The notes beneath the pieces are model-generated. The model saw only the letters and a list, made by a program, of their open reading frames with translations. It was not told the origin of the DNA and did no database searches. Source: Thiobacillus denitrificans (GTDB lineage: Bacteria > Pseudomonadota > Gammaproteobacteria > Burkholderiales > Thiobacillaceae). Taken from it: a stretch of 64,000 nt of DNA. The DNA is taken from positions 1 through 64,000 of the forward strand of contig DYIY01000009.1 of assembly GCA_020723405.1 (NCBI GenBank), given 5' to 3'. Position numbers and translations under genes: made by a program. Positions 1 to 64,000 of this stretch are shown piece after piece. Position 1 is the stretch's first letter; each line of letters opens with the position of its first letter.

Positions 1-650
1 CCAACGCCCAGGTGGATTTCGCCGGGGCCAAGCGCATTGTGATTGCGGTGAAGGGGGGCGCGTCCATCATCATCGATGGGGGGATCACCGTGCAGTGCCA
101 GGGGACCATTACGGTGAAGGCGAGCAAGAAGTCGTTTAGTGGGCCGACGCGAACCAACTACACCCTGCCGCGTTTCCCTTGCAACCCCTTCGAGTCCAGC
201 CCGCCCAGTTTCGACTTCAAGCTGACCGACATCCCCGGCCCCGATGGCAGTGCCCTGCCCGACACGCCCTGGCGGGTGGTGCAAGCTGCCAGTGAAGCGG
301 AGGCCCTGGCCAGGGATGAAGCGATCCTGGAAGGGTTGAGCGGCGCGGACGGCAAGGTGGTTCTCACCCAGGACCAGGAACAGCAATTGGGCGACGCATA
401 CAAGCAGACCATCGCGGGCCTTTGGATCGTCTTCGAAGGACAGGTCAAGAAACTGGAAATCACCAAGGAGCGGGATGGCTGGACCGAGGACCAGCAAATG
501 GAACATGCCCTGGATTCCCTGGGCTATGCCGACAGTTTCGGCACGGCTGCGGGGGTCGCCACCAACGAATTCTCCGCGCCCCTGGCTCGCCAGGAACTGG
601 GCAATGCAGTGAGCACGATCTACGACCAGTTCAAGAAGGGTCTTCCATGA
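1..650 (+). CDS. vgrG: Type VI secretion tip protein VgrG, C-terminal part
   Basis: This is the end of a longer gene whose start lies left of the window; the frame is open from base 3 with no convincing start. The first ~50 residues look like the DUF2345 region of VgrG (IVIAVKGGASIIIDGG, then ITVKASKKSFSGP), a beta-helical needle extension that carries effectors. The remaining ~160 residues are acidic and probably form an effector-specific adaptor tail. The stop overlaps the start of the phospholipase D gene (ATGA), the usual arrangement for a VgrG and its cargo. The family call rests on motif memory and could not be searched. Confidence 0.72.
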   Translation, partial: NAQVDFAGAKRIVIAVKGGASIIIDGGITVQCQGTITVKASKKSFSGPTRTNYTLPRFPCNPFESSPPSFDFKLTDIPGPDGSALPDTPWRVVQAASEAEALARDEAILEGLSGADGKVVLTQDQEQQLGDAYKQTIAGLWIVFEGQVKKLEITKERDGWTEDQQMEHALDSLGYADSFGTAAGVATNEFSAPLARQELGNAVSTIYDQFKKGLP

Positions 651-3082
651 GCCGGCAACCTTCGACCATCCATCAGATCATCGGCACGGATGGCAAGCCC
701 TATCCGGCGACCGGTTGCTTCAATCCCTGGATTGGTTCGGGCAGCGACGTTTTCGCCATGCCCCGGGATGGCAACACGGTCAAACCCCTGTTCTCCGGCA
801 AAGACTATTTCGCAGATCTTGTCGCCAGCGTGGATGGTGCCAAGGAGGAAGTGCTCATCCTGGGCTGGCAAGTTAATTGGGACGCGATGCTGGCTCCCGG
901 ACTGCGCCTGTACGACCTGATCTACCGCAACGCAAAACGCGGCATCAGGTTCTACGTCATGCCTTGGGATGACACGAATCCGGTCCAGACCTACGACGAT
1001 CAGACCCGGATCGTGCTGGACAACATTAACCGCCGCCTGGGTCAGACCGGCAAAAATGCGCGGGTACACGTTCTGCTGTCGGCCGCCCTGCCTGACATCA
1101 ACGCGAGCTACTTCAGCCACCACCAGAAGTGCGTGGTTGTCGATCGGCAGATCGGCTACATGGGCGGCATCGACCTGGCCTACGGTCGCTATGACGATGC
1201 CACCTATACCCTCAAACCAGACGCCGACGGGCGATCCGTGCTGAACCGCTACAACCCAGGCATTCCGGGCATGAAGGCGCTGAAACAATCCGAGGTGGTG
1301 GACCCGGACCTTCTGTCCGGACTGGTCGACAACACCAGGCCCAGCACTTGGGCTGCCCTTGCGACCGGCATGACGGGAACCGTCGTGCCCATGCCTGTAG
1401 GGGGCGACAACAAAAGCCCGGCCGAAATCGTTGCCGACAAAATCCATGCCGGCGGTCGGCAGGCCCCCTACGAGCCCAACTGGGCCGTAGCCAACCATGC
1501 CCGGACCGACTCGAACACCCTGGACCTGACCACACTCGATGAAAACACCCAACCCCGGATGCCTTGGCAAGATGTCCATTGCCGCATAGAGGGGCCCGTC
1601 GTTTCAGATCTGGCCCGCAACTTCGTTGTCCGCTGGAACGCAGGCAGCAGCACCAAACTGCCACTGCCCGATGCGCCGGAAACCTACCCGAAGCCGGGCA
1701 AGGCCAAGGTCCAGTTCCTGCGCAGTGCACCGGCCAGCATGCGGCAACGGGAATACAAGGCCGCCAAGGACGCCTTCACCAGTCCGCCCCAAGGCGTGGA
1801 CAACGGTATCCATCAGGCCATGCTCCGTTTGATCCACAATGCCGCCCATTTCATCTACATCGAAAGCCAGTTCTTCGTTTCAGACTTTGGTCAGGTCCAG
1901 GGGCCCCAATCCCTGAGTCCTGCCGGAGAATTCATCAAGGACGGCCCCAAGCGCATTTCCGACCTGAAGCTGAGTCTGCTCCGTCGCTGGGACGACACCG
2001 AGGGGCCGACCCTGGACGGCCTTCCGCGAAACCGGGTCTGCCAGGCGCTGATCGAACGCATCCGCCAGGCCATCATGGATGCGAAAAAGCCCGACTTCCA
2101 CGTCTATATCACCCTTCCTGTCCATCCGGAGGGAGCCCTCATCGACCCCACCGTCGCCGTGCAGGTCTACTGGACCATGCAAACTCTGGCCAACGGCAGC
2201 CACAGCCTGCTCAACGGGATTCGCCGCGCCCTGAAAGCCCGGGAACTCCGGGACAAGAAGAAGCCCTATGATCGGGTCATCACCGATCCCAACAACCGGG
2301 AGTACGAGGATATTCCCGTGGAAGCCTGCGATCAGTACGTCACCCTGCTGAACCTGCGGAACTGGGCAAAATTCGGTGACCGCTACGTGACGGAGCAGAT
2401 CTATGTGCACAGCAAAATGATGGTGGTGGACGACCGCTTCGCCCTGCTGGGCAGCGCGAATATCAACGATCGAAGCCTGTTGGGCATGCGCGATTCGGAG
2501 ATCGCCGTGCTGGTCATTGATGCCGAGACCAGTCTGTGTGACATCGGCACCGGGGCGAAAAAACCTGTCCGGACCTTCGCCAGGGAGCTTCGAACGGGTG
2601 TGTGGAAGAAACTCTTCGGTATCACAGGAAATGTTCGACCTGCCTCCCATTTGCAGGGGGCCATTGATAAGCCGGCAAATCCAGGTAGTTGGCAGGCAAT
2701 TCAGGCACAGGCACGATCCAATACGGTTGCACTTGAAGAGTCATTCTCTTTCATACCGAGAAACTGGAACGGCATAGACACAGACAATAACCCATTACCG
2801 GCCAGCATTCTTCCGACGTGGCGAAGCAAGAAGCTAACTTCCCCTCTCCCTTGGCAGAATATATTCTGGATGTCTCAAACACATAACGCCAGCGGAAGCA
2901 GTGCATTGGCATCGATTAGGGGCTTCATTTCCACCCTCCCTATTCATTGGACAGAAACAGAGAACAACAACTTTAAGTTCCCAACATCATTGGTCGCTGA
3001 CAACGACAAGTCAAAAAACCCTACGAAGGAAAACGCAATGGCGAGCAATCAGGCGCTCGACGTCAATATGAGCAACGTTTGA
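647..3082 (+). CDS. Phospholipase D family T6SS effector (Tle5-like)
   Basis: A protein of 811 residues with two HKD-type active-site motifs: HHQKCVVVD near residue 158, followed by GGIDLAYGR, and VHSKMMVVDD near residue 588, followed by GSANINDRS. Paired HKD motifs form one phosphodiesterase site that hydrolyses phospholipid head groups. The context (vgrG before, possible immunity gene after, both overlapping by 1-4 bases) points to an antibacterial Tle5-type lipase delivered by the type VI system. The ATG at 647 was chosen because it overlaps the vgrG stop; the open frame upstream of it is only a shadow of vgrG. From about base 2640 the C-terminal ~140 residues are encoded by clearly AT-richer DNA, suggesting the tail was exchanged by recombination. 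Confidence 0.83.
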   Translation: MSRQPSTIHQIIGTDGKPYPATGCFNPWIGSGSDVFAMPRDGNTVKPLFSGKDYFADLVASVDGAKEEVLILGWQVNWDAMLAPGLRLYDLIYRNAKRGIRFYVMPWDDTNPVQTYDDQTRIVLDNINRRLGQTGKNARVHVLLSAALPDINASYFSHHQKCVVVDRQIGYMGGIDLAYGRYDDATYTLKPDADGRSVLNRYNPGIPGMKALKQSEVVDPDLLSGLVDNTRPSTWAALATGMTGTVVPMPVGGDNKSPAEIVADKIHAGGRQAPYEPNWAVANHARTDSNTLDLTTLDENTQPRMPWQDVHCRIEGPVVSDLARNFVVRWNAGSSTKLPLPDAPETYPKPGKAKVQFLRSAPASMRQREYKAAKDAFTSPPQGVDNGIHQAMLRLIHNAAHFIYIESQFFVSDFGQVQGPQSLSPAGEFIKDGPKRISDLKLSLLRRWDDTEGPTLDGLPRNRVCQALIERIRQAIMDAKKPDFHVYITLPVHPEGALIDPTVAVQVYWTMQTLANGSHSLLNGIRRALKARELRDKKKPYDRVITDPNNREYEDIPVEACDQYVTLLNLRNWAKFGDRYVTEQIYVHSKMMVVDDRFALLGSANINDRSLLGMRDSEIAVLVIDAETSLCDIGTGAKKPVRTFARELRTGVWKKLFGITGNVRPASHLQGAIDKPANPGSWQAIQAQARSNTVALEESFSFIPRNWNGIDTDNNPLPASILPTWRSKKLTSPLPWQNIFWMSQTHNASGSSALASIRGFISTLPIHWTETENNNFKFPTSLVADNDKSKNPTKENAMASNQALDVNMSNV
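1629..1650 (+). repeat. 22-bp repeat, copy 1 (inside the phospholipase gene)
   Basis: The 22 bases starting TCCGCTGGAACG and ending CAGGCAGCAG recur exactly at 4226-4247, beyond the immunity gene. In this copy they encode part of the VVRWNAGSS stretch between the two HKD motifs. Confidence 0.85.
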
Positions 3083-4197
3083 TGTCAAGAAAATTTCAGC
3101 TTCTAATAGCCCTGGCAATCCTCACTAATCAATCCGCTTGCCAAGCCACGTCCACGGAAAAACAGAATGAATGTGCGGGCAGATTAAGCATAACCCTGCC
3201 CGGTCTGGCGGAGGCATCAGCTTTAACAGCGAGCGATCGCACAAAACAAACAGGACCTCGATATATTTCATATCGATTTATTGACGGAACATTGGATGGA
3301 TGGACAGAGCTTGAATACTTAACAACCATCAAGATAACGCATCCGATGACACCGAACGAAAAACTGTCCACACTCAAGTACTTCAATGAATCAAGAGATC
3401 AATTTGCAACACGACTATTGAGCACAGCCCGTACAAAGCTTGAAAATATTGATCCAGCCAAGCATGAAGGCACCGCATGGAAAGTTCAGGATAGGCGAGT
3501 TGCAGCTAATATCCTCATCGACAACATTGCATTTTCATGGGGTGAGGAAGTACGGAATGCAACGGATTTTTACGCTCTTGAACAACACTACAAGCAGATC
3601 GTTAACGGAATACGCCTGCGGGGTTCGCCCAACGATCTAAATGAGCCCGGTGTCTGCCTCCCTTACCTCTTTATCCAGGACGATGGCAACACCCCTCACT
3701 CAATTGCCATGACCTATCGCCTCAAGGCCCATCCCGACATCACCATCAACCTTAGAAGCAAATCCGCAGCACCCACCCCCAAGGAAGGCGACTGGGCTCG
3801 TCCGGAGACTGTGACCAACGAATACCAGACGGATTCCTATTGGGAACAACGCACTAATGTCCACAAATTCAAGACAGTCTGGCATCGCCCCTTCTCCATG
3901 CGCCCTATCAAACTGGCCGGCCAGGATGGCTTGGCTTCCTTCGTGTCCATTGTGCGCAATGAGGGCGACGAAACCGATTACATCTATCTGGCCGTGGCAC
4001 GAGGCAATCCGGACACCCCCGAGGATGTTCCGGATGTCCGACTGGTGGTGGAGCAAGACCGGGCCAATGCAGTGCGCAAAGGGATCACCCCCCTGACCCA
4101 GGACGAAGTCCTCGATCTGGCTGAGAAGGTGGCTGCAAGCGTCAAGAATCGCAGGCAACGTCTCGCAGAGGGGTCTGTGGATCGCTCTCGGCACTGA
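3082..4197 (+). CDS. Probable T6SS immunity protein (Tli4-like), exported
   Basis: A protein of 371 residues. The ATG at 3082 shares its A with the phospholipase stop (TGATG), so translation is coupled; a TTG three bases upstream is less likely. The N-terminus is a signal peptide (FQLLIALAIL) ending in QSAC, which may be an imperfect lipobox, so the protein should face the periplasm, where an imported lipase would act. The mature start, ECAGRLSITLPG, resembles the opening of Tli4-family immunity proteins. Its first ~200 codons are AT-rich and use codons unlike the flanking genes; the last ~150 return to high GC. The role is inferred mainly from position after a T6SS lipase. Confidence 0.62.
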   Translation: MSRKFQLLIALAILTNQSACQATSTEKQNECAGRLSITLPGLAEASALTASDRTKQTGPRYISYRFIDGTLDGWTELEYLTTIKITHPMTPNEKLSTLKYFNESRDQFATRLLSTARTKLENIDPAKHEGTAWKVQDRRVAANILIDNIAFSWGEEVRNATDFYALEQHYKQIVNGIRLRGSPNDLNEPGVCLPYLFIQDDGNTPHSIAMTYRLKAHPDITINLRSKSAAPTPKEGDWARPETVTNEYQTDSYWEQRTNVHKFKTVWHRPFSMRPIKLAGQDGLASFVSIVRNEGDETDYIYLAVARGNPDTPEDVPDVRLVVEQDRANAVRKGITPLTQDEVLDLAEKVAASVKNRRQRLAEGSVDRSRH

Positions 4198-4425
4198 TCC
4201 ACCAATCCTGGCGGGAAATCCGTCATCCGCTGGAACGCAGGCAGCAGGGATTCACGGGTGCTGTTCATTGGCCACAGACAGGTCTGAGATGGCCGCAACA
4301 TGCCTATCCCACGCGTACCCAGAGCCCCCAATTCAGCAAGTCCCAACGGCTGACGCACTGCAACACCCTTGCGGCCCCCGGGTCATGGCGCGACACTTGG
4401 CGCGACCCCCAAGTTCTAACACCCC
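4198..4425. other. Intergenic region with a fragment resembling the phospholipase gene
   Basis: No gene is visible. Bases 4226-4247 repeat 22 bases of the phospholipase gene exactly, and about 20 bases before them are loosely similar, so this may be the remnant of a second effector copy. The frame across the repeat reads VIRWNAGS and then runs to a stop near 4288. The rest shows no promoter or terminator I can defend. Confidence 0.5.
4226..4247 (+). repeat. 22-bp repeat, copy 2 (intergenic)
   Basis: An exact copy of 1629-1650, lying 29 bases after the immunity gene. Recombination between the two copies would delete the 3' half of the effector gene and the whole immunity gene. Confidence 0.85.
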
Positions 4426-5709
4426 ATGGTTCCCCACCTCACCACCGCTCTCACCGGTCCCCTGCTGGAACTGGAACGCCACGTCATCGAGGCCCAGCCG
4501 GACATCGAACACTGGTTCCGCCGCCAGTGGATGGACCACGCCGCGCCCTTCTACAGTTCTGTGGACTTGCGCAACGCGGGCTTCAAGGTGGCGCCGGTGG
4601 ACACCAACCTGTTCCCCGGCGGCTTCAACAACCTGAATCCGGAGTTCCTGCCCCTGGCGGTCCAGGCGGCCCAGGTGGCGGTGGAGAAGATGTGCACCAC
4701 CGCCCGGCGCTTCCTCATCATTCCCGAGAACCACACCCGCAACCTGTTCTACCTGCAGAACCTGGGGGCCCTGGCCGACATCATCCGCAAGACCGGCCTG
4801 ACGGTGCGCTTCGGCAGCCTCATTCCCGGCCTGGAAGCCCCCCTCACCCTGGACCTGCCGGAAGGGGGCCAGATCACTCTGGAGCCGGTGCGCCGGGAAG
4901 GGGACCGGCTGGTGCTGGACGGTTTCGAGCCCTGCGCCATCCTGCTCAACAACGACCTGTCCGGCGGAGTGCCGGACATCCTCAAGGGCCTCAACCCGGC
5001 CCAGGGCATGCTGCCCCCCCTCCACGCCGGCTGGGCCACCCGGCGCAAGTCCCGGCACTTCGCCGCCTACGACAAGGTGGCCCACGACTTCTGCGGCCTC
5101 ATCGACATGGACCCCTGGCTCATCAACCCCTTCCACGCCCGGTGCGGCGAGGTGGATTTCCAGGCCCGGGAAGGGGAGGAATGCCTGGCCCAGCACGTCT
5201 CGGAAGTGCTGGACCGCATCCGCGCCAAGTACGCCGAATACGCCATCGACCGGGAACCCTTCGTCATCGTCAAGGCCGACGCGGGCACCTATGGCATGGG
5301 CATCATGACGGTCAAGTCCCCCGACGACGTGCGCGACCTGAACCGCCGCCAGCGCAACAAGATGGCGGTGGTGAAGGAGGGCCTGGCGGTGACCGACGTG
5401 CTGGTCCAGGAAGGGGTGCCCACCTACGAGAGCATCCACCAGGCGGTGGCCGAGCCGGTGGTGTACATGATCGACCACTTCGTCATCGGCGGTTTCTACC
5501 GGGTGCACACCGGCCGGGGCGCTGACGAGAACCTGAACGCCCCGGGCATGCATTTCGTGCCCCTGGCCTTCGACACCGCGTGCAGCTACTGCGACTGCGG
5601 CGCCCGCCCCGACGCCCCCGCCAACCGTTTCTACACCTACGGCGTGCTGGCCCGGCTGGCCGCCCTGGCCTCCACCATCGAGTTGGAGCGGATGGAGCCG
5701 GGGCGATGA
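4426..5709 (+). CDS. gshA: Glutamate-cysteine ligase, ferrooxidans type
   Basis: A protein of 427 residues that should make gamma-glutamylcysteine from glutamate and cysteine with ATP, the first step of glutathione synthesis in the cytoplasm. The N-terminal half carries [22 protein letters not shown] and [15 protein letters not shown], which match the family found in thiobacilli and many betaproteobacteria (TIGR02049 type) and not the E. coli GshA fold family. The C-terminal half has [15 protein letters not shown] and [20 protein letters not shown]. Its stop overlaps the gshB start (ATGA), so both steps of glutathione synthesis are translationally coupled. Confidence 0.92.
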
Positions 5710-6686
5710 AGCTCCTCTTCGTCGCCGACCCCCTGGAGACCTTCAAGACCCACAAGGACTCCACCTTCGCCATGATGGCGGAGGCCCAAAGCCGGGGCCA
5801 CGCAATTTGGGCCATGGTGGCGGAAGACCTGGCCTGGCGGAACGGCCGGGTGCTGGGCAAGGCCAGCACCGTGCAAATCACCGCCGAAGCACTCCCCCCT
5901 TTTTCAAAGGAGGGAAAGGCAAGCGCCTGGTTCACCCGCACCGAGCCCGCCTGGATCGACCTCGGCGATTTCGACGCCGTGCTCATGCGCAAGGACCCGC
6001 CCTTCGACCAGTCCTACCTCTATGCCACCTGGCTGCTGGACATGGCCGAGGCCCGGGGCGCCCGGGTGTTCAACAGACCCGCCGCCCTGCGCGACTGGAA
6101 CGAGAAGCTGGCCATCGCCCGCTTCGCCCCCTTCACCGCCCCCACCCTGGTGAGCGGCGACCCGGCCCTGCTGCGCCTGTTCCTGGCGGAGCAGGGGGAC
6201 ATCGTGGTGAAACCCCTCAACGCCATGGGGGGCGCCGGGGTGTTCCGCCTGCGGCCCGGGGACCCCAACCTGGGGGCCATCCTGGAGACCGCCACCCGCC
6301 ACGGCACGGAGACGGTCATGGCCCAGCGCTATCTGCCCGAGATCCGGGACGGGGACAAACGCATCCTGCTGATCGACGGCGAGGCCGTGCCCTTCAGCCT
6401 GGCCCGCATCCCCCAGCCCGGCGAGACCCGGGGCAACCTGGCCGCCGGCGGCACCGGGGTGGCCCGCCCCCTCACCGACCGGGACCGGGAGATCGCCACC
6501 GCCCTGGGCCCGGTCCTGAAGGCGGCCGGCCTGTTCCTGGTGGGCCTGGACGTGATCGGCGACTGGCTCACGGAAGTGAACGTCACCAGCCCCACCTGCT
6601 TCCGGGAAATCACCGGCCAGACCGGCTGCAACGTGGCCGGGTTGTTCATGGATGCGCTGGAAAAGGCGGTGAGGAGTGAGGGGTGA
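5706..6686 (+). CDS. gshB: Glutathione synthetase
   Basis: An ATP-grasp ligase of 326 residues joining glycine to gamma-glutamylcysteine. Family signatures are [57 protein letters not shown] and [15 protein letters not shown]. The start overlaps the gshA stop. Residues around 62-72 ([11 protein letters not shown]) have no counterpart in the E. coli protein as I remember it and are encoded by an imperfect palindrome, so a small repeat seems to have inserted in frame in a surface loop. The 3' end runs into GTGAGGGG-type repeats and overlaps the apbE start. Confidence 0.95.
5894..5914 (+). repeat. Small palindromic repeat inside gshB
   Basis: CCCCCCTTT and AAAGGAGGG form 9-base arms with one mismatch around a TTC loop. 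This is the look of a dispersed CCCCCTTTTTCAAAGGGGG-like element, here read through in frame as PPFSKEG. Confidence 0.6.
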
Positions 6687-6766
6687 GGGGTGAGGAGAAA
6701 GGCGTCGGGATAGCAGAGTGGGTGGCCCGGTTTTCACTCCTCACTGCTTACTCCTTACTCCTTACT
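6667..6766. repeat. Heptamer-like repeats spanning the gshB/apbE junction
   Basis: A purine tract of GTGAGGAG/GTGAGGGG units (6668-6697) is followed by a pyrimidine tract of CACTCCTCACT and TTACTCC units (6735-6766). The two are roughly complementary and could fold into a long imperfect hairpin. They encode the last residues of GshB and the N-terminus and signal peptide of ApbE. Confidence 0.6.
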
Positions 6767-7774
6767 GTCTTACTAGCCGGCTGCGGCGAGCAGCTCCACC
6801 GCCAGCAGTCCTACGTGTTCGGCACCCTGGTGGACGTGACCGTCTATGGCGAGCCGGAGGACAAAGCCCGCCAGGTCACCGATCAGGTGCTCAGGGATTT
6901 CGACGAGATGCACCACACCCTGCATGCCTGGGAGCCGGGCACCCTGGAGCGGGTCAACGGCATCCTGGCCCTGGCCACGCCCCAGGCGCCGGCCCGGGCC
7001 GCCCTGCCGCCGGGCCTGGTGCCCATTCTCCAGGACGCCACCCGCCTGGCGGAGCGGGGCGAGAACCTGTTCAACCCGGCCATCGGCAACCTGGTTCGCC
7101 TGTGGGGCTTCCATGCCGACAGCTTCGAGCCCCGCCTTCCCGATCCGCAGGAAATCACCCGGCTGGTGGCGGCCCATCCCACCCTGGCCGATCTGTCCAT
7201 CGAGGGCATCACCCTGGTGGGGCGCAACCCGGCGGTGCGCCTGGACCTGGGGGGCTATGCCAAGGGCTACGCCCTGGACCTGGCGGCCGCCTACCTGAAA
7301 AGCCAGGGGGTGGACAACGCCCTCATCAACATCGGCGGCAACATCCTGGCCCTGGGCAGCAAGGGGGGCACGCCCTGGCGGGTGGGCATCCAGCATCCCC
7401 GCCAGGCCGGGGCCCTGGCCAGCCTGGAACTCCACGACGGGGAGGCCATCGGCACTTCCGGCGACTACCAGCGCTTCTTCGAACTGAATGGCAAACGCTA
7501 CTGCCACCTCATCGACCCGCGCACCGGCTGGCCCGCCGATCAGGCCCAGGCGGTGACGGTGATCGCCCGGGGCAAGGGGGCGGGCACCCTGTCAGACGTG
7601 GCCAGCAAGCCCCTGTTCATCGGCGGCCCCGGGGAATGGCCCCGGCTGGCGAAGAAGCTGGGGGTGGCCGAAGTGCTGTTCGTGGCCGCCGACGGCAGGC
7701 TCGCCGCCACCCGGGCCATGGCCTCCCGCCTGGCCTGGGACGGCCCGGCACCCGCCGTGCAAGTCACGGAATGA
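6683..7774 (+). CDS. apbE: FAD:protein FMN transferase, ApbE lipoprotein
   Basis: A protein of 363 residues that attaches FMN to threonine in target flavoproteins such as Nqr or Rnf subunits in the periplasm. A hydrophobic segment ends in the lipobox LLAGC near residue 34. Family motifs are [71 protein letters not shown] and VTVIA. The start is a GTG overlapping the gshB stop; no ATG is near. The signal peptide is largely encoded by a TTACTCC repeat tract, so the exact start is uncertain. No flavinylation target is visible in the window. Confidence 0.9.
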
Positions 7775-7844
7775 TGCGGGATTGGGTATAGTCCGGGTTG
7801 TCGGCAACCTTCAGAACCGGCATCCCCTCCAGGAGGAGAACAAA

Positions 7845-8393
7845 ATGTATTCATGGAAAAGCCATTACGTCGTCCAGGCGGATTACCAGCACTGGGCCAA
7901 CGAGGTCCTGTTCACGTCCCTGGACTATCTGCAACCCGACCTGGTCGGTTCCGACCAGGGTCTGTTCTTCAACAGCATCCACCACACCGTGGACCACATC
8001 CTCATGGTGAGCCAATCCTGGCTGGCCCGCCTGCAAGGGGACAACCTGGCGGTGAACTACAAGATCATCAACAACCCGGATTGGCGGGAACTGAAGATTG
8101 CCCTGCGCCGGGAGACCCGCAAGCTGCAATCCTGGCTCAACGACCAGTCTCCCGATTTCTTCGACACCCAGATCGAGTTCACCGGCGGCGACGGCAAACC
8201 CCGCAACATGTGGGTACGTGACGCCCTGACCCACCTGTTCACCCACTACGCCCACCACCGGGGCCAGATTTCCGCCGTGGCCACCCGCCTGGGGGCCCCT
8301 TGCCCGGAAATGGACTTCGTCCTCTACAAGCGGGAGATGGAACGCCTGCTCAACGAGACGGGCCGCCACCAGGCGCCGCCAGCAGGGGGTTGA
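7845..8393 (+). CDS. DinB-family protein
   Basis: A protein of 182 residues. The ATG follows a strong AGGAGG site (about 7831); the upstream in-frame GTG is less likely. The four-helix DinB fold is suggested by NSIHHTVDHILMVSQSWLARL near residues 45-65 and HLFTHYAHHRGQISAV near residues 126-141, giving the three metal-binding histidines. Such proteins are putative metal-dependent, thiol-linked transferases or hydrolases. Position after the glutathione genes would fit a bacillithiol/glutathione S-transferase-like role, but that is inference. The 3' end overlaps tlpA by 44 bases on the opposite strand. Confidence 0.85.
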   Translation: MYSWKSHYVVQADYQHWANEVLFTSLDYLQPDLVGSDQGLFFNSIHHTVDHILMVSQSWLARLQGDNLAVNYKIINNPDWRELKIALRRETRKLQSWLNDQSPDFFDTQIEFTGGDGKPRNMWVRDALTHLFTHYAHHRGQISAVATRLGAPCPEMDFVLYKREMERLLNETGRHQAPPAGG

Positions 8394-8868
8394 TCAGGTC
8401 CGCCAACCGGCCGGCGTGGACCTGGCCGGCGATGCGGTGGCGGATCGCCCCCTGGCGGTCGATGATGAAGGACAGGGGAATGCGCTCGGCCCCGCCAAAA
8501 GCTTCCGCCACCCCGGGTTCCGCCAGCACGGCGGGAAAGCTGTAGCCCGCCTCCTGCATGAAGGCATCCACCTCGGCCTGGGTTTTATCCAGGCTGTAGG
8601 CGACAATGGCGAATCCCCGGTGACGGTTTTCCCGGTAGAAGTCTTCCATGGCCGGCATTTCGTGGCGGCAGTAAGGACACCAGGTGGCCCAGAAGTTCAC
8701 CAGCACCACCTGGCCCTTCAGGGCCGCCAGTTCCGGCAAGGCAGGCGCCGGTTGGGCCAGGTCGTCCACGAAGGCCGGCGGCCGGAACCAGAGATAGGCG
8801 ATCAGGCCCAGCAGCACGGCCGTGGCCGGACTGGGGCGCAATTTTTTAAGGAATTCCCGTGTCGTCAT
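8350..8868 (-). CDS. TlpA/ResA-like membrane-anchored thioredoxin
   Basis: A protein of 172 residues with one N-terminal membrane segment (ATAVLLGLIAYLWF) and a periplasmic thioredoxin fold. The active site is FWATWCPYCRHEMP, and IPLSFIIDRQGAI supplies the cis-proline region. It is likely a disulfide reductant or oxidant in cytochrome c maturation or envelope protein folding. Its start codon overlaps the start codon region of the divergent methylase gene by 10 bases, and its end overlaps the DinB gene, so it is squeezed between two plus-strand genes. Confidence 0.9.
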   Translation of the reverse strand: MTTREFLKKLRPSPATAVLLGLIAYLWFRPPAFVDDLAQPAPALPELAALKGQVVLVNFWATWCPYCRHEMPAMEDFYRENRHRGFAIVAYSLDKTQAEVDAFMQEAGYSFPAVLAEPGVAEAFGGAERIPLSFIIDRQGAIRHRIAGQVHAGRLADLINPLLAAPGGGPSR

Positions 8869-10397
8869 CGGACAAACCCAAACGCAATACCCTTTCCATC
8901 AAACCCGAAACGACCGGTGACAAGCAAGCGACTTCCGGCCCCGCCGGACCCGGCCGCCGCCCCGTGCGGGGACGCCACCAGAAATCCCTGCCCCCCACCC
9001 TGGCCGCCAAGCAGGCCGCCCAGGTTGTCCGGGAGAGTACCGCCGAACCCGCCGCCGGCCCGGACCGTCCCCGCCGGGTGAAACCCGGCGCCAGCGCACC
9101 CCAGGCCCGGCCGCGCAGTGAAGCCCCGGGGCGGGAAAACCGGCCGGCCCGGGGCAAAGGCGAGCCAGGCGGGGATCGGAGCCCCCGGCCGGACGCCAAG
9201 ACCGGGCCCCGCCCGGGGCCGCGCCCCGCCCGCAAGGGACCCGCCCCCCTCCAGCACACCTTCTTCGTCCCCTGCCCCCGGGGGCTGGAAGCCGAACTGG
9301 TCAAGGAAATCGCCGACCTGGGCGGTACCGACCCCATCCCCGCCCCCGGCGGGGTGGCCTGCAAGGGCGACATCACCCTGGGCTGGAAGATCAATCTGTG
9401 GAGCCGTCTGGCCATCCGGGTCCTCTGGCGGGTGGCCGAAGGCCGCTACCGGGACGAGGACGACCTCTATCGGGCCGCCCGGGAACTGGACTGGCCCGCC
9501 TGGTTCGACGTCAGCCGCACCCTGGCCGTCACCACCGTGGGCCGCAACTGCCCCCTGAAGAGCCTCAATTTCGCCAGCCTGAAGATCAAGGACGGGGTCT
9601 GCGACCGTTTCCGCGCCGCCGTGGACGAGCGCCCCAGCGTGGACACCCGGGAGCCCCAGGTGCCCCTGCTGCTGTACCTCACCGACGAGCGTTTCAGCCT
9701 GTACATCGACCTCACCGGCGATCCCCTCAACCGCCGGGGTTACCGGGTGGAAGCCGCCGCCGCCCCCCTCAACGAAAATCTGGCGGCGGGCCTGCTCAAA
9801 CTGGCCGGCTGGACCCCGGACACCCCCCTCTACGACCCCATGATGGGCGGCGGCACCCTGCTCCTGGAGGCCGGGCTCATGGCCCTCCACATCGCCCCGG
9901 GCCTGAAGCGCCACTTTGCCTTCGAAAACCTGAAGAACTTCGAGCCCATCGAATGGCAGCGCCTGCGCAAGAATGCCGAAGGGGAGCGCCTGGAGCCCCG
10001 GCCCCTGCCCCTGTTCGGCTCCGACATCGACCCCCTCATGGTGCGCGCCGCCGGCCTCAACCTGAAGGCCGCCGGACTGCTGGACTGCGTGCGCCTCATG
10101 GAAGCCGATTTCCTGGAAGTGAACCCGCCCACCCCCACGGGCCTCATCGTCAGCAACCCGCCCTACGGCGTACGCCTCTCGGTGGAGGACATGGCCACCT
10201 TCTACCGGGCCATCGGCGACAACCTGAAACAGCACTTCCCCGGCTGGACCGCCTTCCTGCTCTCCGCCGATCCGGAATTCCCCAAGCTGGTGGGGCTTTC
10301 CGCCAACCGCCGCACACCGTTGTTCAATGGCCCCCTGGAATGCCGGCTGTATGAGTACCGGCTGGTGGCGGGGAGCAATCGGCGGCTGCGGGAGTGA
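8859..10397 (+). CDS. THUMP-domain class I RNA N2-guanine methyltransferase (RlmL-like)
   Basis: A protein of 512 residues that should methylate a guanine in 23S rRNA. The first ~130 residues are low-complexity Pro/Arg/Gly/Ala-rich and presumably disordered. A THUMP region follows from about FFVPCPRGLEAELVKEIADL, and the methylase domain has LYDPMMGGGTLLLEAGLMA, LFGSDIDPLMVRAA and the catalytic VSNPPYG. The GTG start at 8859 has AAGGA six bases upstream; that site lies inside tlpA. It corresponds to the methylase half of E. coli RlmKL; the RlmK half is absent. Confidence 0.85.
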   Translation: MSSSDKPKRNTLSIKPETTGDKQATSGPAGPGRRPVRGRHQKSLPPTLAAKQAAQVVRESTAEPAAGPDRPRRVKPGASAPQARPRSEAPGRENRPARGKGEPGGDRSPRPDAKTGPRPGPRPARKGPAPLQHTFFVPCPRGLEAELVKEIADLGGTDPIPAPGGVACKGDITLGWKINLWSRLAIRVLWRVAEGRYRDEDDLYRAARELDWPAWFDVSRTLAVTTVGRNCPLKSLNFASLKIKDGVCDRFRAAVDERPSVDTREPQVPLLLYLTDERFSLYIDLTGDPLNRRGYRVEAAAAPLNENLAAGLLKLAGWTPDTPLYDPMMGGGTLLLEAGLMALHIAPGLKRHFAFENLKNFEPIEWQRLRKNAEGERLEPRPLPLFGSDIDPLMVRAAGLNLKAAGLLDCVRLMEADFLEVNPPTPTGLIVSNPPYGVRLSVEDMATFYRAIGDNLKQHFPGWTAFLLSADPEFPKLVGLSANRRTPLFNGPLECRLYEYRLVAGSNRRLRE

Positions 10398-10403
10398 CGG
10401 GGG

Positions 10404-10428
10404 CCTGTCCCGATTCCGTCGGGACAGG
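10404..10428 (+). terminator. Hairpin after the RNA methylase gene
   Basis: CCTGTCCCGA and TCGGGACAGG are perfect 10-base arms around a TTCCG loop, 6 bases after the stop codon. There is no T-run, so it may be a weak terminator or a 3'-end stabilising hairpin. The remaining bases to 10604 show no gene. Confidence 0.55.
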
Positions 10429-10604
10429 GCTCCGTAGTGGCGCTGGCATGACCATGGGCAGGGGCTTGATGGTGCCCATCAACCGGTTTGTCCGGCGCGC
10501 CCGGGGCGATGAACGGGGGGGCCTTCACCGCTTGCGGGCGTACAGACTGGCGGCACCCGCTTCAGCCAACCAACCGGCAAAGCCCGCCGTTCCCGGACCT
10601 TCCA

Positions 10605-11255
10605 TCAGCCCCCCGGCTCCGTCTTCACCACCATCTCGATCAACTGCCCCAGCGTCCTTGCCCCCATCTTCTCCATGATCTTGGCCCGGTGGCCTTCGAC
10701 GGTGCGCACCGAGAGGCCCAGGTCGCCGGCGATGACCTTGTTGAGCTTGCCGTGGCGCAGTTGCTCCAGAACTTCCCGTTCGCGGGGGGTCAGGGTGGCC
10801 AGGTTGCGGCTGGTCTGGCTCATACGGTCTTCCTGTTCCCAGACCTGGCCGAACTTGTCGAGGGCGGCCTGGATGGCGTCGAGCAGGGTCTGGTCGTTGA
10901 AGGGCTTTTGCAGGAATTCGAAAGCGCCGGCTTTCATGGCGCGCACGGTGATGGGCACGTCGCCGTGGCCGGTGACGATGATGACCGGCAGGTGGGCGCC
11001 TTCCCGGGCGAGTTTTTCCTGGAGTTCGATGCCGCTCATGCCGGGCATGCGGATGTCCAGCACCAGGCAGCCGCGCGTGCCGGGGTGATAGGCGGCAAGG
11101 AATTCGTTGGCGTTGGTGTAGGTCTTCACGTGGAGTCCGACCTGTTCCACCAGCCAGCGGATGGCGTCGCGCACGGCGGGATTGTCGTCCACCACGAAGA
11201 CGGTGGGTTTCTGCGCATGGGCGGCTTTAGGCACTTGGGCGGCTTTCATCAACAT
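10605..11255 (-). CDS. FixJ/NarL-family response regulator 1
   Basis: A protein of 216 residues: receiver domain with VVDDN, the phosphorylated Asp in VLDIRMPGMSG, the Thr in IIVTGHGD and KPF, then a LuxR-type helix-turn-helix (LTPREREVLEQL, LSVRTVEGHRAKIMEKM). The ATG at 11255 has GGAG seven bases upstream, and the gene overlaps the kinase gene by 29 bases, so kinase and regulator form a cognate pair. Order acyl-CoA dehydrogenase, kinase, regulator indicates one operon. It is a paralogue of the regulator at 20364-21044 and a candidate to bind the CGTR-N4-YACG boxes of the island. Confidence 0.92.
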   Translation of the reverse strand: MLMKAAQVPKAAHAQKPTVFVVDDNPAVRDAIRWLVEQVGLHVKTYTNANEFLAAYHPGTRGCLVLDIRMPGMSGIELQEKLAREGAHLPVIIVTGHGDVPITVRAMKAGAFEFLQKPFNDQTLLDAIQAALDKFGQVWEQEDRMSQTSRNLATLTPREREVLEQLRHGKLNKVIAGDLGLSVRTVEGHRAKIMEKMGARTLGQLIEMVVKTEPGG

Positions 11256-13701
11256 GGGCTTGCTCCTCGCCGGGCAAGGTGAAACAGAAGGTGGCGCCTT
11301 GTTCCGAATTGGCTTCCAGCCAGAGGCGGCCGCCGTGGGCCTCGATCAGGCTCTGGCTGATGCCCAGGCCGATGCCCAGGCCGTTGGGCTTGGTGGTGTA
11401 GAAGGGTTCGAACAGCCGATCCGCAGTTTCGGCAGGACAGCCGCGGCCGCCGTCGCCGATGCAGACGCGCACTGCGCGGCGGGCGTGGCGGCTGGCCTTG
11501 ATGGCCAGGCGGCGGCGTTCTTCCGGCAGGCCGGCCATGGCGTCCATGCCGTTGCGCACCAGGTTGAGCATGACCTGTTCGATCTGGATCGGGTCCACCC
11601 GCACGCGCGGCAGGTTGCGGGCAATCTCCAGGCTGACGCAGATCTGGTTCTGGCGCACCTCGGATTGGATGAAGCCGGCCACCTCGTGGATCACGTCGCT
11701 CAGCTTGACGCGCTGCCGGGGCGCGTTGCCCTTGCGGGCGAAATTGCGCAGGCGGCGGAAGATTTCGCTGCCCAGCTCCGCCTGGCGGACCACCTGCTCC
11801 AGGCCGTAGCGGATCCGCTCGGTCTGGCCCTCGCCGGATTGCAGGATGCGCAGGCAGGTCTGGGCGTAGGTGGTGATGGCGCAGAGGGGCTGGTTCAGCT
11901 CGTGGGCCAGGCCGGAAGTCATCTCGCCCAGGGTGCTCAGGCGCGCCACGTGGGCCAGTTCGGCCTGGTGCTGGCGGCCGCGCTCTTCAGCCTTGACCAG
12001 ATCGGTGATGTCGTGGCCGGTGGATATGTAATGGGTGATGCAGCCCTGGGCATCCTTGAGCGGGGTGATGGTCTTCTGCTCGTGGAACAGCTCGCCGCCC
12101 TTCTTGCGGTTCACCAGGACGCCCCGGAACACACCGCCGGCACTGATGGTGCGCCACAGCTCGGCATAGAACTTCTCGTCGTGGACGCCGGAGCGGAGAA
12201 AGTAGGTCTTGTGGCCCAGCACCTCCTCCTGCGTGTAGCCGGTGAGCCGTTCGAAGGCCGGATTCACGTATTCGATGCGCCGGTCCAGGTCGGTGATGAT
12301 GACCGAATCGGCGGTCTGTTCCAGGGCGCCGGACAGTTTGCGCATGTGGGCTTCGGCCCGCTCCCGCTGGAGTTCGCCGCCCACCCATTGGGACATGAGC
12401 TTGAGGATTTCCCGGTCGGCTGAGCCGAACGGCTTGGCGCGCGGCGTCTGGCTGGCGAAGCAGAGGGTGCCGTAGAGACCACCGTCCACCTGCACGCGCA
12501 TGCCGATGTAAGCCTCCAGGCCGTGCCGCACGTAGGTGGGGTGGGTGCGCCATTCGGTGCTGGCGGCGTGCTCGAAGGCCACCGGCTCGCCGGAGAACAC
12601 GGTGGAGGCGCAATAGGTCTCCTCCAGATCCTTGCTCACCCCGGCGCTGTATTCGGGATGGTCGCTCACCGCGTCCAGCACCTCGAAGCACTGGCCGTTG
12701 ATATGGGACAGGATGCCGATGGGCAGGCCGAACTGCTCGCAGCCCAGCATGAGCAGGCGGTGCAACTTCTCCTCCAGGCTCAGGGTGGGTGCCGAGCTGA
12801 TCTCGTGGAAGGCGCGCAACACCGTCGCATGCAGGCGCAGTTCCTCCTCGGCCCGTTCCCGTTCCCGCTCCGAGGCGACCCGGTCGGTGACGTCCTGGAG
12901 GATCAGCATGACGCCGCGCTGGCCGGTCCGGTAGGCCAGAGGCGCCGGAGTGACTTCCAGGTAGCGCGACCCCGTGCCGGGTGGGCCCAGTGCCAGGATT
13001 TCCGGCGCCAGCCGCTCCATGGCCTCCAGGCTGCGCTCCAGCAGGTCGCCGAGCCGGGCCCGTTCCGGCCCGGGGAACAGCTCCGCCAGGGGCCGGCCCA
13101 GGGCGCCCCGCTCGCTCACGCCCAGGGTGGCCAGGGCCTGGCGGTTGAGGGTGAGGATGGCGCCGGCCGGGTCCACGGTCAGCACGCCGATGGGGGCGTG
13201 GTCCAGCAACTGGTCCAGGTAGTGGCTGGCCTCGGGTTGCAGCAGGGGCAACTTCTCCAGGCGGATCTGGGCGTTGGCGATGGTGTTGAGGTAGCGGCTG
13301 CGCTGGCGGCGCCGGTCCACCGCGTCGCGGATCGCGGCGGGCAGCTCTTCCAGCTCGGCCACCGACCAGGGCGCCACCTCGTTGCCCAGGAAGGGGCTGA
13401 ACATCAGGGTGCGCTTGAGCTGCGCGCAGCGGGCCGGCGCGCTGAGGATGAGGATGGGCACGTGCTTGTCGTAGGCGTGGATGCGCTGGGCGACCCGCAC
13501 CGGCTCCTCCAGGGCCAGGCCCAGCACCACCGTGTCGGCGGGGCGGCGGCCTTCCTGGAAGGCTTGGTAGAGCCGCTCCTGGCTGGGCAGCGAGACCAGC
13601 TTCAGCGCCGGCTCCAGGTGCCCGCGCAGGGTCGCGGCGAGGGCGTCCTCGATACCCACCAAGTGGATGACGCTGTCCGCCGGGGTGGGGGAGACGGTCA
13701 T
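11227..13701 (-). CDS. Soluble multi-sensor histidine kinase 1 (PAS-GAF-PAS)
   Basis: A protein of 824 residues with no membrane segment. The N-terminal ~125 residues look like a degenerate receiver, followed by a PAS domain (LLDHAPIGVLTVDPAGAIL, ~170-285), a GAF domain (~295-450), a second PAS (ALEQTADSVIITDLDRRIEY, ~460-575), a HisKA domain with the phospho-acceptor in GLAHELNQPLCAI and an ATPase domain (GDGGRGCP, GIGLGISQSLIEAHGG). The layout resembles TodS/StyS/FixL-type sensors of aromatic compounds, redox or oxygen. It starts 5 bases after the dehydrogenase stop and overlaps its regulator. Confidence 0.9.
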   Translation of the reverse strand: MTVSPTPADSVIHLVGIEDALAATLRGHLEPALKLVSLPSQERLYQAFQEGRRPADTVVLGLALEEPVRVAQRIHAYDKHVPILILSAPARCAQLKRTLMFSPFLGNEVAPWSVAELEELPAAIRDAVDRRRQRSRYLNTIANAQIRLEKLPLLQPEASHYLDQLLDHAPIGVLTVDPAGAILTLNRQALATLGVSERGALGRPLAELFPGPERARLGDLLERSLEAMERLAPEILALGPPGTGSRYLEVTPAPLAYRTGQRGVMLILQDVTDRVASERERERAEEELRLHATVLRAFHEISSAPTLSLEEKLHRLLMLGCEQFGLPIGILSHINGQCFEVLDAVSDHPEYSAGVSKDLEETYCASTVFSGEPVAFEHAASTEWRTHPTYVRHGLEAYIGMRVQVDGGLYGTLCFASQTPRAKPFGSADREILKLMSQWVGGELQRERAEAHMRKLSGALEQTADSVIITDLDRRIEYVNPAFERLTGYTQEEVLGHKTYFLRSGVHDEKFYAELWRTISAGGVFRGVLVNRKKGGELFHEQKTITPLKDAQGCITHYISTGHDITDLVKAEERGRQHQAELAHVARLSTLGEMTSGLAHELNQPLCAITTYAQTCLRILQSGEGQTERIRYGLEQVVRQAELGSEIFRRLRNFARKGNAPRQRVKLSDVIHEVAGFIQSEVRQNQICVSLEIARNLPRVRVDPIQIEQVMLNLVRNGMDAMAGLPEERRRLAIKASRHARRAVRVCIGDGGRGCPAETADRLFEPFYTTKPNGLGIGLGISQSLIEAHGGRLWLEANSEQGATFCFTLPGEEQAHVDESRPSA

Positions 13702-13706
13702 GCCCC

Positions 13707-14918
13707 TCAGTCCGACAACAAGGGCTGGCCCAACAGGGCGCGGCCGATCCAGACGCGCAGGATGTCCGTGGTGGGCGACATGAGATGGGCCGCGCGCGCG
13801 TCACGGAGCAGCCGGTGCATGCGCGAGCCGTTGCGATAGCCGATGCCGCCGCTCAGGGTCATGGCCTCGTTGACCAGGTTCACCGCGCAATCCGCCACCT
13901 CCACCTTGGCCGCCATCACCGCCGTCAGGGCGTCCGGCTCGCCCGCGTCGAAGCTGGCGGCGGCATGGTAGGTGAGGCGGCGGGTGCGCTCCAGCACGGC
14001 CCACAGGCTGCCCAGGCGGTGTTGCAGCACGGATGACTGGGCCAGACTGGAACCGGTGTGGGTGTGGTAGCGCCGCACCAGATGGCGCCGCGCCTCTTCC
14101 AGGGCGGTGGTGGCCACGCCCAGGAAGGTCCCGGCCATGGCGATGAGGAAATAGGGCGTGACCACGTTGAAGATGTACCAGATCTGGTCGCCCTCCTTGC
14201 CCAGAAGGTTGTTGCTGGGAATGCGCGCGCCGTGCAGTTCCAGGGTGCGTGAGGAGTTGCCGCGCATGCCCAGGCCATCCCAGTCGGCGCCCCATTTCAT
14301 GCCCTCGCAATCGGCGGGCAGCACCACGCAGGAGAACTGGCCGATGGGCGCCTCCGGCGAGGCGGCCACCGCCGACACCACGTAGGAATCCGCGTGGCCG
14401 CCGTTGGTGACGAAGGTCTTGCTGCCGGTGAGGCGGTACTCCTCGGCGGAGATCGCCTCCAGCGCAGTCTGGGGCAGGTAGAAGTGGGCACCGGTGCCCG
14501 CCTCGCTGAGGGACAGGGTGGTGATGTGGCGGCCTGCGCAGATGGGGGTCAGGAAGCGTTCCTGCTGGTCCGGCGTGGCGTTGGCGGCGATCACCGAGGC
14601 GCCGACGCAATGCATGCCGTAGCAGATGGCGGTGGAGGCGCATTCCTGCCCCAGCAGCTCGCACACCTTGGCGAGGGCCAGCAGGCCGTGGCCGTTGCCA
14701 CCGTAGGCGGTGGGCACCACCAGGCCGCCGAAACCCGCGTTCTGCAGGGCACGGATGCCCGGTTCCGGCCAGCGGGCCTGGGCGTCGATGGCCACCGCGT
14801 TGGGCGCGACCACATCCTTGGCGATTTCCTGGACCTTGTATAACGTAGCCTGCAAATCACTGCCGTGCATGGGAGACACCCGATTCGGTTCGCGGCTGGT
14901 CAGGGGAAGGACCGGCAT
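13707..14918 (-). CDS. Acyl-CoA dehydrogenase family protein
   Basis: A flavoprotein of 403 residues, probably oxidising an acyl-CoA at the alpha-beta bond. Family features are the N-terminal helical domain, STAICYGMHCVGASVIAAN, TGSKTFVTNGGHADSYVV and the C-terminal LSGGIGYRNGSRMHRLLRDARA. Two signatures are off consensus: SEAGTGAHF where SEPxAGSD is usual, and SPTTDILR where GTSEI is usual. It may therefore act on an unusual substrate. The ATG at 14918 has AGGAGG four bases upstream; an in-frame ATG at 14870 lacks a ribosome site. It heads the operon with kinase 1 and regulator 1, so it may be a product-side enzyme of the hydroxylase pathway. Confidence 0.85.
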   Translation of the reverse strand: MPVLPLTSREPNRVSPMHGSDLQATLYKVQEIAKDVVAPNAVAIDAQARWPEPGIRALQNAGFGGLVVPTAYGGNGHGLLALAKVCELLGQECASTAICYGMHCVGASVIAANATPDQQERFLTPICAGRHITTLSLSEAGTGAHFYLPQTALEAISAEEYRLTGSKTFVTNGGHADSYVVSAVAASPEAPIGQFSCVVLPADCEGMKWGADWDGLGMRGNSSRTLELHGARIPSNNLLGKEGDQIWYIFNVVTPYFLIAMAGTFLGVATTALEEARRHLVRRYHTHTGSSLAQSSVLQHRLGSLWAVLERTRRLTYHAAASFDAGEPDALTAVMAAKVEVADCAVNLVNEAMTLSGGIGYRNGSRMHRLLRDARAAHLMSPTTDILRVWIGRALLGQPLLSD

Positions 14919-14976
14919 GACGCCTCCTGGATGCTACGCAGGGGACCGGGCTGGAACAACCCGGCGCCCACAATGG

Positions 14977-15008
14977 AAAAAACCCCCGTGGCCGGAGGCG
15001 TCGGGGGG
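14977..15008 (-). terminator. Rho-independent terminator of the small-protein operon
   Basis: On the minus strand CCCCCG and CGGGGG pair around 13 bases and are followed by TTTTTT. It lies 79 bases after the stop of the 100-residue protein and before the dehydrogenase operon, separating the two transcription units. Confidence 0.75.
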
Positions 15009-15086
15009 AACGCCGTGCCGACGACCCGATGGCACGGCGCCGGCCGTCGGCGAGGGGATCACGCGGCCGTCAGCATGGCGAACCTG

Positions 15087-15389
15087 TCAGTGGTGCTCAA
15101 TCAGGGAAAAAGAGAGCACCTTCTCCACCGATTCGATGCGGTTCGCATTGGTGCCCACCACGCAGGAACCCCGCTTGTCGCAGCCCCAGAGATGATAGGC
15201 ACGGAACTCCAGCAGGTCGTTCGGCAACTGCTCGCGATGGGGCATGGCGCGGGAATCCAGGGTCTCGGCGGAGTTTTCCTGGCGCAGGGACTGCTTGATG
15301 CGGGCGATTTCGCCCAGCAGATCCTGGGCGCTGTCGCCGTTCCAGCGGCCCACCACCCGGCCGGTGTTGGTCTTGATTTCGTCGGACAT
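15087..15389 (-). CDS. Unrecognised 100-residue protein
   Basis: I do not recognise this protein. It is 100 residues, soluble, begins MSDEIKTNTGRVVGRWNGDS and has a short Cys-containing segment WGCDKRGSC followed by VVGTNANRIESVEKVL; the C-terminus is IEHH. The ATG follows a GGAG-like site in the 13-base gap after the Nif11-like gene, so the two are one operon under the promoter at 15761-15827. The paired Cys residues and terminal His residues could bind metal or form a disulfide; this is only a possibility. Codon use matches the neighbours, which supports a real gene. Confidence 0.75.
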   Translation of the reverse strand: MSDEIKTNTGRVVGRWNGDSAQDLLGEIARIKQSLRQENSAETLDSRAMPHREQLPNDLLEFRAYHLWGCDKRGSCVVGTNANRIESVEKVLSFSLIEHH

Positions 15390-15402
15390 GGCGTTCTCCG
15401 GG

Positions 15403-15681
15403 TCAGAAACGGTCGGCGATCATGCGCAGCACGACCTTGGGAATCACCCAGTTGCTGCCCTGCTTCTGTTCCTGTACCGCGATCAGCAGTTCATCGCGGG
15501 AGAAGTGGATGCCGCTGCCGGCCGCCAGTTCCCGGTACAACTTGATGAAGCTTTCCTTGTCCGGCGCGCTGTCCAGTTTTTCCAGCAGTGCCGGATTGTT
15601 CATCACGGCCTCGCCGAAACGCTTGATGTTCTTCTCGAAGGGACGCGCCTGGGCGTCCCGCTCCTGTGCCGCTTGCAACAT
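15403..15681 (-). CDS. Nif11-like small protein
   Basis: A protein of 92 residues. The ATG at 15681 has AGGAG six bases upstream; a longer frame to 15732 has none and would overlap the promoter leader. The central part (FGEAVMNNPALLEKLDSAPDKESFIKLYRELAA, then GIHFSRDELLIAV; read as two segments) follows the Nif11 domain pattern of a helix, NPxLxEKL, and Gly-hydrophobic-x-F-xxxEL. Nif11 domains occur in proteins of nitrogen-fixing bacteria and as leader peptides of RiPP precursors. There is no Gly-Gly cleavage motif and no Cys-rich core, so it is not an obvious RiPP precursor. It is first in an operon that shares its promoter with alkB. Confidence 0.7.
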   Translation of the reverse strand: MLQAAQERDAQARPFEKNIKRFGEAVMNNPALLEKLDSAPDKESFIKLYRELAAGSGIHFSRDELLIAVQEQKQGSNWVIPKVVLRMIADRF

Positions 15682-15734
15682 ATCAGTCTCCTCTTCCTCG
15701 GATGATCTCGCTCCGGCCGGGGCCGGACCCACGA

Positions 15735-15757
15735 CAACCCCTGTTCGGACAGGGTTG
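15735..15757 (-). promoter_or_regulatory. Hairpin in the 5' leader of the Nif11-like operon
   Basis: CAACCCCTGT and ACAGGGTTG pair with one bulged base around TCGG. The hairpin begins right after the -10 box and would lie near the 5' end of the transcript, where it could protect the mRNA. A related sequence (CCTCCAACCCCTGTGC, minus strand) occurs at about 22515-22530. Confidence 0.5.
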
Positions 15758-15760
15758 GAG

Positions 15761-15827
15761 GATTTATACCCAGGGCCGGGCAGGGGAAAAATCCGTAGGT
15801 CTACGATTCGGAGCCCGTACTTCTACG
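15761..15827 (-). promoter_or_regulatory. Promoter with two CGTA-N4-TACG boxes, shared with alkB
   Basis: On the minus strand GATTTTTC (15793-15786) and TATAAATC (15768-15761) are 17 bases apart, as for -35 and -10 boxes. Upstream are two palindromes, CGTAGACCTACG (15805-15794) and CGTAGAAGTACG (15827-15816), whose centres are 22 bases apart, two helical turns. The alkB promoter repeats the same -35/-10 elements with the same spacing and has a box of the same form, so I infer a common activator, probably one of the two FixJ-type regulators. Confidence 0.75.
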
Positions 15828-15845
15828 CACCCCGGGTTCCGTGCT

Positions 15846-16445
15846 TCAGAAATGCATTCCCACCGCAACGCCCACCAGCAGCGGATCCAGGGTCAGGGTC
15901 TCGATCTTGGCGCCGCCGCCGCCGGGCAGCACGTCGGTCTTCAGGTAGAACTTCTTCAGGTCGACGTTGATGAAGTAATCCTTGTTGATGGCGTAGTCGA
16001 ATCCGATCTCCAGCACGCCGCCGGTATCTGCGGGAAACCCGCGCAGGGTGTCGAAGGTGGGGCCGCTCTTGTCGAAGAACACCGTATGGTGGATACCCGC
16101 GCCCACGTAGGGACTGAAAGCCGACTTCGGCATGAAGTGGTATTGCAGCATCAGGTGGAAGGGAGCCATGCTGGCTTTGCCCAGCACCGTGCCACCAGCG
16201 GAGAAGGTGTGGCGGGTGATGCCGGCCGCCGTGTTGAGGGCCAGGTTATCGTTCAGGTGATAGGTCAGGTTGACGATGGGCTTGACCTCGTTGGTGGCGC
16301 TCACGCCCACCACGGGTGACTCGATGTCGGGGCGGATGTTGGTCAGGCCCAGGCTCACGTCGAGCCCCATTCCGGCATAGGACCAGGTGGCGATCGTCGC
16401 CAGGAAAACGCCCAACAGCTTGGGCAACAGGATGGTCTTGTTCAT
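15846..16445 (-). CDS. OmpW-family outer-membrane protein (AlkL-like)
   Basis: A protein of 199 residues with a signal peptide (LLGVFLATIATWSYA), alternating beta strands and a C-terminal GMHF ending in the Phe typical of outer-membrane barrels. The start at 16445 has GAGGAG five bases upstream; the longer frame adds an unlikely Arg-rich leader. OmpW-type eight-strand barrels include AlkL, which lets alkanes and other hydrophobic substrates cross the outer membrane. Its place inside an AlkB-type hydroxylase island supports that role. VGVSATNEVKPIVNLTYHL and PYVGAGIHHTVFF are the family-like segments. Confidence 0.85.
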   Translation of the reverse strand: MNKTILLPKLLGVFLATIATWSYAGMGLDVSLGLTNIRPDIESPVVGVSATNEVKPIVNLTYHLNDNLALNTAAGITRHTFSAGGTVLGKASMAPFHLMLQYHFMPKSAFSPYVGAGIHHTVFFDKSGPTFDTLRGFPADTGGVLEIGFDYAINKDYFINVDLKKFYLKTDVLPGGGGAKIETLTLDPLLVGVAVGMHF

Positions 16446-16819
16446 TGCGGCTCCTCGTAGCGACGGTAAGGGTTGGGTGCCCCGCCGCGAAGGCGGGGCG
16501 CCTGCCACCGATTACAGGCGCCATGACGGGGAGCGTAAATTGGGTTCTTTACGGGGCGGACACCGTATTGCTACCTGATCTGCACGGGGATACCCGGAGC
16601 CGCCAGCGGCCAGCCTGCCGCTCCCGGTCTTCCCGACCGGCCGATAAGTACTTTCCCTCATCGCCCTGCTTCCCTGCGCTCTGCATAATTCCGGTGCCAG
16701 CCGTCGCCCGGTGGGCGCTTGAGTTCCCACCCGCCAGATCCCAGTCAGCCCTGAGGGGCCCGGCCGGGGTGCCGACAGGCCAGGAAACCCGCCTTCAACG
16801 CCACCGAAAGGAATCCCCC
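16446..16819. promoter_or_regulatory. Divergent control region between the AlkL-like and Fae-like genes
   Basis: This 374-base gap has no gene. It holds two overlapping perfect hairpins near the AlkL side: GCCCCGCC/GGCGGGGC (16479-16499) and GGCGCCTG/CAGGCGCC (16497-16522). Next come an inverted repeat CGTAAA-N8-TTTACG (16534-16553), and CGTATTGCTACC (16564-16575), which matches the CGTR-N4-YACG operator at all but the last base. These could be sites for the island's FixJ-type regulators, but no matching -35/-10 pair is visible here. Confidence 0.5.
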
Positions 16820-17353
16820 TTGAGCAAGATCGTCTTCAAATCCGGAGAAGCCACCGTCCTCGCGCGGGAGGGGCAGTTCACCGACGCCATGCCGGAGATC
16901 CTGGTGGGCAGCGTGGACGGCCCGGTGGGCCACGCTTTCGCCACCATGATGGGCCAGAGTGCCGGCCACACCCGCATGTTTGCCATCCGTGCCTGCAACC
17001 AGCAGGTACGCCCGGCCACCCTGATGGTGCCCAAGGTCACCATGAAGTCCATGGCCTATGTGGATCTGTTCGGCGGGGTGGTGCAATCCGCCACCGCCGA
17101 CGCGGTGCTGGATTGCGTCATCGAGGGCGTCCTGCCCCGGGACCAGGTCAACGACCTGTGCATCGTCAGCCTGGTGTGGATCGATCCCCGTTGCGCCACC
17201 GATGCCAACCTGGACCACCAGGATCTCTACCGCACCAACTACGAGGCCACCAAGCTGGCCATCCGGCGCGCCCTCAACGACGAGCCCTCCATCGACGAGC
17301 TGATCGCCAACCGCCACGTCATCAAGCACGACATGTACGACCCGGAAGCCTGA
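16820..17353 (+). CDS. Formaldehyde-activating enzyme homologue lacking the catalytic His
   Basis: A protein of 177 residues. It starts at a TTG with AAGGA seven bases upstream; no ATG or GTG fits the family's N-terminus. True Fae condenses formaldehyde with tetrahydromethanopterin. The match is clear: GSVDGPVGHAFA, PATLMVPKVT, VIEGVLPRDQVNDLCIVSLVW and NYEATKLAIRRAL. However the catalytic His of Fae (in its AHIDLLIG segment) aligns with Met24 here (AMPEILVG). It is therefore more likely one of the Fae paralogues of unknown role. It is the only enzyme gene of the island on the plus strand, with a ferredoxin gene behind it. Confidence 0.85.
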   Translation: MSKIVFKSGEATVLAREGQFTDAMPEILVGSVDGPVGHAFATMMGQSAGHTRMFAIRACNQQVRPATLMVPKVTMKSMAYVDLFGGVVQSATADAVLDCVIEGVLPRDQVNDLCIVSLVWIDPRCATDANLDHQDLYRTNYEATKLAIRRALNDEPSIDELIANRHVIKHDMYDPEA

Positions 17354-17506
17354 ACGGCTCCGCCGCCCTCACCCCGTAGAACTCCGGGTATGGGGGCGGA
17401 TTTCCCCCAATAGGCCAGGCGCCCGCTGCGCCCGACAATGCCTGCCAGGCTCCCGCACCGGGCGGGGCCATCCCTCAGCCGAGACCAGCCAAGGAAGGAA
17501 GGCACC

Positions 17507-17683
17507 ATGAAAATCGTTTGGAATGACCAGGCCTGCTGCCACAGCGGCAACTGCGTGAAGACCCTGCCCCAGGTGTTCAAGGTGGAGAACGGCCAGTTCC
17601 TGATCCAGCCGGAAAATGCCAGCGACGATCAGGTCCGCCAGGTGGTGGCCGCCTGTCCCGGCAAGGCCCTGAAAATCGAGTAG
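17507..17683 (+). CDS. Small divergent ferredoxin (Fer4_19 type)
   Basis: A protein of 58 residues. The ATG at 17507 has a strong AAGGAAGGAAGG site. The pattern CCHSGNCVKTLPQVF ... VVAACPGKALKIE matches the single-cluster, divergent 4Fe-4S family that has three cysteines in the usual places; an extra Cys adjoins the first and could supply the fourth ligand. It may carry electrons for a neighbouring enzyme. It lies 153 bases after the Fae homologue on the same strand and is followed by a terminator. Confidence 0.85.
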   Translation: MKIVWNDQACCHSGNCVKTLPQVFKVENGQFLIQPENASDDQVRQVVAACPGKALKIE

Positions 17684-17705
17684 GCGTCCCTGAGCGCACT
17701 CCCCC

Positions 17706-17735
17706 GGGCGGACGGATCCTTCCAGTCCGCCCTTT
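17706..17735 (+). terminator. Terminator after the ferredoxin gene
   Basis: GGGCGGAC and GTCCGCCC are perfect 8-base arms around 11 bases, followed by TTTGTT. It ends the Fae-ferredoxin unit. Confidence 0.65.
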
Positions 17736-17824
17736 GTTGCCCCTGCGTTCCGCCGCCCCGCAGATGGGTCAGGCCCTCGCTGCCGGACACGGCGTCGAGA
17801 ATCTGCCGATGCCTGCGCTGGGGT

Positions 17825-18220
17825 TCAGGCGCCCGCGCCCAGAAATGCCAGGTAGCCGGCGGCGTCGAGCAGGCCGGCCTCGCTGATGGGCGCGTCCAGC
17901 CGGACGCGCAGCAGCCAGCCGTCGCCGTAGGGTTCCCGGTTGACCAGGGCGGGGTTGCCGCGCAGGGCGGCGTTGACCTCCAGCACCAGGCCGCCGGCGG
18001 GGGCGATGAGGTCGGACACCGCCTTGCCGGATTCGATGGTGCCCAGGGGCGCGCCCTGGCGGATGAGGGTGCCCACCCGGGGCAGATCGACGTACATCAC
18101 CGTCCCCAGGCTCTGCTGGGCGTGGTGGTTGACGCCCACCAAGGCCTCGCCGCCGTCCAGCGGCTTCAGCCAGAGGGCGTCCCGGTGGTAGAGGCGGTCG
18201 TCAGGATAGTGTGGGTGCAT
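17825..18220 (-). CDS. GcvH-like lipoyl carrier protein
   Basis: A protein of 131 residues that should carry lipoate on the Lys of ESGKAVSDLIAP, in the hairpin turn typical of the glycine-cleavage H protein; GLVLEVNAAL and DGWLLRVRL follow as in the family. The start at 18220 (MHPHYPDDRLY) overlaps the lpd end by 20 bases, so the two are coupled. No gcvT or gcvP is present, so this is not a glycine-cleavage operon. GcvH-like proteins paired with Lpd also occur as LbpA in sulfur oxidation, but no hdr-like genes are seen. The partner reaction is unknown. Confidence 0.87.
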   Translation of the reverse strand: MHPHYPDDRLYHRDALWLKPLDGGEALVGVNHHAQQSLGTVMYVDLPRVGTLIRQGAPLGTIESGKAVSDLIAPAGGLVLEVNAALRGNPALVNREPYGDGWLLRVRLDAPISEAGLLDAAGYLAFLGAGA

Positions 18221-19613
18221 GGGCGTTCCCTTGCTTGAGGGGCTTGTGCACGGCCTGGCCCAGGGCGTCCTCGGCGGCTTCCAGCAGGGCCTCGGACAGG
18301 GTGGGGTGGGCATGCACGGTCTGGGTGATGGCGTGCACCGTGGCACCCTGGCGGATGAGCACCGCCGCTTCGTGGACCATGTCGGAGGCGTGGGCGCCGA
18401 TGATGTGCGCGCCCAGCAGGCGGCCCGTGACCCGGTCGGCCACCACCTTGGCCAGGCCAGTCAGTTCGCCCATGGCCTGGGCCTTGCCCAGGCCGCGCAG
18501 GTCGAAGCGGCCGCAGCTCACGGCGTGGCCCCGCTCCAGGGCGGCGGTTTCGCTCAGGCCGACGCAGCCGATCTCGGGCATGGTGAACACCGCCCAGGGG
18601 ATGGCGGCCTCGTCCAGGGGCTCGGGATCCATGTCCAGGGCGTGTTCCACCGCCACCCGGGCCTGGGCCGAGGCGGCGTGGGCCAGGGCCAGGCGGCCGT
18701 TGACGTCGCCCACGGCGTAGAGGCCGGGCAGGCTGGCGCGCAGGAAGTCGTCGGTGACGATCTCGCCGCGGGGGCCCGGTTCCACCCCGGCTTCGGCCAG
18801 GCCCAGGCCGGCACTGTTGGGGCGGCGGCCCACGGCCACCAGGGCGCGCTCCGCGCCGGCCACGGTCCGTCCCCCGGACAGGGCGGCCACGCCGCCGGGT
18901 CCGATCTCCAGGCTTTCCACGGGACAGCCGTGGAGGAACTCGATGCGCCGCTTGCGCATTTCTCGCCAGACCACGGCGGCGATCTCGTGGTCCAGGAAGG
19001 GCAGCGGCCGGTCCCCCAGGCCGGCGACGGTGACCTCCACCCCCAGGGCGTTGAGGATGAAGGCGAACTCGCAGGCCACCACGCCGTCGCCGACGATGAG
19101 CAGGGAGGCGGGCAGCGTGTCCCACTTGAGCAGGTCGTCGCTGGTGGCGACGCGGTCGCCGTCGATGGGGAAATTGTCAGGGCGGACGGGAGAGGAACCG
19201 GTGCAGACCAGCACCGCGTCCGCATGGATGGGCTCGCCGTCGCCCACCCGGACGTGGTGGCCGTCGAGGATACGGCCGTAGCCCTGGATCAGGGCCACCT
19301 TGCGGTCCGCCATGAGGCCGCCGATGCCCCGCTCCAGCAGGTCGATGACCTGGCCGGCCTTGTCGCGCAGGCAGACCCAGTCGGCTGCCAGGCTGCCGTC
19401 CAGGCGCAGGCCGTAGGTCGCAGCCCGGCGCATCTTCTCCAACAGGTTGCAGGATTCCACCAGGGTCTTGGTGGGAATGCAGCCCCGGTGCAGGCAGGTG
19501 CCGCCCAGAGGATGGGGGTCGATGAGGCTGACCCGGGCGCCCAGGGCGGCGGCGTGGGAAGCCGCGACATAGCCGGCCGGGCCGCCGCCGAGGATGGCGA
19601 GGTGTTTGGACAT
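18201..19613 (-). CDS. lpdA: Dihydrolipoamide dehydrogenase
   Basis: An FAD disulfide oxidoreductase of 470 residues that reoxidises dihydrolipoyl groups with NAD+. It has the FAD motif ILGGGPAGYVAA, the redox-active pair in GGTCLHRGCIPTK (Cys40 and Cys45), a second nucleotide motif LLIVGDGVVACEFA, YAVGDVNGRLALAHAA, and the C-terminal catalytic pair in HAHPTLSEALLEAAE. Its partner is most likely the GcvH-like protein that overlaps it. OsmC lies 82 bases upstream in the same direction, so thiol chemistry is a theme of this operon. Confidence 0.93.
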   Translation of the reverse strand: MSKHLAILGGGPAGYVAASHAAALGARVSLIDPHPLGGTCLHRGCIPTKTLVESCNLLEKMRRAATYGLRLDGSLAADWVCLRDKAGQVIDLLERGIGGLMADRKVALIQGYGRILDGHHVRVGDGEPIHADAVLVCTGSSPVRPDNFPIDGDRVATSDDLLKWDTLPASLLIVGDGVVACEFAFILNALGVEVTVAGLGDRPLPFLDHEIAAVVWREMRKRRIEFLHGCPVESLEIGPGGVAALSGGRTVAGAERALVAVGRRPNSAGLGLAEAGVEPGPRGEIVTDDFLRASLPGLYAVGDVNGRLALAHAASAQARVAVEHALDMDPEPLDEAAIPWAVFTMPEIGCVGLSETAALERGHAVSCGRFDLRGLGKAQAMGELTGLAKVVADRVTGRLLGAHIIGAHASDMVHEAAVLIRQGATVHAITQTVHAHPTLSEALLEAAEDALGQAVHKPLKQGNAHAPTLS

Positions 19614-19695
19614 GGGGACTCCGATGGGGGTGGGAGGTAGGGGGTGGCGCTGGCCGGTCGGTGGGCCGGGGCCTTCCCCCTCCGGGCTGCCGCGC

Positions 19696-20238
19696 CTACG
19701 CCGCCAGCGGCTCGGCCTCCAGCACCTTCCCGTTCAGCTTGACGCTGCCGTGCACTTCGATGGCGCGCACCAGGGTATCCAGCACCGGGCAATGGCTCTC
19801 CACGGTCTGCACCAGTTTCCGCAGGGTTGCCTCGTCGGCGGTGCTGCTCACCTCGGTTTCGAAGATGACTTTCTGGTAACCGGCGGGAATGGCGGGGTCC
19901 AGGCCGAACAGGCCGCGCAGGTCCAGGTAGCCGCGCAGGTTGACCTTGACGCCGTCGAGCTGCACGCCCATGACCGAGGCGTAGGCGCTGTACATGATCT
20001 CCTGGCAGGCGCCCAGGGCCACCAGCAACAGTTCCACCGGGTTGGCACCGGCGTCCTTGCCCCCCAGTTCCGGCGGTTCGTCCACGATGATGGGGGCGAA
20101 CTCGCGCACCTGGGCGCAGCAGCGCACGTCCTCTTCCAGTTGGGTATCGGCGCGGAACACCACCTTGGCAGCGCCGGGGTTGCCCTGGATGCCGGCGATG
20201 GCCTGCATCAGGGCGGCTTTGACGGATTCTTGCGACAT
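19696..20238 (-). CDS. OsmC/Ohr-family peroxide-reducing protein
   Basis: A protein of 180 residues. The ATG at 20238 has GGAG upstream; the longer frame is not supported. OsmC-family motifs are NPVELLLVALGACQEIMYSAYA and, near the C-terminus, VQTVESHCPVLDTL, which supply the two cysteines that reduce organic hydroperoxides. Ohr/OsmC enzymes are re-reduced by lipoylated proteins and Lpd, and exactly such a pair (lpd and GcvH-like) follows. This makes a peroxide-defence module for the oxygen chemistry of the hydroxylase a reasonable inference. Confidence 0.88.
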   Translation of the reverse strand: MSQESVKAALMQAIAGIQGNPGAAKVVFRADTQLEEDVRCCAQVREFAPIIVDEPPELGGKDAGANPVELLLVALGACQEIMYSAYASVMGVQLDGVKVNLRGYLDLRGLFGLDPAIPAGYQKVIFETEVSSTADEATLRKLVQTVESHCPVLDTLVRAIEVHGSVKLNGKVLEAEPLAA

Positions 20239-20363
20239 GGCCTGTCTCCTTCGGGAAATTTGCCGTGATCCGGAACAGCCGGCCACGTAGGAAGGATTAA
20301 AGGCTGGCCGCGCGCCCCGGAACATTCGGTCAAACCGCCGCTGCGGAGAGGGATTTCCCTGTG

Positions 20364-21044
20364 TCAGACCCGTATTTGATCCTGGTCGCGGGAACGGGCG
20401 GGCTCGGGCGTGTGGTCGAATTCCAGTTCCTCCCGGCCCTGTTCCAGTTGCATGAACATGCGCACCAGTTCCGACAGGGTCCGCGCCTTCATCTTCTCCA
20501 TGGCATTGGCCCGGTGGGCCTCCACGGTCTTGGGGCTGAGGCCCAGGGCGATGGCGATGACCTTGTTGGCTTTGCCGTTCACCACCATCGCCGCGACTTC
20601 CCGCTCGCGCGGGCTGAGCATGAGATAGGCGGCCTGGATGCGCGCCAGCTTGCGCCGCTCGAGGCTGCGCTGGGCGCAGATCTCCAGAGCGCGCTGGATG
20701 CTGTCCAGCAGGACCTGGTCGTTGTAGGGCTTCTGCAGGAAGTCCACCGCGCCGCCGCTCATGGCCCGCACCGCCATGGGGATGTCACCGTGGCCGGTGA
20801 CGATGATGACAGGCAGGCACCAGCCCCGCCCACGCAGGTGTTTCTGCAACTCCAGGCCGCTCATGCCCGGCATGCGCACGTCCAGTACCAGGCAGCCCGG
20901 CATCTTGCCGTCGTAGGCGCTCAGGAAATCCTGGGCGGAAGCGTGGCAGTGCACCCGGTGGCCCACGGATTCCAGCAGCCAGCGGAGGGATTCCCGCGCA
21001 GCCTGGTCGTCGTCCACCACGAAAACGGTCTGTGCTTCATTCAT
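20364..21044 (-). CDS. FixJ/NarL-family response regulator 2
   Basis: A protein of 226 residues: receiver (VVDDDQAARES, Asp in VLDVRMPGMSG, VTGHGD, KPY) and LuxR-type helix-turn-helix (LSPREREVAAMV, LSPKTVEAHRANAMEKM). The start at 21044 overlaps the end of kinase 2 by 8 bases. It closely resembles regulator 1 (10605-11255) in both domains, so the island has a duplicated sensor-regulator pair. The recognition helices differ (LGLSPKTVEAHRAN against LGLSVRTVEGHRAK), so the two may bind related but distinct sites. Confidence 0.92.
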   Translation of the reverse strand: MNEAQTVFVVDDDQAARESLRWLLESVGHRVHCHASAQDFLSAYDGKMPGCLVLDVRMPGMSGLELQKHLRGRGWCLPVIIVTGHGDIPMAVRAMSGGAVDFLQKPYNDQVLLDSIQRALEICAQRSLERRKLARIQAAYLMLSPREREVAAMVVNGKANKVIAIALGLSPKTVEAHRANAMEKMKARTLSELVRMFMQLEQGREELEFDHTPEPARSRDQDQIRV

Positions 21045-22329
21045 GGTCAAAGGTCTCCTCCATGCCGGGCAGGTTGAATCGAAAGACGAGGCCCGGACCG
21101 GTCTCGTTGGGGCGGACGCCAAGGGTGCCGCCGTGGGCCTCGACGATGGATCGGCAGATGGCCAGACCCATGCCCATGCCGTTGGCCTTGGTGGTGAAAA
21201 ACGGTTCGAAGATGGGGTTCAGCATGTCCCCGGGCAGGCCGGGTCCGCTGTCGCCCACTTCCACGGTGGCAACGCCGTTCGCGTCGGGGAACACGCGGAT
21301 GCGCAACAGGCGCCGCCCGGCGTCCACTTCGTCCATGGCTTCCACCGCGTTGCGCGCCAGGTTCAGGATGACCTGCTCGATCTGGATCGCGTCCCCTGGC
21401 ACCGGCGCCATGCCCGCCACCACTTCCGTCGCAATGCGGACCTGATGCTGGCTGGCTTCCGGCTCGGCGATCAGCAGGGCCTCGCGCAGCACGTCGGCCA
21501 AATCCACCGGCCGGGGCGGCGCCTCATCCTTGCGCACGAACCTGCGCAGGCTGCGGATGATGTCGCCGGCCCGGTCCGCCTGGCTGCATACCTGTTCGAA
21601 GGCACGGGCCAATTCATCCGCCGAATCCTTGCCGGCGCGCAGGCGGCGCAGACAACCGCGCGAATAGTTGGCAATGGCGGCCAGGGGCTGGTTGAGCTCG
21701 TGGGCCAGGCCCGAGGCCATCTCGCCCATGGTGTTCACCCGTGCCGCGTGGGCCAGCTCCCGGTAATGCAGGCGCACCTCGTCCTCGGCCCGCTTGCGCG
21801 CGGTGATGTCCCGGGTGATGCCGAGCAGGGCAACAACCTGGCCGCGCGCGTCGGTGAGCGGTACCGCGTGGGTCTCCATCCAGCGCCGGCGGCCTTTCAG
21901 GCTGATGATCTGGAATTCCAGGATGCCGCTTTCGCCCTGGAACACCTTCTCGCTCAGGGCTTGATAGGCGGCGCGGAATTCCGGCGCAATGACCCGGTAG
22001 ACCGAGGTGCCGACGATCTCCTCCGGCTGGCCGGCCTCCACCAGGCGCAGGCCGGCCGGGTTCATCTCCAGCAGGATGCCGTCCAGGGTTTGCAGCTTCA
22101 CGCATTCCGGCTCGGAGGCGATGATCTGGCGCAATCGCTGTTCGTTGTCCGCAAGCCGCTCCTCGGCCCGGCGCCGTTCCGCGATCTCGCCTTCCAGCAC
22201 CCGCTTGGAGTGGCGCAGGCGCAGGTTGAGCCGGACCACGTAAGCCAGCACGGAGGCCATGAGAATCAGGGCGGCCATGAGGGTGGCCCAGGAAGGGAGG
22301 GCGGCAGCGACGGTGTCTTGCAATGGCAT
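21037..22329 (-). CDS. PAS histidine kinase 2, membrane anchored
   Basis: A protein of 430 residues from the ATG at 22329; the frame stays open upstream but the extra residues look random and no good ribosome site marks either start. One membrane segment (WATLMAALILMASVLAYVV) is followed by a coiled stretch, a PAS domain (~75-200; RWMETHAVPLTDARGQVV, LLGITRDIT), HisKA (GLAHELNQPLAAIANYSRG) and an ATPase domain (GDSGPGLPG, MGMGLAICRSIVEAHGG). The kinase core is very like that of kinase 1, but the sensor is short and membrane linked. Confidence 0.9.
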   Translation of the reverse strand: MPLQDTVAAALPSWATLMAALILMASVLAYVVRLNLRLRHSKRVLEGEIAERRRAEERLADNEQRLRQIIASEPECVKLQTLDGILLEMNPAGLRLVEAGQPEEIVGTSVYRVIAPEFRAAYQALSEKVFQGESGILEFQIISLKGRRRWMETHAVPLTDARGQVVALLGITRDITARKRAEDEVRLHYRELAHAARVNTMGEMASGLAHELNQPLAAIANYSRGCLRRLRAGKDSADELARAFEQVCSQADRAGDIIRSLRRFVRKDEAPPRPVDLADVLREALLIAEPEASQHQVRIATEVVAGMAPVPGDAIQIEQVILNLARNAVEAMDEVDAGRRLLRIRVFPDANGVATVEVGDSGPGLPGDMLNPIFEPFFTTKANGMGMGLAICRSIVEAHGGTLGVRPNETGPGLVFRFNLPGMEETFDHE

Positions 22330-22490
22330 GGCGCGATCTGGGTTCCAGCAGCGGAGGGCGGGACGCGATCCAGCCAAGCAAGAAACGCACCGCTTGGCCT
22401 GATCGGCCCGGAAGCCAGGAACGGTGCGGGGTTGGAGCGGGGCCACCCCGGTCCGGGCGGTATGGGATGCCGGCCGGCGTGACAGTCCGG

Positions 22491-22546
22491 CAGGACAAAC
22501 CGTCCTGTTTTTTGCACAGGGGTTGGAGGGTAGGGTTCTTCCTACC
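22491..22546. other. Two hairpins between reductase and kinase 2 genes
   Basis: CAGGAC-AAACC-GTCCTG followed by TTTTTT (22491-22513) looks like a plus-strand terminator, although no plus-strand gene ends here. GGTAGG-N6-CCTACC (22529-22546) is a perfect 6-base-arm palindrome. Both lie in the 242-base gap upstream of kinase 2 and may be a leader or operator. No gene is seen in the gap. Confidence 0.5.
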
Positions 22547-22571
22547 TGTCTCCCCTATCGTGGACAGGCGT

Positions 22572-23642
22572 CTAAGCGCGGCCGCCGGGCAGATGGGAAG
22601 CGTCCAGGAACTTGTCGAAGAAGATGTTCTTCTCGCACAGGCCTGCGCCGGTGAGGCATTTCACGGCGCTGTCGATCATGGCCGGCGGCCCGCACAGATA
22701 GGCATGGCTGTCCGGAATGTCGGCGAAGCGTTCCAGGGAGAGGATTTCCGTGCAATGGCCGCGCAGGCCCTCCCAGCCGCTGTCGTCCGGCTCCCGGGAC
22801 AGGACCGGCAGGAAGTTGAAGTGGCCGTTGCCCTTGGCCTTGATCTGCTGCATCTCTTCCAGGCAATAGAGATCCTCCCGTGTGCGTGCGCCGAAGACAT
22901 AGGTCACCTTGCGCTGGAAGCCCTGGGAGGAAACCTGTTCCAGCAAGGCCTTGATGGGTGCCATGCCGCTGCCGCCGGCGATGCACAGCATGGGCGCGCT
23001 GGAATTCCGCAGCCAGAAGGAACCATAGGGACCGGTCACCGTGACCTTCTCGCCTTCCCGGTTGGCCGCGTGCAGCCAGCCGGTCATCTGGCCGTTGGGA
23101 ACATGGCGGATGTGGAAACTGACGTGGCGTCCATCCTCGTTCTCGGGCGCGCTGGCGAAGGAGTAGGAGCGGGGCTTGTCGATCACGCCGGGCACTGCCA
23201 GTTCAGCGTACTGGCCCGCCAGATAGGGGGGCAGGGACTCGTCCAGATGGATGCGGACTTCCTGGATGTCGTGGGTGAGCTGGCGGGTGCTGGCGATGCG
23301 GCCGGACACGGAGCAGGCCGCCGACAGGGCGACACCGGGCTGGTCCATCTCGATCTCGATTTCCACGTCGCTGCGCAGGCAGGTCTGGCAGGTGAGGATC
23401 ATGCCCGCGTCCATTTCCTTGTCGTCCAGCACGTAGCTGAAGTCGTTGAGGGGCTTGATCTTGCCGCTCAGCAGCCGGGAGCGGCACTGGCCGCAGGAGC
23501 CCACGCGGCAGTTGTGGGGCCAGGGCAGGCCCGCCTCCAGGGCGGCCTTGAGCAGGTTGTCGCCGGCTTTGACCTGGATGCTTTTGCCGCAGGGCGACAG
23601 TTTCGCGGTGAAAGGCCCCTTGCGGGCGAACAGTCCGAACAC
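22572..23642 (-). CDS. 2Fe-2S ferredoxin-NAD(P)H reductase (XylA-like) for the hydroxylase
   Basis: A protein of 356 residues from a GTG with AAGGAG seven bases upstream. The N-terminal ~95 residues are a plant-type 2Fe-2S domain (HNCRVGSCGQCRSRLLSG, then LTCQTC). FAD binding follows (RSYSFAS), and NAD binding (CIAGGSGMAPIKALLEQ, YLCGPPAMID). The order ferredoxin-FAD-NAD is that of XylA, the reductase of xylene monooxygenase, rather than the separate rubredoxin and rubredoxin reductase of the classic AlkB system. It is third in the alkB operon, 50 bases after the haemoglobin gene. Confidence 0.92.
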   Translation of the reverse strand: MFGLFARKGPFTAKLSPCGKSIQVKAGDNLLKAALEAGLPWPHNCRVGSCGQCRSRLLSGKIKPLNDFSYVLDDKEMDAGMILTCQTCLRSDVEIEIEMDQPGVALSAACSVSGRIASTRQLTHDIQEVRIHLDESLPPYLAGQYAELAVPGVIDKPRSYSFASAPENEDGRHVSFHIRHVPNGQMTGWLHAANREGEKVTVTGPYGSFWLRNSSAPMLCIAGGSGMAPIKALLEQVSSQGFQRKVTYVFGARTREDLYCLEEMQQIKAKGNGHFNFLPVLSREPDDSGWEGLRGHCTEILSLERFADIPDSHAYLCGPPAMIDSAVKCLTGAGLCEKNIFFDKFLDASHLPGGRA

Positions 23643-23692
23643 GGCACGACTCCTTGTTCCCGGCGGGCGCCGGCCAGCGGCGCCCTGTTGGC

Positions 23693-24079
23693 TTACTGGT
23701 AGACCACGTCGCCCTTCAGCGAGTAAAGGATGCAGAGGATCTCGTCCTTCTCCCGCTTGCCCACGTGGTGCATGTCCAGGGCCTTGAGCACGTCGTCGCA
23801 CACCGCCACGAACTCGGTGTCGTTGATGTTCATGCCCTTGTGGGCCGCGATCATGTCCTTGCCGGTGTAGGTCTCCGGGCCGCCGAAACCGGCGCAGCAC
23901 ATCTCGGTGACCAGGCGCTTGACGTTGGCCGGGTCGCTGTTGGCGTAGCGCTTGGCGATGAGTGGATTGCTGACGTGGTTGTTCCAGATGTCCTCGACGA
24001 TGGCCTCGATGCCCGGGCGGCCGCCCAAACGTTCATACAGAGTGGCGGTGGCGAGGGCGGCTTCGGTGGGTGCGTTCAT
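23693..24079 (-). CDS. Group 1 truncated haemoglobin
   Basis: A protein of 128 residues. The ATG at 24079 has AGGAGA upstream. The pattern LYERLGGRPGIEAIVED, with the proximal His80 in DMIAAHKGMN and a glycine pair in AGFGGPETYTGKDM, is that of trHb group 1. At the distal side the usual Phe-Tyr (B9-B10) pair is Ile-Trp here, so the Tyr that stabilises bound oxygen is missing. It sits between the hydroxylase and its reductase; a role in oxygen supply, oxygen sensing or NO removal for the hydroxylase is inferred. Three cysteines (60, 61 and 94) are unusual for the family. Confidence 0.9.
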   Translation of the reverse strand: MNAPTEAALATATLYERLGGRPGIEAIVEDIWNNHVSNPLIAKRYANSDPANVKRLVTEMCCAGFGGPETYTGKDMIAAHKGMNINDTEFVAVCDDVLKALDMHHVGKREKDEILCILYSLKGDVVYQ

Positions 24080-24134
24080 GACTGTCTCCTGGTTGGTTGC
24101 CGGCCGCCCCGCGCGGGGCCGGCCGGCGGGGGGA

Positions 24135-25415
24135 TCACATGGCGTAGTTGACTTGCAGGCGGCGTCCGCTGATATCGGCGGGATCCACCTCGTAGCCCAC
24201 CTTGCGGTTGATCTCCTGGGCGATCCTGCGCTCCTCGGGGCTGGCGAAGTCCCGGTCCCAGATGGCCAGCTTCCGCTTGTAGACGGCATGCCACAGGGGC
24301 GGCACCAGGGCCAGCACGAACTCGGTGTAGTAGCCGATCATCGCGTTGGGTGCGCCGCCGGGGGTGGAAGGCTGGCCGACGCTGGACAATTCCCAGAAGT
24401 GGGTTTCACCGCGATCGTGGTGGTCCGCCTGGCGGCCGATCTCGATGAAGGCCCAACTGGTGAAGGCGTTGTCGTTGTCCCAGGAGTGGCGATACTCGAT
24501 GGGTTGGCCCTTCACCCGGATCAAGCCGTAGTGCTCCATGTAGTTGAGGGCTTCCAGTTCGAAGTTGGAGATGACCCACACCACCAGCATCGCCGCCAGG
24601 CCGATCAGGGCGCCGTCCATGCCACCGCCCAGGTAGCCGGCGCCGGCAAACAGGGAGACGGTCGGGATGCTCATCAGGTAGCCGCGAATCCAGCGGTTGG
24701 ACAGGGACAGGAAGGACTTGCCCAACCGCTTGAGGCGCTTCTTCTCGGTCATGATGCCGAAGTAGGACTGGCCGATGTGGGAGATGAGGAAGTGGGTGTA
24801 CAGGCTGCGGCCGCGCGGCGCGGTGGCCGGGTCGGTGTCGTCGCCCATCTTGTTGCCTTCCGGGCCCATCCAGGCGCGCCCCAGTTCCAGGTGATGGTTG
24901 TAGACGTGGGCGAAGCAGAAGTGGGCGGTGCCGGAAAGCGACATCATCCAGCGCGAGATCAGGAAGCCGATGCCCTTGGTGTGCGACAGCTCATGCCCGA
25001 ACATGATGCCGAGACCCTGATGCAGGCCGGCGCCGATGGTGGCGATGACCAGTTGCAGGCCGGTGATGCCGCTTTGGTACTCATAGCCGTTCCACACCAT
25101 GGTCTCGATTGGCGCGCCGGAGACGTATTGGAAAATCCGCCAGGCCAGGGCAACCTGGAGGCCGACGAAACTCACCAGTTGGAAGTACATCATCAGGTTC
25201 AGCAGCGCCCCGGAGCCCACCGGCTGGCCGCGCTGGTCGGTGGCGGCGCCCTTGGTGTGCAACGCCGAGGTGAGGGTATCCATGACGATGTTGAAGCCGA
25301 AGATCGCCATGCCGATCCAGACCCAGTCGCCCCCCTTGAGGATGCCGGCCAGGCACGCCAGGATGCCCAGCGGCGTATACAGATACACCAGATGTCCAAA
25401 AATCAATTTGCGCAT
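24135..25415 (-). CDS. Membrane di-iron hydroxylase, AlkB/XylM family
   Basis: An integral membrane protein of 426 residues that should hydroxylate an alkyl or methyl group with O2. Conserved histidine boxes are HELSH (141-145), HVYNHH (170-175), NYMEHYG (291-297; His295), RHSWDND (309-315) and DHH (331-333). The last box reads GRQADHHDRGETHFWEL, which is closer to XylM (NHADHH type) than to the LQRHSDHHAHP of alkane 1-monooxygenases, so the substrate may not be an n-alkane. AAGGAG lies seven bases before the ATG. It heads an operon with the haemoglobin and a XylA-like reductase. Confidence 0.9.
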   Translation of the reverse strand: MRKLIFGHLVYLYTPLGILACLAGILKGGDWVWIGMAIFGFNIVMDTLTSALHTKGAATDQRGQPVGSGALLNLMMYFQLVSFVGLQVALAWRIFQYVSGAPIETMVWNGYEYQSGITGLQLVIATIGAGLHQGLGIMFGHELSHTKGIGFLISRWMMSLSGTAHFCFAHVYNHHLELGRAWMGPEGNKMGDDTDPATAPRGRSLYTHFLISHIGQSYFGIMTEKKRLKRLGKSFLSLSNRWIRGYLMSIPTVSLFAGAGYLGGGMDGALIGLAAMLVVWVISNFELEALNYMEHYGLIRVKGQPIEYRHSWDNDNAFTSWAFIEIGRQADHHDRGETHFWELSSVGQPSTPGGAPNAMIGYYTEFVLALVPPLWHAVYKRKLAIWDRDFASPEERRIAQEINRKVGYEVDPADISGRRLQVNYAM

Positions 25416-25501
25416 TTTTCGTCTCCTTCAGTCCACGAAACCGTGAGTGATCGCCGACGGGACCGGCCCCGCCAAACTCTTGGCCGGCCGCCGTCTGGAC
25501 T

Positions 25502-25556
25502 GATTTATACGCGGCGGGAATGGGCGGAAAAATCAGGAGAAATACGTGAAACCACG
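25502..25556 (-). promoter_or_regulatory. alkB-operon promoter with a CGTG-N4-CACG box
   Basis: On the minus strand GATTTTTC (25534-25527) and TATAAATC (25509-25502) are 17 bases apart, exactly as at 15761-15793. The palindrome CGTGGTTTCACG (25556-25545) lies 10 bases upstream of GATTTTTC. Relative to the Nif11-like promoter, where boxes start 0 and 22 bases from that element, the box here starts 11 bases away, so all three lie on the same face of the helix. The start codon is about 80 bases downstream of the expected transcript start. Confidence 0.75.
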
Positions 25557-26192
25557 TGGTTATACCTATGCCCCGACTGGCGCCCGGACCATGGGTGAAA
25601 TGCGCCTGGCCGGCGGTGGACGCGGGCGTGCCGGCCCTGGCGGCCTGTCCTTCTGTCCTTGAGTGGGTGGCGCCGCTTACCCACGCAACGGCCTCCGCCG
25701 CAGTCAACCGGGTCCACAGGAAGCGGTGGGGGGCGTGCGGCTCCATCTTCAGAGCCGGGACGTGGGGCCCGGCCGCGTACAGCACAGGGCGGTTTTTGCC
25801 GGGCCCGCGAAATGCCGGCTGCTGCTCCTCAAGTGCGCCACACGCCGGGCCAAGAGGGTGGCGGCCTGGGGGACGCAATCCGCCCCGGGACGGACCGGCC
25901 CTCTGAAGCTGGGGGTCTTGGCCGAACAGGTCTTCACGCCGAGCCGGATGGGCCTGAGGCTGACCGGACTGTTGCACAGCAAAGGTGAGAAAAAAGGCGG
26001 CGCAGTTCCTTACCGCTGGACCAGGAGTGGGAACGGGCCATGTCGGGCCTGGGCAAGGCCGCCTGCTGGCGGATGAGCCTCCGGCTGGAGGCGATGAACC
26101 CGTGGTCCGGGGCAACCACCCGGCCTCTGGCCGAAGCCATCGGCTTCATGCAAAACAAGAGGCTGGACGTGGTGCCCAGCTTCTGTGTTGTC
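25557..26192. other. Non-coding stretch between the alkB promoter and tRNA-Arg
   Basis: About 640 bases without a gene I recognise. Several open frames of 60-140 codons exist on both strands, but none has a ribosome site or a recognisable sequence, and they overlap one another. The stretch may be the eroded remnant of genes at the edge of the island next to a tRNA. I found no copy of the tRNA end that would mark an attachment site. Confidence 0.5.
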
Positions 26193-26269
26193 TGGCGCGC
26201 CCGGCGCGATTCGAACGCACGACCCCTGCCTTCGGAGGGCAGTACTCTATCCAGCTGAGCTACGGGCGC
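26193..26269 (-). tRNA. tRNA-Arg (anticodon CCG)
   Basis: On the minus strand the sequence begins GCGCCCGTAGCTCAGCTGG and ends GCGCCGGGCGCGCCA. The acceptor stem GCGCCCG pairs with CGGGCGC, the anticodon arm is CTGCC-CTCCGAA-GGCAG with anticodon CCG, and the T arm carries GTTCGAATC. The terminal CCA is encoded. It reads Arg codon CGG, which is common in this GC-rich DNA. Confidence 0.96.
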
Positions 26270-26300
26270 CTTGGGGGTGCGAAGAATAGCACAGGCCGCT

Positions 26301-26329
26301 TTCGGCTGGCAGCATATAACCCTTATAAT
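26301..26329 (+). promoter_or_regulatory. Likely sigma-70 promoter of the dihaem cytochrome gene
   Basis: A perfect -10 box TATAAT (26324-26329) is preceded by TTCGGC (26301-26306) at 17 bases, a weak -35. It lies 38 bases before the start codon and just upstream of the divergent tRNA. Confidence 0.6.
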
Positions 26330-26367
26330 CCGGCGGTTTTCTTCAACCCGTGAAGCAGGGAAAGAAC

Positions 26368-27177
26368 ATGGCCGATCATGTCGAAATGACCAAAACCACG
26401 CCGATGGAATTTCTGTATGCCTTGCTGGGCGGCCTGTTCGCTCCCGGCCTGGCCATATTCCTGATCGTCATGTTGTTCCTGGGCATCCAGGGTGGCATGG
26501 GGGAGCCCGATGCAGCCCCCCTGGCTGACAAGGCCGTACAGGAGCGCATCAAGCCCTTTGGCCAATCCGTGGCCATCGACCCCAACGCCCCCAAGGTGGA
26601 GCGTACCGGCGAGCAGGTCTATGCCGAGGTCTGCTCCGGTTGCCACGATTCCGGCGCCCTGGGCTCGCCCAAGTTCAAGGAGAAGGCGGACTGGGGCAAG
26701 CGCATGGCCCAGGGTTACGACACCCTGCTCACCCACGCCCTCAAGGGTTTCAACAAGATGCCGGCCCGGGGCGGCGATCCGGATCTGACCGATCTGGAAG
26801 TGGCCCGGGGTATCGTGCACATGACCAACGCTGCCGGCGGCAACTTCCAGGCCACCCTGAAGAAGGATCCGGAACCCACGGCCGCCGAACTGGCCCGGGG
26901 CAAGGCGGTCTATGCCGAGAACTGCGCCGGTTGCCATGACACCGGCGTGACCGGTGCCCAGAAGATCAGCGATGGCGCCGCCTGGGCCCCTCTGATCAAG
27001 GAAGGCAAGGACTTCCTCTACCACGCCGCCATCAACGGCAGCTTCGGCGGCCCGGCCAAGGGTGGCAACGAAAAGCTCTCCGATGCCGACACCAAGGTGG
27101 CGGTGGACTACATGGTGGAAGAAGCCAAGGCCGCCATCGCCAGTGCGGCGGCCGCCAAGAAGACTGCGGCCAAGTAA
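26368..27177 (+). CDS. Membrane-anchored dihaem cytochrome c (cytochrome c5-like)
   Basis: A protein of 269 residues from the ATG at 26368, which has AGGGA upstream; a GTG 18 bases earlier is possible. An N-terminal anchor (FAPGLAIFLIVMLFLGIQ) is followed by two similar class I haem domains with CSGCH near residue 90 and CAGCH near residue 190. Each has the c5-type pattern of YAExCxGCHDxG. It should pass electrons in the periplasm to a terminal oxidase or other reductase. The C-terminus is Ala/Lys-rich. It is monocistronic, with its own promoter and a strong terminator. Confidence 0.9.
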   Translation: MADHVEMTKTTPMEFLYALLGGLFAPGLAIFLIVMLFLGIQGGMGEPDAAPLADKAVQERIKPFGQSVAIDPNAPKVERTGEQVYAEVCSGCHDSGALGSPKFKEKADWGKRMAQGYDTLLTHALKGFNKMPARGGDPDLTDLEVARGIVHMTNAAGGNFQATLKKDPEPTAAELARGKAVYAENCAGCHDTGVTGAQKISDGAAWAPLIKEGKDFLYHAAINGSFGGPAKGGNEKLSDADTKVAVDYMVEEAKAAIASAAAAKKTAAK

Positions 27178-27197
27178 AGGGTTCTGCCTGACCGGAA

Positions 27198-27226
27198 AAC
27201 GCGGCCCGATGGCCGCGTTTTTTTTT
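27198..27226 (+). terminator. Terminator after the dihaem cytochrome gene
   Basis: AACGCGGCC and GGCCGCGTT are perfect 9-base arms around CGAT, followed by a run of nine Ts (27218-27226). It is a textbook rho-independent terminator, and may also slow transcription from the convergent rep gene. Confidence 0.92.
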
Positions 27227-27239
27227 GCCTCGACCCCGG

Positions 27240-29231
27240 CTACTTTCCGCCCAACATGGCCTTGAGGGCAGACAGGCGGCGCCGGCCGTCCTCCCGGGGC
27301 GCTTCACCCTCGGGAACGGAAGCCCCCACCCGGCGGACCTGTTCCGGGTCCAGTTCGGCTACGAAACGCGAGGGCTCGCAGGGCAGAAGGTCGCCGCCCC
27401 GCTTGCGCCGGGCGCACCAGGTGAGGGTGAGGCTGCGCCTGGCCCGGGTGATGCCCACGTACATGAGCCGCCTTTCCTCCTCCAGACGGGGGCCCTCCAG
27501 GCATTCCCGGTGGGGGAGGATTTCCTCTTCCACCCCCACCAGGAAGACGTGGGGGTATTCCAGCCCTTTGGCAGCGTGGAGGGTGGAGAGACGCACGGCG
27601 TCCGGCGCTTCGTCCTCCCGGCCTTCCAGCAGGTTCATGAGGCTGACGGTCTGGGTGAGTTCGATGAGGGTCTTGCCGTCGTCCTCGCCTTTCTTGCCCA
27701 GCCAGTTGGCGAATTCCCTGACGTTCTCCCATTTGTTGCGGGCGGCCCGGTCATCCTCGCTGTCATACAGCCATTCTTCGTAGCGGATGGCGGCCAGAAG
27801 TTCGTCCAGCAGGCGGCCGGCGGGCTCCCGTTCGGCCCGCTGGGCCAGTCGGTTGATGAAGTCGCAGAAAGTGCTGAGGGGCTCCAGTTGCCGGGCTGGC
27901 AGCTCGCTCTGGAAACCCAGTTCATGGACGGCGGCGAATAGGCTCACATGCCGCTTGCCGGCGTGGTCGCCGAGCTTTTCCAGGGTGCCGGCGCCGATGC
28001 CCCGCCGCGGCGTGGTGGCGGCCCGGATGAAGGCCGGGTCGTCGTCCTGGTTGGCGATGAGACGCAGGTAGGCGGTGAGATCCTTGATCTCGGCCCGGTC
28101 GAAGAAGGATTGGCCGCCGGAAAGCTGGTAGGGGATACGGGCTTCCCGCAGGGCTTCCTCGAACAACCGGGCCTGGTGGTTGCCCCGGTAGAGGATGGCG
28201 TAGTCGGCGAAGCGGGTGCGGTTCTCGAACTTGTGGGCCGAGATGCGCAGGGCCACGGTTTCCGCCTCGTGGCGGTCGTCCCGGCATTGCACCAGTTCCA
28301 GGGGGTCGCCCACGCCCAGGTCGCTCCACAGATTCTTGTCGTGGAGCCGGGGATTGTTGCGGATGACGCTGTTGGCGGCCTTGAGGATGCGCTGGCTGGA
28401 ACGGTAGTTCTGGGTGAGGGGGATGATCTTCAGGCGGGGGTAGTCACTTTGCAGGCGGCGCAGGTTTTCCACGTCGGCGCCCCGCCAGGCGTAGATGGCC
28501 TGGTCGTCGTCGCCCACGGCGGTGAAGCGGCCCATGGGCCCGGCCAGAAGCTTCATCAGTTCGTACTGGGCACCGTTGGTGTCCTGGTATTCGTCCACCA
28601 GCAGGTAGCGCAGGCGGCCCTGCCAGGTTGCCAGGGCCTCGGGGTGGTCCCGGAACAGGGCCACCGGCAGGCGGATGAGATCGTCGAAATCCATGGCCTG
28701 GTAGGCCCGCAGGGTGCCCTGGTAGGCCAGGTAGGCGATCGCGGCCTGGCGCTCACCCTCGTCCCGGGCGGCCAGGCGGGCGGCTTCCGGGTCCAGCAGG
28801 GCGTTCTTCCAGCCGGAGATGAGGCCGGCGGCGTGGCGCAGGCTGGCCTTGTCCGGGTTTTTGAGGATGTCGGCCAGGATCTGCTGGGCATCCCCTGCGT
28901 CCATCACCGAGAAGCGGGGCTTGTAGCCCAGGCGCCGGGCTTCGGCGCGGAGGATGGACAGTCCCAGGGAATGGAAGGTGGAGACGGTGAGCCCCTGGCC
29001 CTGTTGCCCGGGGAGCAGTTCGCCCACCCGCTCGCGCATTTCCCGGGCCGCCTTGTTGGTGAAGGTGATGGCGGCCACGTGGCGGGCCTCGATGCCGCAT
29101 TGGCGCACCAGATAGCCGATCTTGCGAGTGATGACCCGGGTCTTGCCGGAACCCGCACCGGCCAGCACCAGCAGGGGCCCGTCCAGGTATTTGACGGCGT
29201 CGCGCTGCTGGGGGTTGAGGTCGGAGAGCAT
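27240..29231 (-). CDS. rep: ATP-dependent DNA helicase Rep
   Basis: A superfamily 1A 3'-5' helicase of 663 residues, close to the 673 of E. coli Rep, that helps replication forks pass bound proteins. Motifs in order are LAGAGSGKTR (Walker A), AAITFTNKAAREMRER, LVDEYQDTN (Walker B), VGDDDQAIYAWRGAD, LTQNYRSSQRIL, and VRLSTLHAAKGLEYPHVFLVG near the C-terminus. The start at 29231 opens MLSDLNPQQRDAVKYLDGPL, the standard Rep beginning. Confidence 0.94.
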   Translation of the reverse strand: MLSDLNPQQRDAVKYLDGPLLVLAGAGSGKTRVITRKIGYLVRQCGIEARHVAAITFTNKAAREMRERVGELLPGQQGQGLTVSTFHSLGLSILRAEARRLGYKPRFSVMDAGDAQQILADILKNPDKASLRHAAGLISGWKNALLDPEAARLAARDEGERQAAIAYLAYQGTLRAYQAMDFDDLIRLPVALFRDHPEALATWQGRLRYLLVDEYQDTNGAQYELMKLLAGPMGRFTAVGDDDQAIYAWRGADVENLRRLQSDYPRLKIIPLTQNYRSSQRILKAANSVIRNNPRLHDKNLWSDLGVGDPLELVQCRDDRHEAETVALRISAHKFENRTRFADYAILYRGNHQARLFEEALREARIPYQLSGGQSFFDRAEIKDLTAYLRLIANQDDDPAFIRAATTPRRGIGAGTLEKLGDHAGKRHVSLFAAVHELGFQSELPARQLEPLSTFCDFINRLAQRAEREPAGRLLDELLAAIRYEEWLYDSEDDRAARNKWENVREFANWLGKKGEDDGKTLIELTQTVSLMNLLEGREDEAPDAVRLSTLHAAKGLEYPHVFLVGVEEEILPHRECLEGPRLEEERRLMYVGITRARRSLTLTWCARRKRGGDLLPCEPSRFVAELDPEQVRRVGASVPEGEAPREDGRRRLSALKAMLGGK

Positions 29232-29237
29232 GGCGGG

Positions 29238-29352
29238 TGAGGGGGTAGTCGGTAGGGGGGAGTTGGTAGTCGGTAGCGTGAAAATTCCGCGCCTGTGGCG
29301 CGCCCAATTATCGGCTACCAGCTACCGACTCCCTGCTGATTCGCTACCGGCT
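29238..29352. repeat. GGTAGTCGGTAG-type repeats and imperfect inverted repeat
   Basis: Units like GTAGTCGGTAG and GTTGGTAGTCGGTAGC (29248-29277) are followed by GGCTACCAGCTACCGACTC (29312-29331) and CGCTACCGG (29342-29350), giving a long imperfect hairpin around a GC-rich centre. This heptamer-type repeat recalls the one at the gshB/apbE junction in style, not in sequence. It fills the 170-base gap between rep and the cytochrome c4 gene. Confidence 0.6.
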
Positions 29353-29353
29353 G

Positions 29354-29390
29354 AAAAGCAAACGGCCCGCCAGGCGGGCCGTTTGCTTAT
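29354..29390 (-). terminator. Terminator of the cytochrome c4 gene
   Basis: Arms of 15 bases beginning AAGCAAACGGCCCGC and ending GCGGGCCGTTTGCTT enclose a CAG loop; on the minus strand the stem ends in TTTT. It lies about 12 bases after the cytochrome stop. Confidence 0.88.
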
Positions 29391-29401
29391 CCAAGGAAAG
29401 C

Positions 29402-30037
29402 TCAGCGCAGGCCGTTCACGTATTCGGCGGCGGCCTTCATTTCCTGGTCGGTCATCTTGCGGGCGATGACCTGCATCATCTTGCCACCGTCGTTGGCCCG
29501 GTCCCCGCTGCGGAAGTTCTTCAACTGGGACAACACGTACTTGCTCTGCTGACCGGCCAGCCGGGGAAACTGGACGGGGACTCCGGCGCCGTTGGGGCCG
29601 TGGCAGGAAGCGCAGGCGGGCACGCCGCTGCCGGCGTTGCCGCCCTTGTAGATCTTCTGGCCTTCGGCCACCAGGGTTGCATCCTTGGCCTGTTTGGGCT
29701 TGGGCTGCTGGGCGGAGAAGTAGGCGGCCAGATTGAGGAAGTCTGCCTGGTTCAGGTTGGCCACGTTGGGCGCCATGGTGGCATTCTTGCGGGCACCGGA
29801 CTTGAATTCGGCCAGTTGCTTGGCAATGTATTCCGGTTGCTGCCCCGCCAGGGTGGGGTAGATGGGATTGGAACTGTTGCCGTCGGCGCCGTGGCAGGCG
29901 GCGCACACGTCATTGACGATCTTCTGGGCCTTGGCCGGGTCGCCTTTGGCGGCGGGGGCCGGTGCGGGGTTGGCCATGGAGGAAGCGGCAAAGCCCGCGG
30001 CAAGCATCAGGCCGGTCAACAGCGTGAAGGACTTCAT
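29402..30037 (-). CDS. Cytochrome c4 (dihaem, periplasmic)
   Basis: A protein of 211 residues with a signal peptide (LLTGLMLAAGFAASSMA) and two homologous haem domains: CAACHGADGNSSNPIYPTLAGQ and, later, CASCHGPNGAGVPVQFPRLAGQ. The CxxCHGxxG and PxLAGQ pairs and the axial Met residues (NATMAPNVANL, GGKMMQVIARKM) are those of cytochrome c4, which feeds electrons from the bc1 complex to cbb3-type oxidase. It is divergent from engB, the usual neighbour in betaproteobacteria. Confidence 0.94.
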   Translation of the reverse strand: MKSFTLLTGLMLAAGFAASSMANPAPAPAAKGDPAKAQKIVNDVCAACHGADGNSSNPIYPTLAGQQPEYIAKQLAEFKSGARKNATMAPNVANLNQADFLNLAAYFSAQQPKPKQAKDATLVAEGQKIYKGGNAGSGVPACASCHGPNGAGVPVQFPRLAGQQSKYVLSQLKNFRSGDRANDGGKMMQVIARKMTDQEMKAAAEYVNGLR

Positions 30038-30152
30038 GGGACGGCTCCTTAAATCCGGATTGGCAGCAAGGGAAATCGGCGCATTCTAACCACCCCTTTG
30101 GTATAGTGCCAGCCTTTCGCGCGGGCTTCCTCTAAGCCTCGCCCCCCACGCC

Positions 30153-30773
30153 ATGCTCAACGCCAGCTTCCACATCACCGTCGCCAGCATCCGGGACCTG
30201 CCCGCCGACAGTCTGGCCGAGGTGGCCTTCGCCGGCCGTTCCAACGCAGGCAAGTCCAGTGCCATCAACACCTTGTGCAACCACAAGCGGCTGGCCTTCG
30301 TGAGCAAGATGCCCGGCCGCACCCAGCACCTGAATTTCTTTCGGGTGGACGAGGGCCGTTTCCTGGTGGACCTGCCCGGCTATGGTTTCGCCCGGGCCCC
30401 CAAGGACCAGAAACATACCTGGCAATCCCTCATCGGCGGTTATCTCGCCGACCGTCCGCAACTGGCCGGGCTGGTGCTCATCATGGATTGCCGCCATCCC
30501 CTGACCGAACTGGATCGTTCCCTGCTGGACTGGTTCCGGCCTGCCGGCAAACCGGTGCACGTGCTGCTTTCCAAGTCCGACAAGCTGTCCCGGGGGCCGT
30601 CCCTCCAGGTCTTGCGCCAGGTACGCCAGGAGTTGGCCGACCTGGGACTGGACGCCACGGTGCAACTGTTTTCCAGCCTGAAGCGGGATGGGGTGGACGA
30701 GGCGGAGGGCCGTCTGCGGGACTGGCTGGGGGTCCCCAAAAAAAACCCGGCTCAAGGGGAGAGGGCCGGGTGA
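30153..30773 (+). CDS. engB: Ribosome biogenesis GTPase EngB (YihA/YsxC)
   Basis: A TRAFAC GTPase of 206 residues needed for 50S subunit assembly. GTPase motifs are AFAGRSNAGKSSAIN (G1), MPGRTQHLNFF (switch region), LVDLPGYGFA (G3), LSKSDKLSRG (G4) and SSLKRDGVDEA (G5). The length and start (MLNASFHITVAS) are normal for the family. The end carries a Lys-Pro-rich tail. Confidence 0.95.
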   Translation: MLNASFHITVASIRDLPADSLAEVAFAGRSNAGKSSAINTLCNHKRLAFVSKMPGRTQHLNFFRVDEGRFLVDLPGYGFARAPKDQKHTWQSLIGGYLADRPQLAGLVLIMDCRHPLTELDRSLLDWFRPAGKPVHVLLSKSDKLSRGPSLQVLRQVRQELADLGLDATVQLFSSLKRDGVDEAEGRLRDWLGVPKKNPAQGERAG

Positions 30774-30778
30774 AAGAC

Positions 30779-30799
30779 GCCTTAATGTTGCATTAAGGC
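30779..30799 (+). other. Perfect hairpin after engB
   Basis: GCCTTAATG and CATTAAGGC are perfect 9-base arms around TTG, 6 bases after the engB stop and 131 before hemB. There is no T-run, so it is either a weak terminator or a processing site or operator between the two genes. Confidence 0.55.
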
Positions 30800-30926
30800 A
30801 CCCGCTCAGGGAGGAGAAGCGGGAGACGAAGCGACTCGTCTGGCTTCTATGAGGCTGGCAACCTGCCCTTTGTTCCCGCCCCGGCTGTTTGGCGGATAGT
30901 ATTTTTGTTTCATCCAGGAGACCTGA

Positions 30927-31943
<1,017 letters not shown>

Positions 31944-32678
31944 TCAGACGTAACGGGCCCGCCGTTCCCGTTCCACCCGGATGATGTAGCGCTGGATGGC
32001 GGTTTCCACGGCGGGGGGCAAGTCGATGAACTGGCAGCCGGCCCGGTGGGTGAGGCGGCCGTTCTTGAGGGTGATGTCAAAGGTGGTGCACACCGCCAGG
32101 CTCAGGGCGAATTCCCCGGTACCGGGCAGCGAGATGCGGCAGCCGTGGTGGATTTCGCCGGCCTTGAGCCGCCCCTCCTCCTGGTAGGCCAGCACCCCCA
32201 CACCGCCGATGCTGATGTCCACCACCACGGTTTCCATGAGCCCTGCACCGGTGTTGATCATGCATTTCACCGGGTTCATCACCGAGGTGACCAGGCGGTA
32301 GTATTCCCGCCGTTGCAGACGCAGGATTTCCTCGGGCATGGGCACCCGGAAGGCGGCCTCGTTGCCCAGTTGGGCGGCTTCCAGGGGTCCGGCGCTGAAC
32401 TGTATGTGCACCTGGTCGTGGGTGGTGGCGAAGGTGCACTTGGCGCTGTCCAGCAGTTGCCGGTTCATGGTCGGGTCCGTGCCTTGCTCCAGGAGCACGC
32501 AGTGCTTCCGGCCGTCCACCTCCAGCAGGGTGGACAGGATGAAATCCCGGCCGTTGTCTGCATAGATGGCGACGATGGCCTTGCTGTCCATGACCTCCCG
32601 CAGATAACGCTGTACCTCGTTGGCATGGTTGACCAGATATCGGCCCCGGTCTTCGGACGAAATCAGTTCAATCTTCAT
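31944..32678 (-). CDS. PilZ-domain protein, YcgR-like
   Basis: A protein of 244 residues: an N-terminal YcgR-N-like domain and a C-terminal PilZ domain that binds cyclic di-GMP. The binding signatures are RLQRREYYRL near residue 120 and VDISIGGVGVLAY near residue 160. YcgR proteins slow the flagellar motor when cyclic di-GMP is high; without flagellar genes here the target is uncertain and could be surface polymers or pili. The gene is convergent with hemB with no base between the stops. Confidence 0.88.
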   Translation of the reverse strand: MKIELISSEDRGRYLVNHANEVQRYLREVMDSKAIVAIYADNGRDFILSTLLEVDGRKHCVLLEQGTDPTMNRQLLDSAKCTFATTHDQVHIQFSAGPLEAAQLGNEAAFRVPMPEEILRLQRREYYRLVTSVMNPVKCMINTGAGLMETVVVDISIGGVGVLAYQEEGRLKAGEIHHGCRISLPGTGEFALSLAVCTTFDITLKNGRLTHRAGCQFIDLPPAVETAIQRYIIRVERERRARYV

Positions 32679-32789
32679 GTGCGGGATTGTAATGGAGGGG
32701 GGCCCGGAACCGTCAGCTTCACGCCGGGAATGCCAAGTTCAAGGCCTGTTTGGAGTATGCTTTCCAACGAAAATCGCCAAGGGGGCTGA

Positions 32790-33680
32790 ATGCAAACAAC
32801 CACTGCCGTGCGGGATCAGCGCCGTGAGATCCGTCTCAGGAAGACCCGCGCGCTGCTCAACAACCCCCTGGATCTGGCAGTCAACTATTCCATCGCCCGG
32901 GATCGGAGCACCATCGAGGAATCCTTCCATCTGGTGTATCAAGCCTACACCGAGGTGGGCTTGCAGGCCGAGAACGAGGCCCGGGTCCGGTTCACGAAAT
33001 ACCACGTGATCCCCAGCAGCAAAATCTTCGTGGCCATCTACCGCCCGGAACTGACCAAACCTGATTTCGAGCGGACCCATGTGGACGACGGCAAGCGGGT
33101 GGTGGGCACCCTCACCCTGGTGCGGGACTCGGGCCTTGGCCTGCCCGTGGAAAGCGTCTGCGCCCCGGAAATCCAGGCCTTGCGCGAGCAGGGCGCCCGC
33201 ATGGCGGAAGTGATCGCCCTGGCCATCGACCCCGAATTCCGCCGGCATAACGTCATGATGTACCTCTACCGGGTCATGTTCGAATTCGCCCGACTCCAGG
33301 GTGTCACCGACATCTGTTGCGCGGTGACGCGCAGACACATCGAGTTCTATCGCGACATCCTGCTCTTCCGCCCCATCGGGCCGTTGCTGCCCTATGCAGC
33401 GGGCAATGGGCTGGAAGTCCAGGGGCACGTACTGAACATCGAATCCGCCTTCGACCACTCCCGGGCCACGTATTCCACTGCCGAATTCGATGCCAACGTC
33501 CACGATTTCTTTTTCGCCGGGGAATCGGGGCACCCCATCAACGAAGGCGAACCCTGGGATCCCGACACCGTCCGGTATTTCATGAGCGATCGGACCCGCT
33601 TCATCGACACCCTGCAGGCGGACGAACTGGCCAAAATCCGTAGTGAATACGTCCGGCAGGGACTGCCCTTCCCCTTCTAA
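32790..33680 (+). CDS. PEP-CTERM/exosortase-associated acyltransferase (FeeM-like)
   Basis: A GNAT-fold protein of 296 residues. Segments such as YQAYTEVGLQAENEARVRFTKY, RVVGTLTLVRDSGLGLPVE, EVIALAIDPEFRRHNVMMYLYRVMFE and RRHIEFYRDILLFRPIG fit the family called exosortase-system acyltransferase or N-acyl amino acid synthase FeeM, which moves an acyl chain from acyl-ACP to an amino acid or similar amine. It is followed 25 bases later by a ThiF-like gene. The product in this cell is unknown; the nearby PEP-CTERM system is suggestive. Confidence 0.78.
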   Translation: MQTTTAVRDQRREIRLRKTRALLNNPLDLAVNYSIARDRSTIEESFHLVYQAYTEVGLQAENEARVRFTKYHVIPSSKIFVAIYRPELTKPDFERTHVDDGKRVVGTLTLVRDSGLGLPVESVCAPEIQALREQGARMAEVIALAIDPEFRRHNVMMYLYRVMFEFARLQGVTDICCAVTRRHIEFYRDILLFRPIGPLLPYAAGNGLEVQGHVLNIESAFDHSRATYSTAEFDANVHDFFFAGESGHPINEGEPWDPDTVRYFMSDRTRFIDTLQADELAKIRSEYVRQGLPFPF

Positions 33681-33705
33681 ACGCACCCATCGGCAAGGAG
33701 AGACC

Positions 33706-34596
33706 ATGTCGGACTACTCGGCACTGTTCAGACGCAATCTGGGCCTGGTTTCGGAATCCGAACAGGAAAAACTGCAAAGCAGCCGGGTCGCCGTCGCAGG
33801 TCTGGGCGGCGTGGGCGGCATCCATCTGGTGACCCTGGCGCGCATGGGCATCGGCCGCTTCAATCTGGCCGATCTGGATACCTTCGGCGAAGTGAACATG
33901 AACCGTCAGTACGGCGCGAATGCCCGGACCATCGGCCGTCCCAAGGTGGAGGTCATGGCCGAGGTGGTGCGGGACATCAACCCGGATGTGGACCTGCGCC
34001 TGTACACCAACGGGGTCCAGCCGGACAACGTGGAGGAATTCCTGGGGGACGCTGACGCGGTGGTGGACAGCATCGACTACTTCGCCATCAAGGCCCGCAT
34101 CCTGCTATACAAAACCGCCAGGAGGATGGGCAAGACCGTATTCTTCTCCGCACCCATCGGCCATTCCGGAACCCTGCACGTGTTCACCCCGGAGAGCATG
34201 TCCTTCTTCGATTACTACGACATCCGGGAAGACATGGCCCCCTTCGACCAACTGGTGGCCTTCAGCATCGGCCTCACGCCCAAGGGCACCCACTGGAAGT
34301 ACATGGATCTTTCCCGGGTGGACCTCAACAGCCATGCCGGCCCATCCCTGGCCAGTGCCTGCGACATCAGCGCCGGCCTGCTCACCACCGAAGTCTTCAC
34401 CCACCTGCTGTCCCGCCGCCCTCTGCGGGCCGCCCCGCAATTCATGCAGTTCGACCCCTATCGGGGCCTGTTCCGCCAGGGGCGCCTGCCGTTCGGCAAC
34501 AAGGGCCCCCTGCAGCGGCTGAAGCGTTGGATCGTGGCCCGGAAGTTCCAGGACCAGGCGGCCGAATTCAACCGCCAGATGACGGGGAAGCCCTGA
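33706..34596 (+). CDS. ThiF/E1-like adenylyltransferase
   Basis: A protein of 296 residues. The ATG at 33706 has AAGGAGA upstream; the longer frame lacks a site and overlaps the acyltransferase. The nucleotide motif GLGGVGGIHLVTLARMGIG, followed by DLDTFGEVNMNRQYGA and a DSIDYFAIKARILLY helix, is that of E1-like enzymes, which adenylate a C-terminal carboxylate. The CxxC zinc pairs of MoeB/ThiF are absent, and a single Cys in ASACDIS may be the nucleophile. No ubiquitin-like carrier protein is nearby, so the substrate may be a small acid or a peptide. It forms a unit with the acyltransferase. Confidence 0.85.
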   Translation: MSDYSALFRRNLGLVSESEQEKLQSSRVAVAGLGGVGGIHLVTLARMGIGRFNLADLDTFGEVNMNRQYGANARTIGRPKVEVMAEVVRDINPDVDLRLYTNGVQPDNVEEFLGDADAVVDSIDYFAIKARILLYKTARRMGKTVFFSAPIGHSGTLHVFTPESMSFFDYYDIREDMAPFDQLVAFSIGLTPKGTHWKYMDLSRVDLNSHAGPSLASACDISAGLLTTEVFTHLLSRRPLRAAPQFMQFDPYRGLFRQGRLPFGNKGPLQRLKRWIVARKFQDQAAEFNRQMTGKP

Positions 34597-34602
34597 CGGC
34601 GT

Positions 34603-35373
34603 TCAGCCGCTCATCAGACGTTCAAGGATGGATTTTTCCTCTTCCGGGGAAAAGAAGAACGGGTACAGGCTGCGCTCCGTGCTGGCCGTACCCTGTCCTC
34701 CATGGCGCACGATTTCCTGGCGCATCTCCTCCAGGGACTTGTGCAGCAGGACGACGTTCTGCTTGACGCGGTTGTTGAGCCTTTCCTCGCCGAACAGGTG
34801 GAAACCCAGCTTCTTCTCGTAGAACGTCTGGTGGCGGGGGATGACCTCGATCACCGCATCCGTACAGCCATGGATGGCACCGTAGAGAAAGGCAATGTGG
34901 ATCATGCCGGCCAACATCTGCTTGCTGCCCAGGTCCTCGTCGATGGCCAGCTTGCTCAGTTCACCCACCACACAGCCCTGAGCCCGCAGTTCATCCACCT
35001 TGTCCTTGTAGATCTCATCGGCCAACAGCCCCTGATCCGAGTCGTAACCCACGGTCACCGTGCCGACGATATGGTCGTTCAGGTGGGTGAGGATGGTGAC
35101 CCGGTTGGGGTTGTCCTTGATCTGGGCCTTGGGATAGCCCCGCCAGGCATAGCGTTTCTGGACCAGCAGAGTGGCCCCTTCGAAGGCGGACTCGCTGCGG
35201 GCGAAGCGGATCTTGATGTCCTGGGTACCCAGACCCTCCTCCCGGGTATCCAGCGCCTCCAAGCCTTCCGGAGACAAGCGCTTCAATTTGGGCGGCGCCT
35301 TCATCTGCACGACCGTGCGGGCATAGTGCGCCGCGCGCGCACGGTTGCTCTTGATCCAGTCGAATATACTCAT
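34603..35373 (-). CDS. Second FeeM-like N-acyltransferase
   Basis: A protein of 256 residues, GNAT-like, with RVTILTHLNDHIVGTVTVGYDSDQGL split around residue 100, then GELSKLAIDEDLGSKQMLAGMIHIAFLYG and IEVIPRHQTFYEKKLGFHLFGE. The pattern (VGTVTVG, xELSKLAIDxxxxxK, PRHxxFYEKxLGF) matches the N-acyl amino acid synthase/FeeM family more closely than the first copy does. It lies on the opposite strand, 6 bases from the ThiF-like stop, and is divergent from the nitroreductase-like gene with 126 bases between. Confidence 0.75.
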   Translation of the reverse strand: MSIFDWIKSNRARAAHYARTVVQMKAPPKLKRLSPEGLEALDTREEGLGTQDIKIRFARSESAFEGATLLVQKRYAWRGYPKAQIKDNPNRVTILTHLNDHIVGTVTVGYDSDQGLLADEIYKDKVDELRAQGCVVGELSKLAIDEDLGSKQMLAGMIHIAFLYGAIHGCTDAVIEVIPRHQTFYEKKLGFHLFGEERLNNRVKQNVVLLHKSLEEMRQEIVRHGGQGTASTERSLYPFFFSPEEEKSILERLMSG

Positions 35374-35499
35374 GAAGGTCCTAGCCCCTTGGATTTAATA
35401 GGTCTTTGAAGCCACTCCCGCACGTTGGCGAGCGCTGGAAGATACGACCAAGGACAGATAATTACCCTACTTATGGCCAACTGGACAAGGAGTCTTTCC

Positions 35500-36570
35500 A
35501 TGGCAGCCGACCGAGATACCAAGCTGAAGATCGTCGCAGCGGGCGTCCTGGCCCCCTCTGCGGACAACAGCCAGCCCTGGAAATTCAGCCTGTCTGATCG
35601 GGGCGTCCTGATCGGTGCCGACCCGGCACGGATCGGCATGTTCTTCGACAGTGCCCTGGCCGCCACCCAGATGAGCCTGGGGGCGGTCTGCGAAAACATG
35701 TTGCTGGAGGCTGGCCGGTTGAATCTGGGTGCGCAACTTCGCCCCCTGCCCGCCGAACCCGGCCAGACGCTCCCGACCTATGCCCTCGACCTGACGGACG
35801 ACCCCGCTGACCGGGACCCCCTGGCGGACCACATCCCGGCCCGAATGACCCATCGCGGCCTCTACCGGCGCCGGGCCATGCCCGACCGGGAGGCGTTGGC
35901 AGCCATTGCCGCCGCCCTGCCGGACCCACTGGGATGCCGGTTGGACTGGGCAACCGGCAAGGACGCCCGCCAAGGTTTGCAGCGGGCGGTCTATCTGGCC
36001 GACCTGGTGCGCTTCACCCACCCCACCATCCATCGCGATTTCCACGACAAGTTGCGCTTCGGCCACCAGGCCGCCGCCACCCGGGACGGACTGGATGCCG
36101 CCACCCTGGGCATCGAGAGACTCCTCCTCCCCATCCTCCGCCTGTTGCGGCCCTGGCCCCTGGCCAAGACCCTCAACGGGGTGGGGCTCAAGCACATCAT
36201 GGCCTGGCGGGGCGGGTGGCTGCCCATGGCCAGCGCCCCGGCCCTGGGCGTTCTGACCGCCCGGGCCGATGTCGGTTACTTTGACATGGGCCGGGCCCTG
36301 GAACGGGTCTGGCTGGCCGCCACCCGGGCCGGGCTGGCCTTCCAACCCCTTGGCGCCCTACCCCTGCTGCTGGTCCGGGCAACCCGCATGGGGGGTGAAG
36401 GCCTCAGCGGCGAGCACCGGCACCTGCTCGAACAGGCCGACCAGGCCTGGCGCCAGGCCGTACCCCACCTCCCACGGGGTGAACAACTGGTCATGATCTT
36501 CCGGACCGGCCACGCAATGGCCCTGGCCCCGCACTCCCAGCGCCGGCCCCAGGCCTCTTTTCTGGCCTGA
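35500..36570 (+). CDS. Nitroreductase-like protein
   Basis: A protein of 356 residues. The ATG at 35500 has AAGGAG seven bases upstream; two earlier in-frame ATGs do not. The N-terminus, AAGVLAPSADNSQPWKFSL, is the flavin-phosphate-binding segment of nitroreductase-fold proteins, and DMGRALERVWLAATRAGLAFQPL is the matching C-terminal segment. Proteins of this type found beside E1-like and acyltransferase genes may oxidise a peptide or heterocycle, as SagB does, but this is speculative. It completes the acyltransferase/ThiF/acyltransferase/nitroreductase group. Confidence 0.8.
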   Translation: MAADRDTKLKIVAAGVLAPSADNSQPWKFSLSDRGVLIGADPARIGMFFDSALAATQMSLGAVCENMLLEAGRLNLGAQLRPLPAEPGQTLPTYALDLTDDPADRDPLADHIPARMTHRGLYRRRAMPDREALAAIAAALPDPLGCRLDWATGKDARQGLQRAVYLADLVRFTHPTIHRDFHDKLRFGHQAAATRDGLDAATLGIERLLLPILRLLRPWPLAKTLNGVGLKHIMAWRGGWLPMASAPALGVLTARADVGYFDMGRALERVWLAATRAGLAFQPLGALPLLLVRATRMGGEGLSGEHRHLLEQADQAWRQAVPHLPRGEQLVMIFRTGHAMALAPHSQRRPQASFLA

Positions 36571-36589
36571 ACTCGTCGGTTTTCCTTAC

Positions 36590-36614
36590 ACCCATTCACG
36601 GCGCTACCCATTCA
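36590..36614 (+). repeat. Direct repeat ACCCATTCA upstream of a sigma-54 promoter
   Basis: The 9-mer occurs at 36590-36598 and 36606-36614, 16 bases apart, about 40-65 bases before the -24 box. Repeats in this place are typical of enhancer sites for sigma-54 activators, so they are candidate PrsR sites. Confidence 0.45.
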
Positions 36615-36652
36615 AAATCCACAACCTGTTGTTTTATATACGCTAAACATAG

Positions 36653-36671
36653 TTGGCACGACACATGCTTT
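36653..36671 (+). promoter_or_regulatory. Sigma-54 promoter of the PEP-CTERM gene
   Basis: TTGGCACG-ACAC-ATGCTTT fits the -24/-12 consensus, with GG (36655-36656) and GC (36667-36668) separated by exactly 10 bases. The 5' leader is about 55-60 bases. PrsR, encoded at 46283-47638, has the GAFTGA loop needed to activate sigma-54. Confidence 0.82.
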
Positions 36672-36738
36672 AGGTTGCCTGCGGTAACGGGCCAACTGGT
36701 ATTTGAGGTCCATTCGTTAAACTTCACTGGAGAATCAA

Positions 36739-37599
36739 ATGAAACTGTTCAAACTCACTGCCATGGCCCTGGCGATGGCGGCTTCCACCCAAGCCTCCGC
36801 TTACAACATCACCTGGAACGGCAACTGGGCCTTCAACTACCAGGGCACCGGTCTGGCCGGCGCCTACATGCCCATCGACGAGATGACCTTCCTGGGCGTC
36901 AGCTTCGTGGACACCGACCCGGGCGTGAACGGCGTCGTCAACGCTGGCGACACCTTCCAGGACTACGGCCGTCTGGGCGCCACCGGCTTCCAGAACGACG
37001 GTTCCCCCCTGCTGCCCTTCGACACCGGCCTGGGCGTGAACTACATGATCACCGGCGCCTTCGATGACTGGACCGGCAGCTTCACTACCGGCACCACCTA
37101 CCAGTTCACTTCCGGCTCCATCGATCTGTACCTGGGCACCGGCGCCAGCATCGGCTACAACGACTTCGCCACGGCGCAAGACGGCACCAAGATCATGACC
37201 ATGGAAATCGAAGTCGGCGAAGGCACCATCGACTTCAGCAACCCCGCTGGCGTTGACGGCACCATCGACATCCTGTTCAAGATCACCGACGTGGCCCAAG
37301 GCTACTGGTTCCTGGACACCGACGCTGACGGCATCGCCGACACCGACGTGTACGATCTGCTGGGTACCGGCCTGACCGTTGGCCTGACCGACTCCAACGC
37401 CAACATCTTCACCCCCAACGTGAGTGTTGTGACCGACTTCGTGGTCAACACCGGCGCGGGCAACGTGATCGGCGCTGGCGACATCTACGTCACCAACGAC
37501 GGTTCCTACGAAATCGCCGCCATCCCAGAGCCGGGCACCCTGGCCCTGCTGGGTCTGGGTCTGGCCGGTCTGGGTCTGAGCATGCGCCGCAAGGCCTGA
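36739..37599 (+). CDS. PEP-CTERM sorting-domain protein
   Basis: A secreted protein of 286 residues. It has a signal peptide (LTAMALAMAASTQASA), an acidic Asp/Gly/Thr-rich body and the C-terminal PEP-CTERM tripartite signal: IPEPGTLALLGLGLAGLGLS and then MRRKA. The exosortase (XrtA) is expected to cut near PEP and hand the protein to the cell surface or polysaccharide matrix. TDADGIADTDVYDLLG resembles a calcium-binding loop. Codon use is strongly biased to GC-ending codons with few rare codons, as in highly expressed genes. AGGAG-like GGAG precedes the start. Confidence 0.95.
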   Translation: MKLFKLTAMALAMAASTQASAYNITWNGNWAFNYQGTGLAGAYMPIDEMTFLGVSFVDTDPGVNGVVNAGDTFQDYGRLGATGFQNDGSPLLPFDTGLGVNYMITGAFDDWTGSFTTGTTYQFTSGSIDLYLGTGASIGYNDFATAQDGTKIMTMEIEVGEGTIDFSNPAGVDGTIDILFKITDVAQGYWFLDTDADGIADTDVYDLLGTGLTVGLTDSNANIFTPNVSVVTDFVVNTGAGNVIGAGDIYVTNDGSYEIAAIPEPGTLALLGLGLAGLGLSMRRKA

Positions 37600-37617
37600 T
37601 CAGCGGGCATCGCCAGC

Positions 37618-37651
37618 AAAAACCCCCAAGGTTCGCCTTGGGGGTTTTTTT
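37618..37651. terminator. Bidirectional terminator after the PEP-CTERM gene
   Basis: ACCCCCAAGG and CCTTGGGGGT pair around TTCG, with five As before and seven Ts after. It serves the PEP-CTERM gene and, on the other strand, the convergent LolA-like gene. Confidence 0.92.
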
Positions 37652-37697
37652 ATGCCTGGCCGCAGCAGGAAAAACACGGCCCGGAACCGGGCCGTGT

Positions 37698-38471
37698 TTA
37701 CTGGAGCTTCTTCAGATAATCCTTGGAAAACACCTTGTCCGGCAGATCCCGCAACTTCATGCTTTGGTATTCCAGGATCGACACATTGCCCGGCTTCAGG
37801 CTGTCGGTCATGACCAGGCGACTGGCCCGGCTCTTGCCGGCCATGTTCTGGAAGTTCTCGTAAATGCAGGTCTTCATCAACCGGTTCGACAGGGAATAGA
37901 ACTCCGCCTTGCGCGGCCGCAAGGTATCTTTCTCCACCCACAGCATCACCCTGCGATACGTCACACCCCGATCGACGGCCGTCAGTTCCAGCACGTGGTG
38001 GTCTTCCCCTTCATATTTCTCCGTGCGTAGCAGCCGGGGGGAATAGTCGCCCGTGAAATTGGCCCGGGCCAGATCGCCGTTGGCCACCTGGCCGGTCAGG
38101 CGCTGGGCCAAACCCAGGCGGATGGGCTGGGAGACGTTGGGCATGAAGATCCACAGATCCCGCCCCTTCATGAGCATGATCTGACCCCGTTCCGAGGCCG
38201 GTTCCAGTATCATCACCACGGTGTTGTCGTTGCCTTTGGACAGCACCCGGTACTTGCGCTGTTCCTCGTTCTCGCCCTGGCTTTTACTGCTGATGCCCAC
38301 GTCCACCTGGAAACCCTCGGAAGGGAACCGGGCCTCGTCGGAACGCTCCAGAATGGCCCGGGCCTCGGCATCTTCCTCACCGGAAGGCGCCGCAAGAGCG
38401 CTCGACACAGCCAGGGCCAGGACGGAAATCACCGGCACCAGCCGGCGGGAAACATGGGCAGCGATGGACAT
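37698..38471 (-). CDS. Outer-membrane lipoprotein-sorting (LolA-like) protein
   Basis: A protein of 257 residues with a signal peptide (VPVISVLALAVSSALAA) and a LolA/LolB-like half-barrel: KYRVLSKGNDNTVVMILEPASERGQIML across residues 70-100, DLWIFMPNVSQPIRLGLAQRLTGQ, and RRVMLWVEKDTLRPRKAEFYSLSNRLMK. These belong to the family that accompanies MacB-like transporters and carries lipid or lipoprotein across the periplasm. The start at 38471 has AAGGAAG upstream. It is divergent from the ABC ATPase gene with 44 bases between, which must hold both promoters. Confidence 0.85.
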   Translation of the reverse strand: MSIAAHVSRRLVPVISVLALAVSSALAAPSGEEDAEARAILERSDEARFPSEGFQVDVGISSKSQGENEEQRKYRVLSKGNDNTVVMILEPASERGQIMLMKGRDLWIFMPNVSQPIRLGLAQRLTGQVANGDLARANFTGDYSPRLLRTEKYEGEDHHVLELTAVDRGVTYRRVMLWVEKDTLRPRKAEFYSLSNRLMKTCIYENFQNMAGKSRASRLVMTDSLKPGNVSILEYQSMKLRDLPDKVFSKDYLKKLQ

Positions 38472-38515
38472 GGCTTTCTTCCTTCCAACGGGATATGCCA
38501 AGGTGGAATCAAACA

Positions 38516-39268
38516 ATGAGTCTGGTTCGGGTTGAGGGCGTCACCAAGGAATATCAGCTCGGAGAGCAGACGGTGGTTGCTCTTCACGATATCACAGTCT
38601 CTTTTGACGAAGGGGTGTTCCTGGCCATCGCCGGCCCCTCCGGAAGCGGCAAGACCACCCTGCTGAACATCATCGGCTGCATCGACGCCCCCACCACCGG
38701 CAAGGTGTACATCGACGACCGCGAGGTCACCGGACTGTCGCCCAACGAGTTGGCCGATCTGCGTGCCCGGACCACGGGATTCATCTTCCAGACCTTCAAC
38801 CTGTTCTCGGTGCTTTCTGCGGCGGAAAACGTGGAATACCCCCTGCTGCAATTACCGGAGATCAGCCGGGAGGAAAGGCAGAAGCGCGTGGCGAAATATC
38901 TGGAAGTGGTGGGTCTGGAGCGCTATGCCGACCACAACCCCAATCAATTGAGCGGCGGACAGCGGCAGCGGGTGGCCATCGCCCGGGCCCTGGCCATCAA
39001 TCCGCGCATCGTCCTGGCCGACGAACCCACGGCCAATCTGGACAGCAAAACGGGAGAAAGCATCTTGAACCTCATGAAGGACATCAACCGCCAATTCGGC
39101 ACCACCTTCATCTTTTCCACCCATGATCGCCGGGTCATGTCCATGGCCGACCGGCTGATCCGCATCGAAGATGGCTACATGGCCATGCTGGCGGTGAAAT
39201 CCAACTCCCGCTGGAAGGGGGTCCGCCTTGGCGCCCATCGCATCAAGCAGTTGGAGGCCACTCGATGA
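38516..39268 (+). CDS. ABC transporter ATPase, LolD/MacB type
   Basis: A protein of 250 residues. Motifs are GPSGSGKTTLLNIIG (Walker A), QTFNLFSVLSAAENVEYPLL (Q-loop), LSGGQRQRVAIARALA (signature), VLADEPTANLD (Walker B) and FSTHDRRVM (switch). The LLNIIGxxDxPTxGxVxI pattern marks the LolD/MacB/FtsE group, which works with FtsX-fold permeases; two such genes lie at 40975-43430. It overlaps the DUF1302 gene by 4 bases. An in-frame ATG at 38495 gives 7 more residues and cannot be ruled out. Confidence 0.92.
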   Translation: MSLVRVEGVTKEYQLGEQTVVALHDITVSFDEGVFLAIAGPSGSGKTTLLNIIGCIDAPTTGKVYIDDREVTGLSPNELADLRARTTGFIFQTFNLFSVLSAAENVEYPLLQLPEISREERQKRVAKYLEVVGLERYADHNPNQLSGGQRQRVAIARALAINPRIVLADEPTANLDSKTGESILNLMKDINRQFGTTFIFSTHDRRVMSMADRLIRIEDGYMAMLAVKSNSRWKGVRLGAHRIKQLEATR

Positions 39269-40941
39269 AAGCCCTGCGCGCCGCCTCCGTAAGCCTGCTT
39301 GCCCTGGGCCTGGCCAGCGGCGTTCTGGCCGCGCAACCAGGGTCCGGGAAAAAGGCCCCGGCATCCCTGGATGATCTTTTCGAACTGGAAAAGGCCCCCC
39401 CCAACCCCCCTGCCAAGGACAAGGCCGTGCCGGCTCCGGCCAGCAAGGATGCCCTGTTCGAACTCGATGCCCCGGCACCTGTAACACCTCCACAGAAGCC
39501 AGCCCAGACAGAACCGAGTGAACCGGCCTTGCCGGCCACCAAGGCGGATTTGTTCGGCCCTGCCGACGCTGACAAGGCGCCAGCCGTGGCAACGCCAGCC
39601 GTGGCAACGCCAGCCGTGGCAACGCCAGCAGATGCAACGCCTGCTGCTGTGGCCCCTGCTGCCCAGGCGCACCGTGCGCCAGCAGCCGAGCCCGGGCCGG
39701 CACCCGCCCCGAGCGTCGCCCAGGCGCCTTCGGCCCTGCGCGGCTTCTTGCAAACCGAGTTTGCCCGGACCTATGCCGATCCGGAGCACGGCTCCAAGGC
39801 CCTGGCCCGTCTGGAACTGGGCTCCCAGGGAAGCCTGGGGGGTGGGGTGAGCTGGAAGATCAGCGGCCGGGTGGATTTCAACGCCATTTACGATCTGAAC
39901 GATCATTACCAGCCGGCGGTCCGCGATGACCAGCGCTGGGATTTCCAACTGCGGGAAACCTACCTGGACGTGACCGGCTGGGGGCTCGACTGGCGACTGG
40001 GCCGGCAGCACGTCGTCTGGGGCGAGATGGTCGGCCTGTTCTTCGCCGACGTGGTGTCGGCCAAGGATCTACGCGAATTCGTCCTGCCCGATTTCGAAAT
40101 CCTGCGCATTCCCCAGTGGGCCGCCCGGGCAGAATATTTCCAGGATGACTTCCACGCCGAGGCGGTGTGGATTCCGTTCCCCAGTTACGATGAGACGGGA
40201 ACGCCCCGCAATTTCCTGGCCCCCGGCTTTGGCAGCGACTTCTTCGCCTACCCCCTGCCCATCGCCGCCGCCGTCCAGAAGGACGACAGGCCGGCAACCT
40301 CCCTGGATCACGGCAATGTCGGCCTGCGCCTTTCCACTTTGCGGGACGGTTGGGATCTGGCCGGCTTCTTCTACACCAGCATGAATGCCGCTCCCACTTA
40401 CTACCAGTTCACCCCGGGCGTGCTGACGCCCCGGCACGACCGTATCAGGCAATACGGCGGCACCCTGGCCAAGGATTTTTCCGGGGTCGTGCTCAAGGCG
40501 GAGGCGGTCTTCACCGATGGCCGGCGTTACAACCTGACCAACGTGACCCTGCCCGATCCGGCCGGTGGTGTGGTCAAGCAGGACAACCTGGATTGGGCGG
40601 TGGGCCTGGACTTCAATCCCACCGCGGATACCCGCATCAATACCCAGTTCTACCAGCGTTACTTCTTCGACCACGCGGCCAACATCATTCCCGACCGGGC
40701 GGAAAGCGGGGTCAGCCTGCTGGTCCACCACCAGTTCAACAGCGCTTGGGAAGGGGAAGTCCTGCTGGTCCACAGTCTGAACCGGCAGGACTGGATGCTG
40801 CGCCCCAAGGCCACCTGGAAGTTCCAGCCGGATTGGCGCCTCAACCTGGGGGTGGATGTGTTCTACGGCCCCATCACCGGTCTGTTTGGCCAATTCGACG
40901 CCCAGGATCGGGTCTACGCCGAAATCCGCCACGACTTCTGA
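39265..40941 (+). CDS. DUF1302-like outer-membrane beta-barrel protein with a repeat-rich N-terminus
   Basis: A protein of 558 residues with a signal peptide (VSLLALGLASGVLAA) and a C-terminal barrel ending EIRHDF. GWGLDWRLGRQHVVWGE and the DLNDHY/WDFQLRETYLDV segments fit the DUF1302 family seen with RND or MacB-like exporters. Residues ~25-160 are Pro/Ala-rich and contain three LFEL-type motifs (LDDLFELEKAP, KDALFELDAPA, KADLFGPAD) and a VATPA repeat. Translation is coupled to the ATPase gene by an ATGA overlap, so the barrel probably completes this exporter. Confidence 0.82.
   Translation: MKALRAASVSLLALGLASGVLAAQPGSGKKAPASLDDLFELEKAPPNPPAKDKAVPAPASKDALFELDAPAPVTPPQKPAQTEPSEPALPATKADLFGPADADKAPAVATPAVATPAVATPADATPAAVAPAAQAHRAPAAEPGPAPAPSVAQAPSALRGFLQTEFARTYADPEHGSKALARLELGSQGSLGGGVSWKISGRVDFNAIYDLNDHYQPAVRDDQRWDFQLRETYLDVTGWGLDWRLGRQHVVWGEMVGLFFADVVSAKDLREFVLPDFEILRIPQWAARAEYFQDDFHAEAVWIPFPSYDETGTPRNFLAPGFGSDFFAYPLPIAAAVQKDDRPATSLDHGNVGLRLSTLRDGWDLAGFFYTSMNAAPTYYQFTPGVLTPRHDRIRQYGGTLAKDFSGVVLKAEAVFTDGRRYNLTNVTLPDPAGGVVKQDNLDWAVGLDFNPTADTRINTQFYQRYFFDHAANIIPDRAESGVSLLVHHQFNSAWEGEVLLVHSLNRQDWMLRPKATWKFQPDWRLNLGVDVFYGPITGLFGQFDAQDRVYAEIRHDF
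39581..39640 (+). repeat. 15-bp tandem repeat in the DUF1302 gene
   Basis: CAGCCGTGGCAACGC occurs three times exactly and a fourth time with changes, encoding VATPA units. Being a multiple of three, the number of units can change without a frameshift. Confidence 0.9.
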
Positions 40942-40974
40942 CCGGTGGTGGCCACCAGGCGTGCTGTAACCGGG

Positions 40975-42186
40975 TCAGATGTTCTGACGCAGGGCATCAA
41001 CGACGGGAATGCGGCGCACCCGGCTGGCCGGTAGCAGGGCCGCCAGAACGGTAGCTACCAGTCCCACGAAGAAGGCCTGTACCACCACCAGGCCCACCAC
41101 CTGGATATGGGCCACGTATCCCAGGTCCGCGTTGGGCGGCGGTGGCATGGGAATACCGATGGCAGAGATGATCCAGGCCAGCAGGATGCCCAGCAGCACG
41201 CCCAGCAGGGCGCCGGTGAGGCCGATGATGGCGTTTTCGGTGACGATGAGGGCGAACACCCGGGAGGTACGGTTGCCCAGGGCCATCATGGTGCCGAACT
41301 CTCCCACCCGCTCGAAGACGCTCATGTTGACGCTGTTGATCACGCTGAGCAGGACCATGAGCAGGATGATGAAGCGCAGCACGCCGAACTGGCCGTCATA
41401 CATCTTCACCGTCTTGGTGTAGAAGTCGTTCAAGTCCAGCCAGGTCCTGACTTCCAGCCCGGACTTGCCAAGGGCGCTGTCCAGGGCCGCCGCCACGGCC
41501 AACGTATCCTCGGTGGCGCCCAGGGCGACGACCAGGGTGTTCACGCCGGGAGTGGCCAGCAGTTCCTGACCGGCCGCCAGGGGGATGCGCACGGCCCGGG
41601 CGTCGTAATCCTTGGAAAAGGTCTGGAAGACGCCCACCACCTGGAATTCGATGCTGTTGAGGGCTCCGTCGGCGGTGTTGATCACCAGGGTGGCCCAGTC
41701 GCCGGGCTTGAGCTTCAGGGCCTGGGCCAGGCCGTGGCCCAACATCATGCCGTGTTCGTCCTTGTCCTCCAGCATGCGGCCTGCAGACAGGTGCATGCCG
41801 CTGCTGAACTTGGCTTCCCGGTCGGCTTCCACTCCTTCACCGATGATGGGTTGATCGGAGCGGCCGTTGTTGAGCAGGCCGGCGAAGAATATCCGGCCCA
41901 TCACGTCTTCGACCCCCTCCACATTCTTGATCGTGGTCCGGATGGGCTCGGGCTCATCCAACAGGAATTTTTCCGGGCTGCGGGCCCCCCGGTCGAAATA
42001 ACCGGCCCGGGCCACCTGGAGGTGGCCGGATTGGGAATGGATGAGCACTTCGCCCAGTTGGGTGAAGATGTCCTGGACGAAGCCGCCGCTGAGGATCAGG
42101 CCGATCACCCCGGAGATGATGGCCAGCAGGGTCATTCCGGTGCGGGTCTTGTGGCGGAGCACGTTGCGCAGGGCGAGCTTGAACAT
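40975..42186 (-). CDS. ABC transporter permease, FtsX/MacB fold (A)
   Basis: A protein of 403 residues with an N-terminal membrane helix (MTLLAIISGVIGLILSGGFV), a large periplasmic domain of ~230 residues, and three C-terminal helices (FIILLMVLLSVINSVNM, IIGLTGALLGVLLGILLAWII, VVVQAFFVGLVATVLAALLPA). The ending RVRRIPVVDALRQNI is the FtsX-fold coupling end. It starts 8 bases after permease B and is convergent with the DUF1302 gene. Together with the ATPase it should form a MacB/LolCDE-like complex that moves a lipoprotein or lipid out of the inner membrane. Confidence 0.9.
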   Translation of the reverse strand: MFKLALRNVLRHKTRTGMTLLAIISGVIGLILSGGFVQDIFTQLGEVLIHSQSGHLQVARAGYFDRGARSPEKFLLDEPEPIRTTIKNVEGVEDVMGRIFFAGLLNNGRSDQPIIGEGVEADREAKFSSGMHLSAGRMLEDKDEHGMMLGHGLAQALKLKPGDWATLVINTADGALNSIEFQVVGVFQTFSKDYDARAVRIPLAAGQELLATPGVNTLVVALGATEDTLAVAAALDSALGKSGLEVRTWLDLNDFYTKTVKMYDGQFGVLRFIILLMVLLSVINSVNMSVFERVGEFGTMMALGNRTSRVFALIVTENAIIGLTGALLGVLLGILLAWIISAIGIPMPPPPNADLGYVAHIQVVGLVVVQAFFVGLVATVLAALLPASRVRRIPVVDALRQNI

Positions 42187-42194
42187 GGTCCGGG

Positions 42195-43430
42195 TCAGCG
42201 GTTGTGGCGCAAGGCATCGACGATGACCAGGCGGGAGGCCCGCCAGGCCGGGTAGATGCTGGCGATCAGGGTGGTGGATACGGCCAGGAGGGCGGCCTGG
42301 GCCAACAGGGAGGGCGTCAGGATGATGGCGCCCATGAAAGTGCCGGAGAAGCCCGGGGGAGCGGGGATGGGTATGCCGATGGCGGAAATGATCTCCGCCA
42401 GGCCATAGCCCAGGACCATGCCCAGGGTGCCGCCGATGGCGCCCAGCAGGACGCCTTCCATGAGGAACAGGCGCAGGATTCTTTGCCGCCGAACCCCCAG
42501 GGCCATGGCCGTACCGATTTCCACGGTGCGCTCCATGACGCTCATGGTCATGGTGTTGCTGATGCTGAGCACGATGATGAGGGCGATGATGAGTTTCACC
42601 ACGCCGATCTGCCGGGAAAACAGGGCCACCGTCTTGTTGTAGAAGTCGGCCAGTCTGGACCAGGGCACGATTTCGTAGCCCTTCAGGCGCGGATCCGCTC
42701 CCAGAGTCTCCAGGGCGTCCTCGGTCAGGTCGGTATCCTTGAGGGTGACGGTCCAGACATGGGAACCCTCCACCCGCAGAAGACGGCGCGCCATGTCGAT
42801 GTTGACCCGCAGCATCACGTCATCCAGGGACTTGATGGAAGTGGAGGCCAGGCCCAGCACCCTGGCCTCCACTGCATTGATGCCGCCACTGGGTGTGTTG
42901 GTCAGCAGCACCACCGTGTCGCCGGACTGGATGCCCAGGTTCATGGCCAGGCCGCTGCCCACCAGGATGCCGTCGGGCTGACCCGCATCCAGAGGCGTGC
43001 CCTGGGTGATGATGAGATTCCGCGCCAGGGGGTCATGGGTGGGATCGATGCCCTCGGCCAGAAAGGAGAGGGTGCTTTCCCCACGGCTGAGGAGGCCGCT
43101 GAAGGCGAGCCGGGGCGACACCTGATTCACGCCCTCCAGGCCGCGCAGGGCTTCCAGGACGGCCGGGTCATCCTTGATCACGTAAGCGTAGGGATCGGAC
43201 CTGCCTTCCTCGTAATACCCGGGCTTCACCACCTGGACGTGGCCGAACTGCCGGTTGGTGGCCAATTCCCTGTTCTGCCAGAAGATCCATTCGATGTAGC
43301 CGGAGGCCAGCATCATGGCGATGACGCCGAAGCCGATGGCGGCCACCGCCGTCAGGCTGCGTCGCCGCTGTCTGAGGATGTTGCGCAGGGCCAGCCGGAA
43401 ATCCACCGATGCCGCGGCATGGGAGATCAT
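42195..43430 (-). CDS. ABC transporter permease, FtsX/MacB fold (B)
   Basis: A protein of 411 residues from the ATG at 43430; the longer frame is a shadow of prsT. Topology equals that of permease A: one N-terminal helix (SLTAVAAIGFGVIAMMLASG), a periplasmic domain and three C-terminal helices, ending RASRLVIVDALRHNR. The two share the patterns SGHLQVxxxGYxxxG and EIISAIGIPxPxPP but are diverged, so a LolC/LolE-like heterodimer is likely. It lies 34 bases after prsT on the same strand and may be cotranscribed with the PEP-CTERM regulatory genes. Confidence 0.9.
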   Translation of the reverse strand: MISHAAASVDFRLALRNILRQRRRSLTAVAAIGFGVIAMMLASGYIEWIFWQNRELATNRQFGHVQVVKPGYYEEGRSDPYAYVIKDDPAVLEALRGLEGVNQVSPRLAFSGLLSRGESTLSFLAEGIDPTHDPLARNLIITQGTPLDAGQPDGILVGSGLAMNLGIQSGDTVVLLTNTPSGGINAVEARVLGLASTSIKSLDDVMLRVNIDMARRLLRVEGSHVWTVTLKDTDLTEDALETLGADPRLKGYEIVPWSRLADFYNKTVALFSRQIGVVKLIIALIIVLSISNTMTMSVMERTVEIGTAMALGVRRQRILRLFLMEGVLLGAIGGTLGMVLGYGLAEIISAIGIPIPAPPGFSGTFMGAIILTPSLLAQAALLAVSTTLIASIYPAWRASRLVIVDALRHNR

Positions 43431-43464
43431 GATCGGGCTCGCTCCGCTCTGCCAGGTCTGACCG

Positions 43465-46233
43465 CTAGAGGGTGGCCAGCAGGGCCTGGGCTTCCTTGCT
43501 TTCCGGGAAAGCCTTGCCGGACTTGAGCACTTCGCCGAGAAGCTTTTTGGCCTCTGCCTTGTCGCCCTGTCGGACCAGGGCCGCCGCCAGGTGATAGCGG
43601 ATGGTGGGCACGTCCGGGGCCAGGGTGGAAGCCTTGCGCAACAAGGCAATGCCCTGGGCCAGGTCGCCCTGGTTCACCGTGATCCAACCCTGGGTGTCCA
43701 GCACGCCAGGATTCTGCGGCGCCAGCTTGCCGGCCATCTGGGCGGTGGCCAGGGCCCGGGGGTCCTTTTCCCGTAGGTAAAGTTCCGCCAGGTTGTTCAG
43801 GGCCGGGAAGTTGTTCGGTTCCAGCTTCACAACGGCTTCATATTGCCCGATGGCTTCCCGGTAACGCCCCGCAGCCAGATATGCGGCAGCGGCATAGCCG
43901 CGCACTGCGGTATCCCGCCCATGGCTGGCCAGCCATGTGGCAAGACGGCGGTCTGCTCCCTTGACGTCGCCGGCAAGGGTCATGACCCGATGCAATTTGA
44001 TGAAGGTGGCGTTGTCAGGCTGACGGGCCAGGGCCTGCTCATAAGCGGCCATGGCCTGGGGATACTGTTTGCGCGCATAGTGGATGTCCGCCTCACGGAC
44101 ATGGCCCAGGCCCGACCGGGCGTTCTGCTTCTGCATGTCACGGGCGATGGCCAGAGCGGCATCTGTCCTGCTCTGGGACATTTCCAGGCGCAGCAGGGCA
44201 TCCTGGGCTTCCACATAATCCGCCTTCAATGCCAGGGCTCGCTTCAGGCTTTCCCGGGCTTCGGCAGGTTGCTTGTTCTTGATCTGGGCCAGAGCGAGTT
44301 GCAGGTGGGCCTGGGGGGAGTTGCGGTTCTTCTCCACCAGACTGGCGAAACTGGCCACGGATTCGCTGCCCGCCCCGGTCTGGGCTTGCACGGCACCGAG
44401 CAGCGCCAGGGCACCCGGGCTGTTGGGGTTGGCCTTGGCGGCCTGCCTGGCCAGTTCAAGGGCCTTGGCCGGCTCCTGCTTCTGCAAGTGGTGGCTGATG
44501 AGACGCCGGACGGGCAATACCGCCTCGGGGTGGGCCTTGATCGCCTTTTCCAGGAATTGGCGGTAGTCGGCTTCGTTCTGCTGGGCGGCGGCCACATCCG
44601 CCAGGGCCATCAGATACTGGAGTTCGTCAGGTTTTCTGGAGAGCCCCGCTTCCAGTCTTTTCCTGGCGCCGCTCCAGTTCTTCGCCTGGATTTCCAGTCT
44701 GGCCAGACCCAGGGTCGGCGGAATGGAGTCGGGCTTCAGGGCCAGGGCTTTCTCAAATGCGCCCCGGGCTGCGGGGAGATCTCCCTTCGCGCTCAACACC
44801 GTCCCCCTCAGGTTGTAGGGGAGGGGACTTTGGGGCAGCTTCTTTTCCAGTCCGGCAATGGCCGTCAGCGCCTGGTCATGCTGGCCCCGCTGGATATAGA
44901 GAGAGATGAGGGCCAGGTCGGCCTGACCAGGCTTGCCGCTCAGCGTGGCCGCCTTTTCCAGGTCTGCCAGGGCCCGGCCGTCCTCGCCCAGTTGCATGTG
45001 GGCCCTGGCCTGGAGCAGGCGCAGGTTGGGATTGTCCGGGTCTTTGGCCACGGCCCGGTCCATGTAATCCATGGCCGTGTCGAGTTCGTTGGCCTCGAAG
45101 TAGATATCCGCAGCTAGCTGGTAGTTCTGGGAAGTGCCCTCGTCAACCCGTAACAGGGCCTGCACCGATTTCTTGGCTGCCGCCACGTCACCCGTCTTCA
45201 TCTGGCTCCCGGCAAGAATGCGCAGGGCGATAGGATTGTCCGGATGGGTGACGAGGAATTTCTGGGCGCTTTTCAGGCCCTGCTCGTAGTTGCCCAGTCC
45301 GTAACTGACCATGCCATGGGCCAGGACGGCCGGGCCATAGTTGGGGGCAGCCTTCAGCACCTGGAGCAGCGCGTCGTTGGCCTCCCGGAGCTTGCTCCTC
45401 TGAATCTCGAAAAGCGCCCGGTAATACTTGACGACGGGCAGGGCGCCCGCCACCTTCTCGGCGGCCTTGAGGGACTTTTCCGCCTCCTCCGGCTTGCCCT
45501 GCCGGGCGACGATCTGATGTTGGGCCAGATGGGCGCGGTATTGGCCCGGGTCCTTGGCCACGATCTGCTGATAGGAGGCCAGGGCCTCGTCGGGCTTGCC
45601 GGCAATTTGCTGTAGCAACCCCTTGAGATACAGGGCGTCAAAGAACCGTCCATCCTTGGCCAGGGCAGCATCGGCCAACTGGAGCGCCTCGGGGAAACGC
45701 TTCTCGGCCATGGCAATCTTGGCCCTCAGAAGCAACACCTGGGGGAGGGTGGCATCCGCCTTGGCCGCTTCGTCCAGCACCCGCACGGCTTCCTCCTGCC
45801 TGCCCAGGCCCCAGAGCGCCTCCGACCGGGCAACCTGCAACAGGGCCAGGGATCTGGGGGACAGGCCGCTGGCCGGTGGCGCGATGTCCGCCACCTTCTG
45901 GAACTGGCCTTGTTTGACCTGGGCCAGGGCTTGGCCGGCCAGCACCTGGTCCGCCTCGGCGCCAAGCTGTTGGGCCTTGGTCAGTTCCTTCTCGGCTTCG
46001 GAAAAGGCCCCCATGGCCAGGTAGGTGTTACCCAACAGAATCCGCGCCTCCCGGTTCTTGGGCTGCTCCTGCAGGGCGCTCTTGAGTTCCAGCACGGCAG
46101 ACTTGTGCTCGGCCTTCTCCAGGAAAGCGCGTCCGCTCTGGACGTGTTCTTCAGGGGACTTGCCGCACCCGGACAAGGCCAGGGCAAGCAGGGTGGCCAT
46201 GAGCAACGGCAAGGTTCGGGCAGGGATGGGCAT
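43465..46233 (-). CDS. prsT: PEP-CTERM system TPR lipoprotein PrsT
   Basis: A lipoprotein of 922 residues with lipobox LALSGC (Cys23) followed by around 20 tetratricopeptide repeats (for example AVLELKSALQEQPKNREARI, ALQLADAALAKDGRFFDALY, AMDYMDRAVAKDPDNPNLRL). Length and opening GKSPEEHVQSGRAFLEK fit the PrsT family, which accompanies exosortase and exopolysaccharide loci. It probably scaffolds polymer or protein export at the envelope. It lies 49 bases after prsR in the same operon. Confidence 0.94.
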   Translation of the reverse strand: MPIPARTLPLLMATLLALALSGCGKSPEEHVQSGRAFLEKAEHKSAVLELKSALQEQPKNREARILLGNTYLAMGAFSEAEKELTKAQQLGAEADQVLAGQALAQVKQGQFQKVADIAPPASGLSPRSLALLQVARSEALWGLGRQEEAVRVLDEAAKADATLPQVLLLRAKIAMAEKRFPEALQLADAALAKDGRFFDALYLKGLLQQIAGKPDEALASYQQIVAKDPGQYRAHLAQHQIVARQGKPEEAEKSLKAAEKVAGALPVVKYYRALFEIQRSKLREANDALLQVLKAAPNYGPAVLAHGMVSYGLGNYEQGLKSAQKFLVTHPDNPIALRILAGSQMKTGDVAAAKKSVQALLRVDEGTSQNYQLAADIYFEANELDTAMDYMDRAVAKDPDNPNLRLLQARAHMQLGEDGRALADLEKAATLSGKPGQADLALISLYIQRGQHDQALTAIAGLEKKLPQSPLPYNLRGTVLSAKGDLPAARGAFEKALALKPDSIPPTLGLARLEIQAKNWSGARKRLEAGLSRKPDELQYLMALADVAAAQQNEADYRQFLEKAIKAHPEAVLPVRRLISHHLQKQEPAKALELARQAAKANPNSPGALALLGAVQAQTGAGSESVASFASLVEKNRNSPQAHLQLALAQIKNKQPAEARESLKRALALKADYVEAQDALLRLEMSQSRTDAALAIARDMQKQNARSGLGHVREADIHYARKQYPQAMAAYEQALARQPDNATFIKLHRVMTLAGDVKGADRRLATWLASHGRDTAVRGYAAAAYLAAGRYREAIGQYEAVVKLEPNNFPALNNLAELYLREKDPRALATAQMAGKLAPQNPGVLDTQGWITVNQGDLAQGIALLRKASTLAPDVPTIRYHLAAALVRQGDKAEAKKLLGEVLKSGKAFPESKEAQALLATL

Positions 46234-46282
46234 GTCAGCGCCTTTTCTCGGCTGGATGGGGTTCTCGGAGGGGGCTAAAGGG

Positions 46283-47638
46283 TCATTTCAAACCGAATCG
46301 CCCCATGAGGTCATACAGGGTGGGGCGGGAGACCCCGAGCAATTCTGCGGCATGGGCCACGTTGCCGTTGCAGCGGGCCAGGGCCTTCACCACGGCACCC
46401 CGTTCCGCCTCTTCCCGGACCTGGCGCAAGTTGAGGGGCTCGTCGGCAGCGGCCTCGGCAGACGCCAGCCCCAGGTCGGCCAGGCATACCTGGGGACCGT
46501 CCGACATGATGACCGAGCGCTTGATGGTGTTCTCCATCTCCCGTACGTTGCCGGGCCAGGGGTGGGACTCGATGGCCTGGATGGCGTCCGGGGCGAAGCC
46601 GCGCAGGGATCGCCCCTGGGTCTGGATGAAACGCTCCAGGAAGGCGTGGGCCAGCAGGGAGCGGTCCCCCTGGCGTTCCCGCAGGGGGGGGATGCGCACA
46701 CTGATCTCGGACAGCCGGTAGAACAGGTCTTCACGGAAACGGCCGGATTTGATGAGTTCCCCCAGGTTCTGGTGGGTGGCAGCCACCACCCGCACGTCCA
46801 CGGGGATCTCGCCCCGCCCGCCCAGGCGCTCGATGACCCGCTCCTGGAGAAAACGCAGCAGCTTGGCCTGCAAGGGCATGGGCAGATCGCCGATTTCGTC
46901 CAGGAACAGGGTGCCCTTGTTGGCATATTCGATCTTGCCGATGGTCTGCTTGGCGGCGCCGGTGAAGGCCCCCTTCTCGTAGCCGAACAGTTCCGATTCC
47001 AGCAGGTTCTCGGGGATGGCCGCACAGTTGATGGCGACGAACTTTTCCTTCACCCGGCTGGACAGGTCGTGCAGGCCCCGGGCCAGGACTTCCTTGCCGG
47101 TGCCGGACTCCCCCAACAGCAGTACGGAGGCATCGCTGGGTGCCACCTTTTCGATGGTGCGGCAGACCTTGAGCATTTCCGGGTCGTTGGTGATGAGCCC
47201 TTGCAAGGGCTCGGAGCGGTTGCGCGCCGACAGGGCCCGGTTTTCCTGTTCCAGGCCGTAGACCCGGAAGGCCCGGTCGATGACCAGCTTGAGGATCTGT
47301 TCCTCGAAGGGCTTGTGGTAGAAGTCGAAGGCCCCCAGGCCGATGGCCTTGATGGCGTTGGACCGGTCCTGGTTGCCGGTCACCACGATGATCTTGGTGG
47401 CCGGGCAGAGCTGGAGTATCTGTTGCAGGGTGGCCAGGCCCTCGGTGGCGCCATCCGGGTCCGGGGGCAGGCCCAGGTCCAGGAGGACCACGGCGGGTTC
47501 GAACCGGCGCAACTGGGCCAGGGCGGATTCCCGATCGCCGCAGGCCAGGACTTCATAATCGTCCAGGCTCCACTTGATCTGCTTTTGCAGACCCACGTCG
47601 TCTTCCACCAGCAGGATCTTGGGCGCTTTGTCACTCAT
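46283..47638 (-). CDS. prsR: PEP-CTERM sigma-54 response regulator PrsR
   Basis: A protein of 451 residues: receiver (LVEDDVGLQKQI, Asp in LLDLGLPPDPDG, VTGN, KPF), AAA+ sigma-54 activation domain (LLLGESGTGKEVLARGLH, ELFGYEKGAFTGA, GTLFLDEIGDLP, RFREDLFYRL) and a Fis-type helix-turn-helix (AAELLGVSRPTLYDLMGRFG). GAFTGA shows it activates sigma-54 RNA polymerase. Known PrsR proteins switch on PEP-CTERM genes, and a sigma-54 promoter lies before the one in this window. It overlaps prsK by 8 bases. Confidence 0.96.
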   Translation of the reverse strand: MSDKAPKILLVEDDVGLQKQIKWSLDDYEVLACGDRESALAQLRRFEPAVVLLDLGLPPDPDGATEGLATLQQILQLCPATKIIVVTGNQDRSNAIKAIGLGAFDFYHKPFEEQILKLVIDRAFRVYGLEQENRALSARNRSEPLQGLITNDPEMLKVCRTIEKVAPSDASVLLLGESGTGKEVLARGLHDLSSRVKEKFVAINCAAIPENLLESELFGYEKGAFTGAAKQTIGKIEYANKGTLFLDEIGDLPMPLQAKLLRFLQERVIERLGGRGEIPVDVRVVAATHQNLGELIKSGRFREDLFYRLSEISVRIPPLRERQGDRSLLAHAFLERFIQTQGRSLRGFAPDAIQAIESHPWPGNVREMENTIKRSVIMSDGPQVCLADLGLASAEAAADEPLNLRQVREEAERGAVVKALARCNGNVAHAAELLGVSRPTLYDLMGRFGLK

Positions 47639-49691
47639 CTCTTATGGCCTCTTTATCGGCCAGCAAGGGCAGACGGATTGTGAAAACTGTGCCCTGGCCG
47701 GGCTGGCTGGCCACCTGGATGTCGCCCCCCAGCTCCTGCACGTAGGCCCTGCTTTCATAGGCGCCGATACCCATGCCGGTTCCTTTCGTGGAGGCGAACG
47801 GGCGGAACAACCGCTCCCGGATGAAGGCGTCGTCCATGCCGGCGCCTGTGTCCTCGACGGTGATGACCGCCCATTCGTCCTGTCGGCCCAGTTTAACATC
47901 CACCCGGCCGGTGTAAGGGGTCGCCTCGATGGCGTTCTGCACGATGTGTCCCACCACCCGTACCAGGCGTTCCCGATCCCCCCGCACGAAGAGGTTGCGG
48001 GCGGCCAGTTCCAGGCCGGGCTTGAGGCTGTAGGCCCCCTTGCTGCGCATCACGTCCTCCAGCATGGCGGCCAGCTCCACCCGGCCCTCACCGCCCGCGT
48101 CCGGCGCCTCGCGCAGCTTCAGCAACATGCGGTTCATGCGGGCGACGGAGCTTTCGATGGTGGCCAGCATGTCCTCCTGGAATTCCGGCTTGTGCTTGTG
48201 TTTCGCCGCGTTGGCCAGGAGCAGGGACAACTGGGCCACCAGATTCTTGATGTCGTGCACCACGAAGGCGGAGGCCCGGTTGAAGGATTCGAACTGCCGC
48301 GCCACCGTCAACGCCTCGGCTGCCCGGGCCTGCACCAGATGGGCGGCAGCCTGGCGGGCGGCAGTCTTGAGCAGGTCGCTCATCTCCCAATTGAATGTCG
48401 CCTTGCCCAGGGAACGGGCCAGGACCATGAAACCCAGCAGCTTGTCGTGCCAGAAGAGGGGGATGACCAGCCAGACCTCCGTATCGTCCACCAGCCAACC
48501 GGGCAGTTCCACTTCGGCGAAGGCCTCTCCCTGGGCCTGGGGATCAGTGAGGTCCAGCACCCACTGGCGATTTTCCATGAACGCCAGCAGGGCGTGCCGG
48601 GCCGGCAACTGGCCGTCCAGATGGGCCCAGTTCCAGTGGGCGGCCCGGCGGAACGGCGCGTTCTCCTCCTCCGGGAGCCACAGGGCAGCCTGGGGGCTGT
48701 CCACCAGCCGGGCCACGGCCTGGAGACTGCGCTCGTACACCTGGGAACCGGGTTCGCCTTCGGTCAGCAGGGACGTGAAGCGCAGCCACTCCTCCCGGTA
48801 ATCGTAGTGATAGCGGAAGAAATGCTTGGAAAGAAACACCCGCACCCGCGCCCGGGCTGCGCCGGAAAAGAACACCACCACCAGCAGCACGCCCGCTCCG
48901 AAGAGGAAGACGGCCTGCAGCGCGTTGCCCCAATCGCCCCCCACCATCTGTATGTAATACCCTGCCACGGCCATGAGCATGAGGTAGATGCCCGAGCCGA
49001 GCAGCACCACGGTGTGGAAGGCCATGCGATGGGACAGGGCCATGGGCCAGATCTGGTCCGGCCGGCGCCGGGCGGAAATCCAGATGAGGGGCACCAGCAT
49101 GGCGTTCACAGCCCCCCGGGCGGTCCAGATGTCCGGCGAAAAACCGGAGAAGAGCATGGCTTCGGAATACAGGTAGAAGTCGAAGGCGAACATGCCGCCC
49201 AGGGCCAGGCAGAGAAACTTCAGGCTCCAACGGTCCTGGGGCTCCGCGTTGCGATAGAGCTGCTCCACCAGCACCATGCCCGCCACGGCCAGCAGGGTGG
49301 GCAGGAGGGCCTGGACCAGATAAGCGGAGGTCCTGCCCGGCCACAGCAGGAATGCGGCGTGTCCCAGGATGGCCAGGACGACCAGGGTCAGCAAGCCACC
49401 GCCCAGGCCGGAGAAGCCCTTGCGATTGCCCATCTGGCTGTCCAGCTCCCGGATGCCGGCCCAGAGGAAACCCAGCCACCCCAGACTGCGGAACAGTTCC
49501 GCCAGAACCACCAACTCCCTGCCGGCGCCCGTCAGGCTGCGCAGCGCCTCCAACCCGGCCCACAAGGCGGTCAGGGCAGCGGGGATCTCCAGCCGGGAAC
49601 CCTGCCGGCTTCTGCCGCCCAAGCGCCAAGCCAGGGCCAGGGTCGCGAAGGCCGCGGCCCCCAGACCGTAGCTCGCCGCGCCGGCCAGCAC
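47631..49691 (-). CDS. prsK: PEP-CTERM system histidine kinase PrsK
   Basis: A protein of 686 residues from a GTG start. Around eight to ten N-terminal membrane helices (for example FATLALAWRLG, GGLLTLVVLAILGHAAFLL, LMLMAVAGYYIQM) are followed by a GAF-like domain (~320-450), a HisKA-like helix with the expected phospho-acceptor in FVVHDIKNLVAQLSLLL and an ATPase domain (NAIEATPYTG, DTGAGM, GMGIGAYESRAYVQELGG). The VVHDIKN box instead of HELxxP is characteristic of PrsK. It is one base from the sugar transferase gene and overlaps prsR. Confidence 0.95.
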   Translation of the reverse strand: MLAGAASYGLGAAAFATLALAWRLGGRSRQGSRLEIPAALTALWAGLEALRSLTGAGRELVVLAELFRSLGWLGFLWAGIRELDSQMGNRKGFSGLGGGLLTLVVLAILGHAAFLLWPGRTSAYLVQALLPTLLAVAGMVLVEQLYRNAEPQDRWSLKFLCLALGGMFAFDFYLYSEAMLFSGFSPDIWTARGAVNAMLVPLIWISARRRPDQIWPMALSHRMAFHTVVLLGSGIYLMLMAVAGYYIQMVGGDWGNALQAVFLFGAGVLLVVVFFSGAARARVRVFLSKHFFRYHYDYREEWLRFTSLLTEGEPGSQVYERSLQAVARLVDSPQAALWLPEEENAPFRRAAHWNWAHLDGQLPARHALLAFMENRQWVLDLTDPQAQGEAFAEVELPGWLVDDTEVWLVIPLFWHDKLLGFMVLARSLGKATFNWEMSDLLKTAARQAAAHLVQARAAEALTVARQFESFNRASAFVVHDIKNLVAQLSLLLANAAKHKHKPEFQEDMLATIESSVARMNRMLLKLREAPDAGGEGRVELAAMLEDVMRSKGAYSLKPGLELAARNLFVRGDRERLVRVVGHIVQNAIEATPYTGRVDVKLGRQDEWAVITVEDTGAGMDDAFIRERLFRPFASTKGTGMGIGAYESRAYVQELGGDIQVASQPGQGTVFTIRLPLLADKEAIRDE

Positions 49692-49692
49692 C

Positions 49693-51078
49693 CTAGCGCA
49701 CGCCCTTGCCCAGGACCACCACCTGGGTGGTCTGCAGGAGGATCATCAGATCCAGGAACAGGCTGTGGTTCTTCACGTAGTACAGATCGTATTGCAGCTT
49801 GTTCATGGCGTCCTCCACGCTGGCTCCATAGGGGAAGCGCACCTGGGCCCAGCCGGTGATGCCGGGCTTGACGCTGTGCCGGGCGTGGTAATAGGGGATC
49901 TGGGCCGCCAGGTCGTTGACGAAATAGGGCCGTTCTGGCCGGGGCCCCACGAAGCTCATGTGGCCCATGAACACGTTGATCACCTGGGGCAGCTCGTCGA
50001 TGCGGGTGCGCCGGATGAAGCGGCCCACCCGGGTCGTCCGGTCATCGTTCAGCCGGGCCCAGACGGGCAGGCCATCCTTCTCGGCATCGCTGAACATGCT
50101 GCGGAACTTGAAGATGGTGAAGGATTTGCCGAACTGGCCCACCCGTTCCTGGGTGTAAAACACCGAGCCCTTGCTCTCCAGGCGAATGGCCAGCGCCGCC
50201 AACAACATGATGGGCGAGGTGAGGATCAGGAAGCTGCCGCTCACCAGCAGATCGAACAACCGCTTCACCACGTCCCGGGCGGAACCGGTCGTGAAGCCCT
50301 CGGCAAAAATCATCCAGCTGGCGTTGATGGATTCCAGGGGCAGGATGCCGGTCTGCCGTTCGAAAAAGGTGGGCAGATCGAGAATGTGCAGCCCCCGCAA
50401 TTTGCATTCCAACAACTCGGACATGGGCAGCCCCCCCCCTCGTCGCTCCCGGACTGCCACCACGATCTCCTCGGCGTTACGGGCTTTGGCGATCTCGAAG
50501 ATGGAGCCCTCGTCGTGGATCACCCGGTCGTGGGGCACGTAGCTATGGGCCGCCCCCAGAGGCAGGTAGCCGAGAATGTGCAGCCCCTGGCCCTCGCCGC
50601 TGGCGGCAATGGCCTCGATCTTGGCCGCCCGGCTACCGGTGCCCAGCACCAGGATGCGCTTCTTGAAGAGATCGGTCTTGTCCCACTCCATGAACAGCAG
50701 ACGGACCAGCACGGCCACCAGATAAGCCAACAACATGCCTGCCAGGAACTCGGCGCCCCCGGGGAAGACGGCGGGCAGGACACCATTGCCCAGGGCAATC
50801 AGGGCGCCGGCCGTCAGCATGCTGCCGGTGGTGCGCAGCAACAGGCTTCGCAGGCCCTTGGTCCACTCCCAGTCATACAGGCCGAAGGTGGAATTCAGCA
50901 GGGTGAGGATGGAGGCGAACAGCCAGGGCTTGTAGACGGCGCCATGGCTGGACTCGATAAGCGTGGCGCTGTCGTAGCGGTCGGCGGCGAACACACTGAT
51001 GTAGGCAAAGATCAGATATTCCGCCAGGGTGAGCAGCAGCATGCTCAGGGGGATGTAATGGCGAAAGAAGCGGATCAT
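49693..51078 (-). CDS. Polyprenyl-phosphate sugar phosphotransferase, PEP-CTERM associated (EpsB2-like)
   Basis: A protein of 461 residues that should load the first sugar phosphate on the lipid carrier for exopolysaccharide synthesis. Four to five N-terminal membrane helices (SMLLLTLAEYLIFAYISVF and others) are followed by a Rossmann-like region (RILVLGTGSRAAKIEAIA) and a C-terminal bacterial sugar transferase domain (VKRLFDLLVSGSFLILTSPI, FTIFKFRSMFSDAEKDG, RTRIDELPQVINVFMGHMSF, GITGWAQVRFPYG). It heads the operon with prsK, prsR and prsT. Other exopolysaccharide genes and exosortase are not in the window. Confidence 0.92.
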   Translation of the reverse strand: MIRFFRHYIPLSMLLLTLAEYLIFAYISVFAADRYDSATLIESSHGAVYKPWLFASILTLLNSTFGLYDWEWTKGLRSLLLRTTGSMLTAGALIALGNGVLPAVFPGGAEFLAGMLLAYLVAVLVRLLFMEWDKTDLFKKRILVLGTGSRAAKIEAIAASGEGQGLHILGYLPLGAAHSYVPHDRVIHDEGSIFEIAKARNAEEIVVAVRERRGGGLPMSELLECKLRGLHILDLPTFFERQTGILPLESINASWMIFAEGFTTGSARDVVKRLFDLLVSGSFLILTSPIMLLAALAIRLESKGSVFYTQERVGQFGKSFTIFKFRSMFSDAEKDGLPVWARLNDDRTTRVGRFIRRTRIDELPQVINVFMGHMSFVGPRPERPYFVNDLAAQIPYYHARHSVKPGITGWAQVRFPYGASVEDAMNKLQYDLYYVKNHSLFLDLMILLQTTQVVVLGKGVR

Positions 51079-51149
51079 GGTAGCCGGGCGGGTTTCCTGC
51101 TGGTCAAGGGAATCAGCGTTGGGCGGGATTGTATCGTGGAGACGGGCAC

Positions 51150-51716
51150 CTAACCGCGAGCAGCCATGAGGCGGTCCAGTTGGGCCCGGGTCAGGCGCGC
51201 CCGGGCGGCGCCATGGGTCCGGTGGGGTTCGAAGGGCACCAGCCGGACCAGCACGTCAGCCGGCTCGGCGTAGAGCAAATAGGCCATACGCCCCCCCTTG
51301 TCCTGGATCTTGAAGCCGATTCCCGCATTGTGCAGTTGTTGCTCGAACTCCTTGCTGGAATCCACATTGATCTCCAGTTCAACCAGGCTGTTCTCCGACA
51401 CCGCGCCACTGGCCACCGCCCCGGTCAACACCGGCTCGAAACGCTCGAACACCCCCATGACCGCCAGGGCCTGCTGACGCAACGCATCCAGGGTGGCCGC
51501 CTGCTCTTCAGGCTCGTACAGGTCCTGGCGTTGGATCAACGCCGCGTCCACCTCCTCGTTGCTGGGCATGCCGTGGCCATCGGGCAGCCCCAACTGACGG
51601 ACCGCCTTGCGTTTGGCCAGACCATAGTCGCGGATGCCGTGCTCGGCCATGTAGCGGGCCGCCAGATCGGCGATCCGGGCGCGGGACTGCCAGCTTCGGT
51701 TATCCCGGTTGGCCAT
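51150..51716 (-). CDS. Conserved hypothetical protein, possibly nucleotidyltransferase-like
   Basis: A protein of 188 residues. The first half (ARIADLAARYMAEHGIRDYGLAKRKAVRQLGLP, split over two helices) resembles a family found widely in proteobacteria next to housekeeping genes, in which the second half recalls a minimal nucleotidyltransferase fold (FERFEPVLTGAVASGAVSE, LVELEINVDSSKEFEQQL, VLVRLVPFEP). The Gly-Ser and Asp pair of active enzymes is not obvious, so catalysis is doubtful. It starts 2 bases after the PBP1a stop and is probably cotranscribed. Confidence 0.75.
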   Translation of the reverse strand: MANRDNRSWQSRARIADLAARYMAEHGIRDYGLAKRKAVRQLGLPDGHGMPSNEEVDAALIQRQDLYEPEEQAATLDALRQQALAVMGVFERFEPVLTGAVASGAVSENSLVELEINVDSSKEFEQQLHNAGIGFKIQDKGGRMAYLLYAEPADVLVRLVPFEPHRTHGAARARLTRAQLDRLMAARG

Positions 51717-51718
51717 GG

Positions 51719-54010
51719 TCAGTTGAAGGCGGGCAGGGGGTCGGCAGCAGGCTCGGAACCGCCCGTGGCCCCCGGGGCGAATTCCTGGAAGAAGAATTCG
51801 GGGGTACCGCCCCCCCCTTCCACCGAAACACCCGTTTTCGCATCCACGTTCACCACCACCACCCCTTCGGGCATGGCCGGCGGCATCTCCGGTACCCCAC
51901 GCAGAACCTCGCCCATGTATCGGACCCAGATGGGCAACGCAGTACCCCCCCCGGTCTCCCCGGAGCCCAGCGAACGGGGCTGGTCGTAACCCATCCAGGC
52001 CACTCCCACGCGGGTCGCCTGGAAGCCGGCGAACCAGGCATCGTGGTGTTCGTTGCTGGTGCCGGTCTTGCCGGCCAGATCCCCGCGCCCCAGCTTCAAG
52101 GCGCCGGTGGCCGTACCCCGCCTGATCACGTCGCGCATCAGGGTGGTGGTGACGAAGGCATTGCGGGCATCAATGGCCCGGGTGGCGCCCAGGGGGGCGA
52201 AACTTTCCAGCACCTTGCCATCCTTGTCAGTGACCTTGAGCAGGTGCCAGGGGGTCACCCGGCTGCCACCATTGGCGAACACGGCATACCCCGAAGCCAG
52301 GGCCAGAGGGGTCACTTCACCGGCACCCAGGGCCATGGTCAGGTAGGGGGGTATGCGGGCCATGTCGAACCCGAAGCGGGAAACGTACTCATGGGTGAAC
52401 TGGTTGCCGGCAGCCTGCAACACCCGGATGGAGATGAGGTTCTTGGATTTGGCCAGGGCGGAACGCAGGGTCATGGCCCCTTCCATCTCACCATCGTAAT
52501 TCTTGGGCTCCCAGACCACACCGCCGGTTTCCGCCGGATCCACGCTGATGGGTGCATCCTCGAACACGCTGGCCGGCGTCACCCCCCGCTCCAAGGCGGC
52601 GGAGTATACGAAGGGCTTGAAGCTGGAACCCGCCTGCCGCCAGGCCTGGGTGACGTGGTTGTACTGGTTGCGGGCAAAGGAGAAGCCACCCACCATGGCA
52701 CGGATGGCGCCATTGGCGGGGTCCAGGGAAACGAAGGCCGCCTCCACCTGGGGCAGGTAGGTCAACTGCCAGGGAGCACCGGGATCGGTCCGGGCCACCC
52801 GGACGATGCTCCCCCTGGCAAGGCGCTTGTCCTTGGCCAGCTTGCCGGACAGATGGCGCTCGGCATATTTCAACTCGGCAGCACCCAGATCCACGTCGTC
52901 GCCGCTGCGCAAACGGATTCGGATTCGGGCCTTCTCCACCGCCAGGACCACTGCGGGCAGGAAACCGTTCACCTCTTCCCTGTCCAACAGAGCCGCCTCG
53001 ATAGCCTTGTCTGCCTCGACGGCATCGGTGGGCAGTTTCAACTGGCCCTCGGGGCCCTGGTAGCCCCGCCTGCGGTGGAACTCCAGCACCCCCTGGCGGA
53101 CACCGTTGCTGGCGGCGGTCTGGTCGAGGCGGCGCAGGGTGGTATAGACCCGCATGCCGCTGGTGTAGATGGCATCGCCATATTTCTGATGCATGCGCTG
53201 GCGCACCAGTTCAGCCAGATGGGGGGCTTCGGCCTCGAAGTTCTGGGGGGAGTACTTCACCGGCAGACGCAGTTCCCGGGCGTGGCGGTATTCCGCCTCG
53301 TTGATGAAGCCCAGGCTCTTCATCCTGCCCAGCACGTAATATTGCCGGGTCCTGGCCCGGGCTGGATTGACCACCGGGTTGTAGGCGGAAGGGGCCTTGG
53401 GCAACCCCGCCAGCATGGCCGCCTCGGCCAGACTGATGTTGGCCAGGGGTTTGCCATAGTAGATCTGGGCTGCGGCTGCGAAGCCGTAGGCCCGCTGCCC
53501 CAGATAAATGTGATTGATGTACAGCTCCAGAATCTCGTCCTTGGACAGGGCATGCTCGATCTTGATGGCCAGCAAGGCCTCGTTGAGCTTGCGGGTCAGG
53601 GTTTTTTCCGAACTGAGGAAAAAGTTGCGCGCCACCTGCATGGTGATGGTCGAAGCCCCCTCCTTCACCCCACCTGACAACACGTTAGACACGGCCGCCC
53701 GGAGCACCCCCAGGGTGTCCACTCCACCATGCTGGTAAAAGCGCTCGTCCTCGGCGGCGAGGATGGCCTGGCGCAGGTGTTTGGGAGTATCTTTGAGGCG
53801 CACCACCGCCCGCCGTTCCTCGCCGAACTCGCCGATCAGCGCCCCGTCCTCGGTGAAAATGCGCAAGGGCTGCTTGGGCCGGTAGTCCTTGAGGGTTTCC
53901 AGGCTGGGCAGATTGGGGTAGATGATCGCCGCGGCGAGCGCCACAACAGCGGTGGTCGCCACGAACAGAATCGTCATCGCGCCCAGGAGGTAATGCCACC
54001 AGCGGGTCAT
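51719..54010 (-). CDS. mrcA: Penicillin-binding protein 1A
   Basis: A bifunctional peptidoglycan synthase of 763 residues. An N-terminal membrane helix (ILFVATTAVVALAAAIIY) is followed by the glycosyltransferase (AAEDERFYQHGGVDTLGVLR, GASTITMQVARNFFLS, EILELYINHIYLGQRAYG, AMLAGLPKAPSAYNP) and the transpeptidase with catalytic Ser in AGSSFKPFVYSA, SxN in LAKSKNLIS and KTG in LAGKTGTSNEHHDAWF. It is divergent from pilM, the standard proteobacterial arrangement. Confidence 0.96.
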   Translation of the reverse strand: MTRWWHYLLGAMTILFVATTAVVALAAAIIYPNLPSLETLKDYRPKQPLRIFTEDGALIGEFGEERRAVVRLKDTPKHLRQAILAAEDERFYQHGGVDTLGVLRAAVSNVLSGGVKEGASTITMQVARNFFLSSEKTLTRKLNEALLAIKIEHALSKDEILELYINHIYLGQRAYGFAAAAQIYYGKPLANISLAEAAMLAGLPKAPSAYNPVVNPARARTRQYYVLGRMKSLGFINEAEYRHARELRLPVKYSPQNFEAEAPHLAELVRQRMHQKYGDAIYTSGMRVYTTLRRLDQTAASNGVRQGVLEFHRRRGYQGPEGQLKLPTDAVEADKAIEAALLDREEVNGFLPAVVLAVEKARIRIRLRSGDDVDLGAAELKYAERHLSGKLAKDKRLARGSIVRVARTDPGAPWQLTYLPQVEAAFVSLDPANGAIRAMVGGFSFARNQYNHVTQAWRQAGSSFKPFVYSAALERGVTPASVFEDAPISVDPAETGGVVWEPKNYDGEMEGAMTLRSALAKSKNLISIRVLQAAGNQFTHEYVSRFGFDMARIPPYLTMALGAGEVTPLALASGYAVFANGGSRVTPWHLLKVTDKDGKVLESFAPLGATRAIDARNAFVTTTLMRDVIRRGTATGALKLGRGDLAGKTGTSNEHHDAWFAGFQATRVGVAWMGYDQPRSLGSGETGGGTALPIWVRYMGEVLRGVPEMPPAMPEGVVVVNVDAKTGVSVEGGGGTPEFFFQEFAPGATGGSEPAADPLPAFN

Positions 54011-54067
54011 TGTTCAGAAAGAAAAATAGATTGGACTGGGCGGGAAAATGTTGTAAAGATTAAGAAG

Positions 54068-54097
54068 TTGTTGCTAGGATTTAATCCAGATTATTAA
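54068..54097 (+). promoter_or_regulatory. Possible sigma-70 promoter of the pilMNOPQ operon
   Basis: TTGTTG (54068-54073) and TATTAA (54092-54097) are 18 bases apart in an AT-rich stretch between the divergent mrcA and pilM genes, 39 bases before the pilM start. It is a moderate match only. Confidence 0.45.
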
Positions 54098-54135
54098 ACA
54101 AGCGCCTGAACTGGGCGTACGGAAGGGGAAACTGT

Positions 54136-55212
54136 TTGAGCTTCACTCTATTTGGCCAAGGTTCACGACCGCTGATCGGGGTCGATCTTAGCTCATCAGC
54201 CGTGAAAATGCTTGAGTTGGCCGATGGCGGCAAGGGCATGCGCCGTGTCGAGCGCTATGCCATCACCCCCCTTCCCAAGGATGCCATCCAGGAGGGCGCC
54301 ATCACCAAGACGGATGTGGTGGAAGCGGCCCTGCGCGACGCCTTGAAGCAACTCGACACACGCACCCGGGACGTGGTCATGGCCCTGCCCGCTTCGGCGG
54401 TGATCACCAAGCGCATCATGCTCCCCGGCAACGCCAGCGAAGCGGAGATCGACACCCAGGTGACCGCCGAAGCCAACCAGGCGGCCTCCTTCCCCATCGG
54501 CGACGTGAGCCTGGACTACCAGATTCTGGGCCCCAACGCCAAGAACCCCAATGAGAACGACGCCTTGATGGTCCTGGCCCGCCGGGAACGCGTGGAAGAG
54601 CGGGTAGCCCTGGCCGAGGCGGTGGGTTGCCGGTGCCACGTCATGGACGTGGATGCCTTCGCCGCCCTGACCGCCTACGAACAGATGGCGTTCCAGTTGC
54701 CCGACAACGGCAAGGGCCAGGTGGTGGCCATCATCGACATCGGTGCCAACACGACCCACGTCAACGTGCTACACGACAACCAGACGGTCTACCAACGGGA
54801 GCATGCCCTGGGCGGCAACACCCTGACCAGCGAGATCAGCCGCCGCTTCGACCTGCCCTCCGAAGAGGCTGAGGACGCCAAGCGCAAGAACCTCCTGCCG
54901 GACAGCTACGAATCCGAAGTGTTGCAACCCTTCCTCGATTCCGTGGCCAAGGAAATCGGCCGGGCCCTGCAACTGTTCTTCTCCGCCACCTCCTTCCAGC
55001 GGGTGGACCACATCCTCCTGGCCGGCGGCTGCGCCGCCATACCCGGGCTGGATGACGTGGTGCACAGCCGGATGCAGACCAGCACCCTGATCGCCAACCC
55101 CTTCTCCAAGATGGCCGTATCAAGCCACGTGAAGGCCCGCCAACTGGCATCCGACGCGCCGGCCCTGTTCGTCGCGTGCGGCCTGGCCCTGCGCAGGTTC
55201 GACACGGAATGA
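54136..55212 (+). CDS. pilM: Type IV pilus assembly protein PilM
   Basis: An actin-like ATPase fold protein of 358 residues that sits on the cytoplasmic face and binds the N-terminus of PilN. Typical segments are LIGVDLSSSAVKMLEL, VMALPASAVITKRIMLP, VVAIIDIGANTTHVNVL and VDHILLAGGCAAIPGLDDVV. The start is TTG with AAGGGG upstream; no ATG lies near the family's usual start. It begins the pilMNOPQ operon, whose genes overlap by 4 bases at each of the first three junctions. Confidence 0.95.
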   Translation: MSFTLFGQGSRPLIGVDLSSSAVKMLELADGGKGMRRVERYAITPLPKDAIQEGAITKTDVVEAALRDALKQLDTRTRDVVMALPASAVITKRIMLPGNASEAEIDTQVTAEANQAASFPIGDVSLDYQILGPNAKNPNENDALMVLARRERVEERVALAEAVGCRCHVMDVDAFAALTAYEQMAFQLPDNGKGQVVAIIDIGANTTHVNVLHDNQTVYQREHALGGNTLTSEISRRFDLPSEEAEDAKRKNLLPDSYESEVLQPFLDSVAKEIGRALQLFFSATSFQRVDHILLAGGCAAIPGLDDVVHSRMQTSTLIANPFSKMAVSSHVKARQLASDAPALFVACGLALRRFDTE

Positions 55213-55826
55213 ACCCGATCCGCATCAATCTACTGCCCCACCGCCAGCAGAAGAAGGCACGGCGGCAACGCATGTTCGTCATTCTGGCCATCGCCGCCGC
55301 CGTCGCCGGACTGGGGGTGGTGGGAGCCGGCCAGATGTATCTGCTCCAGGCCAAGGAAAACCAGGTCAAGCGCAACCAGTTCCTCAAGGACGAGATTGCC
55401 AAACTGGATCAGCAGATCGCCGAGATCAAGCAGTTCAAGGAAAAGTCCAACGAATTGCTGGCCCGCAAGGAAGCGGTGGAAGGCCTACAGACCAACCGGG
55501 GCGAAGCCGTACAGTTGTTCGAGGAAATCGCCCGCCGCCTGCCCGACGGGCTGTACCTGAAGAGCGTCAAACAAAGTGGTGACAACATTGCCCTGTCCGG
55601 CTTCGCCCAGTCCAGCGCCCGGGTTTCCTCACTGATGCGCAACCTTGACGAAGCCGAAATGTTCAACGCACCGACCCTGGTGGAAGTCAAAGCGGCCACG
55701 GTGGGCAAGCAGCGGGTCAACGAGTTCTCCATGAACCTGCGCATCACCCGCAAGGCCCCGCCCGAAGCCGAAAAACCCGCGCCCCCGGCCAAGGCCGCGA
55801 AAGACGGAAAAGGCGGAAAAACATGA
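55209..55826 (+). CDS. pilN: Type IV pilus assembly protein PilN
   Basis: An inner-membrane protein of 205 residues with the PilM-binding N-terminus INLLPHRQQKK, one membrane helix (MFVILAIAAAVAGLGVVGAG) and a periplasmic coiled coil followed by a ferredoxin-like domain (LPDGLYLKSVKQSGDNIAL). The ATG overlaps the pilM stop. The C-terminus is a Lys/Pro/Ala tail. It pairs with PilO in the alignment subcomplex. Confidence 0.95.
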   Translation: MNPIRINLLPHRQQKKARRQRMFVILAIAAAVAGLGVVGAGQMYLLQAKENQVKRNQFLKDEIAKLDQQIAEIKQFKEKSNELLARKEAVEGLQTNRGEAVQLFEEIARRLPDGLYLKSVKQSGDNIALSGFAQSSARVSSLMRNLDEAEMFNAPTLVEVKAATVGKQRVNEFSMNLRITRKAPPEAEKPAPPAKAAKDGKGGKT

Positions 55827-56476
55827 ACCTTTCCGACTTCAACAACATCGACCCCAAGGACCTGGCCAGCGCGCCCATGCCGGTGCGGGCCGTGGTACTG
55901 GTCCTCATCCTGGTGGCCATCGTCGCTGCCGGCTGGTTCCTGGTCTGGTCAGACGCCAGCAAAAGCCTGGAGAAGGAGCGCAAGGAGGAGGAAAGCCTGC
56001 GCAAGGAGTACACCACCAAGAAAGGTGAAGCCATCCATTTCGAGGCCTACAAGCGCCGCCTGGCCGAAATCGAGCAATCCCTGGAAGCCCTGCTGCGGCA
56101 ACTACCGGACCGTTCCCAGATGGACGCCCTGCTCACCGACATCAACCAGGCCGGCGTTGGCCGGGGGCTGGAATTCGACCTGTTCCGCCCGGGTGGCGAG
56201 AGCCTGTCCGAGTACTACGCCACCCTGCCGGTCAGCATCAAGGTGGTGGGCAGCTACCACGACATGGGCGGGTTCCTCACCGATCTGGCCCGCCTCCCAC
56301 GCATCGTGACCATCCATGACATGGGCCTGACCCCGGGCAAGGACGGCAAGCTGAACATGGACGCCCGCATCCAGACCTATCGCTACCTGGATGAAACCGA
56401 ACAGATGGCGGCCAAGAAAGCCAAGCAGGAAGCGACCAAAAAGGCCGCAGCGGCGAAGAAGGGGGCCAAGAAATGA
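55823..56476 (+). CDS. pilO: Type IV pilus assembly protein PilO
   Basis: An inner-membrane protein of 217 residues, with one helix (AVVLVLILVAIVAAGWFLVW), a coiled coil and the periplasmic PilO fold (LLTDINQAGVGRGLEFDLFR, LPVSIKVVGSYHDMGGFLTD). The order and 4-base overlaps with pilN and pilP are standard. The C-terminal tail is Lys/Ala-rich. Confidence 0.95.
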   Translation: MNLSDFNNIDPKDLASAPMPVRAVVLVLILVAIVAAGWFLVWSDASKSLEKERKEEESLRKEYTTKKGEAIHFEAYKRRLAEIEQSLEALLRQLPDRSQMDALLTDINQAGVGRGLEFDLFRPGGESLSEYYATLPVSIKVVGSYHDMGGFLTDLARLPRIVTIHDMGLTPGKDGKLNMDARIQTYRYLDETEQMAAKKAKQEATKKAAAAKKGAKK

Positions 56477-56967
56477 AACGGCTCTTGCTGATTCCCCTGG
56501 TTCTCCTGGCGGGTTGTGTCGGCGACGAATTTGCCGACCTGAAGACCTTCATGGCCCAGACCGGCCCGAAGAACGTCCAGCCCCTGGCCCCCATGCCGCC
56601 GGTGAAAACCCTTGAGGTTTACGAGTACACCGCAGCGGACATCCCCGACCCCTTCCAGCCCCGGGCCATGAAAACCGGCAAGGGCAGCGGCCTGCAACCC
56701 GACGTGAACCGGCCCAAGGAACCCTTGGAACAGTATCCCCTGGATGGCCTGCGCATGGTCGGCACCATCATCAAGGACGGCCAGCTCTACGCCCTGGTGC
56801 GTACCCCCGACAAGACGCTGTATCGCATCCGCAAGGGGGAACACATGGGACAGAACTTCGGCCTGGTGATCGGCATCAGCGACACCAGTATCGACATCAG
56901 GGAAATCGTCCAGGATGGCGTCGGCGATTGGACCGAATCCAAAGCCGCGCTGGCCCTTCAGGAGTAG
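56473..56967 (+). CDS. pilP: Type IV pilus assembly lipoprotein PilP
   Basis: A lipoprotein of 164 residues with lipobox VLLAGC (Cys15). The mature part has a flexible region (DPFQPR) and a beta domain (PLDGLRMVGTIIKDGQLYALV, YRIRKGEHMGQNFG) that links PilN/PilO to the secretin PilQ. It overlaps pilO by 4 bases; its end carries the ribosome site of pilQ. Confidence 0.95.
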   Translation: MKRLLLIPLVLLAGCVGDEFADLKTFMAQTGPKNVQPLAPMPPVKTLEVYEYTAADIPDPFQPRAMKTGKGSGLQPDVNRPKEPLEQYPLDGLRMVGTIIKDGQLYALVRTPDKTLYRIRKGEHMGQNFGLVIGISDTSIDIREIVQDGVGDWTESKAALALQE

Positions 56968-56972
56968 AAACA

Positions 56973-59186
56973 ATGAACGCGACACGATCCAAACATACCC
57001 AAGGGCCGCGCTGGGCCGGCATACTGGCCCTGGCCTCCTGGCTGGCCGCAGGCAACGTCCTGGCGGATCCCAATCAATTGAGCACCGTCACGGTCAGCAA
57101 CGGCCAGAATGAAAGCCAGGTCGTGCGGATCACCCTCAAGGACCCGGTGGCGGACCTGCCCGTCGCCTTCACCACCAGCAACCCCCACCGCCTGGTTCTG
57201 GATTTCGCCAATACCAGCGCTGCCGCAGGTCGTTTGCAGGAGCGTGCCAACCAGGGTGTGGTGCGTGACTACCAGGTCATCCAGTCCGGCGAACGCACCC
57301 GTGTGGTGATCAATCTGAACGGCCCTGCCAGCCATGAACTGCGTAAGGACAAGAACCAGATACTGGCCGTCCTGCAAGGCGCCCAGAAGACTGCTGGGGG
57401 TGCGGCTCCCACCCGCTTCGCGGAAGCCGACGGCAAGCGGGATCACGCCCTGCGGGATCTGGACTTCCGCCGGGGCAGCAACGGCGAGGGGCGCATCGCG
57501 GTGACCCTGTCCGACCCGGGTGTGGGCATCGACATCCAGCAGAAGGGCCGAGCCATCCAGGTGGACTTCATGAACACCGCCCTGCCCAGTGCCCTGCGCC
57601 GCCGCCTGGACGTGGCGGACTTCGGTACGGCCGCCCAATTGGTCGAGGCCTTTGAAAACGAGAAGAACACCCGCCTGCTCATCACCCCCCGGGGCAAGTG
57701 GGACTATTCCGCCTATCAAACCGGCAATCAGTTCATCCTGGAGGTACGCTCCCTGGACGATCCCCGCCAGGCCAAATCCGACCAACCCGTCTATACCGGC
57801 GAGAAACTGACCCTCAATTTCCAGAACGTGGAAGTGCGGTCGGTGCTCCAGGTCATCGCCGACTTCACCGGCCTCAACATCATCGCCAGCGACACCGTGA
57901 CCGGCAACGTCACCCTGCGCCTGAAGGACGTGCCGTGGGACCAGGCCCTGGACATCATCATGCGTGCCAAGGGACTGGATAAACGTGCCACCGGCAACGT
58001 CATCTGGGTTGCCCCCCGGGATGAACTGGTGGCGAAGGAAAAACTGGAACTGGAAGCCAAGAAATCCATCACCGACCTGGAACCCCTGGTCACCCGCAGC
58101 TATTCCCTGAACTACATCCGCGCCGATGAGGCTCTGGCAGTGATCTCCGGGCTTTCCCGCTCCCTGTCCAGTTCCTCGGAAACCGCCACCTGCACCCCCA
58201 GCGCCACCGGCATCAAGGCGGAAGCCACCACTGGCTCCACCACCTCCGGCCAGTCGGGCGCTGCCACCAGCAACGTCAACCGGGTCCTGTCACCCCGGGG
58301 CGGCGCCTCCCATGACCTGACCACCAACACCCTGGTCGTGACGGACACCCCGGAAAAGCATGCTTCCGTGGAGGACGTTCTGAAGACGGTGGACATCCCC
58401 AGCAAGCAGATCATGATCGAGGCCCGTATCGTCCTGGCAGACGACACCTTCAGCCGGGACCTCGGCGCACGGTTGGACGTTCGCTTCAAAGGTGCAATCG
58501 ATGGCTCCCAAGTGGGCGTCGGTGGAGACATCAACAGTTCCATCGACATGATCAATGCCGCAAAAGGGGTGCTTCCGGAGAACGTGGTCAACGTGAACCT
58601 GCCCTCCGCGGTGACGGCCCCCTCCATCGGTTTCACCATCGTCAGCGCCGCCTCCAACTTCCTGCTGGGGCTGGAATTGCAGGCCCTGGAAGCCGACAAC
58701 CGGGGCAAGATTGTCTCCAACCCCCGGGTCGTCACCACCAACCTGCGGCCCGCCGTGATCCTCCAGGGCACCCAGATTCCCTATTCCACCCGGAGCGGTT
58801 CGGACAGCTCACTGGCCACCACCACCTCCTTCAAGGATGCGCTGCTCTGCCTGCTGGTATCCCCCCAGGTCCTCAACAACGATTCAGTGATCCTCAACGT
58901 GGAAGTCACCAAGGACGCCCTGGGTGCGGAGACCTTCAGCGCCGGCCCGCCCATCAACGTGAAACGGGTGAAAACCCAGGTCCGGGTGAACAATGGCGAA
59001 ACGGCCATTCTCGGTGGCATCTTCGAGCAGACCATCCGTAACGACACCAGCAAGGTTCCCTTACTGGGCGACATCCCCGTCCTGGGCAATCTGTTCAAGA
59101 GCAACAGCAAGACCGATGAGAAGTCGGAAATGCTCATCTTCCTGACCCCTCGGATTCTGGACGAACAACTCAGCGCGTTCCGATAG
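56973..59186 (+). CDS. pilQ: Type IV pilus secretin PilQ
   Basis: An outer-membrane secretin of 737 residues forming the pilus pore. It has a signal peptide (ILALASWLAAGNVLA), two AMIN domains (~25-240), an STN/N0 domain (LTLNFQNVEVRSVLQVIADF), N1 (LNYIRADEALAVISGL) and the secretin domain (LVVTDTPEKHASVEDVLKTV, QIMIEARIVLADDTFSRDLG, NGETAILGGIFEQT, KVPLLGDIPVLGNLFK). A Ser/Thr/Gly-rich insertion near residues 400-445 is a common variable loop. The ATG at 56973 has AGGAG eight bases upstream, overlapping the pilP stop. Confidence 0.96.
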   Translation: MNATRSKHTQGPRWAGILALASWLAAGNVLADPNQLSTVTVSNGQNESQVVRITLKDPVADLPVAFTTSNPHRLVLDFANTSAAAGRLQERANQGVVRDYQVIQSGERTRVVINLNGPASHELRKDKNQILAVLQGAQKTAGGAAPTRFAEADGKRDHALRDLDFRRGSNGEGRIAVTLSDPGVGIDIQQKGRAIQVDFMNTALPSALRRRLDVADFGTAAQLVEAFENEKNTRLLITPRGKWDYSAYQTGNQFILEVRSLDDPRQAKSDQPVYTGEKLTLNFQNVEVRSVLQVIADFTGLNIIASDTVTGNVTLRLKDVPWDQALDIIMRAKGLDKRATGNVIWVAPRDELVAKEKLELEAKKSITDLEPLVTRSYSLNYIRADEALAVISGLSRSLSSSSETATCTPSATGIKAEATTGSTTSGQSGAATSNVNRVLSPRGGASHDLTTNTLVVTDTPEKHASVEDVLKTVDIPSKQIMIEARIVLADDTFSRDLGARLDVRFKGAIDGSQVGVGGDINSSIDMINAAKGVLPENVVNVNLPSAVTAPSIGFTIVSAASNFLLGLELQALEADNRGKIVSNPRVVTTNLRPAVILQGTQIPYSTRSGSDSSLATTTSFKDALLCLLVSPQVLNNDSVILNVEVTKDALGAETFSAGPPINVKRVKTQVRVNNGETAILGGIFEQTIRNDTSKVPLLGDIPVLGNLFKSNSKTDEKSEMLIFLTPRILDEQLSAFR

Positions 59187-59202
59187 GTCACACCAGCCGC
59201 AA

Positions 59203-59228
59203 AAAAGGGCGCCGAGCGGCGCCCTTTT
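59203..59228. terminator. Bidirectional terminator between pilQ and the lpxC unit
   Basis: AAAAGGGCGCC and GGCGCCCTTTT are perfect 11-base arms around GAGC, with T-rich sequence on both strands. It separates the convergent pil operon and division-lpxC cluster. Confidence 0.92.
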
Positions 59229-59244
59229 GTTTTGCGCCAAAGTC

Positions 59245-59430
59245 TCAAAGCACCAGGATCAAGCGCTCCGCCAAGTAGGCCAGCAACAGCAGACCCACCA
59301 GGGCCAGGCCCGACTTCAGACTCAGACCGGCAAAGCGCAGCCAGCGGGGGTCCTTGTTGAGGGCATAGCCCAGGAGACTCAGGATGATCAGGGCGCCGAC
59401 CAGGATGAGGATGAGGCGCAGGACAAGCAT
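59245..59430 (-). CDS. Small two-helix membrane protein coupled to lpxC
   Basis: A protein of 61 residues with two membrane helices, LRLILILVGALIILSLLGYAL and SGLALVGLLLLAYLAERLILVL, joined by NKDPRWLRFAGLSLK. The start was set at 59430, where TGATG makes it overlap the lpxC stop by one base; the longer frame would lie inside lpxC. Position and composition indicate a real, translationally coupled gene. I do not know its function. The short loop and lack of charged residues in the helices suggest a small regulator or partner of a membrane complex. Confidence 0.72.
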   Translation of the reverse strand: MLVLRLILILVGALIILSLLGYALNKDPRWLRFAGLSLKSGLALVGLLLLAYLAERLILVL

Positions 59431-60344
59431 CAGGCGGTTTGCGGAAAGAGTTCCAGCAAGGCTGAAGGGGTCCGTGACGGATCGGTGAATTCGGCCCACT
59501 CCCAGGCGGCGGCGTCGGCCACCAGGGCCCGCAACAAGCGGTTGTTGAGCCCGTGGCCGGACTTGAAGGCGGTAAAGGCCCCCAGGATGGGATGGCCGGT
59601 GAGGTACAGATCGCCCACGGCGTCCAGCACCTTGTGCTTCACGAATTCATCGGCGTAGCGCAGGCCATCGGCATTCAGGACCCGGAACTCATCCATGACG
59701 ATGGCGTTGTCCAGGGTCCCCCCCAGGGCCAGGCCGTTGCTGCGCAGATATTCCACCTCGTTCATGAACCCGAAGGTGCGGGCCCGGCTGACTTCCTTCA
59801 CGTAGGATTGCCGAGCCAGATCAATATGCATCTCCTTGGCCGACTGGCGGAAGACCGGGTGATCGAAGTCGATGCGGAAGGTCAGGGTATAGCCTTCATG
59901 GGGGATGAATTCGGCCCACTTGTCACCTTCCTCCACCCGCACCGGGCGCAGCACCCGGATGAAGCGCTTGGGCCGATCCAGGGCCTCGATGCCGGCACTT
60001 TGCAGCAGATAGACGAAAGGCGCGGCGGAGCCATCCAGGATGGGCACTTCCGGCCCGTCCAGATCGATGAACAGGTTGTCGATGCCTAACCCTGCGAGGG
60101 CGGACATCAGATGTTCCACGGTAGCCACCCGGGCGCCGTTTCCTTCCAGGGCGGAGCACAGCCGGGTATCGCAGACCCGTTCCGGCGCCACTTGGAAATC
60201 GAGGGGTTCCGGCAGGTCGGTGCGGCGGAAGACGATGCCTGTGCCGGCGGGAGCGGGACGCAACACCAGAGTCACCCGGGCGCCCGTGTGCAGGCCCACG
60301 CCGGTGGCGCGGACCAGGGTCTTCACGGTTCTCTGGCGGATCAT
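59430..60344 (-). CDS. lpxC: UDP-3-O-acyl-N-acetylglucosamine deacetylase
   Basis: A zinc enzyme of 304 residues catalysing the first committed step of lipid A synthesis. Start [19 protein letters not shown] at 60344 is the family's N-terminus; the longer frame is not needed. Zinc ligands lie in [18 protein letters not shown] and [18 protein letters not shown], and the catalytic His in [14 protein letters not shown]. It follows ftsZ, as in most proteobacteria. Confidence 0.96.
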
Positions 60345-60373
60345 GGCTCGGCTGTCTGAAAAATCCTGTTGGC

Positions 60374-60417
60374 AAAAAAGTGTATCCCGGACGGGTAGGA
60401 GGGCCACCCGTCCGGGA
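60374..60417 (-). terminator. Terminator-like hairpin between ftsZ and lpxC
   Basis: TCCCGGACGGGT and ACCCGTCCGGGA are perfect 12-base arms around 9 bases; on the minus strand ATACAC and then TTTTTT follow. It lies 110 bases after ftsZ and 40 before lpxC, so lpxC may need its own promoter or read-through. The rest of this 183-base gap shows no gene. Confidence 0.75.
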
Positions 60418-60527
60418 CAGTTCCCGACGCAATTCCAGGCCGCGCTGTGGCGCGGACGAATCAGGGCGACGGCGCGACGCCGCTCCGGATCAGGGCCTGG
60501 CTTAGGCCGGGGAGGGGCACGGCGTAC

Positions 60528-61727
60528 TCAGTCCGCCTGCTTGCGCAGGAAGGCCGGGATGTCCAGGGTGTCGATGCCTGCCGACTGGGCCATTTCCACC
60601 GCTGCCTGATTGCTGCGCCGGTTGCCGCCCTGGCGGAAGGTGGTGGGCATATCGTAGTCCCGGTTGGGATCGAAGCCCAACCCGGCGCCCACCATGGGGC
60701 CATCGGTTCCGGTCGCCATCATCACCGGTTGCACCACCTGCATCACCGGTTTGGGCTGCTGGTGCCGCACCGGGTTGCCCAGACCGGTGGCCACCATGGT
60801 CACCCGCAGCCGTTCGCCCATGCTCTCGTCGATGGAGGTCCCCACGATCACCGTGGCTTCCTCGGCGGCGAAGCCCTGGATGGTATTCATCACCTGGTAA
60901 TACTCCTCCATGGTGAGGGAGTCGTCGGCAGTGATGTTCACCAGCACGCCCCGGGCGCCCTTCAGGTCCACGTTCTCCAGCAGGGGGCTGGCGACGGCGG
61001 CCTCGGCGGCTTCCCGGGCCCGCTCTTCCCCGCTGGACGCGGCGGAACCCATCATGGCCATGCCCACTTCGCTCATCACCGTCTTCACGTCGGCGAAGTC
61101 CACGTTGATCATGCCCGGGTTGGAGATGATCTCGGCGATGCCGGAAACGGCACTGTGCAGCACATCGTTGGCGGCCACGAAGGCATCGGTCAGCTTGGTC
61201 TTGGCGCCCAGCACCTGGATCAGCTTTTCATTGGGGATGACGATCAGGCTGTCCACGTGTTCCGACAGGGACTTGAGGCCCGCCTCAGCGGAGCGCATGC
61301 GCTTGCCCTCGAACTGGAAAGGTTTGGTCACCACGGCCACCGCCAGGATGCCCAGGTCCTTGGCCACCTCGGCCACCACGGGTGCTGCGCCGGTGCCCGT
61401 GCCACCGCCCATGCCGGCGGCGATGAACAGCATGTCGGCCCCGTCGATGAGTTCGGCGATGCGCTCACGGTCTTCCAGGGCGGCTTCCCGGCCCACTTCG
61501 GGTTTGCCCCCGGCTCCCAGGCCCTTGGTGGCCGAGTTGCCGATTTGCAGTTGGACGCCGGCCCGGTTGCGTTTCAGGGCCTGGGCATCGGTGTTGATGG
61601 CGATGAACTCCACGCCGTTCATTCCCTTGTTGATCATGTGGTCCACCGCGTTGCCGCCGCAGCCGCCCACGCCGATGACCTTGATCACGGCTTCCTGGGA
61701 TTGCATTTCTTCCAGTTCAAACAACAT
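60528..61727 (-). CDS. ftsZ: Cell division GTPase FtsZ
   Basis: A tubulin-like GTPase of 399 residues forming the division ring. It has GVGGCGGNAVDHM, the tubulin signature GGGTGTGAAPVVAEVAKD, NVDFADVKTVMSEVGMAMMG and a C-terminal peptide DTLDIPAFLRKQAD for binding FtsA and ZipA. GGAGGGACTG precedes the start. It lies 94 bases after ftsA in the division operon. Confidence 0.97.
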   Translation of the reverse strand: MLFELEEMQSQEAVIKVIGVGGCGGNAVDHMINKGMNGVEFIAINTDAQALKRNRAGVQLQIGNSATKGLGAGGKPEVGREAALEDRERIAELIDGADMLFIAAGMGGGTGTGAAPVVAEVAKDLGILAVAVVTKPFQFEGKRMRSAEAGLKSLSEHVDSLIVIPNEKLIQVLGAKTKLTDAFVAANDVLHSAVSGIAEIISNPGMINVDFADVKTVMSEVGMAMMGSAASSGEERAREAAEAAVASPLLENVDLKGARGVLVNITADDSLTMEEYYQVMNTIQGFAAEEATVIVGTSIDESMGERLRVTMVATGLGNPVRHQQPKPVMQVVQPVMMATGTDGPMVGAGLGFDPNRDYDMPTTFRQGGNRRSNQAAVEMAQSAGIDTLDIPAFLRKQAD

Positions 61728-61821
61728 TTTCAGTCCCTCCTAAGTGGTACACGACGTAAAGAAAGCCGTCCGGGGCGGGGGGATTTCGCGCGTCCCCCCG
61801 GCACCGCAACCGGCTCCCGAC

Positions 61822-63056
61822 TCAAAAATTCTGCTGAAACCATGACTTCATCCGACCCATGATCTGTTTCACGCTGGCGCCCTGGATGCGCGCCGCCTGG
61901 TCGATCTCGTGCTTCTCCAGGCCGGCCAGCACCAGCCCCACGCTGGTGGCGAAGCGGGGATTGCGCACCCGCTCGGAAAACCCCCCCACGTACTCCGGCA
62001 CACCGATGCGCACCGGCATGTGGAACACCTCCTCGGCCAGTTCCACCATGCCCTTCATCAGACTGGACCCACCGGTGATCACCACCCCCGAGGAGATCTG
62101 CTCCTCAAAGCCGGAACGGCGCAATTCCGCCTGGACCAGACTGAACAACTCCTCCACCCGGGGCTCGATGACCTCGGAAAGGAGTTGCTTGGAGAGCATC
62201 CGGGGTCCCCGCTCGCCGATGCCCGGCACCTCGATCATTTCCTTGGGGTCCGCCAACTGGCGCAGGGCGATGCCGTGCTGGATCTTCAGGTCCTCCGCCT
62301 CCCGGGTGGGGGTGCGCAGGGTCATGGCGATGTCGTTGGTGATCTGGTCCCCGGCGATGGGGATCACCGCCACGTGCTGGATGGCCCCCCGGGTGAACAC
62401 GGCGATGTCGGTGGTGCCGCCGCCGATGTCCACGATGCACACCCCCAGGTCCTTTTCGTCGTCGTTGAGCACGGAATGGCTGGAGGCCAGGGGTTGCAGC
62501 ACCAGGTCCTTCACTTCCAGCCCACAGCGGCGCACGCACTTGACGATGTTCTGGGCGGCGGACACGGCGCCGGTGACGATGTGCACCTTCACCTCCAGGC
62601 GCACCCCGGACATGCCCAGGGGGTCCCGCACCCCGTCCTGGCCGTCGATGATGTATTCCTGGGGCAGCACGTGGAGCACCTGCTGGTCGGCGGGGATGTT
62701 CAGGGCCCGGGCGATCTCGATGACCCGGTCCATGTCCGCCTGGGACACTTCCCGGTCGCGGATGGGCAGCATGCCGCTGGAGTTCTGGGCCTTGATGTGG
62801 CTGCCGGCGATGCCCGTATAGACCTGGGTGATCTTGCAGTTGGCCATCAGCTCGGCCTCTTCCAGGGCCCGCTGGATGGCCGACACGGTGGCCTCGATGT
62901 TGACCACCACGCCCTTCTTCAGGCCCCGGGACGGGGACTGGCCCATGCCGATGATGTTCAGCCCGCCCTCGATGGTGGCCTCGGCGACCAGGGCCACGAT
63001 CTTCGACGTGCCGATGTCCAGGCCGACGATCAGGTCCTTGCTTTCGTTGATCTTCT

Positions 63057-63060
<4 letters not shown>
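61822..63060 (-). CDS. ftsA: Cell division protein FtsA
   Basis: An actin-like protein of 412 residues tethering FtsZ to the membrane. The start at 63060 (MKKINESKDLIVGLDIGTSK) overlaps the ftsQ stop by 4 bases; the longer frame is a shadow of ftsQ. Motifs include GLKKGVVVNIEATVSAIQRA, GVCIVDIGGGTTDIAVF, VVITGGSSLMKGM and the C-terminal amphipathic helix IMGRMKSWFQQNF. Confidence 0.97.

Positions 63061-64000
<940 letters not shown>

Follow-up and report, generated by a model that had tools for sequence, protein, structure and literature searches.

The window analysed here is a 64-kb stretch of the Thiobacillus denitrificans genome (contig DYIY01000009.1, positions 1 to 64,000), and all genes and promoters given with coordinates below lie on its minus strand. 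One operon opens with nif11, encoding a Nif11-domain small protein (15403-15681), and continues with sp100, for a conserved 100-aa protein without a Pfam match (15087-15389), an acyl-CoA dehydrogenase family protein (13707-14918), HK1, a histidine kinase that has PAS and GAF domains and whose kinase core is FixL-like (11227-13701), and finally FixJ1, a response regulator with receiver and GerE domains (10605-11255), whose gene overlaps that of HK1 by 29 bp. A second group comprises alkB, encoding an AlkB-type membrane monooxygenase (24135-25415), a truncated (Bac_globin) haemoglobin (23693-24085) and a Fer2-FAD-NAD reductase (22572-23723, start approximate). The same genes occur together, nif11-sp100-acyl-CoA dehydrogenase-HK1-FixJ1 and then alkB-globin-reductase, in 11 relatives and in a later-found genome (G123). 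A second FixJ-type regulator, FixJ2 (20364-21044), and an outer-membrane OmpW-family protein, OmpW (15846-16445), are also encoded in the window.

By sequence the AlkB protein is alkane-hydroxylase-like: it matches solved alkane 1-monooxygenases (8sbb, E 1.9e-22), and its histidine motifs HELSH, NHH, EHYGL and ADHH align opposite HELGH, GHH, EHYGL and SDHH of 8sbb. No rubredoxin was found among the module genes scanned; the module has the Fer2-FAD-NAD reductase instead. FixJ1 is a FixJ/NarL-type response regulator (PF00072, 106.6 bits; PF00196, 61.4 bits) that falls below the FixJ-proper equivalog cut-off (NCBIfam PRK09390; 224.4 bits vs 255). It forms a FixLJ-type pair with the adjacent PAS histidine kinase HK1, which has HisKA and HATPase domains and a kinase core matching FixL fusion structures.

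The composite element GATTTTTC-N17-TATAAATC is present as an exact match at 15761-15793 and 25502-25534, upstream of nif11 and alkB, respectively, as a preliminary description of this DNA had reported. A pattern scan of the whole genome (42 contigs, 4,154,183 bases) found these two exact copies and none scattered elsewhere, where about 4e-5 are expected by our own arithmetic from base composition; the remaining three permitted matches carry three mismatches each, and a backward control pattern gave zero. The strict palindrome CGTR-N4-YACG occurs in the 64 kb only at 15794-15805, 15816-15827 and 25545-25556. The N17 spacers of the two promoters are unlike each other. Both promoters are real and follow one common architecture. 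The palindromic look of the composite (GATTT...AAATC) is incidental, because relatives carry GGTTACCC, GATTACTG and similar sequences there.

Comparison of relatives revealed that both promoters carry tandem CGTR-N4-YACG sites, one abutting a -35-like element and the other farther upstream. In the nif11 promoter, the proximal operator CGTAGACCTACG (8/8; 15794-15805) abuts the -35-like element GATTTTTC (15786-15793), the -10-like element TATAAATC lies at 15761-15768, and the distal operator CGTAGAAGTACG (8/8; 15816-15827) lies 22 bp upstream of the proximal site; the offsets of 0 and 22 bases from GATTTTTC given previously are confirmed. Among 13 loci, the nif11 distal site scores 7/8 or 8/8 upstream of the proximal site in all, and the proximal site scores at least 6/8 in all. 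Their spacing is 22 bp in 12 loci and 21 bp in L018, and TATAA stands at the -10 place in 5 of the 13 promoters.

The alkB promoter has the same -35-like (GATTTTTC, 25527-25534) and -10-like (TATAAATC, 25502-25509) elements, and its register required correction. The operator had been placed at CGTGGTTTCACG (8/8; 25545-25556), about 11 bases from GATTTTTC, whereas its end lies 10 bp away and it overlaps both conserved sites, namely the distal operator GGTATAACCACG (7/8; 25555-25566) and the proximal operator CGTATTTCTCCT (6/8; 25535-25546), which abuts the -35-like element. In eight relatives the distal and proximal offsets average 7.88 and 7.00 of 8, and the CGTGGTTTCACG offset averages 6.38/8, vs 8/8 in the window; four of its eight positions are letters common with the two flanking sites. 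CGTGGTTTCACG is possibly an additional site peculiar to the window genome. Across 13 loci the proximal site scores at least 6/8 in all and the distal site 7/8 or 8/8 in 10, always 20 bp apart, and TATAAAT followed by A or C stands at the -10 place in nine of these 10 tandem loci; the distal site is absent from the alkB promoters of the three gammaproteobacterial loci. The proposal that all offsets are multiples of 11 bp fails because the actual gaps are 0, 22 and 10, and the register tests likewise rule out an 11-bp lattice (nif11 mean 1.55/8 at -11; alkB peaks at -20 and 0, with a smaller one at -10).

Information content over 23 tandem promoters was concentrated in the distal and proximal cores (1.51 and 1.28 bits per position), vs upstream, spacer and downstream values of 0.20, 0.25 and 0.18, respectively. 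The first four letters of the -35-like element read RRTT in 22 of the 23, the exception being nif11 of L023. A matrix built from relatives only ranked the nif11 (53.7), alkB (47.0) and ompW (18.5) promoters as the top three in the window, with a null maximum of 15.3 over 200 shuffled 64-kb strand scans. In G123, which was absent from training, both promoters scored 54.1 and 44.2, and the next score was 9.9. The three gammaproteobacterial alkB promoters, excluded from the alignment (A1) and the matrix, ranked second or third in leave-one-out tests (9.6-19.3); this ranking comes from an earlier matrix whose L022 alkB row was 5 bp off, and the window scan used the corrected one. A1 and the profile R1 contain the trimmed L022 alkB row.

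Among 22 same-genus genomes without alkB (seven of them <90% complete), no R1 match better than E 0.1 was found. In the R1 searches each genome gave 207-554 first-look candidates, of which 150 were scored, so a weak site like that of the window ompW can escape notice; since R1 hits at module promoters belong to the model, only a lack of further strong hits carries information there. The sites are confined to the module in the genomes searched. With no scatter in its own genome or in these relatives, the claim that the common elements define a regulon is supported. The regulon is solid and conventional in kind, and apparently has not been described before.

The third-ranked promoter lies upstream of ompW, a gene outside the training set. 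Its core AATTTACG-N17-TGTAATCG (16509-16541) is preceded by a weak proximal operator, CGTAAAGAACCC (16542-16553), and a distal operator, GGTAGCAATACG (16564-16575). The latter is the near-match (CGTATTGCTACC on the other strand) formerly assigned to the Fae homologue, and is reassigned here to ompW. RATTTACR-N17-TGTAAT was present in all seven ompW upstream regions examined, and ompW is probably a member of the regulon. Fae was rejected as a target, since allowing one mismatch still gave no site upstream of the Fae genes of three relatives (L015, L016, L018; 260 bases each), and a fourth region (L024) is cut off at the locus end.

The binder had been sought among the two FixJ-type regulators of the island; the type stands, and of the two FixJ1 fits and FixJ2 is not preferred. 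HK1-FixJ1 shares a module with both promoters in all 11 relatives and in G123, whereas a FixJ2 orthologue (72-74% identity; search E up to 1e-40) occurs in six of the 11 module genomes, and FixJ1 is for this reason the best candidate for binding the tandem sites. Its recognition segment SVRTVEG[HY]RA is invariant in 11 aligned sequences. Linkage is no proof, as FixJ2 has a similar segment (SPKTVEAHRA) and could share the sites. That FixJ2 binds them, alone or jointly with FixJ1, gains from this similarity, from the position of its gene between alkB and ompW in the window and from its presence in all seven ompW-bearing loci. It is nevertheless unlikely: the five module genomes that lack an orthologue of at least 72% all retain the nif11 operators. 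Two of these hold a 58-59% homologue elsewhere, and G108, G109 and G111 keep the operators with nothing above 50% identity to FixJ2 except their own FixJ1. Furthermore, in the window, L018 and L024 a separate palindrome, AGGGAAANCCCT, precedes osmC, a gene lying just downstream of FixJ2, and is a better candidate site for FixJ2. In favour of a regulator of another type from outside the module is that the flanking genes are mostly unannotated (10 flank proteins of three loci were scanned), but such a binder is very improbable. FixJ1 is the sole module gene product with a Pfam DNA-binding domain, and the sites occur only with the module in the genomes searched, so that an unlinked regulator would have to be common to relatives of Thiobacillus, to Methylobacillus and to the gammaproteobacterial hosts.

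It is therefore likely, from equal site pairs before both operons, that the sites are FixJ1 operators and that the two-component switch of the island activates both the enzyme and itself. HK1 would sense a cue and FixJ1 would be phosphorylated, whereupon two FixJ1 dimers would occupy the tandem sites, which are separated by about two helical turns. If -12 is assigned to the first T of TATAAA, the sites fall at about -49 to -38 and at -71 to -60 (nif11) or -69 to -58 (alkB). FixJ1 would then recruit the ordinary sigma-70 polymerase to promoters whose -35 is poor and whose -10, in the window, is good. We infer that alkB-globin-reductase, and probably ompW, would thereby be switched on together with nif11-sp100-dehydrogenase-HK1-FixJ1, giving a positive loop. 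Points against this mechanism are the gammaproteobacterial alkB promoters, which lack a distal site and ranked only second or third in the leave-one-out tests, the occurrence of TATAA at the -10 place in only five of 13 nif11 promoters, the FixJ1 score under the equivalog cut-off, the presence of FixJ2 in all seven ompW-bearing loci and the weak ompW proximal site in the window. FixJ1 might alternatively hold both promoters off until a signal releases it, as a proximal site touching the -35 might block polymerase. Repression is improbable, however: FixJ is known as an activator, and a poor -35 preceded by sites near -44 and -64 is the usual activator layout. At fixK, Sinorhizobium meliloti FixJ protects -69 to -44 and -57 to -31, according to the available text of PMC4999443. 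A likeness of the two promoters through chance or recent duplication draws on GATTTTTC, which is the same in both but not in relatives, so that its identity may be partly coincidental; with differing N17 spacers and the architecture kept at both places in relatives, this explanation is already contradicted and has next to no probability.

Parallels exist with several known systems. Among solved structures 1yio matches FixJ1 best (190 bits); we take its chain to be StyR, and records annotated as StyR are 48.5% identical to FixJ1. StyS-StyR also controls a catabolic operon (styrene catabolism), with target genes other than those here. AlkS, AlkR and AlkX are, as here, local regulators of an AlkB-type monooxygenase, but AlkR is of the AraC type and AlkX of the TetR type, in contrast to the two-component FixJ-type regulator here. 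A positive feedback loop is described for AlkS in the available part of a review of alkB regulation, in whose main text the word FixJ is absent (PMC8784404). A full-text literature search, judged by titles and abstract openings, returned no description of the AlkB module or its regulation. The likeness to FixL-FixJ and fixK lies in the FixJ-type regulator with its PAS kinase and in two upstream sites, matching two protected regions there. It is partial: proximal sites, for example GTAGTTTTCCG, resemble the selected S. meliloti motif GTAGTTTCCC (PMC4999443, available text), and AACCCAATTT is common to the window ompW promoter and an S. meliloti stretch with a published FixJ site. The rhizobial FixJ regulon is marked by an imperfect palindrome of 16-18 bp that lies before fixK; the core here is instead a 12-bp CGTR-N4-YACG, with sites 20-22 bp apart and an AlkB-type module as target. 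S. meliloti fixK was rejected as a direct matrix match (best 2.5 in 28 kb, below the null maximum), and the likeness is local only. The CSNAATWT element described for fixK promoters (PMC4999443, available text) was compared by eye (CGGATTTT before nif11, 7/8; CCCAATTT before ompW, 8/8, in the window) and given little weight because alkB reaches only 6/8 and ompW of L015 and L017 mismatches the first letter.

HK1 was found in nine of 117 family genomes including its own (eight first-look candidates scored per genome) and AlkB in seven of 101 relatives (E up to 0.001), and the module loci are beta- and gammaproteobacterial. From this patchy occurrence across the two groups we infer horizontal transfer of the module. 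Among 10 flank proteins scanned in L022, L025 and L017 are a sulfate permease, a metallo-beta-lactamase fold, a DsbD-like protein, an AhpC/TSA-type thioredoxin-fold protein and a copper chaperone, which hint at sulfur chemistry and decide nothing on the substrate. As a tentative picture, possible rather than probable, the module may be a portable, self-regulated AlkB-globin-reductase island that has a FixJ-type switch and private operators of its own and moves among beta- and gammaproteobacterial hosts, which include several sulfur oxidisers. The switch would sense the substrate or a linked redox cue, and the spacing of 20 bp at alkB vs 22 bp at nif11 would set different responses for the enzyme and the regulator operon. 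An operator, a promoter layout and a candidate regulator are now defined for an AlkB-type module; the operator pair can be used to locate further members of the module, and the module promoters can serve as reporters for finding the inducing compound.

Two promoters are at issue, one preceding nif11-sp100-acyl-CoA dehydrogenase-HK1-FixJ1 (HK1 being a PAS/GAF histidine kinase) and the other alkB-globin-Fer2/FAD/NAD reductase. A scan with AlkB gave 21 pattern-matching stretches and from these 11 loci with context, in all of which (11/11) these eight genes are consecutive and on one strand. At E up to 1e-150, 9 of 117 family genomes carry HK1, counting the organism's own. The 16 mapped island genes of the window (10605-25415) have the gene order of locus L024 circularly permuted (leaving aside L024 genes that lie between GcvH and Fer4), with the cut falling between FixJ1 and alkB and with GcvH-Fer4-Fae joined to ompW; this explains why 10 kb separates the two promoters in the window, against about 5.3 kb in other loci. 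The island of L015/L016 instead has an inversion of the segment that runs from osmC-Lpd-GcvH to HK2 and ompW. The record of L019 is titled as a Rhizobium sp. MAG, a name that looks wrong, as its contig number and coordinates fit genome G140 (T. thioparus family, genus group g6).

AlkB matches solved alkane 1-monooxygenases, including the histidine motifs (8sbb, E 1.9e-22). The 100-aa sp100 (15087-15389) is kept beside nif11 in 11/11 relatives, and Pfam and NCBIfam scans gave it no match. Classical AlkB receives its electrons via rubredoxin, whereas the reductase of the module is of the Fer2-FAD-NAD type, which argues for a different electron path. Beside osmC, 17825-19613 (minus strand) encodes a dihydrolipoamide-dehydrogenase-like protein and a GcvH-like lipoyl protein; the latter may be a lipoate-binding protein of sulfur oxidation and not of glycine cleavage.

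Both composite promoters and all three palindromes lie where the preliminary description placed them. The 4.15-Mb genome holds two exact copies of GATTTTTC-N17-TATAAATC and, with up to three mismatches allowed, three further matches of three mismatches each; strict CGTR-N4-YACG occurs in the window at the three noted places only. Across 13 loci (the window, 11 relatives and L096), the region upstream of nif11 always carries a distal site (7/8 or 8/8 defined positions) and a proximal site (at least 6/8); they lie 21 bp apart in L018 and 22 bp apart in the other 12 loci. Upstream of alkB both sites are present in 10/13 loci, each time 20 bp apart; the gammaproteobacterial L020, L021 and L023 have the proximal site alone (8, 8 and 7 of 8), with no distal site at -20 (4, 2 and 4 of 8). 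A -35-like element adjoins the proximal site (RRTT in 22/23 tandem-site promoters), and the -10 element is located 25 bases past that site (26 in L020), with TATAA in 11/13 alkB promoters versus just 5/13 nif11 promoters.

When near-identical loci were down-weighted, the 23 tandem promoters carried 1.51 bits per position in the distal core and 0.82 in its N4, and 1.28 and 0.34 in the proximal core and N4; the -35-like and -10 elements carried 1.25 and 1.14. Outside these elements, the upstream, spacer and downstream positions gave 0.20, 0.25 and 0.18, respectively. Since information is concentrated in the elements, the alignment points to selection on them rather than to general likeness of the region.

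Counting CGTR-N4-YACG matches at each offset from the proximal start defined the register of the sites. For nif11 (11 relatives) the peaks fall at -22 (mean 7.27) and 0 (7.18) versus 1.55 at -11. The alkB operator originally proposed lies at offset -10, after a gap of 10 bp and not 11 as reported; it scores 8 in the window, where -20 and 0 score 7 and 6, but it is not the best-conserved site: over eight relatives it averages 6.38, against 7.88 at -20 and 7.00 at 0. It has four of its eight positions in common with the two flanking sites, so that a mean near 5.4 (by arithmetic from base composition) is expected even if it is not itself conserved. The -10 site may be an extra site of the window genome.

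A matrix trained on relatives only placed nif11 (53.7), alkB (47.0) and ompW (18.5) as the top three in the window, ompW being outside the training set; 100 shuffled Markov sequences, scanned on both strands, gave a mean of -0.4 (sd 3.4) and a maximum of 15.3. With clusters left out in turn, and one wrong row in the training set, nif11 ranked first or second in 11/11 loci and alkB first or second in the eight with tandem alkB sites, second in L023 (14.0) and third in L021 (19.3) and L020 (9.6). In G123, a module genome found later via HK1, both promoters came top (54.1 and 44.2; next 9.9); G123 resembles L015 and L016, and this test is thus independent of training, not of descent. A profile of the module promoters (R1) found nothing in the own genome beyond the two known places (E up to 10). 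In 11 module genomes it gave 19 matches at E <=3.3e-6, all of them module promoters and themselves model members (next 0.073), and in 22 other same-genus genomes, which lacked any AlkB match at E up to 0.001, three weak matches (best 0.109).

The near-match at 16564-16575 had been assigned to Fae; its minus-strand reading, GGTAGCAATACG-N10-CGTAAAGAACCC-AATTTACG-N17-TGTAATCG, leads instead to ompW (start 16445). RATTTACR-N17-TGTAAT recurs in 7/7 ompW upstream regions (window, L015-L019, L024), and the sites upstream of it vary in spacing and quality. By tblastn, ompW was not found in the stretches of L020-L023, L025 and L096.

The island encodes two FixJ-type regulators. FixJ1 (10605-11255) lies within the module in every locus seen. 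An orthologue of FixJ2 (20364-21044; 72-74%) is present in 6/11 module genomes; G106 and G107 have a 58-59% homologue, and in G108 (Methylobacillus), G109 and G111 (Parasulfuritortus) no protein other than FixJ1 exceeds 50% (E up to 1e-40). The recognition segment of FixJ1, SVRTVEG[HY]RA, is invariant in 11 aligned sequences (L016 and L096 left out). Five FixJ2 read SPKT[VI]E[AV][HY]RA, and S. meliloti FixJ reads SPRTVEVHRA. The palindrome AGGGAAANCCCT lies downstream of FixJ2, immediately before osmC (window 20349-20360, minus strand; L018:15134; L024:15029), and is a candidate FixJ2 operator; another copy precedes ompW in L024 (3658, minus strand). By eye, the regions upstream of the HK2-FixJ2 genes in L017, L018, L019 and L024 carry AGTGTCA...TGTGACA or TGACAT dyads, unlike the candidate operators of either regulator. 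In L021, tandem CGTATTTCTACG and CGTATTCGCGCG, 21 bp apart (14155-14200; score 28.5), precede an osmC gene that adjoins a distant (39%) FixJ2-like gene.

A hydrocarbon-regulator review names AlkS, AlkR and TetR-type AlkX for alkB, and its main text does not contain the word FixJ (PMC8784404). By title and abstract opening, a literature search returned no related paper, dimethyl sulfide monooxygenase work being judged unrelated. Some proximal sites, for example GTATTTTTCCG, GTAGTTTTCCG and GTATTTCTCCT, closely resemble the selected FixJ motif GTAGTTTCCC, and S. meliloti FixJ protects fixK at -69..-44 and -57..-31 (PMC4999443). Given sites at about -49..-38 and -71..-58 in the module promoters and a poor -35, the simplest reading is that two FixJ1 dimers would bind the tandem sites and activate transcription. 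The nif11 operon, which encodes FixJ1, would then regulate itself.
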